Of a stretch of 64,000 nucleotides of DNA, positions 1 through 64,000 are shown piece by piece; within the stretch, counting starts at the first letter, position 1, and each line of letters opens with the position of its first letter. The stretch comes from Chryseobacterium nakagawai (GTDB taxonomy: Bacteria > Bacteroidota > Bacteroidia > Flavobacteriales > Weeksellaceae): the NCBI RefSeq assembly GCF_900637665.1, contig NZ_LR134386.1:620001-684000 (forward strand), read 5' to 3'. A program made the position numbers and the translations under genes. The notes beneath the pieces were generated by a model. That model was not told the origin of the DNA and searched no databases. It saw only the letters and a list, made by a program, of their open reading frames with translations.

Positions 1-1677
<1,677 letters not shown>

Positions 1678-1765
1678 TATGAAATCGTTAAATAAAATTC
1701 CAGGGAAACAAACACTAACCAAGGTGACGATTGCATATGACCTTATAAAAAATAAATATTTGCAT

Positions 1766-2992
1766 ATGAAACTCAAATATAATATCATATTTCTTATACT
1801 TATTGCTCTGTTTATAACAAGCTGTGGAAAGAAAGAAACTCCAATAGAAAAAGCTCCGGAAAAGGCAGAGCAAACAGAAAAGCCCAAAGAAGAAGTTCCT
1901 GAAACAATAGCTGCATTAACGGAGGAACAGATGAAGTCGGTAGGCGTTACTCTGGGAACGGTAGAAATGAAAGAGCTTACCTCTACCATTAAAGCCAATG
2001 GTTTATTAAGTGTTCCCAACAGTAATAAAGCAACCATTACTTCTTTATATGGAGGAATTATCAAAACCTTAAATGTTCAGGTAGGAAGTATTGTAAAAAA
2101 AGGACAGGTTATTGCTACAATTGCCAATCCCGAATATATACAGCTTCAGGAGGATTACCTGACTACAAACAGTAGAATTACCTATGCAGAACAGGAATAC
2201 AGAAGACAAAGAGAACTTTTTGATAACGATGCCGGTGCAAAGAAGAACTTACAAAGTGCCGATGCTGAGCTGAAGACCTTAAGAACGAAAAGAGCATCTC
2301 TTTTAAAACAGCTTCAAATGATGGGGATAAGTCCGGGTAATGTTAACAATGGGAATATGAAGTCCGGATTGGTAATTACAGCTCCTATTAGTGGAACGAT
2401 CAGCGGAATCACAGCACAGATCGGAAGCTACGTGGATATTTCGTCCCCCGTAGCTACAGTAATTGATAATGGATCTATTCACCTCGATCTTCAGGTTTTT
2501 GAAAGAGACCTTCCGAAAATGAGAGTAGGGCAGATTGTTCATTTTAAGCTGACCAATAACCCTGAAACAGAATATGATGCCAGAATTTACAGCATAGGAT
2601 CTTCATTTGAAAATGAAAGCAAAACCATTTCAATGCACTGCCAGGTGATCGGAAATAAGACTGGGTTAATTGACGGTATGAATATTACAGGTATTGTAAG
2701 TCTGGATAAAAGTACCACTCCAGCAGTTCCTTCTTCAGCCATCGTAGAGGCAGACAGCAAATATTATGTTTTTGTACAAACCGATAAGAAACCGGAAGAA
2801 GAACATGAGGAAAAAGGAAAACCTCATCCTAAAACTTTGAATTTTGAAAAAATAGAAGTGGTGAAAGGAACTTCAGACATGGGGTATACTGCCATTACAC
2901 CAATAGGGCAGATTCCCGCTGATGCCAGGATTGTAGTGAAAGGAGCCTTTTTCGTGAATGCTAAACTGGTGAACTCAGGGGAGCATGAATAA
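1766..2992 (+). CDS. RND efflux periplasmic adaptor lipoprotein (HlyD/CusB type)
   Basis: This is the periplasmic membrane-fusion subunit that joins the RND pump to its outer-membrane channel. I start it at the ATG that gives a lipoprotein signal (MKLKYNIIFLILIALFITSC, Cys20 acylated); an in-frame ATG at 1679 would put 29 unlikely residues in front. An acidic, Lys/Glu/Pro-rich linker follows, then the split lipoyl-like domain around GGIIKTLNVQVGSIVKKGQV and APISGTISGITAQIGSYV, with a helical hairpin between (TTNSRITYAEQEYRRQRELF), then beta-barrel and membrane-proximal domains. A short His/Glu-rich insert (EEEHEEKGKPHPK) near the C-terminus could bind metal. It starts 88 bp after the pump-TolC fusion and is surely co-transcribed with it. 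Confidence 0.93.
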   Translation: MKLKYNIIFLILIALFITSCGKKETPIEKAPEKAEQTEKPKEEVPETIAALTEEQMKSVGVTLGTVEMKELTSTIKANGLLSVPNSNKATITSLYGGIIKTLNVQVGSIVKKGQVIATIANPEYIQLQEDYLTTNSRITYAEQEYRRQRELFDNDAGAKKNLQSADAELKTLRTKRASLLKQLQMMGISPGNVNNGNMKSGLVITAPISGTISGITAQIGSYVDISSPVATVIDNGSIHLDLQVFERDLPKMRVGQIVHFKLTNNPETEYDARIYSIGSSFENESKTISMHCQVIGNKTGLIDGMNITGIVSLDKSTTPAVPSSAIVEADSKYYVFVQTDKKPEEEHEEKGKPHPKTLNFEKIEVVKGTSDMGYTAITPIGQIPADARIVVKGAFFVNAKLVNSGEHE

Positions 2993-3134
2993 GTCATGAT
3001 GAAAGTGATCGGAATCAGCTGAATATCAATTTTTATGCTTACATTAGAACTGTTTACGAAATAGTTGATTGAAGTATAGAACAGGCTGATAAGAAGTAAA
3101 GATTATCTTACAGTATTTAATAAATGATTCTACT

Positions 3135-4016
3135 ATGCTATTAAACAAAAGAATATCAATCGGGTATTTCCTCCGTGGAATACAATCTCAGATTTTGTTT
3201 ATCGGAATATTTGCCGTGGCCATAGGAATTTTGGATATGCTTCCATGGTTCCGTAAAATTTCACTCCCATTAAACATCCCTGCGCTTTTAGGAACAGCAG
3301 TATCGCTTCTCCTGGCGTTCCGGACTTCACAGTCTTATGAAAGATGGTGGGAGGCAAGAACCGTTTGGGGGGCTATTGTTAATGACTCCCGTTCTTTGAT
3401 AAGGCTGGTAATACAATTTATTCCGGTAGGAGATGATAAAGTCATAAAGGATTTTGCGGAAAGACAGATTATTTGGACCTATGCCCTGGGAGAATCATTA
3501 AGAAAGCAACCTTTCTCAGAAAAAGTTAAACAGTACCTGAAAGAGAATAATATCAGCGGGATGAATATTCCCAATGCTCTTTTGGATGCTCATTCCAGAC
3601 AGCTGAAAGAAGTTGCAGTTTCTAAGGGATTAACAGATTTTCAACAAATGCAGCTGAATGATATGATCACCAGGCTCTGTGAAAGTATGGGGAAATGTGA
3701 AAGGCTCAAAAATACAGTCTTCCCAAGATCTTATAGTGTTTTACTCCATATTTTGATCTATGTATTTGCCATATTGCTTCCTTTTGGATTAGATGATTCA
3801 CAACTATTCCTAGAGATCGCCATTACCTTCCTGATCCCGATTGTATTTATTATGATTGAAAAGACATCCATCATTATGCAGGATCCATTTGAAAATACAC
3901 CAGTGGATACTCCTATGACTTCTCTGGCACAAACCATTGAAATTAACATCAGACAAATGATGGGGGAGCAAAACGTTCCTTTAAAAAAAGAAAATCCATT
4001 ATACTATGAAATGTAA
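3135..4016 (+). CDS. Bestrophin-like membrane channel protein
   Basis: A 293-residue protein of the bestrophin/UPF0187 (YneE) family, which form pentameric ion channels in the inner membrane. Visible features are an N-terminal helix (QILFIGIFAVAIGILDML), the family stretch LLAFRTSQSYERWWEAR with the RWWEAR signature, two C-terminal helices (VLLHILIYVFAILLPFGL and LFLEIAITFLIPIVFIMIE) and the conserved acidic motif DPFEN near the end. It lies 142 bp after the adaptor gene and 18 bp before the CDF carrier, so it probably belongs to the metal operon, though its ion is unknown. No insertion or truncation is evident. Confidence 0.92.
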   Translation: MLLNKRISIGYFLRGIQSQILFIGIFAVAIGILDMLPWFRKISLPLNIPALLGTAVSLLLAFRTSQSYERWWEARTVWGAIVNDSRSLIRLVIQFIPVGDDKVIKDFAERQIIWTYALGESLRKQPFSEKVKQYLKENNISGMNIPNALLDAHSRQLKEVAVSKGLTDFQQMQLNDMITRLCESMGKCERLKNTVFPRSYSVLLHILIYVFAILLPFGLDDSQLFLEIAITFLIPIVFIMIEKTSIIMQDPFENTPVDTPMTSLAQTIEINIRQMMGEQNVPLKKENPLYYEM

Positions 4017-4034
4017 CTAAAAACCATACTTATT

Positions 4035-4937
4035 ATGGAAGAGATAAAAGCACAAATACAAACACAGTCTGCAGCCAGCAAACATAAAAAAAATCTGCTG
4101 ATTGTACTCGCCTTAAGTGGTACCTATCTTATTGCAGAGGTTATAGGAGGAATTGTCACCAATAGTCTTGCATTGTTGGCAGATGCAGCTCATATGCTGA
4201 CAGATGTTGTGGGATTACTTTTGGCTTTTATTGCCATAAAAATTGGAGAAAGAAAAGCTAACCCTTCTAAAACATATGGGTATTATCGTACTGAAATATT
4301 AGCAGCGGTAATTAATGCTGTTGTTTTGTTAGGAATATCAATATATGTTTTAATTGAAGCGTACCGTCGATTTCAGAATCCACCGGAAGTACAAAGTTCC
4401 TCAATGCTGATTGTAGCCGGAATCGGATTAGTGGTAAATATTGTCGGATTGATGATCTTAAGAAAAGATTCGGAAGCAAGCCTGAATATGAAAGGAGCCT
4501 ATTTTGAAGTGCTTTCAGATATGCTTACTTCCGTAGGAGTGATGATTGCCGGAGTTATTATGCTTACCACCGGTTGGTATTATGCCGATCCGTTGATTTC
4601 TGCTGCCATTGGGTTATTAATTTTCCCAAGAACATGGAAATTACTAATGGAAGCCGTTCATGTTTTGTTGGAAGGAACGCCAAAAGATGTAGACATCCAG
4701 GAATTACGTAAATCGCTGGAAGAAACTCCAGGGGTAAAAGATATTCATGATCTGCATGTATGGTCGCTTACCTCAAGTGTAAATGCAATGAGCGCTCATG
4801 TTGTGAAAGATAGTGCCTATCCTCAGAATTCGCTTTTAAAGACATTAACGGATAATACCACTCAAAATTTTAAAATAAGCCATACAACTTTTCAGATCGA
4901 GGAGGAGGGATATGAAGAAAATGAAGCACATCTGTAA
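4035..4937 (+). CDS. Cation diffusion facilitator (CzcD-like) metal exporter
   Basis: A 300-residue CDF-family proton/metal antiporter with six membrane helices and a C-terminal cytoplasmic domain (HDLHVWSLTSSVNAMSAHVV). Helix 2 carries ADAAHMLTD, giving the expected HxxxD metal ligands (His53, Asp57). In helix 5 the corresponding pair reads ExxxD (Glu158, Asp162, in FEVLSDMLTSVGV) where CzcD/ZitB proteins normally have HxxxD, so the transport site may not have the classic zinc arrangement. It sits 18 bp after the bestrophin gene and 18 bp before the Fur-family gene. Zinc, cobalt or cadmium are the likely substrates by family and context. Confidence 0.95.
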   Translation: MEEIKAQIQTQSAASKHKKNLLIVLALSGTYLIAEVIGGIVTNSLALLADAAHMLTDVVGLLLAFIAIKIGERKANPSKTYGYYRTEILAAVINAVVLLGISIYVLIEAYRRFQNPPEVQSSSMLIVAGIGLVVNIVGLMILRKDSEASLNMKGAYFEVLSDMLTSVGVMIAGVIMLTTGWYYADPLISAAIGLLIFPRTWKLLMEAVHVLLEGTPKDVDIQELRKSLEETPGVKDIHDLHVWSLTSSVNAMSAHVVKDSAYPQNSLLKTLTDNTTQNFKISHTTFQIEEEGYEENEAHL

Positions 4938-4955
4938 TATTTTAAAAAATTAAAA

Positions 4956-5375
4956 ATGAAAAAAGATATAGAAAACAAACTCATTGATAAAAATACCAAG
5001 CCTACGAGTATGAGGATTTTGGTATATGATTTTTTAAGCTCACAAGACACTGCATTGTCTTTGTCTGAAATAGAAAATCACTTTGAGAATGCAGACCGAA
5101 TTACCATTTACAGAACATTAAAGACTTTTGAAGATAAAGGAATTGTTCACAGTATCCAGGAAAATACCACTACAAAATATAAATTGTGTGATGACGATTG
5201 TGATGAAAAAACACATAAAGACTGGCACCTTCATTTCTACTGCAAAATATGTAAGCAGACCACTTGTAAAGAAGATATTTCTTTTCCGGAGAATATACAG
5301 ACCAATTTCAGAATTGATGAAATAAGACTGTTTGCCAAAGGAATCTGTGAAAATTGTCTTGAAAGTTTGCAATAG
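4956..5375 (+). CDS. Fur-family transcriptional regulator (Zur-like)
   Basis: A 139-residue Fur-family repressor: an N-terminal winged helix (TSMRILVYDFL, then DRITIYRTLKTFEDKGIVHSI, the recognition region), followed by a metal-sensing dimerisation domain with KDWHLHFYCKICKQTTC and a second Cys pair GICENC. The two CxxC motifs would hold the structural zinc and the His/Cys-rich stretch WHLHFYC the regulatory metal. It lies between a CDF carrier and a P1B-type ATPase in one transcription unit, so it probably senses zinc (or a related divalent metal) and controls this operon. Zur, Fur and PerR cannot be told apart with certainty from sequence alone; context favours Zur. Confidence 0.92.
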   Translation: MKKDIENKLIDKNTKPTSMRILVYDFLSSQDTALSLSEIENHFENADRITIYRTLKTFEDKGIVHSIQENTTTKYKLCDDDCDEKTHKDWHLHFYCKICKQTTCKEDISFPENIQTNFRIDEIRLFAKGICENCLESLQ

Positions 5376-5419
5376 CATTGCATCATTCTCACTATTAAAT
5401 TTGTATAAAAATAACAGTT

Positions 5420-7414
5420 ATGGAAAAGTACCGTAGTACAAACCCAGAAAAAATAGACCCAAAAAGACATACTCATAATCATTCAGAAGGAGATGGACAT
5501 ACTCATGATCACGATGACGATGGACATGGCCACTCTCATGATACCGGGGATCAGAGTACCTTTCAGATGTTTCTTCCTGCAATTATATCCTTTATTATTC
5601 TATTGTTAGGAATTGCTTTTGATAACTATATAAAACCGGGCTGGTTTACGGGTTGGGTACGTTTAGTCTGGTTCTTGGCAGCTTATCTTCCTGTAGGGCT
5701 TCCTGTATTAAAGGACGCTTTTAAAAGTATTATCAAAGGTGATGTCTTTTCAGAATTCTTTCTGATGAGTATTGCTACTATTGGTGCCTTTGCGATTGGA
5801 GAATATCCCGAAGGAGTAGCCGTAATGCTTTTTTATGCTGTAGGAGAGGTATTTCAGACTATGGCAGTTACCAGAGCAAAAGGAAATATCAAAGCTTTAT
5901 TAGATCAGCGTCCTGATGAGGTTACAATCCTGGAGAATAATCAACCAAAAATCATTAAAGCAAAGGAAAGTAAAATTGGAGAGATCATCCAGTTGAAACC
6001 AGGCGAAAAGTTAGCTTTGGATGGCGAATTACTTTCAGATTCAGCTTCATTCAATACAGCTGCTTTAACAGGTGAAAGTAAGCCGGATACCAAAAATAAA
6101 GGTGAAGTTGTGCTTGCAGGGATGATCAATATGAACAGTGTTGCTCTTGTAAAAGTTAATACAGCTTATGAAGACAGTAAATTAAGTAAAATATTAGAGC
6201 TGGTGCAAAATGCAACTGCTCAGAAAGCCCCTACAGAACTATTCATCAGAAAATTTGCTAAAGTTTACACGCCCATTGTTGTACTTCTTGCCATAGGAAT
6301 CTGTTTACTGCCTTATTTCTTTGTAAGTGATTATCAGTTCAGGGATTGGTTATACAGAGCATTGATCTTTCTTGTAATTTCTTGTCCTTGCGCCTTAGTA
6401 ATTTCCATCCCATTAGGTTACTTTGGAGGAATCGGGGCAGCAAGCCGAAACGGGATTTTATTTAAAGGAAGTAACTTCCTGGATGCTATTGCAGAAATTC
6501 AGAATGTGGTGATGGATAAAACAGGAACAATGACGGAAGGAGTTTTCAATGTTCAGGAGGTAAGTATTGCCCCGGAATTTAATAAAGATGAAATCCTTCA
6601 GATGGTGAATGTATTGGAAAGTAAAAGTACCCATCCGGTTGCTACTGCTATTCACAATTATGTAGGAGATATTAATTATTCTATTCCTTTAGAGAATGTA
6701 GAAGAAATAGCGGGACACGGATTGAAAGCAACTGTCAATGGTAAAGAGCTCCTGGTTGGGAACTTTAAATTAATGGATAAATTCAATATCAATTATGATA
6801 TCAACCATGCGAATATTGTGTATACACTTATTGCAGTGGCTTATGATAAAAGATTTGCGGGATATATTACCATTGCAGACAGTATAAAAGAAGATGCTAA
6901 AGAAACCGTTGATAATCTTCATAAAATGGGTGTAAAAGCGACCATGCTGAGTGGAGATAAAGGAACTGTGGTGAAGTATGTAGCCGATCAGCTGGGAATT
7001 GATAATGCATTCGGAGATCTTCTTCCGGAAGATAAGGTGAATAAAGTAAAAGAGATCAAAGCAAAAAACCAGACCGTGGCTTTTGTAGGAGATGGGGTAA
7101 ATGACGCTCCAGTGGTTGCTTTAAGCGATGTAGGAATCGCGATGGGAGGTTTGGGAAGTGATGCTACCATTGAGACGGCAGATGTTGTTATTCAGGATGA
7201 TAAACCAAGTAAAATTCCAATGGCCATCAATATTGGAAAACAAACGAAAAAGATCGTTTGGCAGAATATTATCCTTGCTTTTGCTGTGAAAGCGGTAGTT
7301 CTTGTACTTGGTGCCGGAGGCTTAGCAACGATGTGGGAAGCTGTATTTGCTGATGTAGGAGTTGCTTTGCTGGCGATCTTAAATGCAGTAAGAATTCAGA
7401 GAATGAAGTTTTAA
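5420..7414 (+). CDS. P1B-type heavy metal translocating ATPase (Zn/Cd/Co type)
   Basis: A 664-residue P-type ATPase exporting soft divalent cations. It lacks a CxxC heavy-metal-associated domain; instead residues 17-40 are a His/Asp-rich tail (HTHNHSEGDGHTHDHDDDGH) that can bind zinc. The catalytic core is intact: actuator loop TGES, membrane metal motif CPC (Cys322-Pro-Cys324), phosphorylation site DKTGT (Asp366), the HP dipeptide in STHPVATAI and the hinge GDGVNDAP. The CPC motif with a His-rich leader suits a ZntA-like Zn/Cd/Co pump. It starts 44 bp after the Fur-family gene and is the last gene of the unit, followed by a terminator at 7447. Confidence 0.96.
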   Translation: MEKYRSTNPEKIDPKRHTHNHSEGDGHTHDHDDDGHGHSHDTGDQSTFQMFLPAIISFIILLLGIAFDNYIKPGWFTGWVRLVWFLAAYLPVGLPVLKDAFKSIIKGDVFSEFFLMSIATIGAFAIGEYPEGVAVMLFYAVGEVFQTMAVTRAKGNIKALLDQRPDEVTILENNQPKIIKAKESKIGEIIQLKPGEKLALDGELLSDSASFNTAALTGESKPDTKNKGEVVLAGMINMNSVALVKVNTAYEDSKLSKILELVQNATAQKAPTELFIRKFAKVYTPIVVLLAIGICLLPYFFVSDYQFRDWLYRALIFLVISCPCALVISIPLGYFGGIGAASRNGILFKGSNFLDAIAEIQNVVMDKTGTMTEGVFNVQEVSIAPEFNKDEILQMVNVLESKSTHPVATAIHNYVGDINYSIPLENVEEIAGHGLKATVNGKELLVGNFKLMDKFNINYDINHANIVYTLIAVAYDKRFAGYITIADSIKEDAKETVDNLHKMGVKATMLSGDKGTVVKYVADQLGIDNAFGDLLPEDKVNKVKEIKAKNQTVAFVGDGVNDAPVVALSDVGIAMGGLGSDATIETADVVIQDDKPSKIPMAINIGKQTKKIVWQNIILAFAVKAVVLVLGAGGLATMWEAVFADVGVALLAILNAVRIQRMKF

Positions 7415-7446
7415 AGACAAAAAACATACAACTATATTATATTAAT

Positions 7447-7478
7447 GAAGGCTCTGCTGGCTACAGCAGGGTCTTTTT
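7447..7478 (+). terminator. Rho-independent terminator after the P1B ATPase
   Basis: An imperfect CTCTGCTG / CAGCAGGG hairpin followed by a run of seven T residues lies about 35 bp after the ATPase stop codon and closes the metal operon. Confidence 0.8.
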
Positions 7479-7825
7479 TTGTTTTTGTTTTTGGAATTTG
7501 CAAGGGGGTAAGGGGTTTTATGATGCTGGTGAAGATTTTAAGGGGTAAGAAATCAAAGATTTTCAGCTAAGACTCATATATGTTTTTCAGCCACGAATTC
7601 ACGAATTATTTATTTGAACTTTTCACCATAAGCCTATAAAGTTTTAATATCCTTTTTCAAAAAAAATCATTCCAATTTAGTGTAGAGCTTTAACCCTAAT
7701 AAGGTTATTCGTGAATTCGTGGCTATCAAATATGTGGTATTCAATTATAATCATAGCAGCTTAAAAATGTAATCTTTTAAGAATTCTTCGTGTGTTCGCG
7801 AATTCCAACAAAAATAGCAACAAAG
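7479..7825. other. Gene-free stretch with an inverted repeat
   Basis: About 350 bp between two terminators with no credible reading frame. It holds a perfect 18-bp inverted repeat: 7589-7606 and its reverse complement at 7707-7724 (core CACGAATTCACGAAT). The 100 bp between the arms is AT-rich and noncoding. A degenerate third copy (TTCGCGAATTC) lies near 7795. It resembles a small noncoding repeat element, but it has no transposase and no visible target duplication. Confidence 0.6.
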
Positions 7826-7826
7826 A

Positions 7827-7857
7827 AAAAGCCCTGCTGAAAAAACAACAGAGCTAA
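7827..7857 (-). terminator. Terminator after the GNAT gene (minus strand)
   Basis: Read on the minus strand, AGCTCTGTTG pairs with CAGCAGGGCT (two G-U pairs) around an A/T loop and is followed by TTTTTC. It lies about 25 bp past the stop codon of the acetyltransferase gene. Confidence 0.75.
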
Positions 7858-7880
7858 CAAGATTAAACTTTTATAAAGAA

Positions 7881-8399
7881 CTAAATTTTCTGTTTGGATA
7901 AGGCAAAGAAATTAAAATCCTCTTTCCCTATACTGAACTGATGCTCTCCAATTTTGGAATAACCATTTTTATCATAGAACTGTAATGCTCTCTCATTAGA
8001 ATTCAGAACAGATAACCAGATATATTGGTGGTCAGAATTTTCAAAAGAATTCATCAATTCATCCATTAATGCCTTTCCTGCTTTTTTATCCAAAAACTCT
8101 TTCAGGACATAAATTTTCTGTAACTGAGAAACAGCAGTGGAATTAATAAACGCTGTTGGAGAATTAATTTTTAGTTTGGCATATCCAATCGGAAGTTCGT
8201 TCCAGAACGCAATCCAGAATTTATTATTAGGATTCTGAATACTATTCCTGATTTTAGCTACACTGAAGGTTCGTTCAAAATAATCAAATAGATCCTTTGG
8301 ATCACGCAAATAGTCCGAAAATGTTTCTGTAAAGGTTATTCTTCCCAGTAGTGCAATATGTTGTGCATCTTCTGATATGGCAGTTCTGATCTGAATCAT
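7881..8399 (-). CDS. GNAT family N-acetyltransferase
   Basis: A 172-residue Gcn5-related acetyltransferase that moves acetyl from acetyl-CoA to an amine of an unknown acceptor. The acetyl-CoA loop is visible as FLDKKAGKALMDELM, preceded by the strand LQKIYVL, and the C-terminal motif B as VLNSNERALQFYDKNGYSKI. The length is usual for a single-domain GNAT. It reads opposite to both neighbours and ends in its own terminator, so it is a single-gene unit. No substrate can be inferred from the context. Confidence 0.9.
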   Translation of the reverse strand: MIQIRTAISEDAQHIALLGRITFTETFSDYLRDPKDLFDYFERTFSVAKIRNSIQNPNNKFWIAFWNELPIGYAKLKINSPTAFINSTAVSQLQKIYVLKEFLDKKAGKALMDELMNSFENSDHQYIWLSVLNSNERALQFYDKNGYSKIGEHQFSIGKEDFNFFALSKQKI

Positions 8400-8608
8400 C
8401 TTATAAATTCTAAAGCCTTGTAACCAAAGTTCGCCATAATATTAACATGATGACAGATACAGTTTTATTAAATTTATAGGTATCAGATTGCTGAGGATAT
8501 TTAAAAACTCTTTAATGCCTTTGGATATTCCTATGTACATTAAGGAAATTTAGAAGAACTCATTAATGACATTCATCATAAATAAGAGGTAAAACAGTTT
8601 TGAAATAG

Positions 8609-8616
8609 TATATTTG
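8609..8616 (+). promoter_or_regulatory. Bacteroidota -7 promoter element TATATTTG
   Basis: Matches TAnnTTTG and lies 18 bp before the TTG start at 8635, implying a very short leader. No clear -33 TTG at the usual distance was found. Confidence 0.5.
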
Positions 8617-8634
8617 TAACACAGAACTGAAGAA

Positions 8635-8997
8635 TTGAAGCTATTCATTTCCATATTTATCATTTTTACGGTTGCAGTACGTCCTGTTCTGCCTCTGGTA
8701 AACTATGCTGTAAACTATGATTATATTGTGAAAAATCTTTGTGAAAACAGAAAAGTTCCTCAGTCTACCTGTAAAGGGAAATGTTATGTAGAGAAAGAGC
8801 TGGCAAAAACAGAAAAGCAATCAAACAGTTCACAAACGGTAAAGATTGCAGGGCTGGATGTTTTCCTTTCCAATGAAATCCTTTCTTTTTTAGAGCATAA
8901 ATATATTGAGCCACGGATTGAAGCTCCAGGTTCATATTATTTTGATTTACATTCTTCAGACTATTTTTCCAGGATATTCCATCCTCCTTTAGTTTAA
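8635..8997 (+). CDS. Small conserved Cys-motif protein A of the copper locus
   Basis: A 120-residue protein beginning at a TTG codon, with an N-terminal hydrophobic anchor (LFISIFIIFTVAV). It is clearly related to the product of 10914-11285: both share P-L-V-x-Y-A-V-N-Y-x-Y-I, then LCxN, a spaced Cys, CxGKCY and ELAKT. Here the Cys motifs are NLCENRKVPQSTCKGKCY, three Cys within 15 residues in what should be the periplasmic part. I do not recognise a named family. The neighbours (YHS lipoprotein, SCO, copper-type TonB receptor) suggest a role in metal, probably copper, binding or delivery; that is inference. Confidence 0.75.
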   Translation: MKLFISIFIIFTVAVRPVLPLVNYAVNYDYIVKNLCENRKVPQSTCKGKCYVEKELAKTEKQSNSSQTVKIAGLDVFLSNEILSFLEHKYIEPRIEAPGSYYFDLHSSDYFSRIFHPPLV

Positions 8998-9175
8998 TTT
9001 TTATATTGAACTAATGTTTTAGTTTTAAACTAAAATACACTTAAACAATTTATTATAGATTTACATGAAAAGCTATGTTAATTTTATATGATAGCATCTG
9101 ATCGTGTGGTTATTTTGATGTATTGTTTAATCTCGTAATTTTATTCAATAGTATTAATTTCAATTGATTATTAAA

Positions 9176-9448
9176 ATGAAATTTCAAATTATTTTGACGG
9201 CTTTGCTGTCAATAGCCCTGTTGTCGTGTACAAAAGAACCTCAGGTAAAACATAAAATGAACATGAGCACTTCAGGGGAAAATATAAAGAATGTCCAGGT
9301 AGTGAATGAAGAAGATCCTATTTGTCACATGAAAACCGCAGGCTCTTTAAAAGATACTGCAGTATATAAAGCTAAGGTATATGGCTTTTGCAGTTCGTAT
9401 TGTAAAGATGAATTCAAAAAAAATCCTGAAAGCTATGCCAAAAAATAA
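9176..9448 (+). CDS. YHS-domain lipoprotein
   Basis: A 90-residue lipoprotein; the signal MKFQIILTALLSIALLSC ends in a lipobox Cys18, which fixes the start at this ATG rather than one four codons upstream. A Met/His-rich linker (KHKMNMS) is followed by a YHS domain with EEDPICHMK and YGFCSSYCKDEF; YHS domains bind metals, often copper or heavy metals, through such Cys residues. Its 3' end overlaps the start of the SCO gene by 14 bp, so the two are translated together. The pairing suggests that it supplies or accepts copper in the periplasm alongside SCO. Confidence 0.88.
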   Translation: MKFQIILTALLSIALLSCTKEPQVKHKMNMSTSGENIKNVQVVNEEDPICHMKTAGSLKDTAVYKAKVYGFCSSYCKDEFKKNPESYAKK

Positions 9449-10100
9449 TAAGACTAAGGTTATTATTCCGATTGCCATTTTTGCTTTACTTTTCTTAGGG
9501 ATAGGAGTGGGAATGAGTTACTTTAAAAAGAATCTTTATACGGTGATGAAGGTTCCTGATTTTGAACTGACAGATCAGAATGGTAAAAAAATAACCAATA
9601 AAGATATGCTGGGAAAGGTGTATCTGGTAGAGTTTTTCTTCAGTAAATGTCCTACGATATGCCCGGTGATGAATACGAATATGAAGGCCGTTCAAAACCA
9701 TATCAATAATCCTGATTTCGGAATTATTTCTATCAGTATCGATCCGGAAAATGATACTCCGGAAGCTTTGAAAGAACACGCTCAAAGAATTGGAGCGAAA
9801 TCTCCTAACTGGCATTTCCTGACGGGTGATAGAAGTTATATTGGTAAATTAGCCGATCAGTTCAATATCTATGTTGGAGACAAAGAAGATGAAGCAGAAA
9901 GTCTTAATCACAGTGGAATGATTGCTTTGGTAGATGAAAAAGGGAACATTCGTTGCAGGTATAATAAAGAAAATATGCCGATTCTTTATTATTCAGGATT
10001 GAATTATGAGGATCCGGAAGGAAAAAATCCTAAGCTAAATGGAAAATATCATCCGGATAGAGAAATCCTGATTGAGGATATTAAGAAGTTATTAAATTAG
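9435..10100 (+). CDS. SCO1/SenC family copper chaperone
   Basis: A 221-residue membrane-anchored thioredoxin-fold protein that delivers copper to (or reduces) the CuA site of cytochrome c oxidase or another cuproenzyme. The start chosen gives a clean N-terminal anchor (VIIPIAIFALLFLGIGVGM). The copper ligands are all present: Cys72 and Cys76 in SKCPTICPVM, and His159 in SLNHSGMIALVDEKG. The start codon lies inside the YHS gene (14-bp overlap). No oxidase genes are adjacent; the neighbours are copper-uptake type proteins. Confidence 0.95.
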   Translation: MPKNNKTKVIIPIAIFALLFLGIGVGMSYFKKNLYTVMKVPDFELTDQNGKKITNKDMLGKVYLVEFFFSKCPTICPVMNTNMKAVQNHINNPDFGIISISIDPENDTPEALKEHAQRIGAKSPNWHFLTGDRSYIGKLADQFNIYVGDKEDEAESLNHSGMIALVDEKGNIRCRYNKENMPILYYSGLNYEDPEGKNPKLNGKYHPDREILIEDIKKLLN

Positions 10101-10103
10101 AAG

Positions 10104-10200
10104 GAAGAATGGTAGCTGGAAGTATTGATCGTTAAGCAATTCTTTAATTGTTTTTAAAATTTCAAGTACTCCCATCTTCCGGCCTCAAACTTCCATTCTA
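10104..10200. repeat. Degenerate palindromic intergenic element
   Basis: Between the SCO and superoxide dismutase genes, the stretches around 10104-10128 and 10171-10200 carry imperfect inverted pieces (AGAATGG and GGAAGT on the left, ACTTCCATTCT on the right). It could fold as a long weak hairpin in the mRNA. Its function is unknown. Confidence 0.35.
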
Positions 10201-10235
10201 AAGTAAAATATTGTTTAACCATATAACAAAACATT

Positions 10236-10910
10236 ATGAAGATTATGAAAATTGCTGCTTTAGGAGCAGTATTAGCAGCTCAGTTTACACTGGCTCAGTT
10301 TAAGCAAACTCCTTTACCGTATGCTTATAATGCATTAGAAGGATCAATAGATGCGCAGACAATGGAAATTCATTATTCAAAGCATGGTGCTGCATATGCT
10401 GCCAACTTGAATAAAGCCATTGCCGGAACTCCACAGGAAAAAGAAACTTTACTTAAGATTCTTTCTGAAACTTCCAAGCTAAGTCCTGCGGTAAGAAACA
10501 ATGCGGGAGGACATTATAACCACGAGCTTTTCTGGACGATCCTTACTCCGGAGAAAAATACTCAACCTTCTGCAAAATTAGCAAAAGCTATTAACGAAAC
10601 TTTCGGAAGTCTGGATGCTTTCAAAGAAAAGATGAGTAAAGCTGGTGCAGACCGTTTTGGATCAGGATGGGCATGGCTTGCCGTGGATAAAAACGGAAAA
10701 CTTTTCGTTTCCTCTACCCCTAATCAGGACAATCCATTGATGGATATTGTAGAAGAAAAAGGAACTCCTATTCTGGGAATAGATGTGTGGGAACACGCTT
10801 ATTACCTGAAATATCAGAACAAGAGAGCAGATTATCTTTCTGCAATCTGGAATGTGCTGAACTGGAAAGAAGTCAGCAAAAGATATGATGAAGCTTTAAG
10901 CAAAAAATAA
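10236..10910 (+). CDS. Exported Fe/Mn superoxide dismutase
   Basis: A 224-residue iron/manganese superoxide dismutase, which converts superoxide to oxygen and hydrogen peroxide. The mature enzyme is preceded by a signal peptide ending FTLA-QF, so it works outside the cytoplasm, which is unusual for this family outside Bacteroidota. Metal ligands are visible: His in MEIHYSKHGAAY, His in GGHYNHELFW, and Asp/His in GIDVWEHAYYLKY. It lies three bases before the second small Cys protein and within the copper locus, consistent with protection from metal-driven superoxide in the periplasm. Confidence 0.95.
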   Translation: MKIMKIAALGAVLAAQFTLAQFKQTPLPYAYNALEGSIDAQTMEIHYSKHGAAYAANLNKAIAGTPQEKETLLKILSETSKLSPAVRNNAGGHYNHELFWTILTPEKNTQPSAKLAKAINETFGSLDAFKEKMSKAGADRFGSGWAWLAVDKNGKLFVSSTPNQDNPLMDIVEEKGTPILGIDVWEHAYYLKYQNKRADYLSAIWNVLNWKEVSKRYDEALSKK

Positions 10911-10913
10911 TTA

Positions 10914-11285
10914 ATGAAAATAATTTACAGCATACTCTTTATTGGCTATATGGTGTTCAGACCTCTGATCCCTTTGGTTGAGTATGCTGTAAATTATAAT
11001 TATATTGCCAACACGCTTTGTGTTAATAAAAGCAAACCGGAAGTTCACTGTAACGGAAAATGCTACTTAAGCAAAGAGCTGGCAAAAACCAATGCTGATA
11101 CGGAATCTACTCCTTTCAACAAAGCAAAGAATTCAGGGCAGAAAATTCTTGATGTGTATACGCTGCCTGAGATTGTAGAAGTTGCTATCACCGGAAAAAT
11201 TATTGTTTCCAATTTCAATTTTCTCTACGAAACAGATTATTCTTTTCTGTTTCTGAAACACATTTTCAAACCACCTGTTTTTTAG
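10914..11285 (+). CDS. Small conserved Cys-motif protein B of the copper locus
   Basis: A 123-residue relative of the 8635-8997 product. It has an N-terminal hydrophobic segment (IIYSILFIGYMVF), the shared RPLIPLVEYAVNYNYI, and the Cys motifs TLCVNKSKPEVHCNGKCY followed by ELAKT. Only three bases separate it from the superoxide dismutase stop, so the two are coupled. The C-terminal half ends HIFKPPVF, comparable to the RIFHPPLV ending of the other copy, showing that relatedness runs the whole length. The function is unknown; paired Cys in the exported part and the context point to metal handling. Confidence 0.8.
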   Translation: MKIIYSILFIGYMVFRPLIPLVEYAVNYNYIANTLCVNKSKPEVHCNGKCYLSKELAKTNADTESTPFNKAKNSGQKILDVYTLPEIVEVAITGKIIVSNFNFLYETDYSFLFLKHIFKPPVF

Positions 11286-11379
11286 GATTCAACTATTCAC
11301 TTATAGAGATTAACCACAAAAGTTTATTGAACATAGTTTTAATAAGCTTAATGCTTCATGCTTAATAAGTTTACAAAAA

Positions 11380-11400
11380 TTGAAAATCTTTGATTTTCAA
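11380..11400. other. Hairpin, possible terminator
   Basis: A perfect 9-bp stem (TTGAAAATC, loop TTT, GATTTTCAA) follows the small Cys protein B gene by about 95 bp. It lacks a good T run on the plus strand, so its role as a terminator is doubtful. Confidence 0.35.
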
Positions 11401-11545
11401 AAAAGCTTAAGTGCACTTTCAACAATTCAGTTGTAACTCTTAAGTAACTTAAGTATAAAATCTTTTGTGCCTTTTGTGGTAAAAAATATTGGATGTTTTC
11501 GCATTCAAAGTATTTCTATTGTATTATCAACTAAAAAAATCAACA

Positions 11546-12469
11546 ATGAAAATGTATCAACTTTTTGTAATGAGTGTACTGTTGATGGTTGTTTCCTGCA
11601 CCCTCGACAAAACAGATTACGAAAATGAAACCAATACAACTGTTCCGGAACTCTATGAATTTAAAGAAGCAACAGCTATAAATAAAGATCATTATAAAAT
11701 AAGTATTGAAACTTTAAACGGAACATTTTATCAAGGGTATAATGAAATCAGAGTAAAGGTCATCAATACTCAGACAAACGAAAATATCAATGCTTCGGAA
11801 GTTACTTTTTTACCCATCATGACGAAAGGTGATGGAAGCAAAACTTCATGTCCATATCAATATATTCTGAGCTACAAACCGGATGGTAAGTACTATTTAG
11901 GGTATTCCGTATTTACGGATAAAAGCAATGCACTGGCAAATTGGAGCTTTTATTTGAGTTTCACAGTCAATCAGAAGATATATGCCATCAATAAAGATAT
12001 CACGGTTAATGAACAGGGGAATAAGAACCTTAATATGACCTCTTTTACGGGAAATGACGGTGAACAATATTGTATTGCACTTATTGCGCCTCAAAAACCG
12101 AAAGTTGCAGAAAACAGCTTGGTAGCAGGAATCTATAAATACAATAAGCCTGCTGTATCTACAGGGAATTTTCCTGATCCTATACAGTTTTCTTATTCGG
12201 AAGTGAAGGGCTATACTCTGCAATTGGATCCAAGAATGCCGGAACCTTCTATGGGAAATCATTCATCTCCCAATAATCAGGATTTAATACAAGGGAATGA
12301 CGGATTGTATCACGGTCTTGTCAATTATACCATGACAGGAAACTGGACCTTAAATTTTATCATGCTGAACCAAAATGGTAAGATCATCAAAGGAACTAAG
12401 GTTTCTACTGATTTTACACCAGGTGTTCCGGGCGTTAAAAGTGAACTTTTTATTGATACTTTATTCTAA
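11546..12469 (+). CDS. Lipoprotein with two YtkA-like copper-protein domains (putative)
   Basis: A 307-residue lipoprotein (MYQLFVMSVLLMVVSC). I see two similar halves. The second has DPRMPEPSMGNHSSPN followed by GNDGLYHGLVNYTMTGNWTL, strongly reminiscent of YtkA/FixH-like domains (MPxMGH, then Y-x-G, then M-x-G-x-W). The first shows a weaker version (FLPIMTKGDGSKTSCPYQ, GKYYLGYSVF, NWSFYLSF). Met/His clusters like these bind copper in related proteins. The next gene, a copper-type TonB receptor, starts four bases after the stop, so this is probably the partner surface or periplasmic binding protein. The family call is pattern-based, not proven. Confidence 0.7.
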   Translation: MKMYQLFVMSVLLMVVSCTLDKTDYENETNTTVPELYEFKEATAINKDHYKISIETLNGTFYQGYNEIRVKVINTQTNENINASEVTFLPIMTKGDGSKTSCPYQYILSYKPDGKYYLGYSVFTDKSNALANWSFYLSFTVNQKIYAINKDITVNEQGNKNLNMTSFTGNDGEQYCIALIAPQKPKVAENSLVAGIYKYNKPAVSTGNFPDPIQFSYSEVKGYTLQLDPRMPEPSMGNHSSPNNQDLIQGNDGLYHGLVNYTMTGNWTLNFIMLNQNGKIIKGTKVSTDFTPGVPGVKSELFIDTLF

Positions 12470-12473
12470 TTTC

Positions 12474-14453
12474 ATGAAGCAGTTTGGAATTATATTAATC
12501 TTTTTGGGAGTTATTATCAATGCCCAAAACAGAAAAGTACGAAAAGATAGTATTGCTCATTTAGCTGAGGTAAAAGTAAAAAGCAATAAAAAGAAGATTG
12601 AAACGGATATGAAAATGGCCGTTTCAGTGGATGAATTTCTAGCATCTTCGGACAAAATAAGCTTTATAAAACGAGGGGCATATGCGTGGGAGCCCTTACT
12701 CAATAATATGAGTACGGAAAGATCTGTCATTACTCTTGATGGGATGCGTATTTTTGGAGCATGCACTGATAAAATGGATCCGGTTACCTCCTATATGGAA
12801 AGTAATACTCTTTCAGGGGTAGATATAAAATCAGGTCAGGAAGGAAGTTCACATGGAGCAACAGTAGCAGGAAGTATTGATCTGAAAAGAAAAAGTACTC
12901 CTTTTGGTCTTGAAAAAAAATGGAATGGGGCCTATCAGACAGGTTTTGAATTCAATAATAAGCAGTTTTTTAACCTTGGAAATATATCCTATTCCGGGAA
13001 GAAGCTTGTGGTAGACGGAAGTATTTCCTTCCGGAAAGCAGGTAATTATTACGATGGGAATGATGTAGAAGTAAATCACTCTCAATATAATAAGTTTAAT
13101 ACGGGAATTGGAATCGCTTACAAAACAAGTCTTTTATCTTCAGTGAAAGTGGATGCAATCTTTGATATGGCAAAGAATGTTGGATTTCCTGCTTTACCAA
13201 TGGATTTATGGCTTTCCAGAGCAATGATTACCTCAGCATCCTACAAACAATTATTTCAAGAAGGATTAATTAAGTCCTGGGATACAAAAATCTATTTCAA
13301 TACCATTGAACATTATATGGATGACACAAAGCGTCCTGAGAATCTGGTACACATGGATATGCCGGGATGGAGTACTACCTATGGGCTGGTTTCTTCAATG
13401 AATCTCACAAAAGAGCGGTATACTTCAGACATAGAACTTAATGCCTACAACAATACATCAATTGCAGAAATGCGGATGTATCCTCAGGATAGAAAGAACA
13501 GAACTATGTTTGCGTATAGCTGGCCTTGGGTAACTACACGTTTTGCCAGTCTTTCGATGAATAACAAATGGGATATATCTGATAAAAGCCGTTTGAGTTT
13601 CGGAGGATCATTAGGACTGAACTATAATGAGTCTAAATATCCTGAATTCAATTGGATCTTCCATCCGGGAGCATCACCGAAAAAGACTAGAATTCTTCCC
13701 AGCCTGCATGCAGGATATCAATTTACCAATCATCATTTTAATTTTTCTGTAGGAACGGGCTACGGCCATAGAGCGCCTTCCGTTTCAGAAGGGTATGGCT
13801 ATTATATCTACAACAGCTTTGACCGCTATGACTATATCGGAAATCCTGACCTAAAAAATGAAATTTCTTATGAAACCAATGCCAGTGCAGGTTTTAGGAA
13901 TGAAAAGATGAGTATTGAAGCCAAAGTGAATTACTTCTATATTCAGAATTATATTATCGGAAGAATTCTGAGTCTTGGAAGTCCTATGAATTATCAATCG
14001 GTAGGAGTAAAGGCTTATACTTCACTGGATCATGCCACACTCTTTAATATGTCTCTGAATGCCAATTACAGCATTATTCCGGATTTACACTGGAAAGGAA
14101 CATTGACGTATGCAAGAGGAAGGGATGATAAAGGAAAAAATCTGCCTTTCATCCGTCCTTTGAGCTATCTGACCTCTTTACATTATACCCATGGGAATTT
14201 TGGAGTTCAGACCTCTGTAAATGGAGATTTTGTTCAGCTTAATTACAGTCCGGAATATGGTGAAGATCAGACAGCGGCTTACACCGTATGGAATTTTTCC
14301 ATGGATTATACTTTCAAAATCAAAAAACTTAAGACCATTTTTCAGGTAGGAGCCGAAAACCTGTTAAACAAATATTACAGCACCTATGCAGACTGGGGAA
14401 ATATCCCAAGAATGGGTCGTAATATTTATACGTCTTTAAAAGTCAACTTTTAA
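12474..14453 (+). CDS. TonB-dependent outer-membrane copper receptor (OprC/NosA-like)
   Basis: A 659-residue TonB-dependent receptor with a signal peptide (MKQFGIILIFLGVIINAQ), plug domain (residues ~30-140) and a 22-strand-type barrel ending in an aromatic-rich strand (YTSLKVNF). The plug contains IFGACTDKMDPVTSYME: Cys97 and Met101 form the CxxxM motif, and His280-Tyr-Met282 (EHYMDD) forms the HxM motif. In OprC of Pseudomonas these two motifs together bind copper, and the surrounding residues also resemble OprC/NosA. Import of copper is therefore a strong prediction. It has no carboxypeptidase-like N-terminal domain and is not a SusC-type protein. It lies between the YtkA-like lipoprotein and the MbnP-like gene. 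Confidence 0.9.
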   Translation: MKQFGIILIFLGVIINAQNRKVRKDSIAHLAEVKVKSNKKKIETDMKMAVSVDEFLASSDKISFIKRGAYAWEPLLNNMSTERSVITLDGMRIFGACTDKMDPVTSYMESNTLSGVDIKSGQEGSSHGATVAGSIDLKRKSTPFGLEKKWNGAYQTGFEFNNKQFFNLGNISYSGKKLVVDGSISFRKAGNYYDGNDVEVNHSQYNKFNTGIGIAYKTSLLSSVKVDAIFDMAKNVGFPALPMDLWLSRAMITSASYKQLFQEGLIKSWDTKIYFNTIEHYMDDTKRPENLVHMDMPGWSTTYGLVSSMNLTKERYTSDIELNAYNNTSIAEMRMYPQDRKNRTMFAYSWPWVTTRFASLSMNNKWDISDKSRLSFGGSLGLNYNESKYPEFNWIFHPGASPKKTRILPSLHAGYQFTNHHFNFSVGTGYGHRAPSVSEGYGYYIYNSFDRYDYIGNPDLKNEISYETNASAGFRNEKMSIEAKVNYFYIQNYIIGRILSLGSPMNYQSVGVKAYTSLDHATLFNMSLNANYSIIPDLHWKGTLTYARGRDDKGKNLPFIRPLSYLTSLHYTHGNFGVQTSVNGDFVQLNYSPEYGEDQTAAYTVWNFSMDYTFKIKKLKTIFQVGAENLLNKYYSTYADWGNIPRMGRNIYTSLKVNF

Positions 14454-14497
14454 AGATGACAGAAACTTTAATTAAAACAACAACTAAAATTTTTAAA

Positions 14498-15364
14498 ATG
14501 CAAAACTTAAAACAATATCTACTATTATCTGCTTTTTCATTAGGTGTAATTTCTTGCCAAAACAGTGATGATAATCCTGTTGCCAATAACGTTACCCTTG
14601 AATTCAAGAATACGTTTAAAAATGAAACGATTATTCTCGGAGGTGCTACTTCAAGTACAGCCACGATCAATACCTCAGCAGAAGGACAGGCTCATCATTT
14701 TTCAGAATTGAAATATGTAATCAGTAATATTCGTCTGGTAAAAGCAGATGGTAATGAAGTCCCTTATAAAGTCAATGATCTGGATCAGGGCGCTACAGTG
14801 ATTGACCAATCAAAACCGGAAACGCTTCGTTACTTATTGAGTAATATACCTGCTGGAGAGTATAAAAAAATCAAATTCGGATTAGGAGTAAAAAAAGATC
14901 TGAATGTTTTGGATCAGGTGAGATTTCCAAAGTTCTATGCCACTGCAGGTTCCAATGATACCCAAATGATGTGGGAGTGGGGAGCAGGGTATCGTTTTAC
15001 AAAAATTGAAGGTTTTTATGGAACAGATAACAAACAGATGTCTATCCACACAGGAAGTACCATAAAAGGATCAGAAGGTAATTTTACCCAGGGAGTAGAT
15101 GCGTATAGAGATGTCACTTTAGATCTTTCCCAACATGCTATCGTGGGTAGCAAAGCGCCTAAAATTATTATTAAAGCAGATTTTGATAAATTGTTGACGG
15201 GGAAAATCAATACGATTGTATTGGTTACGGGAACAGGATCAGATGGCAATGCTACTCCGAATATTCATACTGCTAACCAAATGGTAAAATTTGTTGATAA
15301 CCTCGGTGGAAACGGTTCAAGTGATATTTCCGGAATGTTTTCAGTGAGTGCTGTTGAAAACTAA
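14498..15364 (+). CDS. MbnP-family copper-binding lipoprotein
   Basis: A 288-residue lipoprotein (MQNLKQYLLLSAFSLGVISC) of the MbnP family. Recognisable conserved stretches are LEFKNTFKNETIILGG, HHFSELKYVISNIRLVKADG, KIKFGLGVKKDLN and MMWEWGAGYRFTKIEG. In methanotrophs the partner protein MbnP binds copper through a Trp oxidised to kynurenine by the diheme protein MbnH; the Trp pair in MMWEWGAGY is a candidate site. The MbnH-like gene follows at once, overlapping only beyond the stop region. Starts at 14456 or 14498 are both possible; the second gives the proper lipoprotein signal. Confidence 0.88.
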   Translation: MQNLKQYLLLSAFSLGVISCQNSDDNPVANNVTLEFKNTFKNETIILGGATSSTATINTSAEGQAHHFSELKYVISNIRLVKADGNEVPYKVNDLDQGATVIDQSKPETLRYLLSNIPAGEYKKIKFGLGVKKDLNVLDQVRFPKFYATAGSNDTQMMWEWGAGYRFTKIEGFYGTDNKQMSIHTGSTIKGSEGNFTQGVDAYRDVTLDLSQHAIVGSKAPKIIIKADFDKLLTGKINTIVLVTGTGSDGNATPNIHTANQMVKFVDNLGGNGSSDISGMFSVSAVEN

Positions 15365-15380
15365 ACTTCTTTCTGCTGCA

Positions 15381-16400
15381 ATGAAAAAAGGATTAAGCAT
15401 TTTAGCCATTATTATTCTGTTAATATCTTGTAATAACGATCGTTACGAACCTATTTCTGGCGATAATCCACAGATTTCGCTCAATATTCCGTCTGGATTT
15501 CCGGAACTAAACAATTCGGTGAACTCTAACAGACCTACAAAATATGGAGTAGAGTTGGGGGAAAAATTATTTAATGAGAAAAGGCTGAGTGCAGATAATA
15601 GTATTTCCTGCTCCAGTTGTCATATACAAGGAAATGCCTTTGCAGATCATAATGCACAGGGAATAGGAATTCAGAATAGAGTAGGATTGCGAAATGTTCC
15701 TGCTATTCAGAACATGCTCTTTATGAAGTTTTATAATTGGGATGGCAATATCCTTCAATTGGAGAATCAACCCTTAGTTCCTATTATCACTCATGAAGAA
15801 ATGGGTTCTTCTATTCTGGAGGTGATAGGCAAAATAAGAGATGATATGATGTATAAAGATCTGTTCCGAAAAGCCTTTGGAGACGAAACCATTACTGCTG
15901 AAAGAATTTATAAAAGTATTGCACAGTATGAGTACACCCTGATTTCTGCTAATAGCAAATATGATAAGGTAAAAAGAAAAGGAGGAGAAACTTTCACAGA
16001 AAATGAAGCCTTGGGATATCAGACTTTTCAACAGAAATGTGTGAGTTGTCATAATACAGAATTATTTACCGATCAGAGTTTCAGAAATATCGGGTTTCCT
16101 GTAAATCCGGATACCAATGAGGCGGGACGGGGAAGAGTTACCGGTATTCCAGCAGATTATATGAGCTTCAGAGTTCCTTCTTTAAGAAATGTAGAATATA
16201 CGGCTCCTTATGGAAGCTATGGCCAGTTCCCAACATTAAGGGCAGTCCTTGATTATTTTGATAAAGGGGTTCTATCTGCAGATAATCTTGATCCTGTTTT
16301 TAAAAATAATGGAAACAGAATTCCTCTCTCAGAGCAGGAAAAGACCAATCTTATCCTGTTTCTGAAAACACTGAGCGATCGTGAATTTGTGAAAAAATAA
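15381..16400 (+). CDS. Diheme cytochrome c peroxidase-like protein (MbnH/MauG type), lipoprotein
   Basis: A 339-residue periplasmic lipoprotein (signal ending ILLISC) with two c-type haem sites: CSSCH in SISCSSCHIQGNAFADH and CVSCH in QQKCVSCHNTELF. The overall pattern (FNEKRLSADNSISCSSCH, VPAIQNMLF, FYNWDGNILQLENQ, FRVPSLRNVEYTAPYGSYG) is that of the cytochrome c peroxidase/MauG superfamily. Directly after an MbnP-like gene it is most likely MbnH-like, oxidising a Trp of its partner rather than detoxifying peroxide. It is the last gene of the copper locus; a terminator follows 42 bp downstream. Confidence 0.92.
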   Translation: MKKGLSILAIIILLISCNNDRYEPISGDNPQISLNIPSGFPELNNSVNSNRPTKYGVELGEKLFNEKRLSADNSISCSSCHIQGNAFADHNAQGIGIQNRVGLRNVPAIQNMLFMKFYNWDGNILQLENQPLVPIITHEEMGSSILEVIGKIRDDMMYKDLFRKAFGDETITAERIYKSIAQYEYTLISANSKYDKVKRKGGETFTENEALGYQTFQQKCVSCHNTELFTDQSFRNIGFPVNPDTNEAGRGRVTGIPADYMSFRVPSLRNVEYTAPYGSYGQFPTLRAVLDYFDKGVLSADNLDPVFKNNGNRIPLSEQEKTNLILFLKTLSDREFVKK

Positions 16401-16442
16401 TCATTGCTAAAAACAGAAAAACTCAGTAAAAATTGATTGTTT

Positions 16443-16471
16443 AAATCCCGTTACAATGTAGCGGGATTTTT
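16443..16471 (+). terminator. Terminator closing the copper locus
   Basis: AAATCCCGTTAC pairs with GTAGCGGGATTT around the loop AAT and runs into a T5 tract. It separates the diheme gene from the cobalamin riboswitch. Confidence 0.88.
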
Positions 16472-16531
16472 CATGTTTATTGATTGATAATCATTTTGTT
16501 CTGCATACCATCGTATCTGGTGGGAATTTTA

Positions 16532-16539
16532 TATCTTTG
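16532..16539 (+). promoter_or_regulatory. -7 promoter element TATCTTTG of the B12 operon
   Basis: Matches TAnnTTTG and lies immediately before the riboswitch, as expected for the transcript that carries it. No clear -33 TTG is present. Confidence 0.55.
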
Positions 16540-16706
16540 CCGGAATTTGGTGAGCCATAATAAGCTCTTAAAAGGGAATCCGGTGAAAATCCGGAACAGA
16601 CCCGCTGCTGTAAGCTCCACACCAAAGTTTTTGAAAAATAGATCCACTGTTTTTAGGAATGGGAAGGATTTCAAAAACGGAGTAAGTCAGAAGACCTGCC
16701 AGAAAT
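16540..16706 (+). ncRNA. Cobalamin (vitamin B12) riboswitch
   Basis: The conserved core is plain: AAAAGGGAATCCGGTGAAAA, then TCCGGAACAGACCCGCTGCT followed by GTAA, and the closing B12 box AGTCAGAAGACCTGCC near 16684-16700. This RNA element binds adenosyl- or other cobalamins and represses the genes downstream when B12 is plentiful. It precedes a BtuB-like receptor by about 110 bp. A possible expression-platform pairing is TGACGCT at 16717-16723 with AGCGTCA at 16803-16809, just before the start codon. Confidence 0.95.
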
Positions 16707-16818
16707 AATAAACGTTTGACGCTTTCGTGGAATAAAGCTTAGGACAACAATGATTTTGTGCAGTGACAGCTGTGCTTTGTCGTTGCTTTTCTTATATCCA
16801 TTAGCGTCATCATGATCC

Positions 16819-18873
16819 ATGAATGAGCTAATGATAGCAAAACTAACTACATTTCAATTCCATAAAATTGTTTTCACGGCATTCGTGTTTACCTCACAAT
16901 TCCTGTTTTCTCAGACTCATAAAAAAGACAGTATTAAAGGAGAAGCTATAAAGACTGTCAATATTTACAAAAAGAATTTTAAAGAAATCCTTCCTGCTCA
17001 GGTCTTACAAGGCGAAGAGCTTGAACGGCTCAACAGTCATTCTGTTGCTGATGCACTGAGATATTTTGCCGGAGTTCAGATTAAAGATTATGGCGGAATG
17101 GGTGGTTTGAAGACGGTCAATATCCGAAGTATGGGAAGTCAGCATGTAGGTGTTTTCTATGATGGAATCCAATTAGGGAATGCTCAGAACGGATTGGTAG
17201 ACTTAGGAAGGTATTCTTTGGATGATCTTGAAGAAATCTCATTGTACAACGGTCAGAAAAGTGAAATTTTCCAGCCTGCCAAAGATTTCGGGTCATCGGG
17301 ATCCATTTATTTACAACCCAAAACACCAACATTCACCGGCGGTAAGAAAACCAATCTTCTGATCAGAGCAAAAAGTGCTTCTATTGATTTATTTAATCCT
17401 TCCTTCCGTTTAGAACAAAAAATTTCAAAAAGAATTTCAGCAAGCGCCAGTGCAGAATTTCTCCAAAGTGATGGCCTTTACAAATTTTACTATGGTAGGA
17501 AATTCCCAAACGGTACTACAGCAGCTGATACCATTTCCAAAAGATATGATTCCGATATTAAGGCAAAGCGTTTTGAAACCGCTATTAATGGAACTTTAAA
17601 TAACGGAAGCTGGAATATCCGTGGATACGGTTATATTTCAAACCGTGGTATTCCGGCACCTATTGTAAAGAAGCGTTTTAAAGCAAGAGGTGCAAGAATG
17701 CTTGATGAAAACTATTTTGTACAGGCCAATTTCAGAAAAAAGCTGTTTCCTAAGCTTGAAACTCAGCTGAAGGCGAAGTTTGCTTATGATTATACTTATT
17801 TTAATGATACAGTATTATCTCAGGCAGTTTATCCCGCAAAAAATACCTATATCCAACGGGAGGTTTATCTTTCATCTTCCAATATTTATACAATCAATTC
17901 AAATTGGGATGTGAGTTTAAGTGGGGACTTTCAGTATAATAATCTTGATGCTGATTTACGTGAATTTTCTTATCCTACGCGTTATACAACTCTTGTTGCA
18001 TTGGCTACAACCTATCAGTGGAACAGATTTAAATTCTTAGGAAGCCTTTTAGGGACATTTACCTTTGAGGAGGTAAGAATGAACAAGCGACCTGATGACA
18101 GAAGAGAATTTACACCAGCCTTCTTTATGAGCTACCAGCCGACTTCAATACCGGAACTTACGCTTAGGGCATTCTATAAAAATATCTTCAGATTACCAAC
18201 TTTTAATGATCTGTATTATACCAGCGTAGGAAATACTTATCTGCAACCCGAGTTTACCCATCAGTATGATGTAGGGTTTACGTATCAGAAAAAATACGAT
18301 CATTCTTTATTTAAAGGACTTTATATAAAAGTAGATGGATATTATAACAAGGTAACAGATAAAATTGTTGCTGTCCCTACTACCAATATGTTTAGATGGA
18401 TGATGCTGAACCTTGGAAAGGTCGAAATCATCGGAACAGACGTGAACATTCAGACCGAATTAATGTTTGGAGATGTAAAAGTTAAACCATTATTAGCATA
18501 TACCTACCAGAGAGCGAAAGATAAAACGATTAGTGAAGGGAAGACAGAAACCTATTATGGACAACAAATCCCTTATACACCCAGGCATAGTGGATCTTTT
18601 ACCTTAATGGCCGACTATAAAGACTGGAGCTTCAACTACAGTACAATTTATGTAGGAGAAAGATATGATGGGCAGCTGGATAATATTCAGTACAATTTTA
18701 TTCAGCCCTGGTATACCCACGATCTTTCTGTTCAGAGAAAATTGAGACTGGCAGGGCATCCTTTTAAAATCAACCTTGAAATGAACAATGTTTTTAACCA
18801 ATATTATGATGTGGTAAAAAACTATCCTATGCCGGGAAGAAATTTCAGACTCACTTTAAACTTCACCTTATGA
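16819..18873 (+). CDS. btuB: TonB-dependent cobalamin receptor BtuB
   Basis: A 684-residue outer-membrane TonB-dependent receptor with a signal peptide (FHKIVFTAFVFTSQFLFSQ), a plug domain (LNSHSVADALRYFAGVQIKD, then VNIRSMGSQHVGVFYDGIQL) and a barrel ending NFRLTLNFTL. Receptor families look alike, but the cobalamin riboswitch directly upstream and the BtuG-like gene directly downstream make vitamin B12 (or a corrinoid) the predicted cargo. An ATG four codons further in is also possible. Its stop codon overlaps the next start (ATGA), so the genes are translationally coupled. Confidence 0.93.
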   Translation: MNELMIAKLTTFQFHKIVFTAFVFTSQFLFSQTHKKDSIKGEAIKTVNIYKKNFKEILPAQVLQGEELERLNSHSVADALRYFAGVQIKDYGGMGGLKTVNIRSMGSQHVGVFYDGIQLGNAQNGLVDLGRYSLDDLEEISLYNGQKSEIFQPAKDFGSSGSIYLQPKTPTFTGGKKTNLLIRAKSASIDLFNPSFRLEQKISKRISASASAEFLQSDGLYKFYYGRKFPNGTTAADTISKRYDSDIKAKRFETAINGTLNNGSWNIRGYGYISNRGIPAPIVKKRFKARGARMLDENYFVQANFRKKLFPKLETQLKAKFAYDYTYFNDTVLSQAVYPAKNTYIQREVYLSSSNIYTINSNWDVSLSGDFQYNNLDADLREFSYPTRYTTLVALATTYQWNRFKFLGSLLGTFTFEEVRMNKRPDDRREFTPAFFMSYQPTSIPELTLRAFYKNIFRLPTFNDLYYTSVGNTYLQPEFTHQYDVGFTYQKKYDHSLFKGLYIKVDGYYNKVTDKIVAVPTTNMFRWMMLNLGKVEIIGTDVNIQTELMFGDVKVKPLLAYTYQRAKDKTISEGKTETYYGQQIPYTPRHSGSFTLMADYKDWSFNYSTIYVGERYDGQLDNIQYNFIQPWYTHDLSVQRKLRLAGHPFKINLEMNNVFNQYYDVVKNYPMPGRNFRLTLNFTL

Positions 18874-20006
18874 GAAAGCTAAATATTTATTTCTTGTTTT
18901 TTGCATTGGTAACGCTTGTTTCCTGTCGTACCGATGAGATTCTTATTCCTATGGAAGTTGTGGAAGGGCTTAACCCTGTTGAAAACACGGGAATAAAAGG
19001 ATTCTATGTATTGAATGAAGGAAATATGGGAAGCAATAAATGCACCCTTGATTTTTTTGATTATACCAAAGGCACCTATTATCGGAATATTTATTCCGAG
19101 ATCAATCCGAATGTTTTAAAAGAACTGGGAGACGTAGGAAATGATATTAAAATCTATGGAAGCAAGCTATATATTGTGGTCAATGTTTCCAATACCATCG
19201 AAGTTCTTGATGCTAAGACTGCCAAGCATATTAAATCAATTTATTTACAGAATTGCAGATACATGACCTTCAAGGATGGAAAAGCGTATGCCAGCAGCTA
19301 TGCCGGTCCTGTAGATATCAATCCGCTGGCTCCCAAAGGTAAAGTTGCAGAAATAGATACTGTATCCCTTTCCATCCAGCGTACAGCAACAGTAGGATAC
19401 CAGCCCGAAGAAATGGAAATTGTGGGAAATCAATTATTTGTTGCCAATTCCGGAGGATACATGGTTCCGAATTATGATAGGACTGTTTCTGTAATTGATC
19501 TGAACACTTTTACAGAAAAGAAAAAAATTGATGTTGCCATTAACCTTCACCGTCTTAAAAAAGACAATTACGGAGATCTATATGTAAGTTCAAGAGGAGA
19601 TTATTATAATGTTCCTTCCAATTTATACCTGGTAGATGCAGCAACCGGAGTGATAAAGAAAGACTTTCATATTGCCGTTAGTGAAATGACCATCGTGAAT
19701 GATAAGTTGTATTACTACGGAAATGAATTCAATTATAATACCCATGCTTATGTAAAAACATTTGGAATCATAGACGTAAAGAATGAGCAGGTTATTTCCA
19801 ATAGGATTATTGATAAAGAATACGAATCCATCATTAAAACACCTTACGGAATCGCAGTCAATCCAATTACAGAAGATATTTATATGACAGATGCCCGAAA
19901 CTACGTATCAATGGGATTTGTATACTGTTTTGATAAAAACGGACATTTTAAATGGAAAACCGAAGGTGGAAATATCCCTGCCCATTTTGCCTTTTTATAT
20001 AATTAA
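18870..20006 (+). CDS. BtuG-like surface beta-propeller lipoprotein
   Basis: A 378-residue lipoprotein (MRKLNIYFLFFALVTLVSC) made of YncE-like beta-propeller repeats, for example GFYVLNEGNMGSNKCTLDFF, NTIEVLDAKTAKHIKSIYL, TVSVIDLNTFTEKKKIDV and SNLYLVDAATGVIKKDF. In Bacteroides, BtuG is such a propeller; it caps BtuB at the cell surface and captures cobalamin with very high affinity. The 4-bp overlap with btuB and the shared riboswitch support the same role here. The equivalence to BtuG is inferred from fold pattern and context. Confidence 0.85.
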   Translation: MRKLNIYFLFFALVTLVSCRTDEILIPMEVVEGLNPVENTGIKGFYVLNEGNMGSNKCTLDFFDYTKGTYYRNIYSEINPNVLKELGDVGNDIKIYGSKLYIVVNVSNTIEVLDAKTAKHIKSIYLQNCRYMTFKDGKAYASSYAGPVDINPLAPKGKVAEIDTVSLSIQRTATVGYQPEEMEIVGNQLFVANSGGYMVPNYDRTVSVIDLNTFTEKKKIDVAINLHRLKKDNYGDLYVSSRGDYYNVPSNLYLVDAATGVIKKDFHIAVSEMTIVNDKLYYYGNEFNYNTHAYVKTFGIIDVKNEQVISNRIIDKEYESIIKTPYGIAVNPITEDIYMTDARNYVSMGFVYCFDKNGHFKWKTEGGNIPAHFAFLYN

Positions 20007-21245
20007 ATGAAACTGATCAACATGAATAAAAAAACTATTACTTATTTAACAGCTGGGTTTTTATCCCTTCTATTTGCAGGAATGATTGCGTCCTGTCAGC
20101 ATGATGATGAGGTTGCAGCACCGGTTCCTACTGATCCGGAAGTAATACCTCCCACGTTTAAAGGATTAGATACTGCTTATACCATTGAACGTTTCAGGGT
20201 ACTGAGTATTCCTACCAATATTTCAGGAAACATTACCTGGAGCATTAATGACTCTATCATCTCCCAGAATTCCGAACTGGAATTTATCAGCACAAAGACC
20301 GCTACTTATCCTTTAACATTAAAAGTAGGAAGCGATAAAGTTTTTCATTCTAAAATCAGAGTCACCAAAGAAGCAGGAACATTAAGTAAATACATTTCCA
20401 AAGTTTTTGACTTCCGTCCGGCAGTAGGACAGTTTATGAATGAAATTCCAGAATATGATTTGGGCAATACAGCAGCAGATATGATTAAAAAAGCCAATGA
20501 CTATCTGGTAGGTTCTAATTCTTCCATGATAAGCCTTGGAGGTTTCGGAGGACATGTAGTGTTTGGTTTCGATCATACCATTCCTAATATGGAGGGAAGA
20601 GATTTTAAAATATTAGGCAATGCGTTTTTTGGAAACTCTGCTAATGATCCTCGCTCCGGAAGTTGTGAGCCAGGAATTATTATGGTAGCCTATGATAAAA
20701 ATAAAAATGGAAAACCTGATGATGATGAGTGGTACGAAATTGCAGGCAGTGAGTACTTTAAAAATACGACGACCAAAAATTATAATATTACTTACTTCAA
20801 ACCTAATGAAAATAAAGCTCCCGTTCCGGGAAATGACGGCTGGCAGACAGATATAGAATATATCAAATGGCAGGATAATCTTGGGAACACAGGATTTAAA
20901 ACAAAAAATGCATTCCATTCACAGAGTTACTATCCTTTATGGCTTTCAGATGCTTCTTACAGTTTTACAGGGACCAGGCTTAAAGATAATTTTTATGATC
21001 AGAGTGGAGTAGGAAACTATTGGGTAGGAAAATCCTATGAATTTGGATATGCGGATAATGCCCCTAATAATGATGAGGCTTCCAATATCGATATTTCATG
21101 GGCAGTTGACAAAAACGGAAAATATGTGAAGCTTCCGGGAATAGATTTCGTAAAAGTATACACTGGAATCAATCAGGAAGCCGGATGGCTGGGGGAGGTT
21201 TCTACAGAAGTGGCAGGAGCCTACGATTTACATCTAAAAAAATAA
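20007..21245 (+). CDS. Surface lipoprotein of the B12 uptake operon, uncharacterised
   Basis: A 412-residue predicted lipoprotein (signal MNKKTITYLTAGFLSLLFAG, acylated at the Cys of IASC). The ATG used abuts the previous stop; one five codons in (20022) is equally good. After a Pro-rich stretch there is an Ig/PKD-like region (FRVLSIPTNISGNITWSIND), then a large domain with GGHVVFGFDHTIPNMEGRDF, GSCEPGIIMVAYDKNKNGKPD (a Ca-binding-like Asp loop) and WLSDASYSFTGTRLKDNF. I do not recognise a named function. As the third gene under the cobalamin riboswitch it is likely an accessory corrinoid-binding surface protein. Confidence 0.85.
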   Translation: MKLINMNKKTITYLTAGFLSLLFAGMIASCQHDDEVAAPVPTDPEVIPPTFKGLDTAYTIERFRVLSIPTNISGNITWSINDSIISQNSELEFISTKTATYPLTLKVGSDKVFHSKIRVTKEAGTLSKYISKVFDFRPAVGQFMNEIPEYDLGNTAADMIKKANDYLVGSNSSMISLGGFGGHVVFGFDHTIPNMEGRDFKILGNAFFGNSANDPRSGSCEPGIIMVAYDKNKNGKPDDDEWYEIAGSEYFKNTTTKNYNITYFKPNENKAPVPGNDGWQTDIEYIKWQDNLGNTGFKTKNAFHSQSYYPLWLSDASYSFTGTRLKDNFYDQSGVGNYWVGKSYEFGYADNAPNNDEASNIDISWAVDKNGKYVKLPGIDFVKVYTGINQEAGWLGEVSTEVAGAYDLHLKK

Positions 21246-21275
21246 CGTACGTAAAATATATTTAAATCAATAAAA

Positions 21276-23552
21276 ATGAAAAAGTTCTACCTTTTTACCC
21301 TACTTTTTCTGTTTGCATTTTTCACGAATGCCCAGATAAAAGTACAGGGAGTTCCAAGGAATGATATTCCGGGGAATACTCCGTTAACTACCACTAATAT
21401 TACAACCAACATCACTTTTTCTGATATTCAGTATTGGGTGGGAACAGGCTCTAACCAGGCTGCATTCGTAGTACAGTGGAATGATAGTAAAAATCCGGAT
21501 GCTTTAGTATGGGGATTCAGATGGGATGGAAATGCAACAGGTGAAGATATGCTTAAAGCAATTGCAAAGGCAGACAAAAGATTTTTTACATTGCTTTATC
21601 AGGGGACTCAGTTTGGATCAGCAATAGGAGGACTGGGATTTGATTTGAACGGACAGGATTCTAATGCCCTTATTAAAAGTGGTAATACGACCTATCCTCT
21701 GTACCCTGTGGATGGTATTGTAAATACAACAGCTTATGATTTTGATGATTATGTAGCAAAAGATGTTAACGATCATTGGAAATCAGGATGGTATAGTGGT
21801 TTTTGGTCTTATTGGGTGAAAAATCCAACTGATGCTGACTTCGGATTTTCCGGTGTTGGAGCTTCTTCCCGTGCTTTACAAAATGGATCATGGGATGTTT
21901 GGAATTACAGCCCGGATTTTCAAACACCTCCAATGTCATCTACTCTTACACCGGTTTCTCCTTATGTAAGTTCCACTAATTTTACCAATGGGTTCTTTAT
22001 GGTGAATGAAGAATGGTTTGGACATACAAACGGTTCTGTAAACTTTATAGATAATAACGGACAAATCAATTACCGTGTTTACAGCAATGCGAACAATAAC
22101 CATGCTTTCGGAGCAACTACGCAATTTGGAACAATCTATGGAGATAAATTCTATTTTGTATCTAAACAGGCAGCAGACGGAGGAGATGCTCAGTATACTC
22201 CTGGTGGTAGATTGGTAATTGCCAATGCACAGACGATGCAGAAAATTGCAACATTTAATACGATTGGAGGTGGAGACGGAAGATCATTCTTAGGAGTAAA
22301 TGAGAACAAAGGATATATTGGAGCATCCAATGGTATTTTCTTATTCGATATTGCAAACCTACAGGTAGGCAATATGATTGCGACTACCGGTGGTGGAAGC
22401 CAGTATGCCGGGCAGATCGGAAATATGATCCGGACTTCAAAATATGTTTTTGCAGTAAAGCAGAGTGTAGGAATTTTAGTAATTGATCCAATTACAGATA
22501 CTGTTGTGAATACTATTGCCGGAGCTTTTATTTCTGTTGCTCAGGCAAAAGACGGAAGTATCTGGGCGATTCAGAATCAGAAACTGGCAAATATTAACCC
22601 TGCAACTCTTACCATACAGTACTATGATATCCCAACTACAAAATATTCTGACTCATGGGGTGCGTGGAATGCAGGAAGTTTTACAGCAAGTAATACCGAA
22701 AATACATTATATTGGATCAAAGCAGGCTCTGGATTTAATCCTGGAAACCAGATTGTGAAATTTGATGTTACTACAAAGGTATTTAATGAAAGCTTTATTA
22801 CATTACCAGGACAAACAGCAACTTATAAGCAAATTCCTTATGGTGCAGCACTTCGTGTAAATCCTGCTAATGGGAATCTTATCCTGAATACTACGGAAAG
22901 TGGATTCGGGGCACATTATCAGAAAAACTGGATTCATACATTTGATAGCAATGGTAATCTGATTGATACTAAAACATTGGCTGATTATTACTGGTTTCCT
23001 TCATTAGCCGTATTTCCGGATAATACAGCACCAGTTATAAACAATACATTTCCTTCACAGGTTACCGCAACAGGAACTACAACTATTGATTTGAAAACAA
23101 TGGTTTCTGATGAAGACAGTTTTGGCTCATCTATTGTAAAAACGATCAAATCAAACACTAATCCATCAGTAGTTGCGGCAGAAATCAATGCCAATGAAGA
23201 ATTAGTACTTACCCCAATAGGACCAGGAGCAGCTGATATTGTTATTAGTTTCAATTCTAATGGTAAGGTTGTAGAAAAAACACTTAAGGTAAGCAGTACT
23301 GCCTCTACTTTAGCAACCGCTGAGGTGAAAAAGCTTGAATTCGCTATTTATCCAAATCCTGTTACAGATATCCTTTATATCAAAACACAGGAAAAAGTAG
23401 TAAACGTTTCTATTTATGATGCTTCAGGTAAGTTGATTAATACTCAGTTCAATAATGGGCGGGTAAATGTAAGTATGTTACCAAAAGGAATGTATATTCT
23501 AAAAGCGATCACTGATAAAGCTGTATATCAGCAAAAGCTAATTAAAAATTAA
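21276..23552 (+). CDS. T9SS-sorted surface protein of the B12 operon (propeller-like)
   Basis: A 758-residue secreted protein: signal peptide (LFTLLFLFAFFTNAQ), an N-terminal domain rich in aromatic residues (NITFSDIQYWVGTGSNQAAF, WGFRWDGNATGEDMLKAI), a central propeller-like part resembling YncE/DUF5074 proteins (GILVIDPITDTVVNTIAG), an Ig-like segment (PVINNTFPSQVTATGTTTI) and a type A T9SS C-terminal sorting domain (FAIYPNPVTDILYI ... GMYILKAI). T9SS cargo crosses the outer membrane and is anchored or released. Thirty bp separate it from the previous gene and a strong terminator follows, so it is the last member of the B12 operon. Its ligand is not proven. Confidence 0.87.
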   Translation: MKKFYLFTLLFLFAFFTNAQIKVQGVPRNDIPGNTPLTTTNITTNITFSDIQYWVGTGSNQAAFVVQWNDSKNPDALVWGFRWDGNATGEDMLKAIAKADKRFFTLLYQGTQFGSAIGGLGFDLNGQDSNALIKSGNTTYPLYPVDGIVNTTAYDFDDYVAKDVNDHWKSGWYSGFWSYWVKNPTDADFGFSGVGASSRALQNGSWDVWNYSPDFQTPPMSSTLTPVSPYVSSTNFTNGFFMVNEEWFGHTNGSVNFIDNNGQINYRVYSNANNNHAFGATTQFGTIYGDKFYFVSKQAADGGDAQYTPGGRLVIANAQTMQKIATFNTIGGGDGRSFLGVNENKGYIGASNGIFLFDIANLQVGNMIATTGGGSQYAGQIGNMIRTSKYVFAVKQSVGILVIDPITDTVVNTIAGAFISVAQAKDGSIWAIQNQKLANINPATLTIQYYDIPTTKYSDSWGAWNAGSFTASNTENTLYWIKAGSGFNPGNQIVKFDVTTKVFNESFITLPGQTATYKQIPYGAALRVNPANGNLILNTTESGFGAHYQKNWIHTFDSNGNLIDTKTLADYYWFPSLAVFPDNTAPVINNTFPSQVTATGTTTIDLKTMVSDEDSFGSSIVKTIKSNTNPSVVAAEINANEELVLTPIGPGAADIVISFNSNGKVVEKTLKVSSTASTLATAEVKKLEFAIYPNPVTDILYIKTQEKVVNVSIYDASGKLINTQFNNGRVNVSMLPKGMYILKAITDKAVYQQKLIKN

Positions 23553-23583
23553 TTTTAGCATAGCTAATTTTTGTTTCACTCTG

Positions 23584-23611
23584 ACCCGGCCATGAATTGG
23601 CCGGGTTTTTT
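23584..23611 (+). terminator. Terminator of the B12 operon
   Basis: ACCCGGCCA and TGGCCGGGT form a perfect 9-bp GC-rich stem with a TGAAT loop, followed by a T-rich tract. Confidence 0.92.
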
Positions 23612-23683
23612 GATAAAATAAGAAGTATTTTATGGCGTGTTTTCAAAAAAAGAAATGTTTGTCTTTATAAGTAGAAAGAACAT

Positions 23684-23718
23684 AAAAGAAGCAGGTTATC
23701 ATTTAACCTGCTTCTTTT
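23684..23718. terminator. Second strong hairpin, bidirectional terminator
   Basis: A 15-bp perfect stem (AAAAGAAGCAGGTTA and its complement) with A and T tracts at its ends. It could stop transcription from either side in the noncoding stretch before the minus-strand gene. Confidence 0.75.
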
Positions 23719-23899
23719 ATATCATTTAGCTTATCTCATAATAATAATCTATGGTTCCCTTCACTGGTATAAAGACCTCTCCATTCTTGATGAGCTAATA
23801 ATGATTATGTCTTTGATTAAGGTGAGGGATAAAACAATTTTATCCGTTCCAATAAATGAATGCGGTTTTATGACAAAACTGGCAATAGATATAAAATAA

Positions 23900-23928
23900 A
23901 ATCGGCAGGCTTGAAAAGCCTGCCGATT
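23900..23928 (-). terminator. Terminator after the T9SS protein gene (minus strand)
   Basis: AATCGGCAGGCTT and AAGCCTGCCGATT form a 13-bp stem around GAA; a T-rich tract follows on the minus strand. Confidence 0.9.
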
Positions 23929-23946
23929 CATGGCATGTTTAATTAT

Positions 23947-24726
23947 TTATTTAAGTAAAACCTTACTTGAATGCGTTTTTCCATCCTTAGTCTGAAGTTT
24001 TATAATATAAAGTCCTTCAGGTTGGTTGGTTTCAAATGTATTTGAATTTAATTTAGTGCGGAATACTTCTTTTCCGGAAGTGTTGATAAGAGTAACCTCG
24101 GAGCCTTCTACTTTTAAATTTTTATCCAAAGTAACCTGTCCGTTTTCACCATGAGCCATAAAGCTGATGAAAGGATCTCTATACTGGTATCCATAATATA
24201 CCCTAAGCTCTCCTCCTAAACTCAGTAATCCTCCATTTACATTGATCTTGATACGATCATAAGGCTTGTTCATCGTAAGTTCAATTTCCCCTTTGCTTGG
24301 ATCTGTTCCCCCAAGTATTAAAATGTCATTGTTTAGGTTTTGATAATCATTGTTGGAAACATCTCCATTGAAGGTCTCAATAGATACCCCTCCCAATACC
24401 TGTGCACTTAGGGGAGTTCCGTTAGAACCAATACCAATAACCAATTTATTCGTATAAGTACTGTTAGGGAAAATCAATGTTTGTTCGGTGCGTGCCAGCA
24501 AACCGATGGATACCTGTAGAACAGAATAATCATTTTCATTAGGACCAATGGCATTCAGAGGGTTTAGTACTCCACAGCCTATACATACTCCATATACCTG
24601 ATTGTTTTGAGCATTTGCATAATATTTTACAATTTGAGCAAATGACATATTGCTTGTTAGAAATAATAAGCAAACAAAAACGGCAGCCTTAATACTGCGG
24701 GAACTCAATAATAAATTAGTTTTCAT
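23947..24726 (-). CDS. Secreted T9SS cargo protein, CxGC/NPLNA family, copy 1
   Basis: A 259-residue protein with a signal peptide (AAVFVCLLFLTSNMSFAQ) and a C-terminal T9SS type A sorting domain (LKVEGSEVTLINTSGKEVFR ... GLYIIKLQTKDGKTHSSKV). The body starts with a motif shared with its neighbour: VYGVCIGCGVLNPLNAIG followed by NENDYSVL. Two Cys in CxGC suggest a disulfide or a metal site. It is clearly a paralogue of the 24930-25700 product over its full length. The domain may be carbohydrate-binding-like (repeated beta strands such as GGLLSLGGELRVYYGYQ), but I do not recognise it. Confidence 0.88.
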   Translation of the reverse strand: MKTNLLLSSRSIKAAVFVCLLFLTSNMSFAQIVKYYANAQNNQVYGVCIGCGVLNPLNAIGPNENDYSVLQVSIGLLARTEQTLIFPNSTYTNKLVIGIGSNGTPLSAQVLGGVSIETFNGDVSNNDYQNLNNDILILGGTDPSKGEIELTMNKPYDRIKINVNGGLLSLGGELRVYYGYQYRDPFISFMAHGENGQVTLDKNLKVEGSEVTLINTSGKEVFRTKLNSNTFETNQPEGLYIIKLQTKDGKTHSSKVLLK

Positions 24727-24878
24727 ATTTTAAAAATTTTGATTTTTTAGTTTTATGTAAATTTATAAATAAAATGATTATGTTAATTATTTTATTTCAT
24801 TTTTTTGTGATGTAGTTATAAATCAATTTTTATAATCTATTTTTTTTAATTATAAAATAATTAAATTTTATTTTCTTG

Positions 24879-24927
24879 ATTCATAAAAAAACGACAGCCT
24901 TTTAATGACTGTCGTTTTTTATGAATC
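24879..24927. terminator. Long-stem bidirectional terminator between the two T9SS paralogues
   Basis: GATTCATAAAAAAACGACAG pairs with CTGTCGTTTTTTATGAATC except for one bulged A, giving U-rich ends on both strands. It follows the 24930-25700 gene on the minus strand. Confidence 0.85.
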
Positions 24928-24929
24928 AT

Positions 24930-25700
24930 TTATTTAATAATGATTTTTTTAGAATATGTTTTTCCTTCCTTAGTTTGAAGAGTCATGATATAAACTCCTC
25001 CAGGCTGATTAGAGTCAAATGTATTGTTTCTTAGTTTTGAGCGGTAAACTTCTTTTCCTGAAGTATTGGTTAATGCAACTTCAGAACCTTTTACAATAAC
25101 ATTTCCACTTAAGGTAACTTGTCCACTTTGGCTATGAGCCATTAACTGTATTAATGGATCCTGATAAGCATAATAGATTCTGAACCCTCCGCCAAGACTT
25201 AGCACACCTCCTGTTAAGCCAATTCTTATTCCGTCATAAGGTTTTGCCGGTTTAAATTCTACCGTACCTCTGTTAGGTGTGGCTCCCAGTTTCAGAAGGC
25301 TTATGTCGATTGTTCTGCGATCTTCATTAGAACTTCCTCCATTCATGGTTTCAAGGGTTACACCACTTAATAGTTGTACAGATAAAGGAATGTTATCTGT
25401 TCCAATGCCTACAACTAGTCTTGTGTCAGATCTAAGATCCGGGAAGATTAATGTTTGTTGAATTCCTCCTAGCAATGCTGTTCCTAATACCATAGTAGAA
25501 TAATCATCTTCATTACCGCCAACAGCATTCAACGGATTGTCGACACGGCATCCTAAACACGCTACACCAAATACACCTGAACTTTGTGCATGAGCGTAAA
25601 TTCTGTCCTGTGCAAATGAAAATTGAGCGGAAAATAAACACAATGCCACTATGGCACCTTGCAAAGAGAATTTATTTCTCAAAAGTAAATTAAATTTCAT
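24930..25700 (-). CDS. Secreted T9SS cargo protein, CxGC/NPLNA family, copy 2
   Basis: A 256-residue paralogue of the previous gene: signal peptide (GAIVALCLFSAQFSFAQ), the shared motif VFGVACLGCRVDNPLNAVG then NEDDYSTM, matching blocks QQTLIFPDLRSDTRLVVGIG and GVLSLGGGFRIYYAYQDP, and a T9SS type A sorting domain (VIVKGSEVALTNTSGKEVYR). I start it at the ATG giving MKFNLLLRNKF; an upstream ATG would add 11 residues. Each copy has its own terminator, so they are transcribed separately despite being adjacent. The duplication looks old, as the copies differ throughout. Confidence 0.88.
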   Translation of the reverse strand: MKFNLLLRNKFSLQGAIVALCLFSAQFSFAQDRIYAHAQSSGVFGVACLGCRVDNPLNAVGGNEDDYSTMVLGTALLGGIQQTLIFPDLRSDTRLVVGIGTDNIPLSVQLLSGVTLETMNGGSSNEDRRTIDISLLKLGATPNRGTVEFKPAKPYDGIRIGLTGGVLSLGGGFRIYYAYQDPLIQLMAHSQSGQVTLSGNVIVKGSEVALTNTSGKEVYRSKLRNNTFDSNQPGGVYIMTLQTKEGKTYSKKIIIK

Positions 25701-25917
25701 GTTATTATTTTTTAGATGAATAGTTTTAGTCAAATTTAAGGATAATAAGAAGAAGCAAAAAATAATATTTCCATTTTTGGTGATATTTTTAATGAAATTT
25801 AATATACCTCAGTATACTCAAGCTTGAAGGTGGTTTTCTTATAAGAATGAGATTAAAGATTCTGGGATCAATATATATAAATTGAGAAGAGGAAAAATGT
25901 ATATGTATAGAAACAAA

Positions 25918-25945
25918 AAAAAGGACTTTCGAAAAAATCCTTTTT
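25918..25945 (-). terminator. Terminator after the tRNA-Glu cluster
   Basis: AAAAAGGA pairs with TCCTTTTT; a T-rich tract follows on the minus strand directly after the last tRNA gene. Confidence 0.7.
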
Positions 25946-25947
25946 GG

Positions 25948-26019
25948 TAGCCCGTAGGGGAATCGAACCCCTCTTACCAGAATGAAAATCTGAGGTCCTA
26001 ACCGATAGACGAACGGGCC
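25948..26019 (-). tRNA. tRNA-Glu (anticodon TTC), copy 1
   Basis: On the minus strand the 72-nt gene has an acceptor stem GGCCCGT/ACGGGCT (one G-U pair), D arm GTCTATCGGTTAGGAC, anticodon loop TTTTCAT (anticodon TTC) and T arm GGGGTTCGATTCCCC. CCA is not encoded. It is identical to the next two copies. Confidence 0.97.
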
Positions 26020-26084
26020 CTCTATCTTCCACTATCGAAATAGTGTGTTAGCTTTTGTTTTTACAAGTATCAACTCTTAATTTG

Positions 26085-26156
26085 TAGCCCGTAGGGGAAT
26101 CGAACCCCTCTTACCAGAATGAAAATCTGAGGTCCTAACCGATAGACGAACGGGCC
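26085..26156 (-). tRNA. tRNA-Glu (anticodon TTC), copy 2
   Basis: Same 72-nt sequence and structure as copy 1. It is separated from copy 1 by a 65-bp spacer containing a small hairpin (CACTAT, loop CGAA, ATAGTG at 26030-26045). Confidence 0.97.
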
Positions 26157-26193
26157 GGTTAGATGGTTTAAGTAATAGCTTTTTTCTACTTTG

Positions 26194-26232
26194 TTTTTAA
26201 AAACCACTGTAAAACTCAGTGGTTTTTAAAAA
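26194..26232. other. Hairpin in the tRNA spacer
   Basis: TTTTTAAAAACCACTG and CAGTGGTTTTTAAAAA form a perfect 16-bp inverted repeat in the spacer between tRNA copies 2 and 3. It may be a processing site or an attenuator in an rpsT-tRNA transcript. Confidence 0.6.
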
Positions 26233-26237
26233 TTAAG

Positions 26238-26309
26238 TAGCCCGTAGGGGAATCGAACCCCTCTTACCAGAATGAAAATCTGAGGTCCTAACCGATAGAC
26301 GAACGGGCC
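26238..26309 (-). tRNA. tRNA-Glu (anticodon TTC), copy 3
   Basis: Same 72-nt sequence as copies 1 and 2. It starts 9 bp after the rpsT stop codon on the minus strand, with no promoter in between, so it is probably cut from the rpsT transcript. Confidence 0.97.
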
Positions 26310-26318
26310 GCTATACTT

Positions 26319-26573
26319 TTACGCTAATTTATTAACGTGCTTTGTTAATTTGCTTTTTAAGTTAGCCGCTTTGTTTTTGTGGATAATATTTTTCTTAGCT
26401 AATTTATCCAATAAAGCGATAACTTTTGGCAGTTGCTCTGTTGCAGCAGCTTTGTTTTCCTCATTTCTTAAGGCTTTCAATGCTGTTCTAGCAGTCTTGT
26501 GATAATATCTATTACGAAGTCTTCTAGTTTCGTTCTGTCTGATTCTCTTTAATGCTGATTTATGATTTGCCAT
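26319..26573 (-). CDS. rpsT: 30S ribosomal protein S20
   Basis: An 84-residue small-subunit protein that binds the 5' domain of 16S r[18 protein letters not shown] at the N-terminus and the Lys/Arg-rich three-helix body ([35 protein letters not shown]) are typical, and the length fits the family. I use the ATG giving MANHKSA; seven extra codons upstream are not part of S20. A full promoter lies just upstream and three tRNA-Glu genes just downstream. Confidence 0.98.
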
Positions 26574-26591
26574 ATCGTTCAAATGTGAGTG

Positions 26592-26622
26592 CAAAACTAT
26601 AAACTTTTTTTTAAACTACCAA
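26592..26622 (-). promoter_or_regulatory. Promoter of rpsT and the tRNA-Glu cluster
   Basis: On the minus strand TTG (26620-26622), a 20-nt spacer and TAGTTTTG (26592-26599) fit the Bacteroidota consensus. Confidence 0.75.
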
Positions 26623-26639
26623 ATTAATTTTGAAAAAAT

Positions 26640-26960
26640 TTAATTTTCTTCTGAAAGGTACTTTCTAAGCTTATTTATTGCTTGTTCTATTTTTAAATTT
26701 TCTTGTTCTTTTTCTATTTTTTTGATCGTATTCCCTAGCATGATCAGTGCATTATTCCATTCTCCAGTGGTATTGGTGAAAGTGAGTGCATCTATTGTCA
26801 CTTCAAAAGCAACCCTTTCTCCAGTCCTGTAAAGTCTGAAACTGATTTTATCATCTCTGCCTGTAATCCCGTCTTCATTGATTTGTAAATCGTAACTTTT
26901 TGGGTTAGAGTGGATTTTCTTAAAAAGCAACTTTGCTTCTTGTATTTTTAAATCCGGCAT
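26640..26960 (-). CDS. Conserved hypothetical protein, 106 residues
   Basis: A small soluble protein with no signal peptide or membrane segment. The N-terminal two thirds look like a beta-rich domain (YDLQINEDGITGRDDKISFR, GERVAFEVTIDALTFTNTTG) and the end is a charged helix (NTIKKIEKEQENLKIEQAINK). I do not recognise the family. It has its own upstream region with a possible -7 element and a leader hairpin (26977-26996), and it lies 66 bp upstream of rpsT on the same strand. Confidence 0.75.
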   Translation of the reverse strand: MPDLKIQEAKLLFKKIHSNPKSYDLQINEDGITGRDDKISFRLYRTGERVAFEVTIDALTFTNTTGEWNNALIMLGNTIKKIEKEQENLKIEQAINKLRKYLSEEN

Positions 26961-27427
26961 GATATAAAATTTGATAGTCTGTAGAAAACTACAGACAGGG
27001 GGTTATCAATAATATCTTTCATCAGTGTTACCATATTTGTCTGACAATTATGGTTAAATTTATTAAAAAATTTTTGCAAATATAAGGCTTTTGTGAGATA
27101 TAATATAAATAGAATTCTTTTTTAAAAGAAAAATCATGATATTTTTATTTGAATAATAATAAATATCACTGTACCAGTAATCTAGAAATTCATGTTTTTT
27201 TATTGCTGATGCAAACTAAGTGGTAAGTTCTAATAAGAATTGGAAAAAAGGATATTGCATTTATAGTAGATTTACCAATAAAAGAATATTTTTTGTAGTC
27301 TGCTAACTAGAATTTCTGCTTAAAATAAAATCCATCGGTTTATTTTCACTGAAAAATCGGGTTGTATTGGGAAGATAGTAAATGGCGAAAATGGGATTAC
27401 TGATTGATCGTATAAAAATAAAAAAAA
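26961..27427. other. AT-rich gene-free stretch
   Basis: About 470 bp without a credible gene. It contains a perfect hairpin GTCTGTAG-AAAA-CTACAGAC (26977-26996) 16 bp upstream of the 106-residue protein's start, and a TATATTTG -7 element on the minus strand at 27077-27084. I see nothing else recognisable. Confidence 0.5.
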
Positions 27428-27451
27428 GAGAAACGATAAGTATCATTTCTC
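27428..27451 (-). terminator. Terminator after the fourth tRNA-Glu
   Basis: GAGAAACGAT and ATCATTTCTC pair (one wobble) around AAGT, and a run of seven T follows on the minus strand. Confidence 0.82.
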
Positions 27452-27461
27452 CTTTTTTTTG

Positions 27462-27533
27462 TAGCCTATAGGGGAATCGAACCCCTGTTGCAAGAATGAA
27501 AATCTTGAGTCCTGACCACTAGACGAATAGGCC
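27462..27533 (-). tRNA. tRNA-Glu (anticodon TTC), divergent copy 4
   Basis: A 72-nt gene on the minus strand with acceptor GGCCTAT/ATAGGCT, anticodon arm CAAGA-TTTTCAT-TCTTG (anticodon TTC) and T arm GGGGTTCGATTCCCC. It differs from the three clustered copies in the acceptor, D and anticodon stems, and has its own promoter and terminator. Confidence 0.96.
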
Positions 27534-27547
27534 AAATTTTGAGGTTG

Positions 27548-27577
27548 CAAAAGTAGAAAAACCTTTCTTAACTTCAA
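27548..27577 (-). promoter_or_regulatory. Promoter of tRNA-Glu copy 4
   Basis: On the minus strand TTG (27575-27577), a 19-nt spacer and TACTTTTG (27548-27555) lie 15 bp before the tRNA 5' end. Confidence 0.78.
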
Positions 27578-27590
27578 AATTATTCTTTAG

Positions 27591-28880
27591 TTATTTGTAA
27601 ACTTTTTGAATCACCGTATTCTTAATTCCTTTGGCTTCAACCTCTTTCTGTAATTTTACAGCATCTTCCAGAGTATAGGCCTTTCCATAGGTGTAATAGA
27701 AAACGCCACTGTCTTTCTCTCTTTCCACGTCTTTAAGATTCTGAAGGATATATGAATTTCCGTTCAGTTTCTCACCGGTATACACTTCCAGTGTATAATA
27801 GCCCATACTTATTCTCTGATTAGGCATAAATCCTACCGCGAAAGCATTTCTGAACCCGGCATCTTTAGCTGTTTTAAGATTAATGTCTTTCACAGAAGCC
27901 ATATTGGTTACCGCATAATAGTATTTGTATTGTCCGTTTTCTTTAAGCGTAAGAATATAGTTCAAACCTTTCAGTGCAGGATCATTCTCATTATATTTCG
28001 TAGGAGAACTCATCAGTAGTATTCTGAAATCATTTTTCAAGGGAACTTCTGCCGGTTTTTCAGGTTCTTGTTTTTTTGCAGTAAAAGAAGATCCACCAGA
28101 TTTTCTGTCAATTGCCTTCTTATAGTCAATAATCGCATTATAGATACTTTCTGCAATTTCCTCCTGACCCTTTTCAGAAGCAATATAATGACTTTCTTCA
28201 GGATGGTTGATGAAACCTGTTTCTATCAGAACAGAAGGCATGGCATTCATACGGAGAACGTGAAGGTTCTTCTGGAAAACTCCTCTTGAAGATCTTTTAT
28301 CTTTATTCACAAAGTTATCCTCTACCAATCCGCCTAAAAGAAGACTGGACTCAAGATATTTACTCTGTTGCAGTTTTAATGCAATTAAAGATTCTGGAGA
28401 ATCCGGATTATAAGATCCGAAGGTCTGTTTATCTTTTTCATCCAGAAAGATCACATCATTCTCTCTTTTAGCAACCTCCAGGTTCTCATTATTCTGGTTA
28501 GGTCCCTGTACATAAGTTTCCGTACCATAAGCTGTAGGTCTTGCAGAAGAATTACAGTGAATGGATACAAATAAATCTGCCTTACTTCTGTTAGCCAGGT
28601 TGGTCCTGTCGGATAAAGAAGGGTATTCATCAATCTTTCTGGTGTAGATAACTTTGAAGTCTCTGTTTTTTTCAAGCATGGCTCCCACTTTTAAGGTAAT
28701 GGCGAGAGTAATGTCTTTTTCTGCAATTCTTCCAATGTCCGAATAGGTCCTATTGGCTCCATGATCACTTCCTCCGTGTCCCGCATCAAGAACTAGTGTA
28801 AACTTCTTTTGAGAGAAAACAAAGTTGCTGATTAAGAGAAGGAGAAATGATAAAATTATTTTAAAATTTTGTTTGCGCAT
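27591..28880 (-). CDS. N-acetylmuramoyl-L-alanine amidase (AmiC type) with C-terminal SPOR-like region
   Basis: A 429-residue exported cell-wall hydrolase that cuts the amide bond between MurNAc and the stem peptide. After a signal peptide (IILSFLLLLISNFVFSQ) the Amidase_3 domain fills residues ~27-255, with zinc ligands and catalytic residues in VLDAGHGGSDHG, GRIAEKD, VSIHCNSSARP and LIETGFINHPEE. The last ~140 residues (KGLNYILTLKENGQYKYYYA, GKAYTLEDAVKLQKEVEAKG) look like two SPOR-type peptidoglycan-binding repeats. It is divergent from lptD, sharing only about 50 bp of upstream DNA, so envelope genes may be co-regulated here. Confidence 0.93.
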   Translation of the reverse strand: MRKQNFKIILSFLLLLISNFVFSQKKFTLVLDAGHGGSDHGANRTYSDIGRIAEKDITLAITLKVGAMLEKNRDFKVIYTRKIDEYPSLSDRTNLANRSKADLFVSIHCNSSARPTAYGTETYVQGPNQNNENLEVAKRENDVIFLDEKDKQTFGSYNPDSPESLIALKLQQSKYLESSLLLGGLVEDNFVNKDKRSSRGVFQKNLHVLRMNAMPSVLIETGFINHPEESHYIASEKGQEEIAESIYNAIIDYKKAIDRKSGGSSFTAKKQEPEKPAEVPLKNDFRILLMSSPTKYNENDPALKGLNYILTLKENGQYKYYYAVTNMASVKDINLKTAKDAGFRNAFAVGFMPNQRISMGYYTLEVYTGEKLNGNSYILQNLKDVEREKDSGVFYYTYGKAYTLEDAVKLQKEVEAKGIKNTVIQKVYK

Positions 28881-28902
28881 CTTACAGTTATAAAAATTAT
28901 AT

Positions 28903-28910
28903 TAATTTTG
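28903..28910 (+). promoter_or_regulatory. -7 element TAATTTTG upstream of lptD
   Basis: Matches TAnnTTTG and lies 23 bp before the TTG start of lptD, inside the short region shared with the divergent amidase gene. Confidence 0.45.
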
Positions 28911-28933
28911 GGCCTTAATTATATAGAACAAAA

Positions 28934-31519
28934 TTGGCCAAAACCGTCCTCAAAAATATATTACAAATTTTAATTATCCTAATTTTTAACAATTTTTTAG
29001 CACAGAAAACCCCTGAAAAATTGCCTAAAAATGTGGTTAATGATACTATTTCCAAAAAGGATACCATTGTTGCGAAAAAAGAAGCTTTAGATGATGTACT
29101 TCACACAAAAGCAGACGATCAGCGAAGAGATATCCCTAAGAAAATGACATTTCTTAACAAGAATGCCCAGGTAAAATATCAGGATATGCAGATTGATGCA
29201 GATTATATTTCCATTGATGATAATAAAAACCTGATTTATGCCAGAGGAAAACTGGATTCTTTAGGAAAGATCATAGAACCTGTGGTTACTACCCAGGCCG
29301 GAAAGAAATACGAAACCAACGAATTCAGCTATAATACAAAAACCAAACAAGCTATCGCTTTCAATGCTAGAACAGAGGAAAGTGAAGGGGTAATTATAGC
29401 CCAGAAGACAAAAAAATATAACGATTCGGTGTTTGCGATGAGAAAAGCAGATTATACAACCGATGAGTATTTCGTTAAGAAAAAAGATACAGCAGCGGAT
29501 TATTTTATGAGAGCATCTAATATCAAGCTCATAAAATCAAAAAATAAATCTCAGATTGTTACAGGACCTATTCAAATGTATATAGAACAGGTTCCTACAC
29601 CACTGATTATGCCTTTTGCTATTTTGCCATTTTCGGATAAAAGAGCAGCCGGTATTTTGATTCCAAGTTTTGGAGAAAGGGAAGATGTAGGATTTTTCCT
29701 GAATGGGATTGGATATTATCAGCCGATTGGGGAACATTTTGACCTTAAAGTGCTTGCTGATATTTATACCAAAGGGAGCTGGAACTTGCGTCCACAAATG
29801 AATTATCAGAAAAAATACCGCTATTCGGGGTCTTTCAATGCAGACATAGGAACTGTCATAAGAGGGATCAAAGGGTTGGATGATTATACTAAAAACAGTA
29901 CGTACAGGATCAGCTGGTCGCATTCTCAGGATTCAAAGGCTAATCCTTTCCTTACCTTCAGTGCGCAAGTGGATATGGTAAGTACAAAGTTCTATAATAA
30001 CCCACTTAACAACAACTATATATTCAATCAAAATGTATTGAATACCAGCCAGAATTCAACAGTAACACTTACTAAAAGGTTTTTGAAACTTCCGGTAACG
30101 ATTACAGGAACAGCCTCCTACTCACAGAACTTTGCAACAGGATTCTCAGATCTTCGTCTTCCGCAGATGAACGTAGCTGTAAATCAATTTTATCTGTTTA
30201 AATCGAAATCCGGCGTAAGACAAGGACTTCTTGAAAATATTACAGTAAATACAGGTTTTAACCTTACAAATTTTGTCAACACTCAGGAAAATGAGTTGTT
30301 CAAAAAGGAAATGTGGGATAAAATGCAGACAGGTCTTAAGAACAATATCGCTCTAGCAACCAATACTACCTTAGCTAAATATTTTACATTTAGTTTAAGT
30401 GCGAATATTGATAATGCTTTAACTACAAAAACTTTAAACAGATATTATGATCCTATAAAGAATGTAACAGTAGATGAAATCAATAAGAACTTTGCAGGAT
30501 ATTCTTCATTTTCTACTACTGCCAGTCTTCAGACAACATTGTATGGGATGATGAAGTTTAAAAAAGGATCTATTGTAGAAGCAGTGAGACACATGGTGAT
30601 TCCAAGTATTGGATTTACTTACTCTCCAGACTTCTCAAGCCCTGGTTTTGGATATTACAAGAACTATTATAATGCAACCGGAGCGCTTACGCCTTATTCC
30701 ATCTTTGAAAAAGGAATTATTGGAAGCCCTTCAAATAGTCTGGTTGGTGCATTAGGATTCAGTATAGGAAACAATATTGAAATGAAGGTGAAATCTAAGA
30801 GTGATTCTACCGGAGTAAAGAAAGTGAAGATTTTTGAATCTTTAAACCTTACAGGAAGCTATAACTTTGCCGCAAAAGATCATCCTTGGTCTATTTTCAG
30901 TATCAATGGACAGTCTTCTTTCTTTAATAATAAACTTACCGTTAATACCAGTCTTTCTCTTGATCCTTATAAAATTGAATTTATTCCGGGACAGGATCAG
31001 GGAATAAGAACAGAAAAATTTGGAGCTTTCGGTGTACAAGGATTCAATGTTCAGCTATCTTATCCTTTAAGCAGTGAAATCTTTGGAGAAAAGACAGATT
31101 ATGCGAAGAAATATGCTTCAAAAGGTGAAGTCCGAAATGAAAACTATTATTTTGATGATGACAATTATTCACGTTTTGATCAAAGCTGGACATTGAATGT
31201 TAATGCCAATTATGCTTATTCAAGAGGGACTAGCAGAATTGGAAGTAAAATTGCATCTGTAGGTCTTGATGGAAGTATTAAGCTTACTCCTTATTGGAAT
31301 GTTACTGGTAGTACACACTATGACTTGGTGACTAAAGAGCTAGCCTATACAAGAATTGGTTTTTCAAGAGATCAGCGAAGTTTTACCATTAATTTTAACT
31401 GGGTACCATTCGGACAGTATAAAGTGTATGATTTCTTTATCGGGATCAAAGCCAATATCTTAAGCGATGCATTGAAGTATAAAGATAGAAGTTTTACACA
31501 GCCAAATTCACCTTTCTAA
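28934..31519 (+). CDS. lptD: LPS assembly outer-membrane protein LptD (putative)
   Basis: An 861-residue outer-membrane barrel of the LptD/OstA family, which inserts lipopolysaccharide into the outer leaflet. The only plausible start is TTG, since the frame is closed by a stop codon 18 bp upstream. A signal-like N-terminus (IIFNNFLAQ) precedes an OstA/LptA-like jelly-roll (MTFLNKNAQVKYQDMQIDAD, then NLIYARGKLDS) and a barrel beginning near VPTPLIMPFAILPFSDKRAAG, which is the LptD family signature region. The C-terminus has typical strands (GFSRDQRSFTINFNWVPFG). It is an isolated transcription unit. Confidence 0.9.
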   Translation: MAKTVLKNILQILIILIFNNFLAQKTPEKLPKNVVNDTISKKDTIVAKKEALDDVLHTKADDQRRDIPKKMTFLNKNAQVKYQDMQIDADYISIDDNKNLIYARGKLDSLGKIIEPVVTTQAGKKYETNEFSYNTKTKQAIAFNARTEESEGVIIAQKTKKYNDSVFAMRKADYTTDEYFVKKKDTAADYFMRASNIKLIKSKNKSQIVTGPIQMYIEQVPTPLIMPFAILPFSDKRAAGILIPSFGEREDVGFFLNGIGYYQPIGEHFDLKVLADIYTKGSWNLRPQMNYQKKYRYSGSFNADIGTVIRGIKGLDDYTKNSTYRISWSHSQDSKANPFLTFSAQVDMVSTKFYNNPLNNNYIFNQNVLNTSQNSTVTLTKRFLKLPVTITGTASYSQNFATGFSDLRLPQMNVAVNQFYLFKSKSGVRQGLLENITVNTGFNLTNFVNTQENELFKKEMWDKMQTGLKNNIALATNTTLAKYFTFSLSANIDNALTTKTLNRYYDPIKNVTVDEINKNFAGYSSFSTTASLQTTLYGMMKFKKGSIVEAVRHMVIPSIGFTYSPDFSSPGFGYYKNYYNATGALTPYSIFEKGIIGSPSNSLVGALGFSIGNNIEMKVKSKSDSTGVKKVKIFESLNLTGSYNFAAKDHPWSIFSINGQSSFFNNKLTVNTSLSLDPYKIEFIPGQDQGIRTEKFGAFGVQGFNVQLSYPLSSEIFGEKTDYAKKYASKGEVRNENYYFDDDNYSRFDQSWTLNVNANYAYSRGTSRIGSKIASVGLDGSIKLTPYWNVTGSTHYDLVTKELAYTRIGFSRDQRSFTINFNWVPFGQYKVYDFFIGIKANILSDALKYKDRSFTQPNSPF

Positions 31520-31526
31520 TATCAGA

Positions 31527-31557
31527 TTGGCATTTGCCAATATAAATTTTATATTTG
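31527..31557 (+). promoter_or_regulatory. Promoter of the RidA gene with overlapping palindrome
   Basis: TTG (31527-31529), a 20-nt spacer and TATATTTG (31550-31557). The -33 part lies in a palindrome TTGGCA-TT-TGCCAA (31527-31540) that could be an operator. Confidence 0.7.
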
Positions 31558-31651
31558 CAACCAAAATAAATCTAACGAAATTATCATGAAATTGCTTAAC
31601 TTATCGTTGGTAATAGAAAGATAGTTTTATTAAAAAAATAAATATCCGTAT

Positions 31652-32032
31652 ATGAAACAAATAATCAACACAGTTAATGCGCCTGCAGCTATCGGCCCAT
31701 ATTCGCAAGCAAATATGGCAAACGGAGTTTTATACATCTCCGGACAAATTCCTGTAGATCCTGCAACTGGTAAACTGGTAGAAGGAATTGAAAAGGAAAC
31801 CCATCAGGTAATGAAAAACCTTGAAGCGATTCTTACAGAGGCTGGAATGACTTTTAAAAATGTTGTAAAAGCAACAATCTTCCTGAAGAGCATGGATGAT
31901 TTTGCCGTAATGAATGATATTTATGCTTCATATTTAGATGCAGAAAGCTATCCTGCACGTGAAACTGTACAGGTTTCTTGTTTGCCTAAAAATGTGGATA
32001 TTGAAATTTCTATGATCGCACATCAGGATTAA
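31652..32032 (+). CDS. RidA family reactive intermediate deaminase
   Basis: A 126-residue trimeric RidA/YjgF/UK114 protein that hydrolyses enamine and imine intermediates such as 2-aminoacrylate, protecting PLP enzymes. The family signatures are intact: INTVNAPAAIGPYSQANMAN at the start, GQIPVDPATGKLVEG, and the substrate-binding end with YPARETVQVSCLPKNVDIEI, which carries the essential Arg. Length is exactly as expected. The membrane protein gene begins inside its stop codon (TAATG), so the two are coupled. Confidence 0.96.
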   Translation: MKQIINTVNAPAAIGPYSQANMANGVLYISGQIPVDPATGKLVEGIEKETHQVMKNLEAILTEAGMTFKNVVKATIFLKSMDDFAVMNDIYASYLDAESYPARETVQVSCLPKNVDIEISMIAHQD

Positions 32033-32487
32033 TGAACTTTATAAGAAATACATTTGCGGTATTGATAGGTCTTGGTATAGCAGGGCTTATAATTACTCTA
32101 GGTATAAGGGCTTTCCCGCAATGGGTTACTTTTGAAGCTTTTGCTCCGTTTGAGCATTGGCAGAGATTTCTTTTCAGTATGAAAGACGATAAGGCCTTTT
32201 TTGGCTTTCTTTTGTTTGTTTCCGGACTGGGAACTACCATTGGTGGAGTAGCAACGGCAATCATCGTTAAATACGCTAAAGTGGCCTATGCTATTCTGAT
32301 CGGTTTTATCATGCTTTTTATAGCGATGCTGGATGTAATTATATTTCCTTATCATCCTACCTTTTATAAGATCTCCATCTTTCTTACTTTTTTCCCGTTT
32401 TCCTGGATTGGAGGTAAGATTGTAGAAGTGATCTATGAACGGAACAAACAGAAAAGAATCGCTGAGAAAATGAATAAATCCAAATAA
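32032..32487 (+). CDS. Small integral membrane protein, unknown function
   Basis: A 151-residue protein with about four membrane helices (FAVLIGLGIAGLIITLGI, FGFLLFVSGLGTTIGGVA, YAILIGFIMLFIAMLDVI, SIFLTFFPFSWIGGKIV) and a basic C-terminal tail (RNKQKRIAEKMNKSK). I do not recognise the family. Translation is coupled to the RidA gene through an overlapping stop and start, which suggests a functional link or simply economy. A perfect terminator follows. Confidence 0.85.
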   Translation: MNFIRNTFAVLIGLGIAGLIITLGIRAFPQWVTFEAFAPFEHWQRFLFSMKDDKAFFGFLLFVSGLGTTIGGVATAIIVKYAKVAYAILIGFIMLFIAMLDVIIFPYHPTFYKISIFLTFFPFSWIGGKIVEVIYERNKQKRIAEKMNKSK

Positions 32488-32491
32488 ATAA

Positions 32492-32521
32492 AAAAACGCT
32501 GCAAATATTTGCAGCGTTTTT
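32492..32521. terminator. Bidirectional terminator between convergent genes
   Basis: A perfect 30-bp palindrome (AAAAACGCTGCAAAT and its complement) with A and T tracts on its ends, lying between the membrane protein gene and the protease gene, which converge here. Confidence 0.93.
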
Positions 32522-32557
32522 CTTTTGATATGAAAATAACTATTGTTCTGTTATTGA

Positions 32558-34087
32558 TTAAGGCATTTTAAATCCTTTCGTGTACATTCTTCCATAGTCA
32601 TCTACGAATTTCACCTGTACATTACCTTGGTATTTATTCAGTATGTTTTCGATGTCTTTTTGTGAATTCACCGGCTTACCATTAATTTCAATGATAATAT
32701 AATTGTCTACGATTCCTATCTTAGCCATTTCGCCTCCTTCCGATACATTTTTACTAACTACACCGCTAGTCAGTCCATATTCAGTTTTGAACCTTTCAGT
32801 AAGCGGATCAAATTCAGCTCCGATTTTTTCCGTTACGCTCAAATCAGCTTTAGTTCTGGTAGAAGTTCCCCCTTTCTGGTCTCTTAATGTAACATTTGCT
32901 GTAGCTTCTTTACCGTTTCTTGAATACGTTACCTGAACTTTATCTCCAGGACGTTTGCTTCCAATTGACATCGATAGATCAGCAAAATCTGAAATATCAT
33001 AGCTGTCTATTTTGGTAATGATATCTCCTTTTTTCAGACCGGCATCTTCTGCACCGCTATTATCACCAAATCCTGTTACATATACTCCAGAACCGGACTT
33101 AATATTGGTTTTAAATTGTTTATTATAGGCTGCAACTTGCTGGTCATTGGAAAGGTCTAATGACGAAACGCCTAGGAATCCTCTTTGTACAATACCAAAC
33201 TTCTTAATATCCTCAACAATTTTTCTTGCTAAGTTAGATGGAACCGCAAATCCGTATCCCTGATAATATCCTGTTGTAGATTGAATCGCAGAGTTGATCC
33301 CGATAAGTTCACCGTTAGTATTTACCAAAGCACCACCAGAGTTACCTGGGTTAATGGCAGCATCTGTCTGAATAAAACTCTCAATTGGATTACTTGCTTT
33401 TCCTTGGCTTCCTAAGATACCGATTCCTCTTCCTTTAGCAGAAACAATACCTGCTGTTACAGTGGAGTTTAATCCCAGTGGGTTTCCTACTGCAAGTACC
33501 CATTGTCCTACATCAATATTGTCAGAGTTAGCAAAATTTAAGTAAGGAAGTCCCTTTTCTTCAATTTTTAATAGAGAGATATCTGTATTGGGGTCAGTTC
33601 CCACTAAAGTTGCGATATATGATTTTTTGTTGCTCAGAACAACTTCCAGTTTGTTGGCACCTGCCACTACGTGGTTGTTTGAGATGATATAACCATCAGG
33701 AGAAATGATTACTCCAGAACCCATCCCTGAAGGCATATTGTCAGGAGCCTGCTGTTGCTTTTGCCTTTGCTGGCCTCTTCCTCCGAACGGATCCCCGAAG
33801 AAATAATCGAACAGATCCTGCTCAGTAGCTCTGCTTGCTGTTCTGCTTTGATAGTTTTTAATAGTAACTACAGCCGGAACAGTTGTTTTAGCTGCTTTTA
33901 CAAAGTCATCACCTACTGCTCCTGTATTCATTCCTGCGAATGATGTATTAGGTGCGGATGTAGTGAAAAATGATTGATCTCCATTATTGGAACCGTGTCC
34001 GAAATATTGTATAGTTCCAACGGTAGTAGCTCCGGAAATAACCCCAACTACTGCAAATGGTAATAGTTTTTTTAAAGTACTCTTCAT
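32558..34087 (-). CDS. Trypsin-like periplasmic serine protease, HtrA/DegP family
   Basis: A 509-residue envelope protease and chaperone of the HtrA/DegP/DegQ group. An N-terminal hydrophobic segment (LLPFAVVGVISGATTVGTI) exports or anchors it. The trypsin fold carries the catalytic triad: His in ISNNHVVAG, Asp in NTDISLLKI and Ser in NPGNSGGAL. Two PDZ-like regions follow, one after SGVYVTGFGDNSGAEDAGLK and one around SEGGEMAKIGIVDNYIIIEI. A Gln/Pro-rich low-complexity loop (GGRGQQRQKQQQAP) lies before the catalytic core, the LA-loop position seen in DegP. It has a long upstream region with a promoter at 34138. Confidence 0.95.
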   Translation of the reverse strand: MKSTLKKLLPFAVVGVISGATTVGTIQYFGHGSNNGDQSFFTTSAPNTSFAGMNTGAVGDDFVKAAKTTVPAVVTIKNYQSRTASRATEQDLFDYFFGDPFGGRGQQRQKQQQAPDNMPSGMGSGVIISPDGYIISNNHVVAGANKLEVVLSNKKSYIATLVGTDPNTDISLLKIEEKGLPYLNFANSDNIDVGQWVLAVGNPLGLNSTVTAGIVSAKGRGIGILGSQGKASNPIESFIQTDAAINPGNSGGALVNTNGELIGINSAIQSTTGYYQGYGFAVPSNLARKIVEDIKKFGIVQRGFLGVSSLDLSNDQQVAAYNKQFKTNIKSGSGVYVTGFGDNSGAEDAGLKKGDIITKIDSYDISDFADLSMSIGSKRPGDKVQVTYSRNGKEATANVTLRDQKGGTSTRTKADLSVTEKIGAEFDPLTERFKTEYGLTSGVVSKNVSEGGEMAKIGIVDNYIIIEINGKPVNSQKDIENILNKYQGNVQVKFVDDYGRMYTKGFKMP

Positions 34088-34137
34088 TGTATATCTTTCT
34101 TGTTTATTAATTAATCTTTTTTTTGTTTTTGACTAAA

Positions 34138-34164
34138 CAAATTTAATGTTAAATAAGTAAGCAA
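34138..34164 (-). promoter_or_regulatory. Promoter of the HtrA-family gene
   Basis: On the minus strand TTG (34162-34164), a 16-nt spacer and TAAATTTG (34138-34145). The spacer is slightly shorter than usual. The rest of 34088-34435 is AT-rich with no gene. Confidence 0.55.
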
Positions 34165-34393
34165 TTAGTATGCTATGTTTCAATTTTAACTAAAATTTAA
34201 CGGCCATTATATCATTTTATGCATTATGTCATAATTGTTAAGCCCTGAGTTAACAAAAATTAAAAAAAAATTAAAGAAAATGTGACAAAATGTTGCCATA
34301 ATAATACCAACGTAAAAAAATAATTTCATTACTCATGATAGGTAGCTGTCAATTATCATTTAGCTTATGGAAAGGCGTTAATTTGAAAATGTT

Positions 34394-34401
34394 TATCTTT
34401 G
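34394..34401 (+). promoter_or_regulatory. -7 element TATCTTTG upstream of trhO
   Basis: Matches TAnnTTTG 34 bp before the trhO start codon; no clear -33 element at the usual spacing. Confidence 0.5.
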
Positions 34402-34435
34402 CAAAAATATTTTTCTCACTTAAAACGTTTATAGC

Positions 34436-35806
34436 ATGCAACTGTATAACACCTTAAGCGCAGAAGAAAGAGCTAGACTTATTGATGAAGCTGGTAAGGA
34501 ACGTCTTACTTTATCTTTCTATGCGTACGCTAAAATTGAAGATCCCAAAAAATTTCGTGACGACTTATTCATAGCCTGGAATGCCCTTGATGCTCTTGGC
34601 CGTATTTATGTTGCCCATGAAGGAATTAATGCTCAGATGAGTGTTCCTGCGGAACAATTTGAGGCTTTCCGCGATACGTTAGAAGTGTACGACTTCATGA
34701 AAGGTATCCGCTTGAATGTAGCGGTAGAACAAGACAATCATTCCTTTTTAAAACTGACCATTAAGGTAAGACATAAAATTGTTGCAGATGGTCTGAATGA
34801 CGAAACTTTTGATGTAACCAATAAAGGAGTTCATTTAAAAGCTCAGGAATTTAATAATATGCTTGATGATCCTAATACCATCGTGGTTGATTTTAGAAAT
34901 CACTATGAAAGTGAAGTAGGGCATTTTGAAGGAGCGATTACGCCTGATGTTGAAAACTTCAGAGAAAGTTTGCCTATTATCAATGAGCAACTACAGGATT
35001 TTAAAGAAGATAAAAATCTATTGATGTATTGTACCGGAGGGATCCGTTGTGAAAAAGCCAGTGCCTACTTCAAACATCAAGGGTTTAAAAATGTGTTCCA
35101 GCTGGAAGGCGGAATCATTGAATATACGCGCCAGATTAAAGAAGATGGAATAGAAAGTAAATTTATTGGTAAAAATTTTGTATTCGATCACCGTTTAGGG
35201 GAAAGAATTACAGATGATATTATTTCTCAATGTCACCAATGTGGAAAACCTTGTGACAATCATACCAATTGTGCCAATGATGCCTGTCACCTGTTATTTA
35301 TCCAGTGTGATGAATGTAAGGCGGCAATGGAAAACTGCTGTTCAACAGAATGTCTGGATACCATCCATTTGCCTTGGGAAGAACAATTGAAATTAAGAAA
35401 AGGGTTGCAGGTTGGAAATAAAGTGTTCAGAAAAGGGAAATCTGATGCGCTGAAGTTTAAAAACTCAGGAGATCTGCCTAAAGCGCCTTTAGCAAAGGCG
35501 GAAACCAAAAATATCCGCCAGAAAATATCGGTTAAAAAAGTTTTGGTTGGAAAAGCAGAACATTATTTCTCAAAATCAAAAATCGGGCAGTTTTTAATTG
35601 AAAACAAAGAACTTTCAGTAGGAGATAGAGTGTTGGTTTCCGGACCTACAACAGGAGAACAGGAACTCACAATTACTCAGATTTATGCTAATGGAGGTCC
35701 TTGCGAAACAGCAAAACAGGGAGATCAGATCACTTTTGAAATTCCGTTTAGAGTTCGTTTATCAGACAAACTGTATAAAATTCTTGAACCTTCTGAAAAC
35801 GTATAA
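34436..35806 (+). CDS. trhO: tRNA uridine(34) hydroxylase TrhO with extra C-terminal domain
   Basis: A 456-residue rhodanese-domain protein of the TrhO/YceA family, which hydroxylates U34 in tRNA using oxygen to give ho5U. The N-terminal ferredoxin-like domain is followed by a rhodanese domain (IVVDFRNHYESEVGHFEGAI) with active-site Cys199 in YCTGGIRCEKAS and a Cys-rich region of ~40 residues (CHQCGKPC ... CDECKAAMENCC) that may bind zinc. About 90 residues from position 367 on are not in the E. coli enzyme (~350 residues): KKVLVGKAEHYFSKSKIGQF, GDRVLVSGPTTGEQELTI and ITFEIPFRVRLSDKLYKI. They resemble the C-terminal beta-barrel of U32 family proteins such as TrhP. That resemblance is inference. 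Confidence 0.94.
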   Translation: MQLYNTLSAEERARLIDEAGKERLTLSFYAYAKIEDPKKFRDDLFIAWNALDALGRIYVAHEGINAQMSVPAEQFEAFRDTLEVYDFMKGIRLNVAVEQDNHSFLKLTIKVRHKIVADGLNDETFDVTNKGVHLKAQEFNNMLDDPNTIVVDFRNHYESEVGHFEGAITPDVENFRESLPIINEQLQDFKEDKNLLMYCTGGIRCEKASAYFKHQGFKNVFQLEGGIIEYTRQIKEDGIESKFIGKNFVFDHRLGERITDDIISQCHQCGKPCDNHTNCANDACHLLFIQCDECKAAMENCCSTECLDTIHLPWEEQLKLRKGLQVGNKVFRKGKSDALKFKNSGDLPKAPLAKAETKNIRQKISVKKVLVGKAEHYFSKSKIGQFLIENKELSVGDRVLVSGPTTGEQELTITQIYANGGPCETAKQGDQITFEIPFRVRLSDKLYKILEPSENV

Positions 35807-35845
35807 AGTATAAAGAAGCTGTTCAGTAAAAATAATGTAACTATT

Positions 35846-36421
35846 ATGTTGAAAGCTGAGCTTAGAAAACAATATATGCAAAAAAGAAAAGCCTTATCTC
35901 GTGATGAGGCTTTCTTGTTATCTGAAAAGATTTTTCAGAATTTCATTACTTACTTTAAACCTCAGTCTGGAGAAAAGGTCCATATTTTTGTTCCGATTGA
36001 GAAGTTTAATGAGATGGATACTCAAATCTTCATTGATTATTTTTTAGCGCAAAATATCCATGTCTACGTGCCTAAAATTGTAGAGGATAAACTGATTGCT
36101 ATTGAAATTTTCAACGATATTGTCTTTGAAACAAATAATTGGGGGATTTTAGAACCAATTTCCAATGAGGATTCCGGAGAGAACGATTTTCACTATGTGA
36201 TTACTCCGCTTTTATACTGTGATCCGAAAGGAAATAGGGTAGGATATGGAAAAGGTTTCTATGACAGGCTTTTCCAAAGTGTATCTCCTGAAACAAAAAA
36301 AATCGGAGTCAATTATTTTGACCCCGATGAATATATCGATGATGTCTGGGAAAATGATATTCCTCTGGACTATTTGGTTACGGCTACCGAGGTACTGTCT
36401 TTTTTAAGCGGTTTGGAATAA
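35846..36421 (+). CDS. 5-formyltetrahydrofolate cyclo-ligase
   Basis: A 191-residue MTHFS-family enzyme, which converts 5-formyl-THF to 5,10-methenyl-THF with ATP. The N-terminal substrate-binding helix (LRKQYMQKRKALSRDEAFLL), the middle part (VHIFVPIEKFNEMDTQIFI) and the ATP-binding loop GNRVGYGKGFYDRLF are present. The length is standard. It follows trhO by 39 bp in the same direction and is likely co-transcribed. Its last ~52 bp overlap, on the opposite strand, the end of the next gene. Confidence 0.95.
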   Translation: MLKAELRKQYMQKRKALSRDEAFLLSEKIFQNFITYFKPQSGEKVHIFVPIEKFNEMDTQIFIDYFLAQNIHVYVPKIVEDKLIAIEIFNDIVFETNNWGILEPISNEDSGENDFHYVITPLLYCDPKGNRVGYGKGFYDRLFQSVSPETKKIGVNYFDPDEYIDDVWENDIPLDYLVTATEVLSFLSGLE

Positions 36422-36948
36422 AAATCTAAAAAGTAAAATTTAAATTCCTTTTTCATTTTGGAGGTTGAAAGTAATATATATTGTGCATTCTTTTCAAAAC
36501 TTCCCAAGGATTTATTTTTATCATCAAAATACTCTACATTGAATTTTGCGTAATCCAGAGTATCTTTTTTATAAAATTCCTTATAAACATTTAACGAGTT
36601 TACCTTGGCTGCTTTCACTTTCATACTATCTAATTCCTTAAACATTCTTTTGAAGGTCAGAGAGTCAGGTTTGTGGAAATAACTTTCCATTTGGGAATAA
36701 ATAAAACTGTCTACTTCAGTATTTCTATTGCCACTTATGTAAAGAGTAGATAGATCAAGGAGCTCTTGAACTTTCTGCTTTGTTATAGAATTGATGGCCT
36801 GCATACTATCCATTTGTACAGCCGGATAACTTTTGGTGTTGTTACTGTTTCGTAGTTTATCTAGGTCACTAGCTTCTGTTTTTTTATTACAGGCAACACA
36901 TAAAGTCAGAAGTATAATGAGGAGTAAAAAATTATTAATTCTTTTCAT
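36370..36948 (-). CDS. Hypothetical lipoprotein of a two-gene cassette
   Basis: A 192-residue lipoprotein, start chosen for its signal MKRINNFLLLIILLTLCVAC. The exported part is helical and rich in Lys/Asp/Ser (QKVQELLDLSTLYISGNRNT, RMFKELDSMKVKAAKVNSLN) and ends in a beta-rich section (ILLSTSKMKKEFKFYFLDFY). No known family is apparent. Its start overlaps the end of the 36935-38107 gene by 14 bp, so the two are made together. Its 3' end overlaps the end of the cyclo-ligase gene on the other strand by about 52 bp. Confidence 0.8.
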   Translation of the reverse strand: MKRINNFLLLIILLTLCVACNKKTEASDLDKLRNSNNTKSYPAVQMDSMQAINSITKQKVQELLDLSTLYISGNRNTEVDSFIYSQMESYFHKPDSLTFKRMFKELDSMKVKAAKVNSLNVYKEFYKKDTLDYAKFNVEYFDDKNKSLGSFEKNAQYILLSTSKMKKEFKFYFLDFYSKPLKKDSTSVAVTK

Positions 36949-38107
36949 CTGTAGTCGCAATTTTGAATTTAATGGATACGATCTTACCGTTGTCTTTTTT
37001 CATTTCTATTACATTCAGGTTTTTTAGAGATGTAGTAGGGGTTGTAACGAGGGTGATATACTTTTGTTTGTCTAATCTTTCGATACCATAGGTGTTATTA
37101 TCATATACCTGATAGATCACAGCATTATTACTGATAAGGTTTTCCAGCTGGTTTCTTTTCTGTTTAATAAGGGCTACCTGTTCTTCAGAATTTCCTGTAA
37201 TATCTTTTCTTGAGAAATAATAAGCTGCCATTTTGTAATCATCCGGTTTAAGCTCAATTTTTTCTTCTTCGGGAGCATTTTCAAGATTTCTGTTGACATC
37301 AAGTGGCTCATAAAAAGCAGCGCTGATCTTCATTTTCAGAATTTTATCTTTGGTTGAATAAGAAAAACATTCACCAGGTTTTATTTTATACATCAAAGGA
37401 GATTCATTTTCCTTGATAACCATTATATCTAAGGTGTTGATAACAGAAACTCCTCTGTCTTTATCAATAAAGCAATAGGTATACGTTTTTGAAAAAAGGA
37501 CATCCTTAAATCCCAATAAACCTGTGATTGCAATTAAAACGGAAGTAATAAGAGCCCAGGCATTCTTTTTGAAGAAATTTTTCTTAGCAGGAGAAGCTAA
37601 AATTTCAACTTCATTTTGATTAACTTGTTTTTGGTTAACTTGTTGGTTTTCAGTATTTGTTTTTTGTAAATCAATATTTTCTTGGGTCTGTAATTCGGTT
37701 TTTTTAGGCTGAATTTCAGTTTTTGGAAGATCAGGAGCTTTAGAAACTATTTCTTCCAGTTCATTGATCTCATCTTCCTCAAGACTTTCGTTTTCCTGAA
37801 GCAATTCCCCGGCAAAAAGATGCTGTTTTTTGAATTCATACCATGAGTCGTAACCTGCATAAATACTCAATAAATTAAGCATGTCTATCCTTGGTAATTT
37901 AGTGACTGGTGAATTTTTGAAATAGGTATAAAATGACTTTTCACTGATGTTACCTTTGGCTTTTTTGCGCAGGTCTTCCTGAAAATATATGATATCTATA
38001 CCCTTCCACTTGGATATGTCATCCTGTGAAGGGGTGTATTCTTTTAAATATTGACCTTGGACATCCTTTTTTAGCTGTTCAAAGTGTAATAGATCTAAAT
38101 CTGTCAA
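36935..38107 (-). CDS. Single-pass membrane protein with conserved cytoplasmic domain, unknown function
   Basis: A 390-residue protein. Residues ~25-95 form a compact, probably helical cytoplasmic domain (WKGIDIIYFQEDLRKKAKGN, ISEKSFYTYF, LPRIDMLNLLSIYAGYDSWY). An acidic, then Gln/Asn-rich linker leads to one membrane helix (AWALITSVLIAITGLLGF) and a ~190-residue periplasmic domain with several beta segments (GVSVINTLDIMVIKENESPL, FSYSTKDKILKMKI). The build, cytoplasmic domain plus one helix plus exported domain, suits a signalling or anti-sigma-like role, but no such motif is seen. It forms a cassette with the lipoprotein gene and has a strong promoter. Confidence 0.82.
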   Translation of the reverse strand: MTDLDLLHFEQLKKDVQGQYLKEYTPSQDDISKWKGIDIIYFQEDLRKKAKGNISEKSFYTYFKNSPVTKLPRIDMLNLLSIYAGYDSWYEFKKQHLFAGELLQENESLEEDEINELEEIVSKAPDLPKTEIQPKKTELQTQENIDLQKTNTENQQVNQKQVNQNEVEILASPAKKNFFKKNAWALITSVLIAITGLLGFKDVLFSKTYTYCFIDKDRGVSVINTLDIMVIKENESPLMYKIKPGECFSYSTKDKILKMKISAAFYEPLDVNRNLENAPEEEKIELKPDDYKMAAYYFSRKDITGNSEEQVALIKQKRNQLENLISNNAVIYQVYDNNTYGIERLDKQKYITLVTTPTTSLKNLNVIEMKKDNGKIVSIKFKIATTDEKN

Positions 38108-38150
38108 TTTTTTTTAAAATGATTAAATTGTTGATTATCAGTTATCTTTT

Positions 38151-38171
38151 TTTGTAAAACTATTTTACAAA
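38151..38171. promoter_or_regulatory. Inverted repeat, possible operator in divergent promoter region
   Basis: TTTGTAAAA-CTA-TTTTACAAA, a perfect 9-bp inverted repeat, overlaps the -7 element and probable start point of the minus-strand promoter for the membrane protein cassette. Confidence 0.5.
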
Positions 38172-38198
38172 GGTATTACAATTATTTTTCATAAACAA
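38168..38198 (-). promoter_or_regulatory. Promoter of the membrane protein/lipoprotein cassette
   Basis: On the minus strand TTG (38196-38198), a 20-nt spacer and TACCTTTG (38168-38175), a full match to the Bacteroidota consensus. Confidence 0.72.
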
Positions 38199-38213
38199 AC
38201 TTTCTAACTGCTA

Positions 38214-38221
38214 TACCTTTG
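38214..38221 (+). promoter_or_regulatory. -7 element TACCTTTG of the Ala-rich lipoprotein gene
   Basis: The same octamer as in the divergent promoter, facing the other way, 70 bp before the start codon at 38291. Confidence 0.55.
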
Positions 38222-38290
38222 TCTTGTTCAAATAACAGAACAGAAGAAAATTTTATAAAACAATATTAACAAAATTAAATTTAATTTATT

Positions 38291-38620
38291 ATGAAAAAGT
38301 CATTATTCGTAGCTGCTATCGCTGCAATCTCTCTAGTTGCTTGTAAAAAAACTGACGCTACAGCTACTGAAGGTACTACTGATTCTGCTGCTGCTACTGT
38401 TGCTGATTCTGCTGCTACTGTAACTGATTCTGCTGCTAAAGTTGTTGATTCTGCTGCAACTACTGCTGTAGAAGCTACTAAAGATGCTGCTGCTGCTACT
38501 ACTGCTGCTGGAGCTGAAGTTGCTAAAGATGCTGCTAAAGGTGCTGCTGACGCTGCTAAAGGTGCTGCTGATGCTGCTAAAGGAGCTGCTGATGCTGCTA
38601 AAGATGCTGCTAAGAAATAA
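38291..38620 (+). CDS. Ala/Lys/Asp-rich repetitive lipoprotein
   Basis: A 109-residue lipoprotein (MKKSLFVAAIAAISLVAC) whose exported part is almost only Ala, Asp, Lys, Thr, Ser, Val and Gly. Two kinds of seven-residue repeat are visible: DSAATVT-like units near the start, and at the end AAKGAAD units encoded by four 21-bp direct repeats (38531-38614). Such heptads form a long amphipathic helix as in LEA-like or Lpp-like proteins. Codon use is very biased to GCT. Function unknown; a structural lipoprotein or stress protein would fit. A strong promoter element and a terminator frame the gene, as for a highly expressed product. Confidence 0.9.
   Translation: MKKSLFVAAIAAISLVACKKTDATATEGTTDSAAATVADSAATVTDSAAKVVDSAATTAVEATKDAAAATTAAGAEVAKDAAKGAADAAKGAADAAKGAADAAKDAAKK
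38531..38614 (+). repeat. Four 21-bp tandem repeats within the Ala-rich gene
   Basis: Units start at 38531, 38552, 38573 and 38594. Each begins GCTGCTAAAG; copies 1-3 differ at two positions and copy 4 is more diverged. Each encodes one AAKGAAD-type heptad. Confidence 0.85.
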
Positions 38621-38646
38621 TTCTAGCTTAAGCTTAAAAATAAAAG

Positions 38647-38674
38647 AACCGTTTCCCAGTGAAACGGTTTTTTT
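38647..38674 (+). terminator. Terminator of the Ala-rich lipoprotein gene
   Basis: AACCGTTTC-CCAGT-GAAACGGTT followed by a run of seven T. Confidence 0.93.
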
Positions 38675-38798
38675 ATGCTTATATAGGGTCTCTTCCCTTA
38701 GCCTGTCATCCTGAACTGAAGATGAAGCAATCTCATTATAGGATAATATAACAATATTGATCTGTCTGACAATCGCCAAACTTTACCCCAATCGTATC

Positions 38799-39566
38799 TT
38801 ATCCTTTCTTTTGTTTTAAAGATTCATAGCAAGTTATGGCTACAGCATTGCTCAGATTCAAAGAATCAATACTGCCAGCCATCGGAATCAATGTATTCTT
38901 TCCTTTTCCGATCCAGAAATCACTTAACCCCGAGTGCTCAGTCCCGAATAATACAGCAGAACGCTGTGTGAAATCTCTTTTATAAAGATCTTCAGCCGTT
39001 TCGTCCATCAATGTTGTATAAATATTGAAACTGTTTTTCTGAAGAAATTCTAGTGTTTCTTCGTTTTCAGCCTGATAAACTTCCATTCCGAAAAGACAGC
39101 CCACACTAGATCTGATCACATTTGGATTATAAAAATCGGTTTTTCCATCAGCAACAATAAGGGCATCAATACCGAAAGCTTCACAACTTCTCAGGATAGC
39201 TCCTAAATTACCCGGCTTTTCTACTCCTTCAACGATGATAATAGTAGAATCATCCTTCGGAACATAAGAGGAAAGTGGAGTTTCCTTTGAGCTGTATATC
39301 CCAATGATTCCTTCTGAACTTCCTCTGTACGCTATTTTTTCATACACTTTATCACTTACATAATGAATTTTCCCCTCAGGAGGCGTTCCTTTGAATATAT
39401 TTTCACTTATAAAGAATTCCACAGGCTCAAAATCGTACTGTATCGCTCTTTCATTTTCCTGTTGTCCTTCTACTACAAAAACATTTGATTTTTTTCGAAA
39501 TCTGTTATCACTAAGAAGTTTAGTGATATTTTTTATTTTATCGTTTTGAAAACTTTCTATCAACAT
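38799..39566 (-). CDS. SpoU/TrmH-family RNA 2'-O-methyltransferase
   Basis: A 255-residue SPOUT-class enzyme that methylates a ribose 2'-OH in rRNA or tRNA with S-adenosylmethionine. The N-terminal substrate-binding domain (LLSDNRFRKKSNVFVVEGQQ) leads to the knotted catalytic domain with IIVEGVEKPGNLGAILRSCE (motif 1), AVLFGTEHSGLSDFWIG (motif 2) and SLNLSNAVAITCYE (motif 3). It resembles the RlmB/TsnR-like rRNA methyltransferases; the exact target cannot be told. It follows the CPBP protease gene by 20 bp. Confidence 0.94.
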   Translation of the reverse strand: MLIESFQNDKIKNITKLLSDNRFRKKSNVFVVEGQQENERAIQYDFEPVEFFISENIFKGTPPEGKIHYVSDKVYEKIAYRGSSEGIIGIYSSKETPLSSYVPKDDSTIIIVEGVEKPGNLGAILRSCEAFGIDALIVADGKTDFYNPNVIRSSVGCLFGMEVYQAENEETLEFLQKNSFNIYTTLMDETAEDLYKRDFTQRSAVLFGTEHSGLSDFWIGKGKNTLIPMAGSIDSLNLSNAVAITCYESLKQKKG

Positions 39567-39586
39567 TCCGCAAAATTATGCAAAAT

Positions 39587-40378
39587 TTATGATTGAACTT
39601 CTTTAGATTTTATAAAAAGGTTTTTCCATGTCACCTGAAATGGTTGGCGGCTTCTTCTTTTGTGAACAATTGTAAGTACTACAACCAGTACAATAGAAAT
39701 AATTTTATAAAGGTTGCCATATATATTTCCGGAAACATTTTCTGATACATTAAAGAGTTCCCAATACAGATTCATGAAAAAATGAAGGAATATGGCCACC
39801 CAAAGATTGAATGTATGTTCAAAATAAACCCATGAAAAGAAAACAGAACCAAGAAATGTAATGGCAAAAATTTCCATCAGTTCTACCGTTTCCTGGCTTT
39901 GATATAAGTGTACCTGGGCAAACAATAATGATCCCAGGAGTATGGAAGATAAAAATCCCAGTTTTGTAAATCTGAATAAAATTCCAATAAGAAATGCCCT
40001 GAAAATAATTTCTTCAAAGAAGGCTGAAGAGATCGTGTTAATGAATAGAGACTGGTAATGGATGGTGTGGGTCATATTGAAATGAACAATATATCCTATA
40101 AGCATGGGCAGTGTTCCCATAAAAGAGAAGATAAAACCCTTGCTAATAGATTGGTCCAAAGAAAATACGTAGGGAATATTTTTTTCAGGAAATAAAATCT
40201 TTGCCGTGATCATTAATGGAATTAATGTAATTGTATAAGCAATAACATGGGCTATAGCCTTATTATGAAACAGATCTTTCGAATAAGACTGAATCGATTT
40301 AAAACAAATAAGATCCAAAAAATAGTAGGCTGTGAAGCCCAGAATAAAGATTAAAATAAAGCGGATGTTTTTACTCAT
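39587..40378 (-). CDS. CPBP family intramembrane glutamic endopeptidase
   Basis: A 263-residue polytopic inner-membrane protein of the CPBP (CaaX protease, Abi/Rce1-like) family. I start it at MSKNIRFILIF, which begins the first membrane helix. The catalytic motifs are present: EExxxR in SAFFEEIIFRAFLIG, FxxxH in LLFAQVHLYQ and HxxxN in FLHFFMNLYWEL. Members are linked to protein processing, bacteriocin immunity or maturation. It sits between a LytTR regulator and the methyltransferase gene; no peptide substrate lies nearby. Confidence 0.92.
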   Translation of the reverse strand: MSKNIRFILIFILGFTAYYFLDLICFKSIQSYSKDLFHNKAIAHVIAYTITLIPLMITAKILFPEKNIPYVFSLDQSISKGFIFSFMGTLPMLIGYIVHFNMTHTIHYQSLFINTISSAFFEEIIFRAFLIGILFRFTKLGFLSSILLGSLLFAQVHLYQSQETVELMEIFAITFLGSVFFSWVYFEHTFNLWVAIFLHFFMNLYWELFNVSENVSGNIYGNLYKIISIVLVVVLTIVHKRRSRQPFQVTWKNLFIKSKEVQS

Positions 40379-40476
40379 ATTGAATATTTTTGAGCAAAAA
40401 TGAAGCTTTTCGGAAAGTGAATCAATGTAAAGTGATGAATGACAAGAAATAGTGACCAATGACAAACTTAGCCTTT

Positions 40477-41316
40477 CTATCGTTGCAATTGTGGGATAAT
40501 TTGTGGAATGAAACTTCTGGAAACCGGAATTTCGAAATCTATTTCTGGGATGATAAGTTTATATCCCTGTGCATTTCCTCTAAGGCTTTCTACTTTATCT
40601 AAATTAACAATATATGAACGATGACACTTTTGGATTGTGTTTGTTTCACTTTGTTTTAAAAGTCCTGATAAACTTATTCTGAGCAACACTTTTTTTACCG
40701 AACCATTTTCAGAAAAATATAAAGTACAATAATTTTCCATAGACTGTGCACAAATAAGATCATGTTCAGAAAGTGTTAGCGTTATATTATTTGTTGAAAT
40801 AGTAAGAAGTTTGCTAGGAATATGCTCTGTTTTATGGGATAGATGCTGTGAAATATTCTTGGCTGTGTTTTCATGGATCGTTTTTAAATAAATATACCTT
40901 GACAGAATATAAATAGCAGAAATGGGTATTCCTATTGCCATGGAATAGAGAAACATATAAGCATAGTTTTCAAAACTTAGCGATACATGGCTTATGAATA
41001 GTGAATTATAAAAATAAGAAAGAACAGAACCCAGTAAGAGAACTACAAAAATTTTTAATAACTCTGATACAATATTCCAATGATTGAAGCTGAAGGTACA
41101 AAGGCTTGAAATGAAAAATGCAGTTCCAAAAATGATAGTATAAGGAAAAAGAAGAAGATATTTGTAAGGATGATGAAAGTTTTCTGTTCCAAATGGCTGA
41201 AAAATGATCAGAAAAAGATATACTGTGACCCCGGCTCCTATAGAAGATAGAAGAATTTCTGTGAAGGATTCAGACTTCGGATATGGATATGATTTTAATG
41301 AAGTTAGGAATTTCAT
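40477..41316 (-). CDS. Membrane-anchored LytTR-domain transcription regulator
   Basis: A 279-residue protein with four N-terminal membrane helices (GAGVTVYLFLIIFQPFG, YLLLFPYTIIFGTAFFIS, LLKIFVVLLLGSVLSYFY, YAYMFLYSMAIGIPISAIY) and a C-terminal LytTR DNA-binding domain (residues ~175-275: LTISTNNITLTLSEHDLICA, MENYCTLYF, CHRSYIVNLDKVESLRGNAQ). LytTR proteins normally follow a receiver domain; here the sensor part is in the membrane, as seen in other Bacteroidota. It probably senses an envelope or membrane signal and regulates nearby or distant genes directly. Confidence 0.9.
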   Translation of the reverse strand: MKFLTSLKSYPYPKSESFTEILLSSIGAGVTVYLFLIIFQPFGTENFHHPYKYLLLFPYTIIFGTAFFISSLCTFSFNHWNIVSELLKIFVVLLLGSVLSYFYNSLFISHVSLSFENYAYMFLYSMAIGIPISAIYILSRYIYLKTIHENTAKNISQHLSHKTEHIPSKLLTISTNNITLTLSEHDLICAQSMENYCTLYFSENGSVKKVLLRISLSGLLKQSETNTIQKCHRSYIVNLDKVESLRGNAQGYKLIIPEIDFEIPVSRSFIPQIIPQLQR

Positions 41317-41378
41317 TTTACAGTACTTGAGTATTTTATATCATCCTGGTAAAGTTATATAAAATTAGTATTTGATTA

Positions 41379-42119
41379 TTATGAATCAACAGAAGATAAT
41401 TTGCTGTCAGTAGGCAAAAGCTGAGTTATGTATTCACTTGGAGTGATGCCCTCGAATTGTTTAAATACTCTGTTGAAGGTTGCCTGACTTGTAAAACCGG
41501 CGCCTGTATAAATGTACATCAGGGTAACCTTGGTTAAATCCGATTTTTCAATGAGGTTTTTTACGTAATTGATTCTTAATGAATTGAGATATTGATTGAA
41601 GTTCTTATATCCCTTATAATCAATAGCTCTTGACAGGTAGTTTATATTTGTTTTTAATTCTGAGCATAATCCGGATAGTTTAATAGAAGGATTGGTAAAG
41701 TAATTATTGTATCGCATGTACTTATCCAATTCCAAAAATAAATTTTCCAGTTTGTGATGATCTATTGTTACATCACTTTTATGCTTAGAGGATAATTCTA
41801 TAATATAATGGGGTTCTTTTGAAAGCATTTTCGCTTTGTGTATATGTTTTTCCTTCATCTTGCTTTTAATCCTGTATCCAAAAGCCTTAAATTCTAAATG
41901 GCTTATTTTGATTTTGTAATAGATAAATAAACAGATGAGAGAAAAGTTAGCCAACACCGTTGCTGCATTAGTGGGACGGAGATATTTTTTGTCGTATTCA
42001 TAAAAATGATGGTCAAAGTATTTAGCAAACAGCATAATGAGCAGCATCAATATTATTGTGTAAAACATGTAATAGATAACCATCTTCCTTTTTAAAAAAA
42101 CATAGGCACACACTGGCAT
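41379..42119 (-). pseudogene. 3' fragment of frameshifted membrane AraC-type regulator (DNA-binding part)
   Basis: A 246-residue open frame with one or two membrane helices (VIYYMFYTIILMLLIMLF, LANFSLICLFIYYKI) and a complete AraC/XylS helix-turn-helix domain at the end (LSGLCSELKTNINYLSRAID, FNQYLNSLRINYVKNLIEKS, IYTGAGFTSQATFNRVFKQF, GITPSEYITQLL). Upstream of its ATG the same frame stays open and reads FPVGFIWLIPMPVCAYVF, which continues the membrane domain of the 42140-42433 fragment. The two are therefore almost certainly one ~350-residue regulator split by a one-base deletion (or two-base insertion) near 42140-42152. This part could still be translated on its own. Confidence 0.8.
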
Positions 42120-42139
42120 CGGGATTAACCAGATAAATC

Positions 42140-42433
42140 CTACAGGGAATCATCAATAAAGTTTAAGATGATGACAGAAATATATAGAGAACTGAAATGA
42201 AGATAAGCATTAACAATTCTGGATATATTAAAATTTCTCCTGATAAGTATATATGAATAAACATAAAATACTAATGCACCTGCAAAGTAATAAAGAGGAA
42301 AAGTATTTTTTAACCAGAACAGATAGATATAAATAGAAACAATATGGAAGACAGCTAGAATGACTAAATAAGTTTCAATAAGCTGCTTTTTTAACGAATG
42401 TATTCTGTTATTGTAATATTGAGTAATTCTCAT
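42140..42433 (-). pseudogene. 5' fragment of frameshifted membrane AraC-type regulator (sensor part)
   Basis: A 97-residue frame with three hydrophobic segments (TYLVILAVFHIVSIYIYLFW, LYYFAGALVFYVYSYILI, YLHFSSLYISVIILNF) that stops at NFIDDSL. Membrane-spanning N-terminal domains of this kind precede AraC DNA-binding domains in many flavobacterial regulators. The second half of the membrane domain continues in another frame immediately after the stop codon. See the 41379-42119 entry for the downstream part. A sequencing or assembly error is the alternative explanation. Confidence 0.75.
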
Positions 42434-42792
42434 CGCAGCAGGCCTTCAGCTTTTATTCATGATTTAGAAGCGGCAAATATAGTCTCTAAATTTTTTTATA
42501 CAAAGCAAACATTCAAATTAAATTTTTATTACAGACTGTTTTGATAATCTTCAAAAAAAACATAATTAATCATATTCATAAAATGATTGGGTTAAAAAAT
42601 TAATATTCAGGAGTGTATACATGTTTCAATCATTTTTTCAATATGATTTTACTATCGCTTTTATGATTTTGTATAAGATTTAATTTTGCAAAAACATAAT
42701 GATAGAGAAGGTTTCAGGATAATAACTCGTATAACTCGACTGATTTTAGGGAAGAAAATATTACATTATTATCTGAACTCAATAAAAACTAA
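42434..42792. other. AT-rich intergenic region with promoter element
   Basis: About 360 bp without a standard gene. A -7 element TAATTTTG at 42681-42688 would start a transcript with a leader of about 160 nt for the T9SS gene. A short direct repeat TAACTCG occurs twice near 42723-42737. Confidence 0.5.
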
Positions 42793-42861
42793 ATGATGAA
42801 AAAAGAATTAAAAACTAATAGCCTTTTATTATACAAACAACCTTTAAAAAAGAATTTATGA
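42793..42861 (+). CDS. Possible 22-residue leader peptide
   Basis: A very short frame (MMKKELKTNSLLLYKQPLKK and two more residues) whose TGA overlaps the ATG of the T9SS protein gene (ATGA). It could be a translated leader or chance; there is no homology evidence. Confidence 0.3.
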   Translation: MMKKELKTNSLLLYKQPLKKNL

Positions 42862-43613
42862 AGAAATTTTTCTATGTTTTAATGATTAACCTGCTATGTG
42901 GGATTTCACTATCCAAAGCACAAACAGTAACTGTGAGTAATAGCGGAGCGGGGCAATCATCTGTTTATACTTTTGAGTATACAACATCTGTGGCTATTGG
43001 TAAAGGAACTCTAACGCCTAATGTTTTTTATCTTTTATTGCCTACAGAATTTCCAGCAATTTCTCCTGCTGTAACAGGTGCAAACAACTTAGATCCTTAT
43101 GTTAGTTTTAAAGTAAATGGAGTAGCTTATCCATGTTCTACTTCATTTGGAGTAGGAGGAAGCTGGAATTCTGGTGTACAGCTATCTGTAGGAGGGTCAA
43201 CAACCGGTGTTGCTATTCCGGCTGGTGCAAAGATTAAGATTGTAATATCAGGGATGATTAAAAATCCAACAAAGGCTGGAGCGTATACAATAGAATGGAG
43301 AACTGCAGCTGGAAGTGGACAGAGTACACAGGATTTCAGTAGCACGATTAATGTTTCAGGAGGTACATTAGCAACACAGGAAGTGAAAATCAAACAAACC
43401 GAACTTTCTGTATATCCTAATCCTGCGGTTGATGTTATTCAGGTTTCAGGAGTAGGTAAACTTCAAAAATACACTGTGTATAATGCAGTAGGAAGCCACA
43501 TTGCTGAAGGAAATATTTCCGATAATGGAAAAATTAATATTCATCATTTTATTTCAGGTGTCTATTTTCTGAAACTTGAAAACGGAAAATCCGTTCAGTT
43601 TATCAGGAAATAA
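42858..43613 (+). CDS. Secreted T9SS cargo protein, unknown function
   Basis: A 251-residue protein with signal peptide (FFYVLMINLLCGISLSKAQ), a beta-rich domain (VTVSNSGAGQSSVYTFEYTT, YVSFKVNGVAYPCSTSFGVG, AGAKIKIVISGMIKNPTKAG) and a type A T9SS sorting domain (LSVYPNPAVDVIQVSGVGKL, GVYFLKLENGKSVQF). The central domain resembles adhesin or Ig-like folds; two Cys are not obviously paired. It is monocistronic, with a terminator 5 bp after the stop. Confidence 0.87.
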   Translation: MKKFFYVLMINLLCGISLSKAQTVTVSNSGAGQSSVYTFEYTTSVAIGKGTLTPNVFYLLLPTEFPAISPAVTGANNLDPYVSFKVNGVAYPCSTSFGVGGSWNSGVQLSVGGSTTGVAIPAGAKIKIVISGMIKNPTKAGAYTIEWRTAAGSGQSTQDFSSTINVSGGTLATQEVKIKQTELSVYPNPAVDVIQVSGVGKLQKYTVYNAVGSHIAEGNISDNGKINIHHFISGVYFLKLENGKSVQFIRK

Positions 43614-43618
43614 AATAG

Positions 43619-43654
43619 ATGAGACAGTCTGAAATAAAGGCTGTCTCATTTTGT
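43619..43654 (+). terminator. Terminator of the T9SS protein gene
   Basis: ATGAGACAG pairs with CTGTCTCAT around a 13-nt loop, followed by TTTGTTTTT. Confidence 0.85.
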
Positions 43655-43700
43655 TTTTCAGTATTCTGAATTTATTTATCTACTGATTATGCCTAAAAAA

Positions 43701-44117
43701 TTAAGTAGGGTTGTGGGTCTTCTCAGATGTTTTTATCAAAATAATATTTCCAATCAGTAATGAAAAACAGCTTGCTATCCAAAGAAAATATCCCGGACCA
43801 TATCCGGTTATGGAGAATTTGTGCCCAGCCTCATTCACTGTAATTTCTCCTACAGATAAATAGCAAAACGTAAGACCAAAGGCGATAAGGCTGAGTACAG
43901 CAGATATTTTTATTTGTTTTAATAATAGAAAAAAAGCTCCGATAAAAAGTAGAGGATTAGCCAGCCATGCTATTCCGCCGCCATCCATTTCTGCCCAACC
44001 TAGCAGTGCACAGGCCAGCCCACTCATGTCATGTCCTTTTGCGTAAACTGCTGTAAAAGGAAGTGAGGTGAGATAAAGAATAAGACATATTAATAAGATA
44101 AGATTTGTTTTTTTCAT
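43701..44117 (-). CDS. Hypothetical four-helix membrane protein
   Basis: A 138-residue protein with about four membrane helices (LILLICLILYLTSLPF, IAWLANPLLFIGAFFLLL, ISAVLSLIAFGLTFCYLS, GYFLWIASCFSLLIGNIIL). I do not recognise a family. It starts 13 bp after the rmuC stop codon, so it is the second gene of an rmuC operon; no functional link to recombination is evident from its sequence. Confidence 0.8.
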   Translation of the reverse strand: MKKTNLILLICLILYLTSLPFTAVYAKGHDMSGLACALLGWAEMDGGGIAWLANPLLFIGAFFLLLKQIKISAVLSLIAFGLTFCYLSVGEITVNEAGHKFSITGYGPGYFLWIASCFSLLIGNIILIKTSEKTHNPT

Positions 44118-44130
44118 AGTATTCTGGTTT

Positions 44131-45624
44131 TTATTCTATCAGATTACTGTTGTCAATAAGACTTTGAGGCAGGTCCTTTTTATTTTTAATTCCCAATGAT
44201 TTCAGTTTTTGAGTCTGGATCACAAGGTTGTCGTTTCCTGTGTAAAGCTGTTTGTAAGCATCATTGTAAACATTTTTGGCAAGATCAAGATTTCGTCCTA
44301 CTTTTTCAAGGTTATCCACAAATCCTACGAATTTATCATATAACCGGGCTCCTCTTTCAGCAATTTCAAGAGCATTTTTGTTTTGATATTCACGTTTCCA
44401 AAGATCTGCAATTAGCTTTAAAGAGGTAATCAGATTGCTTGGATTTAATAGCAAGATTCTTCTATCATAGGCGTAATTCCAAAGGTTTTGGTCTGCTTGC
44501 ATAGCTGCAATATATGCCGGTTCACTAGGTATAAACATCATGACAAAATCCAAAGATTTTCCGTAATCATCATACGCTTTCTGACTAAGCTGCATAATAT
44601 GATTTTTGATGGAACCCAAATGTTGATTAAGTTTCATCATATAGACATCCTGATCGTTTTCGTCCACTAATTCCGTAAATGCAGTTAGAGAAACTTTAGA
44701 ATCAATGATGACGTTTCTTTCATCCGGGTATTTTACAACGGCATCTGGTCGCATCTTCTTGCCGGAAAATTCAGAGAATAAAGCTTTATTGTCTTCATCA
44801 CGAAGTTCATGTTCCAGAAAATATTCTCTTCCTTTTACCAATCCGGACTTTTCAAGGATGCTTTCAAGAATCATCTCACCCCAATTTCCCTGGGTTTTAC
44901 TTTCACCCTTCAGCGCTCTGGTTAATTTTTTGGCATCTTCGGAGATTTGTTGGTTCAGTTCGGCAAGTTCTTTTACTTTTTCAGCCAAAGAGAAACGTTC
45001 TTTATTTTCCTTTTCATAGGCTTCATTCACTCTGTTTTTTAAATCTGTAATCTTTTCCTGGAAGGGTTCAAGGATGTTTTTTAGATTATTCTGATTTAAA
45101 GTGGTGAATTTCTCTGTTTTTTCTTCCAATATCTTATTGGCCAGATTTTCAAATTGCAGTTTGGATTCTTCCTGTATTTTAGTGATCTCTTCTTTTTGAG
45201 TATTCAGCGATTTCTGAAGACTTTCATTTTGTGCAGAAAGCTCAGAATTTTTAGCAAAGAAATCCTGTTTTTCAGCGATAAGATTTTCAATCTGGAAATC
45301 CTGTTTTAACATTAGTTGTTTTTGATCCTGAAATTGGCTGTTCAGTGAAGAATGTTGAGCAGAAAGTCTGGCAAATTCATTTTTCAGATCGTTTAGAAGA
45401 TCCTGCTGCTGGATATTGAGTTCTTTTTCTTTATTGAGATGCTGGTTAAGTTCCTGGATCTTTGTGTTCGAGTTTTCAAGATCTGATTTGTTTTTAATAT
45501 GCAAGAAATTGAGTTCATCATAAGAGCTTCTTGAAACCGTTGAAGATTTCAAGGCAAAATATAAAATAATGGCTCCCAGGACTCCGCCCACAATACATCC
45601 AATAATTAAATAGGTCATCTCCAT
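44131..45624 (-). CDS. rmuC: DNA recombination protein RmuC
   Basis: A 497-residue RmuC-family protein, which limits inversion and recombination at short repeats and carries a nuclease-like fold. An N-terminal membrane helix (IIGCIVGGVLGAIILYFAL) anchors it, a long coiled coil follows (residues ~35-215), and the conserved core is plain: GNWGEMILESILEKSGLVKG, MRPDAVVKYPDERNVIIDSK and SLDFVMMFIPSEPAYIAAMQ. The length is normal. It is the first gene of its unit, followed by the small membrane protein gene. Confidence 0.95.
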   Translation of the reverse strand: MEMTYLIIGCIVGGVLGAIILYFALKSSTVSRSSYDELNFLHIKNKSDLENSNTKIQELNQHLNKEKELNIQQQDLLNDLKNEFARLSAQHSSLNSQFQDQKQLMLKQDFQIENLIAEKQDFFAKNSELSAQNESLQKSLNTQKEEITKIQEESKLQFENLANKILEEKTEKFTTLNQNNLKNILEPFQEKITDLKNRVNEAYEKENKERFSLAEKVKELAELNQQISEDAKKLTRALKGESKTQGNWGEMILESILEKSGLVKGREYFLEHELRDEDNKALFSEFSGKKMRPDAVVKYPDERNVIIDSKVSLTAFTELVDENDQDVYMMKLNQHLGSIKNHIMQLSQKAYDDYGKSLDFVMMFIPSEPAYIAAMQADQNLWNYAYDRRILLLNPSNLITSLKLIADLWKREYQNKNALEIAERGARLYDKFVGFVDNLEKVGRNLDLAKNVYNDAYKQLYTGNDNLVIQTQKLKSLGIKNKKDLPQSLIDNSNLIE

Positions 45625-45795
45625 TCTTCAAAATTAGGAAAAAAGGCTGGAAGTTAATACTGAATAATAAATTTCGGAAGGCGTTTTACATTACCATAAG
45701 CATTCTTTTAATCTCTGAAAAAATCTTTGCTTCCTTCCTCTGGCTTCCTTTCTTCAATCATAATCCCTATATTTATGGGAAATTTCAGAGACATT

Positions 45796-46470
45796 ATGAA
45801 TATCTTATTGGTAGAGGACGATCAGAGAATTAGCAGCTTCCTGTTGAAAGGACTTTCTGAAGCCGGCTATACGATGACGCTTGCAGATTCTGGTGAAAAG
45901 GCCAGGGAAATTCTTCATACCTATGATTTTGATATTATATTAATGGATATTATGCTTCCGGGATTGGATGGAATGCAGCTTACACAGATCATAAGGTTTA
46001 AAGGAAATTATACTCCGATTTTAGTGTTAAGTGCATTAAATAGTCCGGATGATAAGATTAAGATGTTAGATCTGGGAGCGGATGATTACTTATCCAAACC
46101 ATTTCATTTCGAAGAATTGATCTCGAGGATTAAAGCATTAACAAGAAGAAATAAATTAAGTTATCAGAAAGAAGACCAGTATCTGTCTTGTGGTAATATT
46201 AGAATTGATACTGATCTTCATAAAGTCACCCAAAATGATACGGAAATCGAATTTTCTCCTACAGAATACAAGCTTTTTACTTTTCTTATGGAGAATAAAA
46301 ACAAGGTGTTGAGCAGAACTCAGATTTTGCATAACGTCTGGGGAATTGATTTTGACAGTACAACGAATGTGGTAGATGTCTACATTTCCTACGTTCGTAA
46401 CAAGATTGATGAATCGGGACAGAAAATTATTCATACTGTAAAAGGAACAGGATATTTAATTAAAGATTAG
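45796..46470 (+). CDS. OmpR/CusR-type response regulator
   Basis: A 224-residue two-component response regulator: receiver domain (MNILLVEDDQRISSFLLKGL, phospho-acceptor Asp in IILMDIMLPGLDG, Lys in DDYLSKPFHFEEL) and an OmpR-type winged helix (LHKVTQNDTEIEFSPTEYKL, VVDVYISYVRNKI). I start it at MNILLVEDD, as upstream residues do not belong to the domain. One base separates it from the histidine kinase gene. The next operon codes for an RND metal exporter, so this pair probably plays the CusR/CzcR role. Confidence 0.95.
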   Translation: MNILLVEDDQRISSFLLKGLSEAGYTMTLADSGEKAREILHTYDFDIILMDIMLPGLDGMQLTQIIRFKGNYTPILVLSALNSPDDKIKMLDLGADDYLSKPFHFEELISRIKALTRRNKLSYQKEDQYLSCGNIRIDTDLHKVTQNDTEIEFSPTEYKLFTFLMENKNKVLSRTQILHNVWGIDFDSTTNVVDVYISYVRNKIDESGQKIIHTVKGTGYLIKD

Positions 46471-46471
46471 G

Positions 46472-47833
46472 ATGACGCTCAGGAACAGGTTTACCCTTAT
46501 TTCCAGCCTTTCGTTCGGCATTGTTTCTATCATCACATCTGCGGTGATATTTTTTGCCTATTATGACAGTACGAAGATCTTTTATTTTGAAAAACTCAGG
46601 AATACCGCTCTGATTTCAGCCATTTATTATCTTGAAAAAGACGAATTACCTAAAGACAGGCATGCCCAGATTAAACAGGAATACAAACATCTTATTCAGA
46701 ATAATCAGGTAGCTGTTTATAATCAGAATAATGAAGTCACGTTTGGGCAAAATTTGAATGATAAAAATATTAAAGCTTCTCACTTACAAGCTGCCAGAAA
46801 TAATAAGGGAACTCAGTTTATGTCTGATAATCAGTTCTACTATGGGATTTTCTATCCTGATAATCAGGGAGACTTTGTTGTTTTTGTGAAATCTCCCAAT
46901 GAGTCATTTCAATCACAGATCTGGAGGCTTTCTATCATTATGCTTTCTGTGTTGATTATTGGGCTTTTGGCTATTTATTTTTTAAGCCGTTATCTTTCAA
47001 AGGTGGTATATAAGCCTATTTCTAATGTAGTGGAGCGTATTAATCAGGTAGATTATAATAATATTTCTACTGCTATTACTTCTACCAATACCAATGATGA
47101 GATTGAAGATCTGATCAAGTCTTATAATAAATTACTGGGAAGAATTTCTGAAAATGTTCTGTTGCAGCAAAACTTTATTAACTATGTTTCTCACGAATTT
47201 AAAACTCCTTTAGCAGCAATTTCCGGAAACCTGGAAGTATTTGCTCAAAAAGACCGTACTCCCGAAGAATATAAAACGGTAGTCAAAGAATCTCTGGATA
47301 ATGTTTATGAGATTGAGAATATTCTCAATAACCTTCTCCTGATGTCCGGAATGTCCAAACTTGAATCTTCTCACAAACAAGTAAGAATAGATGAGCTTAT
47401 ATGGAAGATCTATGAAAAATTGGAATCCAAAGCAAAAGAAAAAAAATCTAATATTAAAATACAGCTGCAGGTTACAAAACCCGCTTTATTAGAATTTCCC
47501 GGAAATGAGACCCTCCTCTATTTGGCTTTATATAATATTGTAGAAAATGCCATTAAGTATTCCTACAGCCATCCTGTTGAGATCATCTTATCCGAAAAAA
47601 GCAATCAATTGAATATTGAAGTTAGAGATCAAGGAAAGGGGATTCCTGCAGATGATCTTGTAAAGATTACAGAAACATTTTACAGAGGGAAGAATGTGGA
47701 TTCAATTAAGGGGAGTGGCATTGGGTTATCATTATCAAAAAGTATTTTTGATCACCATCATATTACTATGAAAATTGATTCTATAGTAGATGTGGGTACG
47801 GATGTCCTGCTTGTATTTCCAGCTAATTTCTAA
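46472..47833 (+). CDS. Sensor histidine kinase (CusS-like)
   Basis: A 453-residue membrane histidine kinase. Two membrane helices (LISSLSFGIVSIITSAVIFF and IIMLSVLIIGLLAIYFL) flank a ~125-residue periplasmic sensor. A HAMP domain follows (SKVVYKPISNVVERINQV), then the H box VSHEFKTPLAAISGNLEV, N box (NIVENAIKYSY), and G boxes DQGKGIPADD and GSGIGLSLSKSI. It is translated right after the response regulator and faces the RND exporter operon, so a metal (Cu, Ag, Zn) or envelope-stress input is likely. Confidence 0.94.
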   Translation: MTLRNRFTLISSLSFGIVSIITSAVIFFAYYDSTKIFYFEKLRNTALISAIYYLEKDELPKDRHAQIKQEYKHLIQNNQVAVYNQNNEVTFGQNLNDKNIKASHLQAARNNKGTQFMSDNQFYYGIFYPDNQGDFVVFVKSPNESFQSQIWRLSIIMLSVLIIGLLAIYFLSRYLSKVVYKPISNVVERINQVDYNNISTAITSTNTNDEIEDLIKSYNKLLGRISENVLLQQNFINYVSHEFKTPLAAISGNLEVFAQKDRTPEEYKTVVKESLDNVYEIENILNNLLLMSGMSKLESSHKQVRIDELIWKIYEKLESKAKEKKSNIKIQLQVTKPALLEFPGNETLLYLALYNIVENAIKYSYSHPVEIILSEKSNQLNIEVRDQGKGIPADDLVKITETFYRGKNVDSIKGSGIGLSLSKSIFDHHHITMKIDSIVDVGTDVLLVFPANF

Positions 47834-47846
47834 AATTATAAAGGTT

Positions 47847-48011
47847 TTGGCTAAAGCCAATCGAATCCTTATTTAGATGTAAACCTATTAAAGTCCGTTT
47901 CTTTTGATGGTAATCTCCTACAGATTCCACGAATTTTCACAGAGGGTTATGGATGAATTTTTAAGGGAATATAAATCGTGTCATTTGTGAATGCATTCAT
48001 GTAAATCGTGT
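47847..48011. repeat. Intergenic repeats and palindrome upstream of the RND operon
   Basis: In the 335-bp gap before the exporter operon: a TTGGCT-AA-AGCCAA hairpin (47847-47860), a direct repeat TAAATCGTGT (47972-47981 and 48002-48011) spaced 30 bp start to start, and between its copies the palindrome TGAATGCATTCA (47988-47999). They could be response-regulator sites or debris of an intergenic repeat. Confidence 0.45.
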
Positions 48012-48140
48012 TTAGAAATCTCCTTAATCTATATGATCTATGAGTGTTTTAAAATGAATCTCTACCTGTTCTAATCAAACTCTAATGTTGGGCTAATTGA
48101 ATTTTAATTTCATTCGAAATTAGCTCTAATATTAGGAGAA

Positions 48141-48148
48141 TAGCTTTG
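48141..48148 (+). promoter_or_regulatory. -7 element TAGCTTTG of the RND efflux operon
   Basis: Matches TAnnTTTG and lies 20 bp before the TTG start of the outer-membrane factor gene. No -33 TTG is seen, as is common in activator-dependent promoters. Confidence 0.55.
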
Positions 48149-48168
48149 TGGTCTTAAAATAAGAGACC

Positions 48169-49443
48169 TTGAAGAAGATTTTTTTTACACTATTTTATAT
48201 TCATTGTTTCAGTTTCTTTTCAGCACAGATTTCAGATACCCTGAAGATCAGCAGAAAGGAAGCTGAAACCATTTTTCTGACCAATAACCTAGATCTTATT
48301 GCTCAGAAATTAGAGATTTCTCAGGCTGAAGCCAGAGCGCTTCAGGCCAAATACTGGCCCAATCCTAAATTAAGTATCAGTGAAGTAAACCTTTGGAGAA
48401 CCTATGATATTGAAGAACAGCCTGCCCTGATCGGAAACTGGGGAAAGAACACTCAGATTTCTGCTGAAATAGAGCAGGTGATTCAGACCGCAGGGAAAAG
48501 GCGGAAAAATATCGAACTGCAAAAAATAGAAGTAGAAGGTGAAAAATATGAATTACAGGAAGTATTGCGGGAGCTCAAAAAGACGCTAAGGAATTCGATT
48601 ACTGAAATTCAATACAATCAGGAACAGCAGAAGATTTATCAAGGGCAAATTGCTTCTATCGAAAAATTAACAAGATCCTATAACAATCAATTAACCTTGG
48701 GGAATATCAGTAAGGCTGAATATATCCGTTTGAAGGCTCAGGAAATTGAATTCAAGAAAAAGCTGGTTTCATTGAAGCAGGAAATAGAAGACCAACAGGC
48801 TGAACTAAAGGCTTTGCTGATGATCCCATCTCACTCTTATCTCGTTATTTCAGATTCATTTGCAATGCCGGAAAAACAGCTTTCAGAAATTGAACTGACA
48901 CAATGGATGGAAAAAGCAAAAGAAAACCGTCCGGATATCCTGATCGCTAAAAATAAGGAGAAGCACGCTGCCAAGAATCTTGAAATACAAAATGCGATGA
49001 AAACTCCTGATGTAGCTGTTTCAATAGGCTATGACCGCGGAGGTAACATCATGAAAGATTTTATTGGATTAGGAGTTTCGGTTGACCTTCCCATCTTCGA
49101 CAGAAATAAAGGAAATATTCAGGAAGCCAGGCTTGAAATCGAGAAAAGTAAAAATGAAACCCGTAAAAATCAGCTAAAATCAGAGAATGAAATTGTCTCT
49201 GTTTTCAGAAACTATATCCTTACTCAGCAAGTTTCCGAAGAAATTGATGATACCTACGAATCTACACTGGATGGTTTATTGGTAAGTCATGAAAAAAACT
49301 TTAGGCTTAGAAATATCAGTATGCTGGAGTATATGGATTTTCTGGATACCTACATTGGTAATAAAATGATTATTCTGGATACTAAAAAAGAACTTAACCA
49401 ATACTTTGAAAACCTGCAATACGTTGTAGGACAGGATTTATAA
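48169..49443 (+). CDS. TolC/CusC-like outer-membrane efflux protein
   Basis: A 424-residue outer-membrane factor beginning at TTG (MKKIFFTLFYIHCFSFFSAQ signal). It has the two-fold repeated coiled-coil structure of TolC proteins: LTNNLDLIAQKLEISQAEAR with PNPKLSISEVN in the first half, and WMEKAKENRPDILIAKNKEK with GVSVDLPIFDRNKGNIQEAR in the second. It forms the outer-membrane channel of the exporter encoded with the next two genes. Here the channel is a separate protein, whereas the exporter at the left end of the window has it fused to the pump. Confidence 0.93.
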   Translation: MKKIFFTLFYIHCFSFFSAQISDTLKISRKEAETIFLTNNLDLIAQKLEISQAEARALQAKYWPNPKLSISEVNLWRTYDIEEQPALIGNWGKNTQISAEIEQVIQTAGKRRKNIELQKIEVEGEKYELQEVLRELKKTLRNSITEIQYNQEQQKIYQGQIASIEKLTRSYNNQLTLGNISKAEYIRLKAQEIEFKKKLVSLKQEIEDQQAELKALLMIPSHSYLVISDSFAMPEKQLSEIELTQWMEKAKENRPDILIAKNKEKHAAKNLEIQNAMKTPDVAVSIGYDRGGNIMKDFIGLGVSVDLPIFDRNKGNIQEARLEIEKSKNETRKNQLKSENEIVSVFRNYILTQQVSEEIDDTYESTLDGLLVSHEKNFRLRNISMLEYMDFLDTYIGNKMIILDTKKELNQYFENLQYVVGQDL

Positions 49444-49485
49444 ATGAACATTCAGCATGGCCTTAAAATATATGAACATCTACTT

Positions 49486-50601
49486 ATGAAAATGAACACT
49501 ACTAAATATATCGCAGTAATTTATCTGTCCGCTATGGTAACACTTACGGGGTGTAAAGATCAGAAGCAGGGCAACGAAGTTGAAAAAGGATATTGTATCA
49601 GCAAAGAACTTAAAAAAGATATTAAACTGGCTAAGGCAGAAATGCTTCCTATTGAAGAAAGCATTACCCTTACCGGAGAAGTGGAGAGCAATTCTGATAA
49701 AACAGTTCCCTTTGTGAGCCTTGTGGACGGAGTAGTTACCGATACGTATTTTTCTCTTGGAGATTATGTAAAAAAAGGACAGATTCTGGCGACTGTAAAA
49801 AGTACGGCTGTTAATGAAATGCAGGATGATACTCAAACATTGCAGGCTCAGCTTGCCGTAGCTAAGAGAAAACTGTCTTCTGTAGAAGCGATGTATAAAG
49901 ATGATATTGCCTCTCAGAAAGATCTTCAGGAAGCAAGAGCAGAGGTAACAATTTTGCAGTCCAATATTTCTAAAACCCAAAAGAATATGCAATTGTATTC
50001 TGCGGGAGGAAGCAATCTTCAGATCAAAGCTCCTGCGGATGGTTATGTCATCAACAAGAATATTTCTAAAGGGATGCCTGTTACTGCAGGTGGTGACCAG
50101 CTTTTTACCATTTCCAATCTGGATAAGGTCTGGGTTATGGCGAATGTGTATGCTACCAATATGAGACATGTTTATGTAGATCAGCCGGTAGTAGTAAAGA
50201 CTTTAGCGTATCCGAATGATAGTTTTTCAGGGAAGATCAATAATATCTCTCAGGTTTTTAATGAAAATGAAAGAGTACTGAAAGCGAAGATCATTATGGA
50301 TAATAACGGGATGAAACTAAGACCGGGAATGTCTGCAGATGTTGTATTGCCGATTAATTCCCAAAATAAAAGTGCTTTGGCTATTCCTGCGAAGGCTTTG
50401 ATCTTCGATAATAATCAAAGCTATGTAGTAGTATATAAAAAAGACTGTGAGTTGGAAATAAGACCGGTAACTGAGATCGCTTCAAACAGTCAATATATCT
50501 ATGTGGAAGGAAATCTGAAACAGGGAGAAAATGTAATTGCTTCCAATGGTTTGCTGATTTATGAGAACCTGAAAAACCAATTAAATAATTCTAAGAAGTA
50601 A
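49486..50601 (+). CDS. RND efflux periplasmic adaptor lipoprotein
   Basis: A 371-residue CusB/CzcB-type adaptor. The start chosen gives a lipoprotein signal (MKMNTTKYIAVIYLSAMVTL, acylated at the Cys of TGCKD); an ATG directly after the preceding stop codon would add 14 residues. The lipoyl halves GVVTDTYFSLGDYVKKGQIL and APADGYVINKNISKGMPVTA surround a short helical hairpin, followed by barrel domains (KLRPGMSADVVLPINSQNKS). Its stop codon overlaps the start of the pump gene (TAATG). Confidence 0.93.
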   Translation: MKMNTTKYIAVIYLSAMVTLTGCKDQKQGNEVEKGYCISKELKKDIKLAKAEMLPIEESITLTGEVESNSDKTVPFVSLVDGVVTDTYFSLGDYVKKGQILATVKSTAVNEMQDDTQTLQAQLAVAKRKLSSVEAMYKDDIASQKDLQEARAEVTILQSNISKTQKNMQLYSAGGSNLQIKAPADGYVINKNISKGMPVTAGGDQLFTISNLDKVWVMANVYATNMRHVYVDQPVVVKTLAYPNDSFSGKINNISQVFNENERVLKAKIIMDNNGMKLRPGMSADVVLPINSQNKSALAIPAKALIFDNNQSYVVVYKKDCELEIRPVTEIASNSQYIYVEGNLKQGENVIASNGLLIYENLKNQLNNSKK

Positions 50602-53600
50602 TGCGAAAATTTGTACAGAATATAGTTTCCTTCTCTTTGAAAAATTCTTTGATTGTTCTTTTAGGAACTTTCATGCTGTTGCTTGGAGGAATCTATTCTT
50701 ATATACACACTCCGATTGAAGCCTTCCCAGATGTTACCAATACCAGGGTAAGAGTAATCACTCAATGGCCGGGAAGAAGTGCCGAAGAAATAGAAAAGTT
50801 TGTCACTTTGCCCATTTCCAAGGAAATGAATGCTATTCCGAATAAAACTTCGGTGAGATCTATTTCCCTGTTCGGATTATCAGTGGTAACAGTAATTTTT
50901 GATGACCATGTCAATGATTTTTATGCGCAGCAGTATGCATCTAATAAACTGGGTAATGTAAATCTTCCTGCCGGTGCAGAATATAGCATTGAGCCTCCAT
51001 CCGGAGCAACTGGTGAAATTTACCGCTATATCATTAAAAGTAAATTGCCGATTAAAGAAGTCACGGCTATTCAGGATTGGGTGGTAGAAAGAGAATTACT
51101 GGCTGTTCCCGGAGTTGCTGATGTGGTAAGCTTTGGTGGCGAAGAAAAAACATATGAAATAAAAATTAATCCTACGGAATTACATAATTACGACCTTTCC
51201 CCCCTGGATGTGTATGAAGCAGTTTCGAAGAGTAATATTAATGTAGGAGGTGATGTTGTGGCCAAAGGAGATCAGGCTTATGTGGTAAGGGGGATCGGTC
51301 TTTTAGAGAAGAAGGATGACATTGAAAATATTCAGATTGAAGTAAAAGGTTCCACTCCTATTTTGGTAAAGCATGTTGCTGAAGTTAAAGTGTCGGCAAA
51401 ACCGAGATTAGGGCAAGTAGGATACAATAAGGAAAATGATGTAGTGGAAGGCATTGTCATCATGCTTCGTGGAGAAAACCCAAGTGAGGTGATCGCAAGA
51501 CTTAAAGACAGAATAGAACAGTTAAATGGTGGAGAATTACCTGGTGATGTTCAGATCGTACCAATCATTGACCGTACAGAATTAGTAAATACAACGGTTC
51601 ATACGGTTTCCAAAAACCTGATTGAAGGAGTTATTCTGGTTTCCATTATTGTATTCATTTTCCTGTATAACTGGCGAACAACATTTATTGTAGCATCAGT
51701 AATTCCGCTGGCTTTTCTTTTTGCCATTATTATGCTGAAAATTCAAGGACTTCCAGCTAACCTTATTTCTATGGGAGCCCTGGACTTTGGACTATTACTG
51801 GAAGGAACGCTAGTCATCGTTGAACATGTATTTGTTGCCCTCGAGCTGAAGGCCAAGAAGATCGGATTAAAGAGATTTAATAAAATTTCCAAATTGGGAA
51901 TTATTAAGAAAAGTGCAGGAAGTGTGGCAAGCTATATTTTCTTTGCCTTACTAATCCTGATTGTAGCCTTGATGCCCATCTTCTCTTTCCAGAAAGTGGA
52001 AGGGAAAATGTTCTCTCCTTTAGCATTTACATTGGGATATGCCTTATTAGGATCTTTGATTTTAAGTTTGACATACGTTCCGGCAATGTGTAAGCTTTTA
52101 TTAACTAAAAATATTGAGGAAAAAGAAAACTTCATCTCAAAATTCTTTAGAGTAAACATTTACAGAATCTATGAATTCAGTATTCGTCATAAAAAAGGAT
52201 TTGTTGTCGGTTTTATCGCTTTACTTGCCATTTGTGGGTGGAGATTTTCAAACTACGGTTCGGAATTCTTACCTAAACTGAATGAAGGAGCTATTTATGT
52301 ACGTGCTACACTTCCCAATAGTGTCAACCTGGATGAATCTGTTCGTTTGACTAAAGAGATGAAGGAGATTTTGATGAAATATGATGAAGTGAAATTCGTA
52401 ATGACTCAAACCGGCCGCCCTAATGACGGGACAGACCCTACAGGATTCTTTAATATCGAATTTAATATTCAGCTGAAACCAGAAAACGAATGGAAGAAAA
52501 AAATATCCAAGGATGAACTTCTTGAAGAGATGAGAGTTTCCCTTGAAAAATATCCGGGAATCAATTTTGGATTCAGTCAGCCGATTCAGGATAATGTGGA
52601 AGAATATGTAGCCGGGGTAAAAGCACCGCTGGTGATTAAAATATTCGGGAATGATTTGTTTCAACTTGAAAATTATGCCAATCAGGTAGCCAATTCTATC
52701 AGAACGGTTCCTGGAATTTCAGATGTGAATGTATTTAAAAATATTGGACTTCCTGAATTGAGGATACAGCTTCACGATTCAAAAATGGCAAAATACGGAG
52801 TGTCTACAGCAGATGCCCAGGCGGTAATTGAAATGACCATTGGCGGACAGGCGGCTACTAAGTTCTATGAAGAAGAAAGAATGTTTGATGTGATGCTCAG
52901 ATTCGAAAAAGAATATCGTGATACGCCGGAAAAAATGGAGAATATTCTGATCCCGACACAGGATAATAAAAAAGTTCCATTGAAAGAAATAGCAACCATT
53001 GATTATCATACCGGACCTTCATTTATTTACAGAGAAGGGAACAGCAGATATATTGGTGTAGGATTTAATATTGAAGGACGAGATCTGGGAAGTACCATTA
53101 AAGAAGCTAAAGAAAAAGTAGAGAAAGAAGTCAAACTTCCGAAAAGTCATAAGATGACATGGGCCGGCGAGTTTGAAAGTAAAGAAAGAGCTGCGAAGCA
53201 ATTGGCCATGGTAGTTCCTATCTCACTTGTACTTATTTTAATGTTGCTGTATTTCAACTTTGGGAATGTAAAAGATACATTGATCTCTTCTATTACATTA
53301 GCATTTGCTTTCATTGGAGGATTTCTATCCCTGTGGTTTACAGGAACCATCTTTGGAATCTCTGCAGGAATTGGTTTCATTATTCTTTTTGGAGTAGCTA
53401 CTATTGATGGGATTGTTCTGATTGGAGTGATGAAAGAAAATCTTCAGAACAGAATGTCACTCAGAGAATCCATTGCTGAAGGAGTTAAAAGCAGGATCCG
53501 CCCGGTGGTGATGATTGCGCTGATGGGATCTATGGGACTTCTTCCGGCAGCAATGTCCAATGGAATGGGCTCTGAAATTCAAAAACCTTTGGCTATTATG

Positions 53601-53699
53601 ATTGTAGGCGGATTAATTATCTGTATGCTGCTCTCATTTACCATATTACCGATTGTGTTCTATTATGCCTATCGTAAAAAGCATAAAAAGACCCTATAG
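50601..53699 (+). CDS. CusA/CzcA-family heavy metal RND efflux pump
   Basis: A 1032-residue inner-membrane proton-driven pump of the heavy-metal RND family. Periplasmic domains begin HTPIEAFPDVTNTRVRVITQ; the family motif PGRSAEEIEKFVTLPI is present, as are the typical GDVVAKGDQAYVVRGIGL and the C-terminal membrane block ending PIVFYYAYRKKHKK. In the proton-relay helix the sequence is GALDFGLLLEGTLVIVEH; the first Asp of CzcA is kept, but the second is Glu (LEG instead of VDG). It is the last gene of the operon and a strong terminator follows. Divalent metals or Cu/Ag are possible substrates. Confidence 0.96.
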   Translation: MRKFVQNIVSFSLKNSLIVLLGTFMLLLGGIYSYIHTPIEAFPDVTNTRVRVITQWPGRSAEEIEKFVTLPISKEMNAIPNKTSVRSISLFGLSVVTVIFDDHVNDFYAQQYASNKLGNVNLPAGAEYSIEPPSGATGEIYRYIIKSKLPIKEVTAIQDWVVERELLAVPGVADVVSFGGEEKTYEIKINPTELHNYDLSPLDVYEAVSKSNINVGGDVVAKGDQAYVVRGIGLLEKKDDIENIQIEVKGSTPILVKHVAEVKVSAKPRLGQVGYNKENDVVEGIVIMLRGENPSEVIARLKDRIEQLNGGELPGDVQIVPIIDRTELVNTTVHTVSKNLIEGVILVSIIVFIFLYNWRTTFIVASVIPLAFLFAIIMLKIQGLPANLISMGALDFGLLLEGTLVIVEHVFVALELKAKKIGLKRFNKISKLGIIKKSAGSVASYIFFALLILIVALMPIFSFQKVEGKMFSPLAFTLGYALLGSLILSLTYVPAMCKLLLTKNIEEKENFISKFFRVNIYRIYEFSIRHKKGFVVGFIALLAICGWRFSNYGSEFLPKLNEGAIYVRATLPNSVNLDESVRLTKEMKEILMKYDEVKFVMTQTGRPNDGTDPTGFFNIEFNIQLKPENEWKKKISKDELLEEMRVSLEKYPGINFGFSQPIQDNVEEYVAGVKAPLVIKIFGNDLFQLENYANQVANSIRTVPGISDVNVFKNIGLPELRIQLHDSKMAKYGVSTADAQAVIEMTIGGQAATKFYEEERMFDVMLRFEKEYRDTPEKMENILIPTQDNKKVPLKEIATIDYHTGPSFIYREGNSRYIGVGFNIEGRDLGSTIKEAKEKVEKEVKLPKSHKMTWAGEFESKERAAKQLAMVVPISLVLILMLLYFNFGNVKDTLISSITLAFAFIGGFLSLWFTGTIFGISAGIGFIILFGVATIDGIVLIGVMKENLQNRMSLRESIAEGVKSRIRPVVMIALMGSMGLLPAAMSNGMGSEIQKPLAIMIVGGLIICMLLSFTILPIVFYYAYRKKHKKTL

Positions 53700-53724
53700 T
53701 TTCTTTTTATTTGTTCATTATTTG

Positions 53725-53757
53725 GCCGGGATCCGTGAGGAAGATCCCGGCCTTTTT
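53725..53757 (+). terminator. Terminator of the RND operon
   Basis: GGCCGGGATC and GATCCCGGCC form a perfect 10-bp stem followed by TTTTT. Confidence 0.93.
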
Positions 53758-53766
53758 ATTTTGAGC

Positions 53767-54522
53767 TTAAGCCGTTTTCGTTGATCCCAGAATTTCAATA
53801 TTCTTTACAACATCATTGCTCTCACATTTTTTCAGTTCGTTAAGCAGGGTAGGGGTAAGGATTTTAGGATTTAAGATTTGTGTGGCAACTTTGGCAGCAG
53901 CGTAATCTACAATATTAATGACTGATTCCCTTAAAAAAATAGGAGAGTTTGAAGATATAACAGCGGTGGCCCAGGAGGTATCTCTGGCTTTGGATATCGC
54001 AAAATCTAGTACAGCGTTATCTTTTCCGTTAGACAGCTTATCGATGAGGTTGACGGGATAACATATTTTGTTCAGGGAATCCTGAACTTTCTGATTAATA
54101 GATGCTATAACAGTATTGATATTTTCAAAATCCTTTTTTAGTGGGTTAATCTTCCGATAGGGCATAATAGTCGCTGCAGAAATTCCCAGATCCAGATTAA
54201 TATGAGCATTCATCCCCAGAAAAATATGCTGTAATATCAGAAGGTCTTTATTTTTGGTGGCTTCAAAGGCAATATACCAGGAATTGCTACATTTTTTATC
54301 ATTATGATAGTTTTCCCATGCTTCAAGATAGCGTTGTGCAAAAGCCAGATCAAGCAGTGCCATTCTGGGATTGTCTTCAAATTTCTTTTGCTGAATCCCT
54401 TTTAGTACCTGAGCCGTCATGATGCGGTAGGTACAGGCAAAATACCCAGCCGGGCTTTTGTTTTCCTTACACCAGATGATGATTTCATCTAGTCTTTTCA
54501 AGACTTCTTCGATGGCTTTCAT
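53767..54522 (-). CDS. DUF5995 family protein
   Basis: A 251-residue soluble helical protein. The stretches ACTYRIMTAQVLKGIQQKKF, ALLDLAFAQRYLEAWENYHN, NSWYIAFEATKN and HIFLGMNAHINLDLGISAAT are those I associate with the DUF5995 family, whose activity is unknown; the conserved His and Asp residues in QHIFLGMNAHINLDL could form an active site. It has no signal peptide. It reads towards the RND operon's terminator and stands alone. Confidence 0.82.
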   Translation of the reverse strand: MKAIEEVLKRLDEIIIWCKENKSPAGYFACTYRIMTAQVLKGIQQKKFEDNPRMALLDLAFAQRYLEAWENYHNDKKCSNSWYIAFEATKNKDLLILQHIFLGMNAHINLDLGISAATIMPYRKINPLKKDFENINTVIASINQKVQDSLNKICYPVNLIDKLSNGKDNAVLDFAISKARDTSWATAVISSNSPIFLRESVINIVDYAAAKVATQILNPKILTPTLLNELKKCESNDVVKNIEILGSTKTA

Positions 54523-54611
54523 GGCAGGTTTTGTTTATTTAAAGATAATAAAAACCAGTGATCAGTGGTATATGGCTTTGGAAATTCGTAGAGTAGTTTT
54601 TATTCATGAAA

Positions 54612-54634
54612 AAAGTGAGCAGTAAGCTCACTTT
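54612..54634 (-). terminator. Terminator after the double-Gly peptide gene (minus strand)
   Basis: AAAGTGAGC and GCTCACTTT around a 5-nt loop; a T tract follows on the minus strand. Confidence 0.8.
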
Positions 54635-54644
54635 ATTTCTCAGG

Positions 54645-54881
54645 CTATGGAGTGATTACAATCGGTTCAGGAAAAGGTTCAAGAACCAGAGGTTTACACA
54701 TCGCAGCCGGTTCACATCTTCCCCCCATGCATACAAAATTAGTCATAGTGGTTGAGCCGTCAGGGCATCTGATCATGCCTTCACCAGGACATCCTCCTGG
54801 ACATTCTGGTAGATGTAAATACCCGCCGAATACATCTTTCAGTTCTGGTCTTGAAAGTTTTGAGAGATTCATTTTTTTCAT
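54645..54881 (-). CDS. Bacteriocin-like peptide with double-Gly leader, Cys/Pro-rich
   Basis: A 78-residue peptide with an N-terminal leader MKKMNLSKLSRPELKDVFGG, whose L-S-R-x-E-L-K-x-V-x-GG pattern is that of peptides processed by C39-peptidase ABC exporters. The remaining ~58 residues are rich in Cys, Pro and Gly (LPECPGGCPGEGMIRCPDG, FVCMGGRCEPAAMC), with six Cys. No transporter or modification gene is nearby. Similar small peptides are labelled bacteriocin-like in Chryseobacterium, without known function. It is divergent from the related peptide gene at 55132. Confidence 0.72.
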   Translation of the reverse strand: MKKMNLSKLSRPELKDVFGGYLHLPECPGGCPGEGMIRCPDGSTTMTNFVCMGGRCEPAAMCKPLVLEPFPEPIVITP

Positions 54882-55131
54882 GGAATTAATTTTTTATGTT
54901 AATGATAATTATAACTTGCTTACAGTCAGTTTTGTAAGTTTGTTTTACCATAAGCTAAAATAATTAAATTAATTCATTAAAACAAGAGATATTATGATTG
55001 GTTTGTTTGATAATTATTTGAAATGTAGTTAATTAAAAAATAAATTGTATATTTATTTCTAATTAATGAGAAATAAAAAGAGGAATCCGAAAATCTTAAA
55101 GAGTAGGAAATTAAAACTAAACTAAATACCT

Positions 55132-55302
55132 ATGAAAAATTTAAAAAATTTAAACAGAAAAGAGCTGAAAACTGTTTTAGGAGGTGCCGCAGCTGTATGC
55201 CTGGTACCAGTGGAGGGAGGAAACTGCCCGGCAGGCTATACATTCTGTAGCAATCCTTATTGTTGCTATCCGCCAAGAAAACCATTTATTTGTATGGACT
55301 AA
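55132..55302 (+). CDS. Bacteriocin-like peptide with double-Gly leader, Cys-rich
   Basis: A 56-residue gene. The leader MKNLKNLNRKELKTVLGG matches the double-Gly type seen in the 54645-54881 product. The core of ~38 residues contains five Cys (AAAVCLVPVEGGNCPAGY, TFCSNPYCCYPP, FICMD), suggesting disulfides or other modification. A terminator follows at once, indicating a real small transcription unit. Function unknown: antimicrobial, signalling or surface peptide are all possible. Confidence 0.78.
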   Translation: MKNLKNLNRKELKTVLGGAAAVCLVPVEGGNCPAGYTFCSNPYCCYPPRKPFICMD

Positions 55303-55310
55303 CAATAAAA

Positions 55311-55335
55311 AATCCCTCAATTGAGGGGTTTTGCT
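55311..55335 (+). terminator. Terminator of the small peptide gene
   Basis: AATCCCTCAATTGAGGGGTT, a hairpin with one mismatch, followed by a T-rich tract. Confidence 0.85.
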
Positions 55336-55342
55336 TTATTCT

Positions 55343-55813
55343 TTAAGGATTCTCTTTTGAAATTTCATCATGATGTTTCAGGTATAACGGTAAGGCTGCG
55401 GAGCCATACCAAGGGAAAATTTCATAACTGAAAATTCCAGCCTGAACTGCAGGGTCAGTTTTTACCCACTGCTCGGCTTCTTCTTTAGATTTTGTATTGA
55501 AAATAAACATCCCCCGGTAGTTTTCTTTATTCTTTTCCAGGAAGGGACCTGCTACCACAATTTTCCCTTCGTTAGCCAGTTTACCAATGTTTTCCATGTG
55601 TCCTTTCATTAAAGTTCCCATTTTGGTTTTATCTTCAATTTTTGCAGTACCGGTTGTCAGCATCACAATAGTATAAGCTTTCATGCCATATTGATCTGCT
55701 CCCAATGAAGTAGCCAATTCCTGATTGAACTTTGCTTTTTCATTTTTCTTTTCCTGAGCGAAAGATAATACAGAGAAGAGGAGAGAAGCGGTAAGTAATG
55801 TTCTTAATATCAT
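55343..55813 (-). CDS. Exported YciI-like (YCII-related) protein
   Basis: A 156-residue protein with a signal peptide (LRTLLTASLLFSVLSFAQ) and a YCII-related domain of ferredoxin-like fold (YTIVMLTTGTAKIEDKTKMG, GHMENIGKLANEGKIVVAGP, RGMFIFNTKSKEEAEQWVKT, DPAVQAGIFSYEIFPWYGSA). The conserved His of GHMENI and Asp of TDPAV correspond to the putative active site. Members act on unknown substrates. A TATATTTG element at 55830-55837 (minus strand) is a likely promoter part. Confidence 0.88.
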   Translation of the reverse strand: MILRTLLTASLLFSVLSFAQEKKNEKAKFNQELATSLGADQYGMKAYTIVMLTTGTAKIEDKTKMGTLMKGHMENIGKLANEGKIVVAGPFLEKNKENYRGMFIFNTKSKEEAEQWVKTDPAVQAGIFSYEIFPWYGSAALPLYLKHHDEISKENP

Positions 55814-55829
55814 ATTGCTTTGTTTTGAT

Positions 55830-55837
55830 CAAATATA
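55830..55837 (-). promoter_or_regulatory. -7 element TATATTTG of the YciI-like gene
   Basis: Minus-strand match to TAnnTTTG, 16 bp before the start codon at 55813. Confidence 0.5.
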
Positions 55838-55893
55838 ATAAAACCCAATAAATTGATGAGACTTCGATTTCAAATGATGATATGATACGAAAA

Positions 55894-55914
55894 AACCTCG
55901 ATGGTTACGAGGTT
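55894..55914 (-). terminator. Terminator of pncB
   Basis: AACCTCG and CGAGGTT around a 7-nt loop; a T tract follows on the minus strand. Confidence 0.82.
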
Positions 55915-55941
55915 ATATCTAATAGATTTGATGAGGTTATA

Positions 55942-57120
55942 TCAATCTTTTATTCTTAAAAATTCTTTGGCCAATTCAATCATTTTAGGATCACCGGTAT
56001 ATTTTCCGCGCTCATCCGAAAGTTTCACCGTTGGAATCCATTCCTTGTTGGGTGCTTGTACACCAATAAGTTTCATTACGATATTCATTGGCTTTAATCC
56101 CACATCATTCGTAAGGTTAGTTCCTATTCCGAAAGAAATTCCTATTTTTCCTCTGCAGTAGCTTGTAATTTCTTCCACCTTTTCAAGATTTAAGGCATCA
56201 GAGAAAATAATATATTTAAACATTGGATTGATGCCGTTTTTCTGATAATGCGCAATGGTTTTATCCGCAAACTCCAAGGCATCACCACTGTCATGACGTA
56301 CCCCATCAAAAAGTTTTGCGAATTTTTTATCGAATTGCTGGAAGAAAACATCTGTTGTATAAGTGTCAGAAAGAGCTACTCCCAAATCGCCTCTGTAAAC
56401 GTCCACCCAATGTTCCAAAGCCAGCTCATTAGCCATTTTGAAACCATATTCGGCAGCATGGAACATGAACCACTCGTGAGCATGGGTTCCGATTGGCTTC
56501 ACTCCATATTTCATCGCAAAATGAACATTGGAACTTCCGATGAAAGTAGAATCTTTTTTCTGTGTTAAGGCTTCCATGACTAAATTCTGTACTTTATAGG
56601 AATGTCTTCTACGGGTCCCGAACTCAGCAAATGTTACTCCCAGTCTGCCTAAAGAATCTGCTTTCTCAAGGGTTTTGCTCATTACCACTTCATTAGAATC
56701 CCTCTCCATATGGTTCATTTCATAGTGCAGCTCACTGATGAGTGCCAATAGAGGAACTTCCCAAAGAATTGTTCTGTACCAAAGACCTTCAACAATTACA
56801 GAAAGATCTCCACCTTCCTGATGAATTTTCACTTCAGATGGATCAAAATGATAGCCTTCAAGGAAATCGAGATACGGAAGATCAATATAAGGACATGTTC
56901 TTGCCATGAATTTCTTTTCATCCTTGGTAAGTTTAAGTTCAGCCATTTTATTAACAGCTTCCTTTAATGCTACATCAAAACCTTCCGGAAAATGATGTTT
57001 CCCTCTGTTGATGAATTCATATTTAACAATAGAACTAGGAAAAAGTTTTACCACAGCATTTTGCATGGTTATTTTATAGAAATCGTTATCCAGTATAGAA
57101 TTTAGTCTCACGTCGTTCAT
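55942..57120 (-). CDS. pncB: Nicotinate phosphoribosyltransferase
   Basis: A 392-residue enzyme of the NAD salvage pathway making nicotinate mononucleotide from nicotinate and PRPP with ATP. MNDVRLNSILDNDFYKITMQ is the typical N-terminus and fixes the start; upstream in-frame residues are not part of the protein. Other family landmarks are EFINRGKHHFPEG, FGTRRRHSYKVQNLV (with the phosphorylated His), GVKPIGTHAHEWFMFHAAEY and GVRHDSGDALEFADKTI. A TATATTTG element lies 20 bp upstream. Confidence 0.97.
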   Translation of the reverse strand: MNDVRLNSILDNDFYKITMQNAVVKLFPSSIVKYEFINRGKHHFPEGFDVALKEAVNKMAELKLTKDEKKFMARTCPYIDLPYLDFLEGYHFDPSEVKIHQEGGDLSVIVEGLWYRTILWEVPLLALISELHYEMNHMERDSNEVVMSKTLEKADSLGRLGVTFAEFGTRRRHSYKVQNLVMEALTQKKDSTFIGSSNVHFAMKYGVKPIGTHAHEWFMFHAAEYGFKMANELALEHWVDVYRGDLGVALSDTYTTDVFFQQFDKKFAKLFDGVRHDSGDALEFADKTIAHYQKNGINPMFKYIIFSDALNLEKVEEITSYCRGKIGISFGIGTNLTNDVGLKPMNIVMKLIGVQAPNKEWIPTVKLSDERGKYTGDPKMIELAKEFLRIKD

Positions 57121-57139
57121 AATATGTGTAATTTTAACG

Positions 57140-57147
57140 CAAATATA
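57140..57147 (-). promoter_or_regulatory. -7 element TATATTTG of pncB
   Basis: Minus-strand match to TAnnTTTG, 20 bp before the pncB start codon; it sits between the gene and the dps terminator. Confidence 0.5.
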
Positions 57148-57160
57148 AAAATTAAAAATA

Positions 57161-57185
57161 AAATCGCCTAAATGTAAGGCGATTT
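57161..57185 (-). terminator. Terminator of dps
   Basis: AAATCGCCT and AGGCGATTT with a 7-nt loop, located about 30 bp past the dps stop codon on the minus strand. Confidence 0.85.
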
Positions 57186-57214
57186 TTTTGAAATATTTTG
57201 ATGAACCTATCGGT

Positions 57215-57691
57215 TTATTTCCCCAAATAAGAATTGTACATCCAAACTTCTTTCTCCTGTTCGGTAATGTAGTCACTCATCTGAGAGTTGGTACCTTCAT
57301 CACCAGCCTTATCTGTAATATCCAAAAGTTCTCTCTGTAGGTCAATAACAACTTTGAATGAGCTTAGAATTTGCTCAACACTTTTGTTTCCGTCCGTTAC
57401 TTCTTTGCTTTCTTTGATGGTGGCTACTTTTAAATAATCAGAGTAGTTGTGGGCAGGAATAGCCCCTAATGTCAGAATTCTTTCTGCAATTTCATCAATT
57501 TTTAAAACTAAGCTATTGTAAAGTTCTTCAAACTTCGGGTGAAGGGTAAAGAACTGGTCCCCTTTAATATTCCAGTGAGAACCTCTGGTGTTCTGATAAA
57601 AAATAGAATAGTTGGCTAAAAGTGCATTTAATTTTTCTGCTATTTTCTTGCAGTCGGCTTCTTTAAGCCCTATAATACTAGCGTTTTTCAT
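57215..57691 (-). CDS. dps: Dps family DNA-binding ferritin-like protein
   Basis: A 158-residue Dps mini-ferritin, which oxidises and stores iron using peroxide and protects DNA. The ferroxidase residues are in NTRGSHWNIKGDQFFTLHPK and LVLKIDEIAERI: His39, His51, Asp66 and Glu70. The four-helix bundle ends in ITEQEKEVWMYNSYLGK. It lacks a Lys-rich N-terminal tail, so DNA binding may be weak. A TAACTTTG element at 57714-57721 may be the promoter; oxidative-stress regulation is usual for the family, but no operator is obvious. Confidence 0.95.
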   Translation of the reverse strand: MKNASIIGLKEADCKKIAEKLNALLANYSIFYQNTRGSHWNIKGDQFFTLHPKFEELYNSLVLKIDEIAERILTLGAIPAHNYSDYLKVATIKESKEVTDGNKSVEQILSSFKVVIDLQRELLDITDKAGDEGTNSQMSDYITEQEKEVWMYNSYLGK

Positions 57692-57884
57692 AAGTTTATC
57701 TTTTTATATATCTCAAAGTTACGAAATATCGTGCCGAATAGCCAGGGATATCAATAGATGATAACTATAAGAAAATTTTTTAAAATAGTTTGGAAGTATT
57801 AATATTGCAAATGATGAAGGCTATGCGTGGGGATAGGAAGGTGATAGCTGAAATCATAGGCTGAATTTATCAGCTGAATAATTA

Positions 57885-59498
57885 ATGTTTATATTTAATT
57901 TTAAAATGGAAATAGTCCGAAATATAGGTGTACGAAGCTTCTTGCTGTCTTTTATCTTTTTTTTCTCAGTTTGTTTATTATATTATATCAATTCTATTCT
58001 GAAAACTGACGGACATTACGTCTATCTTTTAGATGATGCATACATTCATCTTGCAATGGCAAAGAATTTTGCATTCTATGAAGTATGGGGGATGACAAGA
58101 TATCAGTTTTCCTCTACTTCTTCTTCTCCATTATTCACGTATATTCTTAGTGTACTGATTAAAGTTTTTGGAAACAATGATCAGATTCCGCTGTATTTCA
58201 ATGTTATTTTTAGTATTGGAATTCTTTATGTTCTTTCCGAATATTATGCTGAAATTTTTAAAGAAGTTAAAAAAACTGTTTTAGCCATACTTTTTACTGC
58301 ATTCTTTATTGTACTTCCTTTGAATATTCTTTCAGGAATGGAACATGTTTTTCAGGTGTTCTTGTTTGCGGTTAATATCTTTTGTCTTTCCCGTATTGAT
58401 CATAATAAACTTATCCTATTTGGCTTTTATTTCAGTTTGCTGTTGATGGGATTAGTTCGCTTCGAAAGTATGTTTTATTTTGTAATTCTGGCCTTTATGT
58501 TTGCCGTTGTCAGAAAATGGAAAGAAGCATTGTTTGTCGTATTGCTGGGTTTCATTCCTATTATAGCATTTTGTGCTTTCAATTATCAGCAGGATGGTTA
58601 TTTTTTTCCTAACTCAGTAGTGGTAAAAGGAACAAAGCTAAGTCTTGATACCAATGTGTTAGGTCAGTTTAAAGTCATTTTTCTGGATAATCTTTTGCTG
58701 AATATCAGCTTTTATAAAATAGGAATTTTTCCTCTTTTGTTGTGTACAGTCTTTATTTACAGAGACTTTAGAATGAAAACACTAAAAGATGTAGTGAGTG
58801 ATAATTTTTTATTAATTGTATTTTCACTGTTGATGATCTGTCATTCTATGTTTGCTGATTTAAAAGGGCATTTACGTTATGAAGCCTATATTCTTACAGG
58901 CTTTAGTATGGTATTAATACCAAAATGTAAAGGACTGTTCTTTAATTGGAAAGATTATATTGTAAAAGAAAAATGGATAAGTCTGTTAGTGGCAGCTAAT
59001 GTTTTTTTGATGATCTATAAATGTTGGGTTGCTCATCCTATTATGAGCAATGGAGGTAAGAATATTTATGAACAACAGGTACAGTCTGCAAAATTTTTAC
59101 ACCAGTTTTATAATACTTCTAAAGTAGTAGCTAATGATATTGGGGCAGTTTGTTATTATACGGATATTCATTTGCTGGATATTGCAGGTCTTGGATCTGT
59201 AGAAACCATTCATTTTAATGAAAATAAAAAATCGTTTGACCAAAAATTTGGAAACTTTCTTAGCAACTATTGTCTGGATAATAAATATGACATTGCGGTT
59301 GTATATGAAGGCTGGCTGCAGGGATATGTTCCTTCTTATTGGAGAAAAGCAGCCACGCTAAAGATTGAAGATAAAGTAACAGTTGCCAGATTGGAAGTTT
59401 CCTTATATTCTATAGATGTGAAGAATCTTGAACAGTTGAAACAAAATATCAAAAAATTCAATTGGAATAAAAATGTTACAGTTACAATAATAGAATAG
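57885..59498 (+). CDS. GT-C-like membrane glycosyltransferase (putative)
   Basis: A 537-residue protein with ten or more membrane helices. The first periplasmic loop contains LDDAYIHLAMAKNF and MTRYQFSSTSSSPLFTY, the DD-containing pattern of polyisoprenyl-phosphate-dependent (GT39/ArnT-like) glycosyltransferases; LSGMEHVFQVFLFA and LVRFESMFYF follow. The C-terminal ~130 residues are soluble (VANDIGAVCYYTDIHLLDIA, YDIAVVYEGWLQGY). It probably adds a sugar to a lipid or glycan in the periplasm. An ATG at 57906 is an alternative start. It stands alone, so neighbours give no hint of the acceptor. Confidence 0.82.
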   Translation: MFIFNFKMEIVRNIGVRSFLLSFIFFFSVCLLYYINSILKTDGHYVYLLDDAYIHLAMAKNFAFYEVWGMTRYQFSSTSSSPLFTYILSVLIKVFGNNDQIPLYFNVIFSIGILYVLSEYYAEIFKEVKKTVLAILFTAFFIVLPLNILSGMEHVFQVFLFAVNIFCLSRIDHNKLILFGFYFSLLLMGLVRFESMFYFVILAFMFAVVRKWKEALFVVLLGFIPIIAFCAFNYQQDGYFFPNSVVVKGTKLSLDTNVLGQFKVIFLDNLLLNISFYKIGIFPLLLCTVFIYRDFRMKTLKDVVSDNFLLIVFSLLMICHSMFADLKGHLRYEAYILTGFSMVLIPKCKGLFFNWKDYIVKEKWISLLVAANVFLMIYKCWVAHPIMSNGGKNIYEQQVQSAKFLHQFYNTSKVVANDIGAVCYYTDIHLLDIAGLGSVETIHFNENKKSFDQKFGNFLSNYCLDNKYDIAVVYEGWLQGYVPSYWRKAATLKIEDKVTVARLEVSLYSIDVKNLEQLKQNIKKFNWNKNVTVTIIE

Positions 59499-59614
59499 AT
59501 ATCAATTACAACCTCCCTTTCCGATGTTTTTTTATTTCTCTTATTGTTGATTTTCGTATTAAATTCTTAAGAAATAGATAACAATTTGTTAATGAATCCG
59601 GAGATTGTGTTTTC

Positions 59615-59622
59615 TAGCTTTG
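59615..59622 (+). promoter_or_regulatory. -7 element TAGCTTTG of the phosphodiesterase-like gene
   Basis: Matches TAnnTTTG, 31 bp before the start codon at 59653. Confidence 0.55.
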
Positions 59623-59652
59623 CACTCGAAATATAATTTAAAGTAAAAAGCA

Positions 59653-60612
59653 ATGAAGAAGTTTTTCCTGTATTCTATGGTATCATTATTCATGTTCTCA
59701 TGCAGTAATAATGATGCAGAGGCGCAGATCATCACAGACCCTAAAGTTGAAAGTAAATACCAAACTAAAAACGTTGTACTTTTAGTGGTGGATGGCCCTC
59801 GTATTTCTGAAACCTGGGAAGCTCCAAATAAAGAAAACATCCCTAACAGGGTAAGTTTATTAAACCAGGGTGTTTTTATCAGCAATTTTAAAAACAATGG
59901 AACTACAAATACAAACCCAGGGCATAGTGCGATGTGTTCAGGGGTCTATGAAAATATTGTAAATGATGGAACAGAATTGCCAGGCTATCCGTCTGTGATG
60001 CAACAATGGTTAAAGTTCACTGGAGCAGATAAAACAAAAGCATGGGTGATTGCTTCCAAAGATAAATTGGAAGTGTTGAACGACTGTAAACTGGCAGACT
60101 GGAAAGGAAAATATCAGCCAAGTGTAGATTGTGGGATAAGTGGAAATGGATCCGGTTATAGAGCTGATGCCGTTACAATGGCTAATACGAAGGAGATCAT
60201 GAAAAAGTATAGCCCTAATATGATTGTGATCAACCTAAAAGATGTAGACTCATATGGGCATGATAATAAGTATAATGAATACATTCAGGCGATCAAGACA
60301 ACAGATGCTTCTATTAAAGAGATTTGGGATTATATTCAGTCACTTCCTACTTATAAAGATAAAACGACCTTAATTGTTTCCAATGATCATGGAAGACATT
60401 TGGATAGTAAAGGTGGATTCAGAAACCATGGAGATGATTGTGAAGGTTGTAGACACATAGAATTTTTCGCGATGGGGCCCGATTTTAAAAAGAATGCGAC
60501 AATCAGCACCGGAAATTATGAGCAAATTGACATTGCAAGTACAATGGCTGAACTTTTAGGAGTTCCTAAACAATATATGAAAGGAAAAATAATAAAGGAT
60601 GCCTTTAGATAA
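59653..60612 (+). CDS. Alkaline phosphatase/phosphodiesterase superfamily lipoprotein
   Basis: A 319-residue lipoprotein (MKKFFLYSMVSLFMFSC). The alkaline phosphatase/NPP fold is indicated by the metal motif VVLLVVDGPRISETW, the nucleophile loop TNTNPGHSAMCSGVYE (Thr), KDVDSYGHD (Asp and His ligands), SNDHGRHLDSKGG and the final His in CRHIEFFAMGPDF. These are the two-metal ligands of type I phosphodiesterases, nucleotide pyrophosphatases and sulfatase-like enzymes. The substrate is unknown; a periplasmic or surface phosphoester is likely. No sulfatase Cys/Ser modification motif is present. Confidence 0.9.
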   Translation: MKKFFLYSMVSLFMFSCSNNDAEAQIITDPKVESKYQTKNVVLLVVDGPRISETWEAPNKENIPNRVSLLNQGVFISNFKNNGTTNTNPGHSAMCSGVYENIVNDGTELPGYPSVMQQWLKFTGADKTKAWVIASKDKLEVLNDCKLADWKGKYQPSVDCGISGNGSGYRADAVTMANTKEIMKKYSPNMIVINLKDVDSYGHDNKYNEYIQAIKTTDASIKEIWDYIQSLPTYKDKTTLIVSNDHGRHLDSKGGFRNHGDDCEGCRHIEFFAMGPDFKKNATISTGNYEQIDIASTMAELLGVPKQYMKGKIIKDAFR

Positions 60613-60632
60613 AATTTTGATTTTTTGATACG

Positions 60633-60682
60633 AACCTCCATTACTTAAAATGCCACAATAACATAAAAGTAATGGAGGTTTT
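60633..60682 (+). terminator. Terminator before the str operon
   Basis: AACCTCCATTACTT and AAGTAATGGAGGTT form a 14-bp perfect stem with a 20-nt loop, located 20 bp after the previous stop codon. The T tract is weak (TTTTCGG with the stem end). Confidence 0.75.
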
Positions 60683-60739
60683 CGGTAGTTTTGAAAACAA
60701 TTAAAGAAAATTGATGACGAAATAAAATATCATAACTGC

Positions 60740-60769
60740 TTGTCAATTAAAAAAATATTACTATTTTTG
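60740..60769 (+). promoter_or_regulatory. Promoter of the str (rpsL-rpsG-fusA-rpsJ) operon
   Basis: TTG (60740-60742), 19-nt spacer, TATTTTTG (60762-60769): a full match to the Bacteroidota consensus, 25 bp before rpsL. Confidence 0.85.
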
Positions 60770-60793
60770 CAGCCTAAAATAAAAAGCAATTAA

Positions 60794-61207
60794 ATGCCTA
60801 CTATTCAACAATTAGTAAGAAAAGGAAGAGCCACGCTTGCCAAGAAGAGCAAATCGGCTGCCCTTGATTCTTGTCCACAAAGACGTGGTGTATGTACGAG
60901 AGTATATACTACTACACCTAAGAAACCTAACTCTGCACTTAGAAAAGTAGCAAGGGTAAGACTTTCTAACGGTAAAGAAGTTAACGCCTATATCCCGGGC
61001 GAAGGACATAATCTTCAGGAGCACTCGATAGTATTGGTTAGAGGCGGAAGGGTGAAAGACCTACCGGGAGTACGTTACCACATCGTAAGAGGTGCATTAG
61101 ACACAGCTGGTGTAAATGGAAGAACTCAGAGAAGATCTAAGTACGGAGCTAAGAGACCTAAACCAGGACAAGCTGCTGCAGCTCCTGCAAAAGGAAAGAA
61201 AAAATAA
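60794..61207 (+). CDS. rpsL: 30S ribosomal protein S12
   Basis: A 137-residue decoding-centre protein. [12 protein letters not shown] at the start, [18 protein letters not shown] and [20 protein letters not shown] are universal S12 segments; both Lys residues where streptomycin-resistance mutations occur (in PKKPNS and RVKDLPG) are wild type. The C-terminus has an Ala/Lys-rich extension ([14 protein letters not shown]) longer than in E. coli. First gene of the str operon. Confidence 0.99.
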
Positions 61208-61230
61208 TCATTAAATAAGGTACAGAAGCA

Positions 61231-61707
61231 ATGAGAAAGACAAAAGCGAAAAAAAGACCGTTGTTACCAGATCCGAAGTTTAATGATCAATTGGTAACGA
61301 GATTCGTAAACAACTTAATGCTAGACGGTAAAAAGTCTATCGCATTCAAAATTTTCTATGATGCACTAGATATCGTAGAAACTAAAAAAGGAGAAACTGA
61401 GAAAACAGCCCTTGAAATCTGGAAAGATGCATTAACAAACGTTATGCCTCACGTAGAAGTACGTTCTAGAAGAGTAGGTGGAGCTAACTTCCAGATTCCT
61501 ATGCCAATCAGAGCTGATAGAAAAATTTCTATGGCAATGAAATGGTTAATTAGCTACTCTAAAAAGAGAAATGATAAGTCTATGGCTTTGAAATTAGCTA
61601 ATGAAGTTGTAGCTGCTTCAAGAGAAGAAGGTGCAGCTTTCAAAAAGAAATCTGATACTCACAAAATGGCGGAAGCTAACAAAGCTTTCTCACACTTTAA
61701 ATTCTAA
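61231..61707 (+). CDS. rpsG: 30S ribosomal protein S7
   Basis: A 158-residue protein that nucleates the 16S rRNA 3' domain and lines the E site. [40 protein letters not shown] and [14 protein letters not shown] are characteristic. Length is normal. It lies 23 bp after rpsL and 6 bp before fusA, as in the usual str operon. Confidence 0.99.
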
Positions 61708-61713
61708 TCTGAA

Positions 61714-63831
61714 ATGGGTAGAGATCTTAAATTTACAAGAAATATTGGTATTGCTGCTCACATTGACGCAGGTAAGACTACCACTACTGAAAGGATTTTA
61801 TTCTATACAGGAGTAAACCACAAAATTGGAGAAGTTCACGATGGTGCTTCTACAATGGACTGGATGGAGCAGGAAGCAGAAAGAGGTATTACTATTACTT
61901 CTGCTGCAACTACTTGTTCTTGGAACTTTCCAACAGACCAAGGAAAGCCTCTTGCAGATACTAAGCCTTACCACTTCAACATCATTGATACACCAGGACA
62001 CGTTGACTTCACTGTAGAAGTAAACAGATCTTTAAGAGTATTAGATGGATTGGTATTCTTATTCTCAGCAGTAGATGGAGTAGAGCCTCAGTCTGAAACA
62101 AACTGGAGACTTGCTGACAACTACAAAGTTGCTAGAATGGGATTCGTAAACAAAATGGACAGACAAGGTGCTGACTTCCTTAACGTGGTAAACCAGGTTA
62201 AAGATATGTTAGGATCTAACGCAGTTCCAATCGTTTTACCAATCGGTGCTGAAGAAGATTTCAAAGGAGTTGTAGACTTAATCAAAAACAGAGCGATCAT
62301 CTGGGATGAAGCTGGACAAGGTGCTACTTTCGAGGTAGTTCCAATTCCTGAAGACATGAAAGATGAGGTTCTTGAATATAGAGAGAAATTAGTTGAAGCT
62401 GTTGCAGATTATGATGATACTTTGATGGAGAAATTCTTCGAAGATCCAGATTCAATCTCTGAAGAGGAAATCAACGAAGCTCTAAGAAAAGCTACTATCG
62501 ATTTATCTATTATCCCAATGACTTGTGGTTCTTCATTCAAGAATAAAGGAGTACAGTTTATGTTGGATGCAGTATGTAAATACTTGCCTTCTCCATTGGA
62601 TAAAGATGATATCAAAGGTACTGACCCAAGAACTGACGCTGAAATTACAAGAAAACCATCTGTAGATGAGCCTTTCTCTGCATTAGCATTTAAGATTGCT
62701 ACTGACCCATTCGTGGGAAGATTAGCATTCTTCAGAGCATATTCAGGAAGACTAGATGCTGGTTCTTATATCTTGAACACTCGTTCAGGAGATAAAGAAA
62801 GAATCTCTAGAATCTATCAGATGCACGCTAATAAGCAAAATCCAGTAGAATATATTGAAGCTGGTGATATTGGTGCTGCGGTAGGTTTCAAATCTATCAA
62901 AACTGGTGATACAATGTGTGACGAGAAAAACCCAATCGTTCTTGAATCGATGGTTTTCCCTGATCCGGTAATTGGTATCGCTGTTGAGCCTAAAACTAAA
63001 GCTGACCAGGATAAAATGGGTAACGCTTTAGCTAAATTGGCTGAAGAAGATCCAACGTTTACTGTTAGAACTGACGAAGCTTCTGGACAAACGATTATCT
63101 CTGGTATGGGTGAGCTTCACTTAGATATCATTGTAGATCGTATGAGAAGAGAGTTCAAGGTTGAAGTAAACCAAGGACAACCTCAGGTAGAGTACAAAGA
63201 AAACTTAACAAAAGTTGCTCAACACAGAGAAGTTTACAAAAAACAATCTGGTGGTAAAGGTAAATTTGCTGACATTGTATTTGAACTAGGACCTGCTGAC
63301 GAAGGTAAAATTGGTTTAGAATTCATCAATGAGATCAAGGGTGGTAACGTTCCTAGAGAATTTGTTCCTGCCATTGAAAAAGGATTTAAAGCTGCAATGA
63401 AGAACGGTCCATTGGCTGGTTTCGAAGTTGAAGGTATTAAAGTTACTCTTAAAGATGGATCTTTCCACGCGGTGGATTCTGATGCTCTTTCATTTGAAAT
63501 GGCTGCTAAATTAGGATTTAAAGAAGCGGGACGTGCTGCTAAGCCAGTAATTATGGAGCCTATTATGAAACTGGAAGTTGTAACTCCAGAAGAATATATG
63601 GGTAACATCATTGGTGACCTTAACAAAAGAAGAGGTACAATCAGTGGTCAGGAGGAGAAAAACGGTGCCGTTGTAATCAAAGGTTCTGTTCCACTTTCTG
63701 AAATGTTTGGATATGTAACTACTCTAAGAACACTTTCATCAGGAAGAGCTACTTCTTCTATGGAATTAGAGAAGTACCAAGCTACTCCACAAAACGTTGC
63801 TGAAGAAATCATAGCTAAAGCAAAAGGTTAA
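61714..63831 (+). CDS. fusA: Translation elongation factor G
   Basis: A 705-residue GTPase that moves tRNAs and mRNA through the ribosome after each peptide bond. The G domain motifs are [12 protein letters not shown] (G1), [12 protein letters not shown] (G3) and NKMDRQGAD (G4). Domains II to V follow, with [20 protein letters not shown] in domain III and [19 protein letters not shown] in domain V. The length is standard and no second fusA-like copy is in the window. Six bp separate it from rpsG. Codon use is strongly biased, as expected for a highly expressed gene. Confidence 0.99.
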
Positions 63832-63847
63832 TTTTTAAATTAAAGAA

Positions 63848-64000
63848 ATGTCACAAAGAATCAGAATAAAACTAAAATCTTACGATTACAACTTGGTAGA
63901 CAAGTCTGCTGAGAAAATCGTAAAAACGGTAAAGGCTACTGGTGCTGTTGTAAACGGACCAATTCCATTACCAACGAACAAGAGAATCTTCACAGTGTTG
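63848..64000 (+). CDS. rpsJ: 30S ribosomal protein S10 (3' partial)
   Basis: The first 51 residues before the window ends: [20 protein letters not shown], then [20 protein letters not shown], which are typical of S10. S10 also acts in transcription antitermination as NusE. It begins 16 bp after fusA; in Bacteroidota rpsJ commonly follows fusA directly, without tuf between them. Confidence 0.98.

Follow-up and report, generated by a model that had tools for sequence, protein, structure and literature searches.

A Chryseobacterium nakagawai locus, probably for copper import, in which an exchanged cassette with an OprC-family receptor and an MbnP-MbnH pair adjoins a genus scaffold

The nine plus-strand open reading frames found at positions 8635-16400 of the window (the whole 64,000-nucleotide stretch of Chryseobacterium nakagawai DNA that was analysed) are composed of two units: a Chryseobacterium scaffold, in the order small Cys protein 1, YHS-domain protein, SCO, superoxide dismutase and small Cys protein 2, and a cassette encoding a YtkA-like lipoprotein, a TonB-dependent receptor, MbnP and MbnH. 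In this genus the cassette is one of two alleles at one site, the other being a receptor-less version with MbnP, MbnH and a barrel protein. The locus as a whole is probably an outer-membrane copper-import unit docked on a periplasmic copper-delivery scaffold. The initial annotation had described a nine-gene copper acquisition island; all the genes were present and the acquisition reading was supported, with the direction of transport inferred, but the nine do not form a single conserved unit.

Features of the locus, with positions counted in the window; the starts at 9176, 9435, 11546, 12474, 14498 and 15381 are the likely ones, chosen by reading.
Feature	Position	Strand	Evidence or remark
Conserved upstream element ATGACATTCATCATAAA, one position variable, putative operator	8566..8582	+	operator function inferred
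Small Cys protein 1	8635..8997	+	N-terminal hydrophobic segment, Cx9CxGKC, C-terminal FxPP
YHS-domain lipoprotein	9176..9448	+	PF04945, 40.1 bits
SCO1/SenC-type copper chaperone	9435..10100	+	PF02630, 112.7 bits
Fe/Mn superoxide dismutase, probably exported	10236..10910	+	PF02777, PF00081; signal-like N-terminus by eye
Small Cys protein 2, same family as small Cys protein 1	10914..11285	+	
Exchanged cassette YtkA-receptor-MbnP-MbnH	11487..16524	+	bounds from receptor-less locus L244 (blastn)
YtkA-like lipoprotein with LDPRMPEPSMGNHSS	11546..12469	+	PF13115
OprC-family TonB-dependent receptor	12474..14453	+	PDB profile match, Foldseek, residue conservation, second model
MbnP-family lipoprotein	14498..15364	+	PF20243; conserved WxW, His66, His184
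MbnH/MauG-like di-haem lipoprotein	15381..16400	+	PF03150; two CxxCH, Trp120 and Tyr292 conserved
Cobalamin riboswitch	16531..16717	+	RF00174, 102.8 bits; just beyond the right edge of the cassette

The division into two units follows from the comparison with related loci. Conservation of gene order, which had been proposed as a check on the island, held for the cassette, whose order was kept in all 80 of the top-ranked relatives, out of at least 593 (one being cut by a contig end in MbnH), and failed for the scaffold, since YHS, SCO and superoxide dismutase were matched in no more than 8, 8 and 7 of these 80, respectively. The 15 receptor-less loci examined all carried the scaffold together with another MbnP-MbnH pair and a small barrel protein, the MbnP of this allele being 33-39% identical to that of the cassette; among the loci examined, the cassette was present in 12 and the other allele in 15. 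An allelic swap is deduced because nucleotide homology to the receptor-less locus L244 breaks off at 11486 and is regained at 16525, six bases ahead of the cobalamin riboswitch. In the other receptor-less loci the left-hand match ended at query positions ranging from 11283 to 11500; on the right-hand side seven receptor-less loci resumed at 16525-16526 and eight gave no match.

Compared pairwise, the four cassette proteins have identities that correlate at 0.80-0.90, and in the MbnH tree the copies from cassettes of the genus fall into a single clade (96/81), separate from the copies of the other allele (100/100); shared descent can be an alternative source of both patterns. An MbnP was located within 6 kb of only 10 of 79 plug-covering receptor matches (52 full-length and 27 partial), and a plug-covering receptor within 6 kb of only 10 of 90 MbnP places; the two proteins do not strictly need each other. 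A second copper locus lies at 3.58 Mb. It was considered as the displaced original and set aside, re-acquisition being as likely given that in the tree its MbnH clusters with another Chryseobacterium lineage (98/95).

The receptor was proposed to be of OprC type, and the comparison with known structures bears this out: OprC was its best PDB profile match (2.9e-42 over 592 positions), and in a Foldseek search with the first structural model OprC chains filled ranks 1-28, at about 16% identity. The plug was poor in that model and was confident (pLDDT about 90) in a second one (pLDDT 89.5), remade from a 60-sequence alignment preselected by a C...MD filter, by which L023, L170 and L172 were dropped; together these results point to a TonB-dependent receptor fold with plug and barrel. 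Counted from the Met codon at 12474, the plug motif CTDKM (12762-12776) contains Cys97 and Met101 and the barrel motif HYM (from 13311) His280 and Met282, as initially annotated. These four residues align on Cys143, Met147, His323 and Met325 of OprC (numbers counted from the alignment), which converge in space in the solved OprC structure and are described as its copper ligands in excerpts of PMC8610252. The same C-M-H-M set was found in 51 of 51 homologous loci collected by protein and profile search with no motif preselection (a set that includes the window itself, counts four places twice and leaves out the weak partial matches L025-L032), and in all 81 rows of a broader set chosen in part by a pattern containing the C and the M. 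Judged by the 51 aligned loci, this conservation is more than chance. No Pfam model matched the receptor at E 0.1, and its best NCBIfam match, TIGR01778 (TonB-copper), scored 79 bits, far under the cut-off of 472; on this score the receptor is placed in the same superfamily and not as the curated equivalog.

MbnP matched PF20243 with 126.7 bits, above the cut-off of 27, and TIGR04052 with 58.6 bits, under the equivalog cut-off of 140. Its WxW motif, His66 and His184 are common to both allele types, and Trp159 and Trp161 were conserved in 29 of 29 rows. Known members of this family bind copper through a kynurenine. No relatives in the PDB were found by sequence, and the best found by profile had an E value of 0.033. 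MbnH possesses a CCP_MauG domain with two CxxCH haem sites, as expected for the MbnH family; its TIGR04039 score was 193 bits, under the cut-off of 363. In MauG a tyrosine replaces the axial methionine of the peroxidases; Tyr292 of MbnH, kept in 79 of 80 rows, was tried as such a ligand and dropped as support, since in the alignment to 1iqc it falls one column before the peroxidase Met. The YtkA-like protein reached 30.9 bits with PF13115 (cut-off 25.9), no single stretch passing alone, and its Met231, Met236 and His239 were kept in 79 of 79 aligned rows; in the PDB its best sequence match was a fimbrial-subunit fusion (3.8e-5), a copper resistance protein following at 0.34. A lipoprotein export signal was seen in 62 of 68 MbnP, 67 of 75 MbnH and 61 of 68 YtkA sequences, versus 112 of 182 other lipoprotein-like frames, rows lacking a recognisable lipobox being excluded, so that these proteins appear only modestly enriched in the signal.

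The two small Cys proteins, which have three conserved Cys residues, gave no match in Pfam or NCBIfam, and no PDB relatives were found by sequence. From the homologues collected, they are members of a Bacteroidota-wide family that has no model in either collection. Such a protein is encoded within 5 kb in 78 of the 80 top-ranked relatives mentioned above; in the remaining two the contig begins 0.9 and 0.4 kb from the receptor. Among 247 genomes, 129 matches were obtained, 83 of them with a plug-covering OprC-type match or MbnP no more than 6 kb away, and the 80 downstream neighbours of the other 46 (in 45 stretches) included 20 TonB plug, 7 PepSY_TM and 5 SCO proteins.

The element upstream of the locus is conserved across 18 aligned upstream regions of the genus. 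It is the single genomic site of the pattern RTGAYNTTCATCAT, whose reversed control also has one, and a genome-wide regulon was rejected on these counts. With 3 mismatches the frequency of the element in the window was not above chance; among loci L040-L113 (at least 15 kb), nine had a site at up to 4 mismatches, several of these at the YtkA start and not upstream.

On this basis the locus probably acts as follows. Copper, the presumed substrate, would be gathered by two presumably surface-exposed lipoproteins, MbnP and the YtkA-like protein with its Met and His residues, and handed to the OprC-type receptor; MbnH would mature MbnP by oxidising a tryptophan, presumably to the kynurenine. The receptor would hold the metal at Cys97/Met101-His280/Met282 and drive its passage inwards with TonB energy, after which the small Cys proteins could accept it in the periplasm. 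SCO and the YHS protein would then relay it to enzymes that use copper, the likeliest being haem-copper oxidases; three COX1 genes were found in the genome. A search for nitrous oxide reductase (PF18764) as another possible client gave no match there, but neither did its control match anywhere, and the enzyme may therefore still be present. The superoxide dismutase had been counted among the copper-related genes, an assignment that did not hold, the enzyme being of the Fe/Mn type and not a copper protein; it may curb oxidative damage. With slightly more doubt than belief, MbnP-MbnH pairs may be regarded more generally as interchangeable surface copper-capture modules with differing gates (OprC-type receptor or CDxCGC barrel) and the small Cys proteins as an unrecognised phylum-wide family that accepts copper in the periplasm and is linked to these gates, so that cassette exchange would re-equip the surface while the inner delivery line stays.

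The receptor might instead import a copper chelate (chalkophore) of the cell or its neighbours, its OprC-like residues merely gripping the complexed metal, which we consider unlikely. The absence of methanobactin genes noted initially agrees with the genome search, in which the only PF05114 (MbnB-family) gene found is ChrH-like and lies beside a precursor ending in CPACGMG, a motif of chryseobasin type according to excerpts of PMC10214503; a methanobactin operon was rejected on this MbnB-family search, and the modified peptide chryseobasin would be one candidate chelate. This ChrA/ChrH-like pair lends the chelate some support, as does the uptake of chelated copper by another copper receptor, CrtA (excerpts of PMC12914433). 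Within the genus the MbnB-family gene accompanies 13 of 13 receptor carriers versus 41 of 85 non-carriers (Fisher p 2e-4, relatedness ignored), but those 41 genomes have the gene without the receptor, the cassette is found also in further families, and the substrate of OprC itself is ionic copper according to PMC8610252.

Still less probable is a role in copper tolerance, in which MbnP, YtkA and the small Cys proteins would sequester excess copper in the periplasm or at the surface and the receptor would be minor. SCO, YHS and the small Cys proteins could serve as sinks, and a P-type ATPase gene recognised by its motifs is located upstream (5420-7414); against this, TonB receptors carry their substrate inwards, and no multicopper oxidase or CusCBA-type gene was found among the nine by Pfam search. 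The analogous methanotroph genes CorA/CorB are, moreover, expressed less with copper, as stated in excerpts of PMC3621798. Specificity for a soft metal other than copper, or for several (silver or zinc, for instance), is very improbable: the zinc receptor ZnuD appeared among the Foldseek matches to the first model, after OprC, PhuR and ChuA, and silver-bound OprC structures are also reported in excerpts of PMC8610252, but copper is indicated by the precise CxxxM-HxM combination and by the presence of SCO and MbnP alongside.

The locus unites a receptor of OprC type, MbnP with MbnH, a lipoprotein resembling YtkA and a family of small Cys proteins that lacks a name. Because the scaffold is joined by the receptor in some species of the genus and not in others, the role of MbnP/MbnH is directly testable by allele exchange. 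To our knowledge, outer-membrane copper import in Gram-negative bacteria has been worked out for few receptors, and neither the cassette swap nor the small-Cys linkage appeared among the papers listed by literature searches.

A flavobacterial OprC-like receptor with the CxxxM-HxM motif is already known, to judge from excerpts of PMC11213822, namely G2EC70 of Bizionia argentinensis, for which copper uptake was proposed; the same excerpts do not mention an MbnP/MbnH pair, small Cys proteins or cassette exchange. In the methanotroph system with MbnT, MbnP and MbnH likewise adjoin each other, sometimes near a TonB receptor (excerpts of PMC3621798), whereas here no methanobactin operon was seen, the receptor is of OprC type and both proteins score under the NCBI cut-offs. 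CorA/CorB and MopE of methanotrophs resemble the present system in having a surface copper-binding protein (excerpts of PMC3912023) with a di-haem partner (excerpts of PMC3621798); the latter paper states that MbnP lacks marked sequence similarity to MopE or CorA, and its excerpts mention no OprC-type receptor. CrtA of Bordetella is also a TonB copper receptor, with SCO or PCuAC genes in a few operons, but in excerpts of PMC12914433 it is without conserved Cys or Met, mostly has PepSY_TM genes following it and imports chelated copper. With OprC/NosA of Pseudomonas, a TonB-dependent copper receptor, the present receptor shares its fold and the plug and barrel motifs at aligned positions; it differs in its low identity, its score under the TIGR01778 cut-off and its association with YtkA, MbnP, MbnH and small Cys genes.

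The nine genes of the plus-strand copper island proposed in the initial annotation are all present in the 5.6 Mb, single-contig host genome, and Pfam and NCBIfam recognised the YHS, SCO1/SenC, YtkA, MbnP and di-haem MauG/MbnH types; but the superoxide dismutase (SOD) proved to be of the Fe/Mn type, and the two small Cys proteins (Cys1 and Cys2) fitted no family of either collection. The receptor gave just two matches, both to NCBIfam models (TonB-copper and TonB-hemin) and both under the cut-off. A P-type ATPase likewise lies upstream in most of the examined Chryseobacterium loci.

Positions of the island, its neighbours and the loci compared with it
Feature	Location	Strand	Remarks
P-type metal ATPase	window 5420-7414		by motifs; His-rich N-terminus; upstream of island
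Copper island	window 8635-16400	plus	nine genes
OprC-type receptor	window 12474-14453	plus
DNA similarity to receptor-less L244	stops at window 11486, restarts at 16525
Cobalamin riboswitch	starts at window 16531		RF00174; just right of the 16525 boundary
Riboswitch, second TonB receptor, DUF5074 protein, PKD-like protein	window 16531-21245		resembles an operon for vitamin B12 uptake
Four consecutive tRNA-Glu(ttc) genes	window 25945-27533	minus
Barrel-like protein of a receptor-less unit	L244 9918-10865		CDxCGC segment
Second MbnP-MbnH-barrel locus of the window's genome (L002, L033)	G000:C1:3582929-3593900		genus-native type
Chryseobasin-type precursor and ChrH-like gene	L268 6952-8355 (G000:C1 ~2.631 Mb)		precursor ends CPACGMG

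Cys97/Met101 and His280/Met282 of the receptor had been taken for OprC-type copper elements, and this assignment is supported by both alignment and conservation. A profile built from 12 receptor sequences gave OprC as the top PDB match (2.9e-42), and the four residues fell, as counted from the printed alignment rows, on OprC chain positions 143, 147, 323 and 325, which are its copper ligands according to the accessible part of PMC8610252. With a first, poorer model of the receptor, Foldseek ranks 1-28 were OprC chains, followed by PhuR, ChuA and ZnuD; a second model had a mean pLDDT of 89.5 (about 90 in the plug). C, M, H and M occupied the aligned columns in 51/51 loci that protein or profile searches had yielded and that were not selected by motif, the window being among them and four places being counted twice. 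In the 21 rows, window included, that came from searching 148 genomes belonging to the order, all four residues were kept; weaker partial matches stood outside this set. They also make up four of the 15 invariant columns of a 60-row receptor alignment, which shares with an 81-row set a partial circularity for Cys and Met: the patterns ACTD[KR]MDP and HMDMPGW had served in the scan, and part of the 60 rows were filtered for C...MD. For His280 and Met282 neither set is circular.

The scan found at least 593 receptor relatives, the best 80 of which were analysed; the closest named among these were Chryseobacterium. The order YtkA, receptor, MbnP, MbnH on one strand was found in all of these 80 (in L098 a contig end cuts within MbnH), and 78 had a small Cys gene within 5 kb, the receptors of the other two beginning 0.9 and 0.4 kb from a contig start. 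Conservation of gene order holds for this four-gene cassette but not for YHS, SCO and SOD, matched in only 8, 8 and 7 of the 80; the five loci having all three were Chryseobacterium. More distant receptors stood mostly in small Cys-YtkA-receptor units with MbnP/MbnH absent from the fetched stretch (L232, L233, L235, L236, L237, L239); L238 had YtkA-receptor with neither a small Cys gene nor MbnP/MbnH in its stretch, and L234 additionally had MbnP and MbnH. At a still greater distance, the three receptors of L240-L242 stood with a small Cys gene only. Divergent small Cys-YtkA-receptor units, with a receptor about 40% identical and no MbnP/MbnH within the fetched stretch, were also seen in two genomes of the genus (L259 in G393, L262 in G453).

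Within the genus the cassette appears to have been exchanged with another MbnP-MbnH unit on a common scaffold. The receptor occurs in 13/98 genomes and MbnP in 82/98, with a single match in 77 of the 82. The receptor is of the window type in twelve carriers, with stops interrupting one of these copies; the 13th carrier has a divergent receptor and no MbnP. Of the twelve, none but the window's genome carries a second MbnP locus, the two matches of the broken carrier being pieces of a single locus. In all 15 receptor-less loci examined, Cys1-YHS-SCO-SOD-Cys2 is followed by a different MbnP-MbnH pair and a terminal barrel-like protein with a CDxCGC segment, a candidate alternative copper gate, one copy of which matched PF13557 at 36.8 bits and another no family. 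The same scaffold precedes YtkA-receptor-MbnP-MbnH in twelve loci (window, L034, L035, L037-L039, L255-L258, L260, L261), a separate Cys1 not being found in L035. Some of the genomes concerned may be one species present in two collections. Scaffold proteins of the receptor-less loci are 55-95% identical to the window's and their MbnP only 33-39%; for the cassette proteins, comparison with three loci of Flavobacterium type and Sphingobacterium (L040, L047, L063) gave identities of 64-79%. The left end of DNA similarity in the other receptor-less loci ranged from 11283 to 11500, the latter being where the query ended; similarity restarted at 16525-16526 in 7/15, and in 8/15 there was no right-hand match, the flank differing or being out of reach. 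In the cassette copy L260 (G406) both receptor and MbnP look broken. The second locus of the window's genome also has YHS and a small Cys gene without its N-terminal part, and adjoins a gene that is dnaE-like by eye.

In the MbnH tree (57 rows, the broken cassette locus omitted) the cassette copies of the genus form one clade (96/81) among those of Flavobacteriaceae, Sphingobacteriaceae and others, native copies are separated by a 100/100 branch, and the additional MbnH of the window's genome falls with the latter (98/95). Carrier state changes 4, 5 and 3 times on the SCO, SOD and Cys2 trees; only 1, 2 and 1 of these changes are required by well supported branches, which fits various numbers of transfers inside the genus and either allele as the first. 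The four cassette proteins have correlated pairwise identities (0.80-0.90), as shared descent by itself could also produce.

About 90% of MbnP, MbnH and YtkA copies carry at least two acidic residues directly behind the lipid Cys, as do 62% of other lipoprotein-like ORFs of those loci, a weak fit to the export signals SDDDD/SDDFE given for B. fragilis and F. johnsoniae in the accessible part of PMC5080379. In MbnP, W159, W161 and H184 were kept in 29/29 rows from both allele types and H66 in 28/29; in MbnH, both CxxCH sites were kept in 80/80 and Trp120 and Tyr292 in 79/80; in YtkA, M231, M236 and H239 are conserved. Tyr292 is a candidate MauG-type ligand, although in the alignment to 1iqc it precedes the peroxidase Met by one column; the point carries little weight in the odds of the readings. 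From the export-type acidic residues and the conserved residues we infer that MbnP and YtkA may capture copper at the cell surface, that the receptor would import it and that the small Cys proteins would hand it over to SCO; the products of the three COX1 genes of the window's genome are likely clients.

Across 57 diverse members, the small Cys family has six invariant columns (three Cys, one Gly and Pro-Pro at the end). Searches with Pfam and NCBIfam gave it weak matches only, most often to Pfam DAN (4/21 members, best E 0.016), and no fitting model. The family occurs in 97/247 Bacteroidota genomes, and for 83/129 matches MbnP or an OprC-type receptor match covering the plug is no more than 6 kb away (47 near the receptor, 47 near MbnP, 11 near both), as raw counts uncorrected for chance. 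For the other 46, 45 stretches were fetched and the gene was refound in 43. Their 80 downstream neighbours included TonB plug 20 times, PepSY_TM 7, PF13557 6 and SCO 5; the 42 upstream neighbours matched 70 families, of which the 25 most frequent included SecA (3), cation efflux (3) and SCO (2), and TonB plug was absent from these 25. At L183, L195, L200, L208 and L210 the small Cys gene was seen next to an apparent TonB receptor plus another membrane gene, which, with the PepSY_TM proteins counted downstream, recalls the CrtA arrangement of Proteobacteria.

An MbnB-family gene was present in 13/13 receptor carriers versus 41/85 non-carriers of the genus, counts that ignore relatedness. Literature searches, with subscription papers mostly outside their coverage, returned no paper on the small Cys family or on the cassette exchange. 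Kenney 2019 and Manesis 2021 reportedly treat MbnH and MbnP chemistry and may describe parts of the association. As far as the accessible parts of the sources go, OprC has been reported from Proteobacteria (PMC8610252), MbnP/MbnH pairs are known well outside the methanobactin producers (PMC3621798), and an OprC-like receptor with CxxxM-HxM from a flavobacterium has already been published (PMC11213822).
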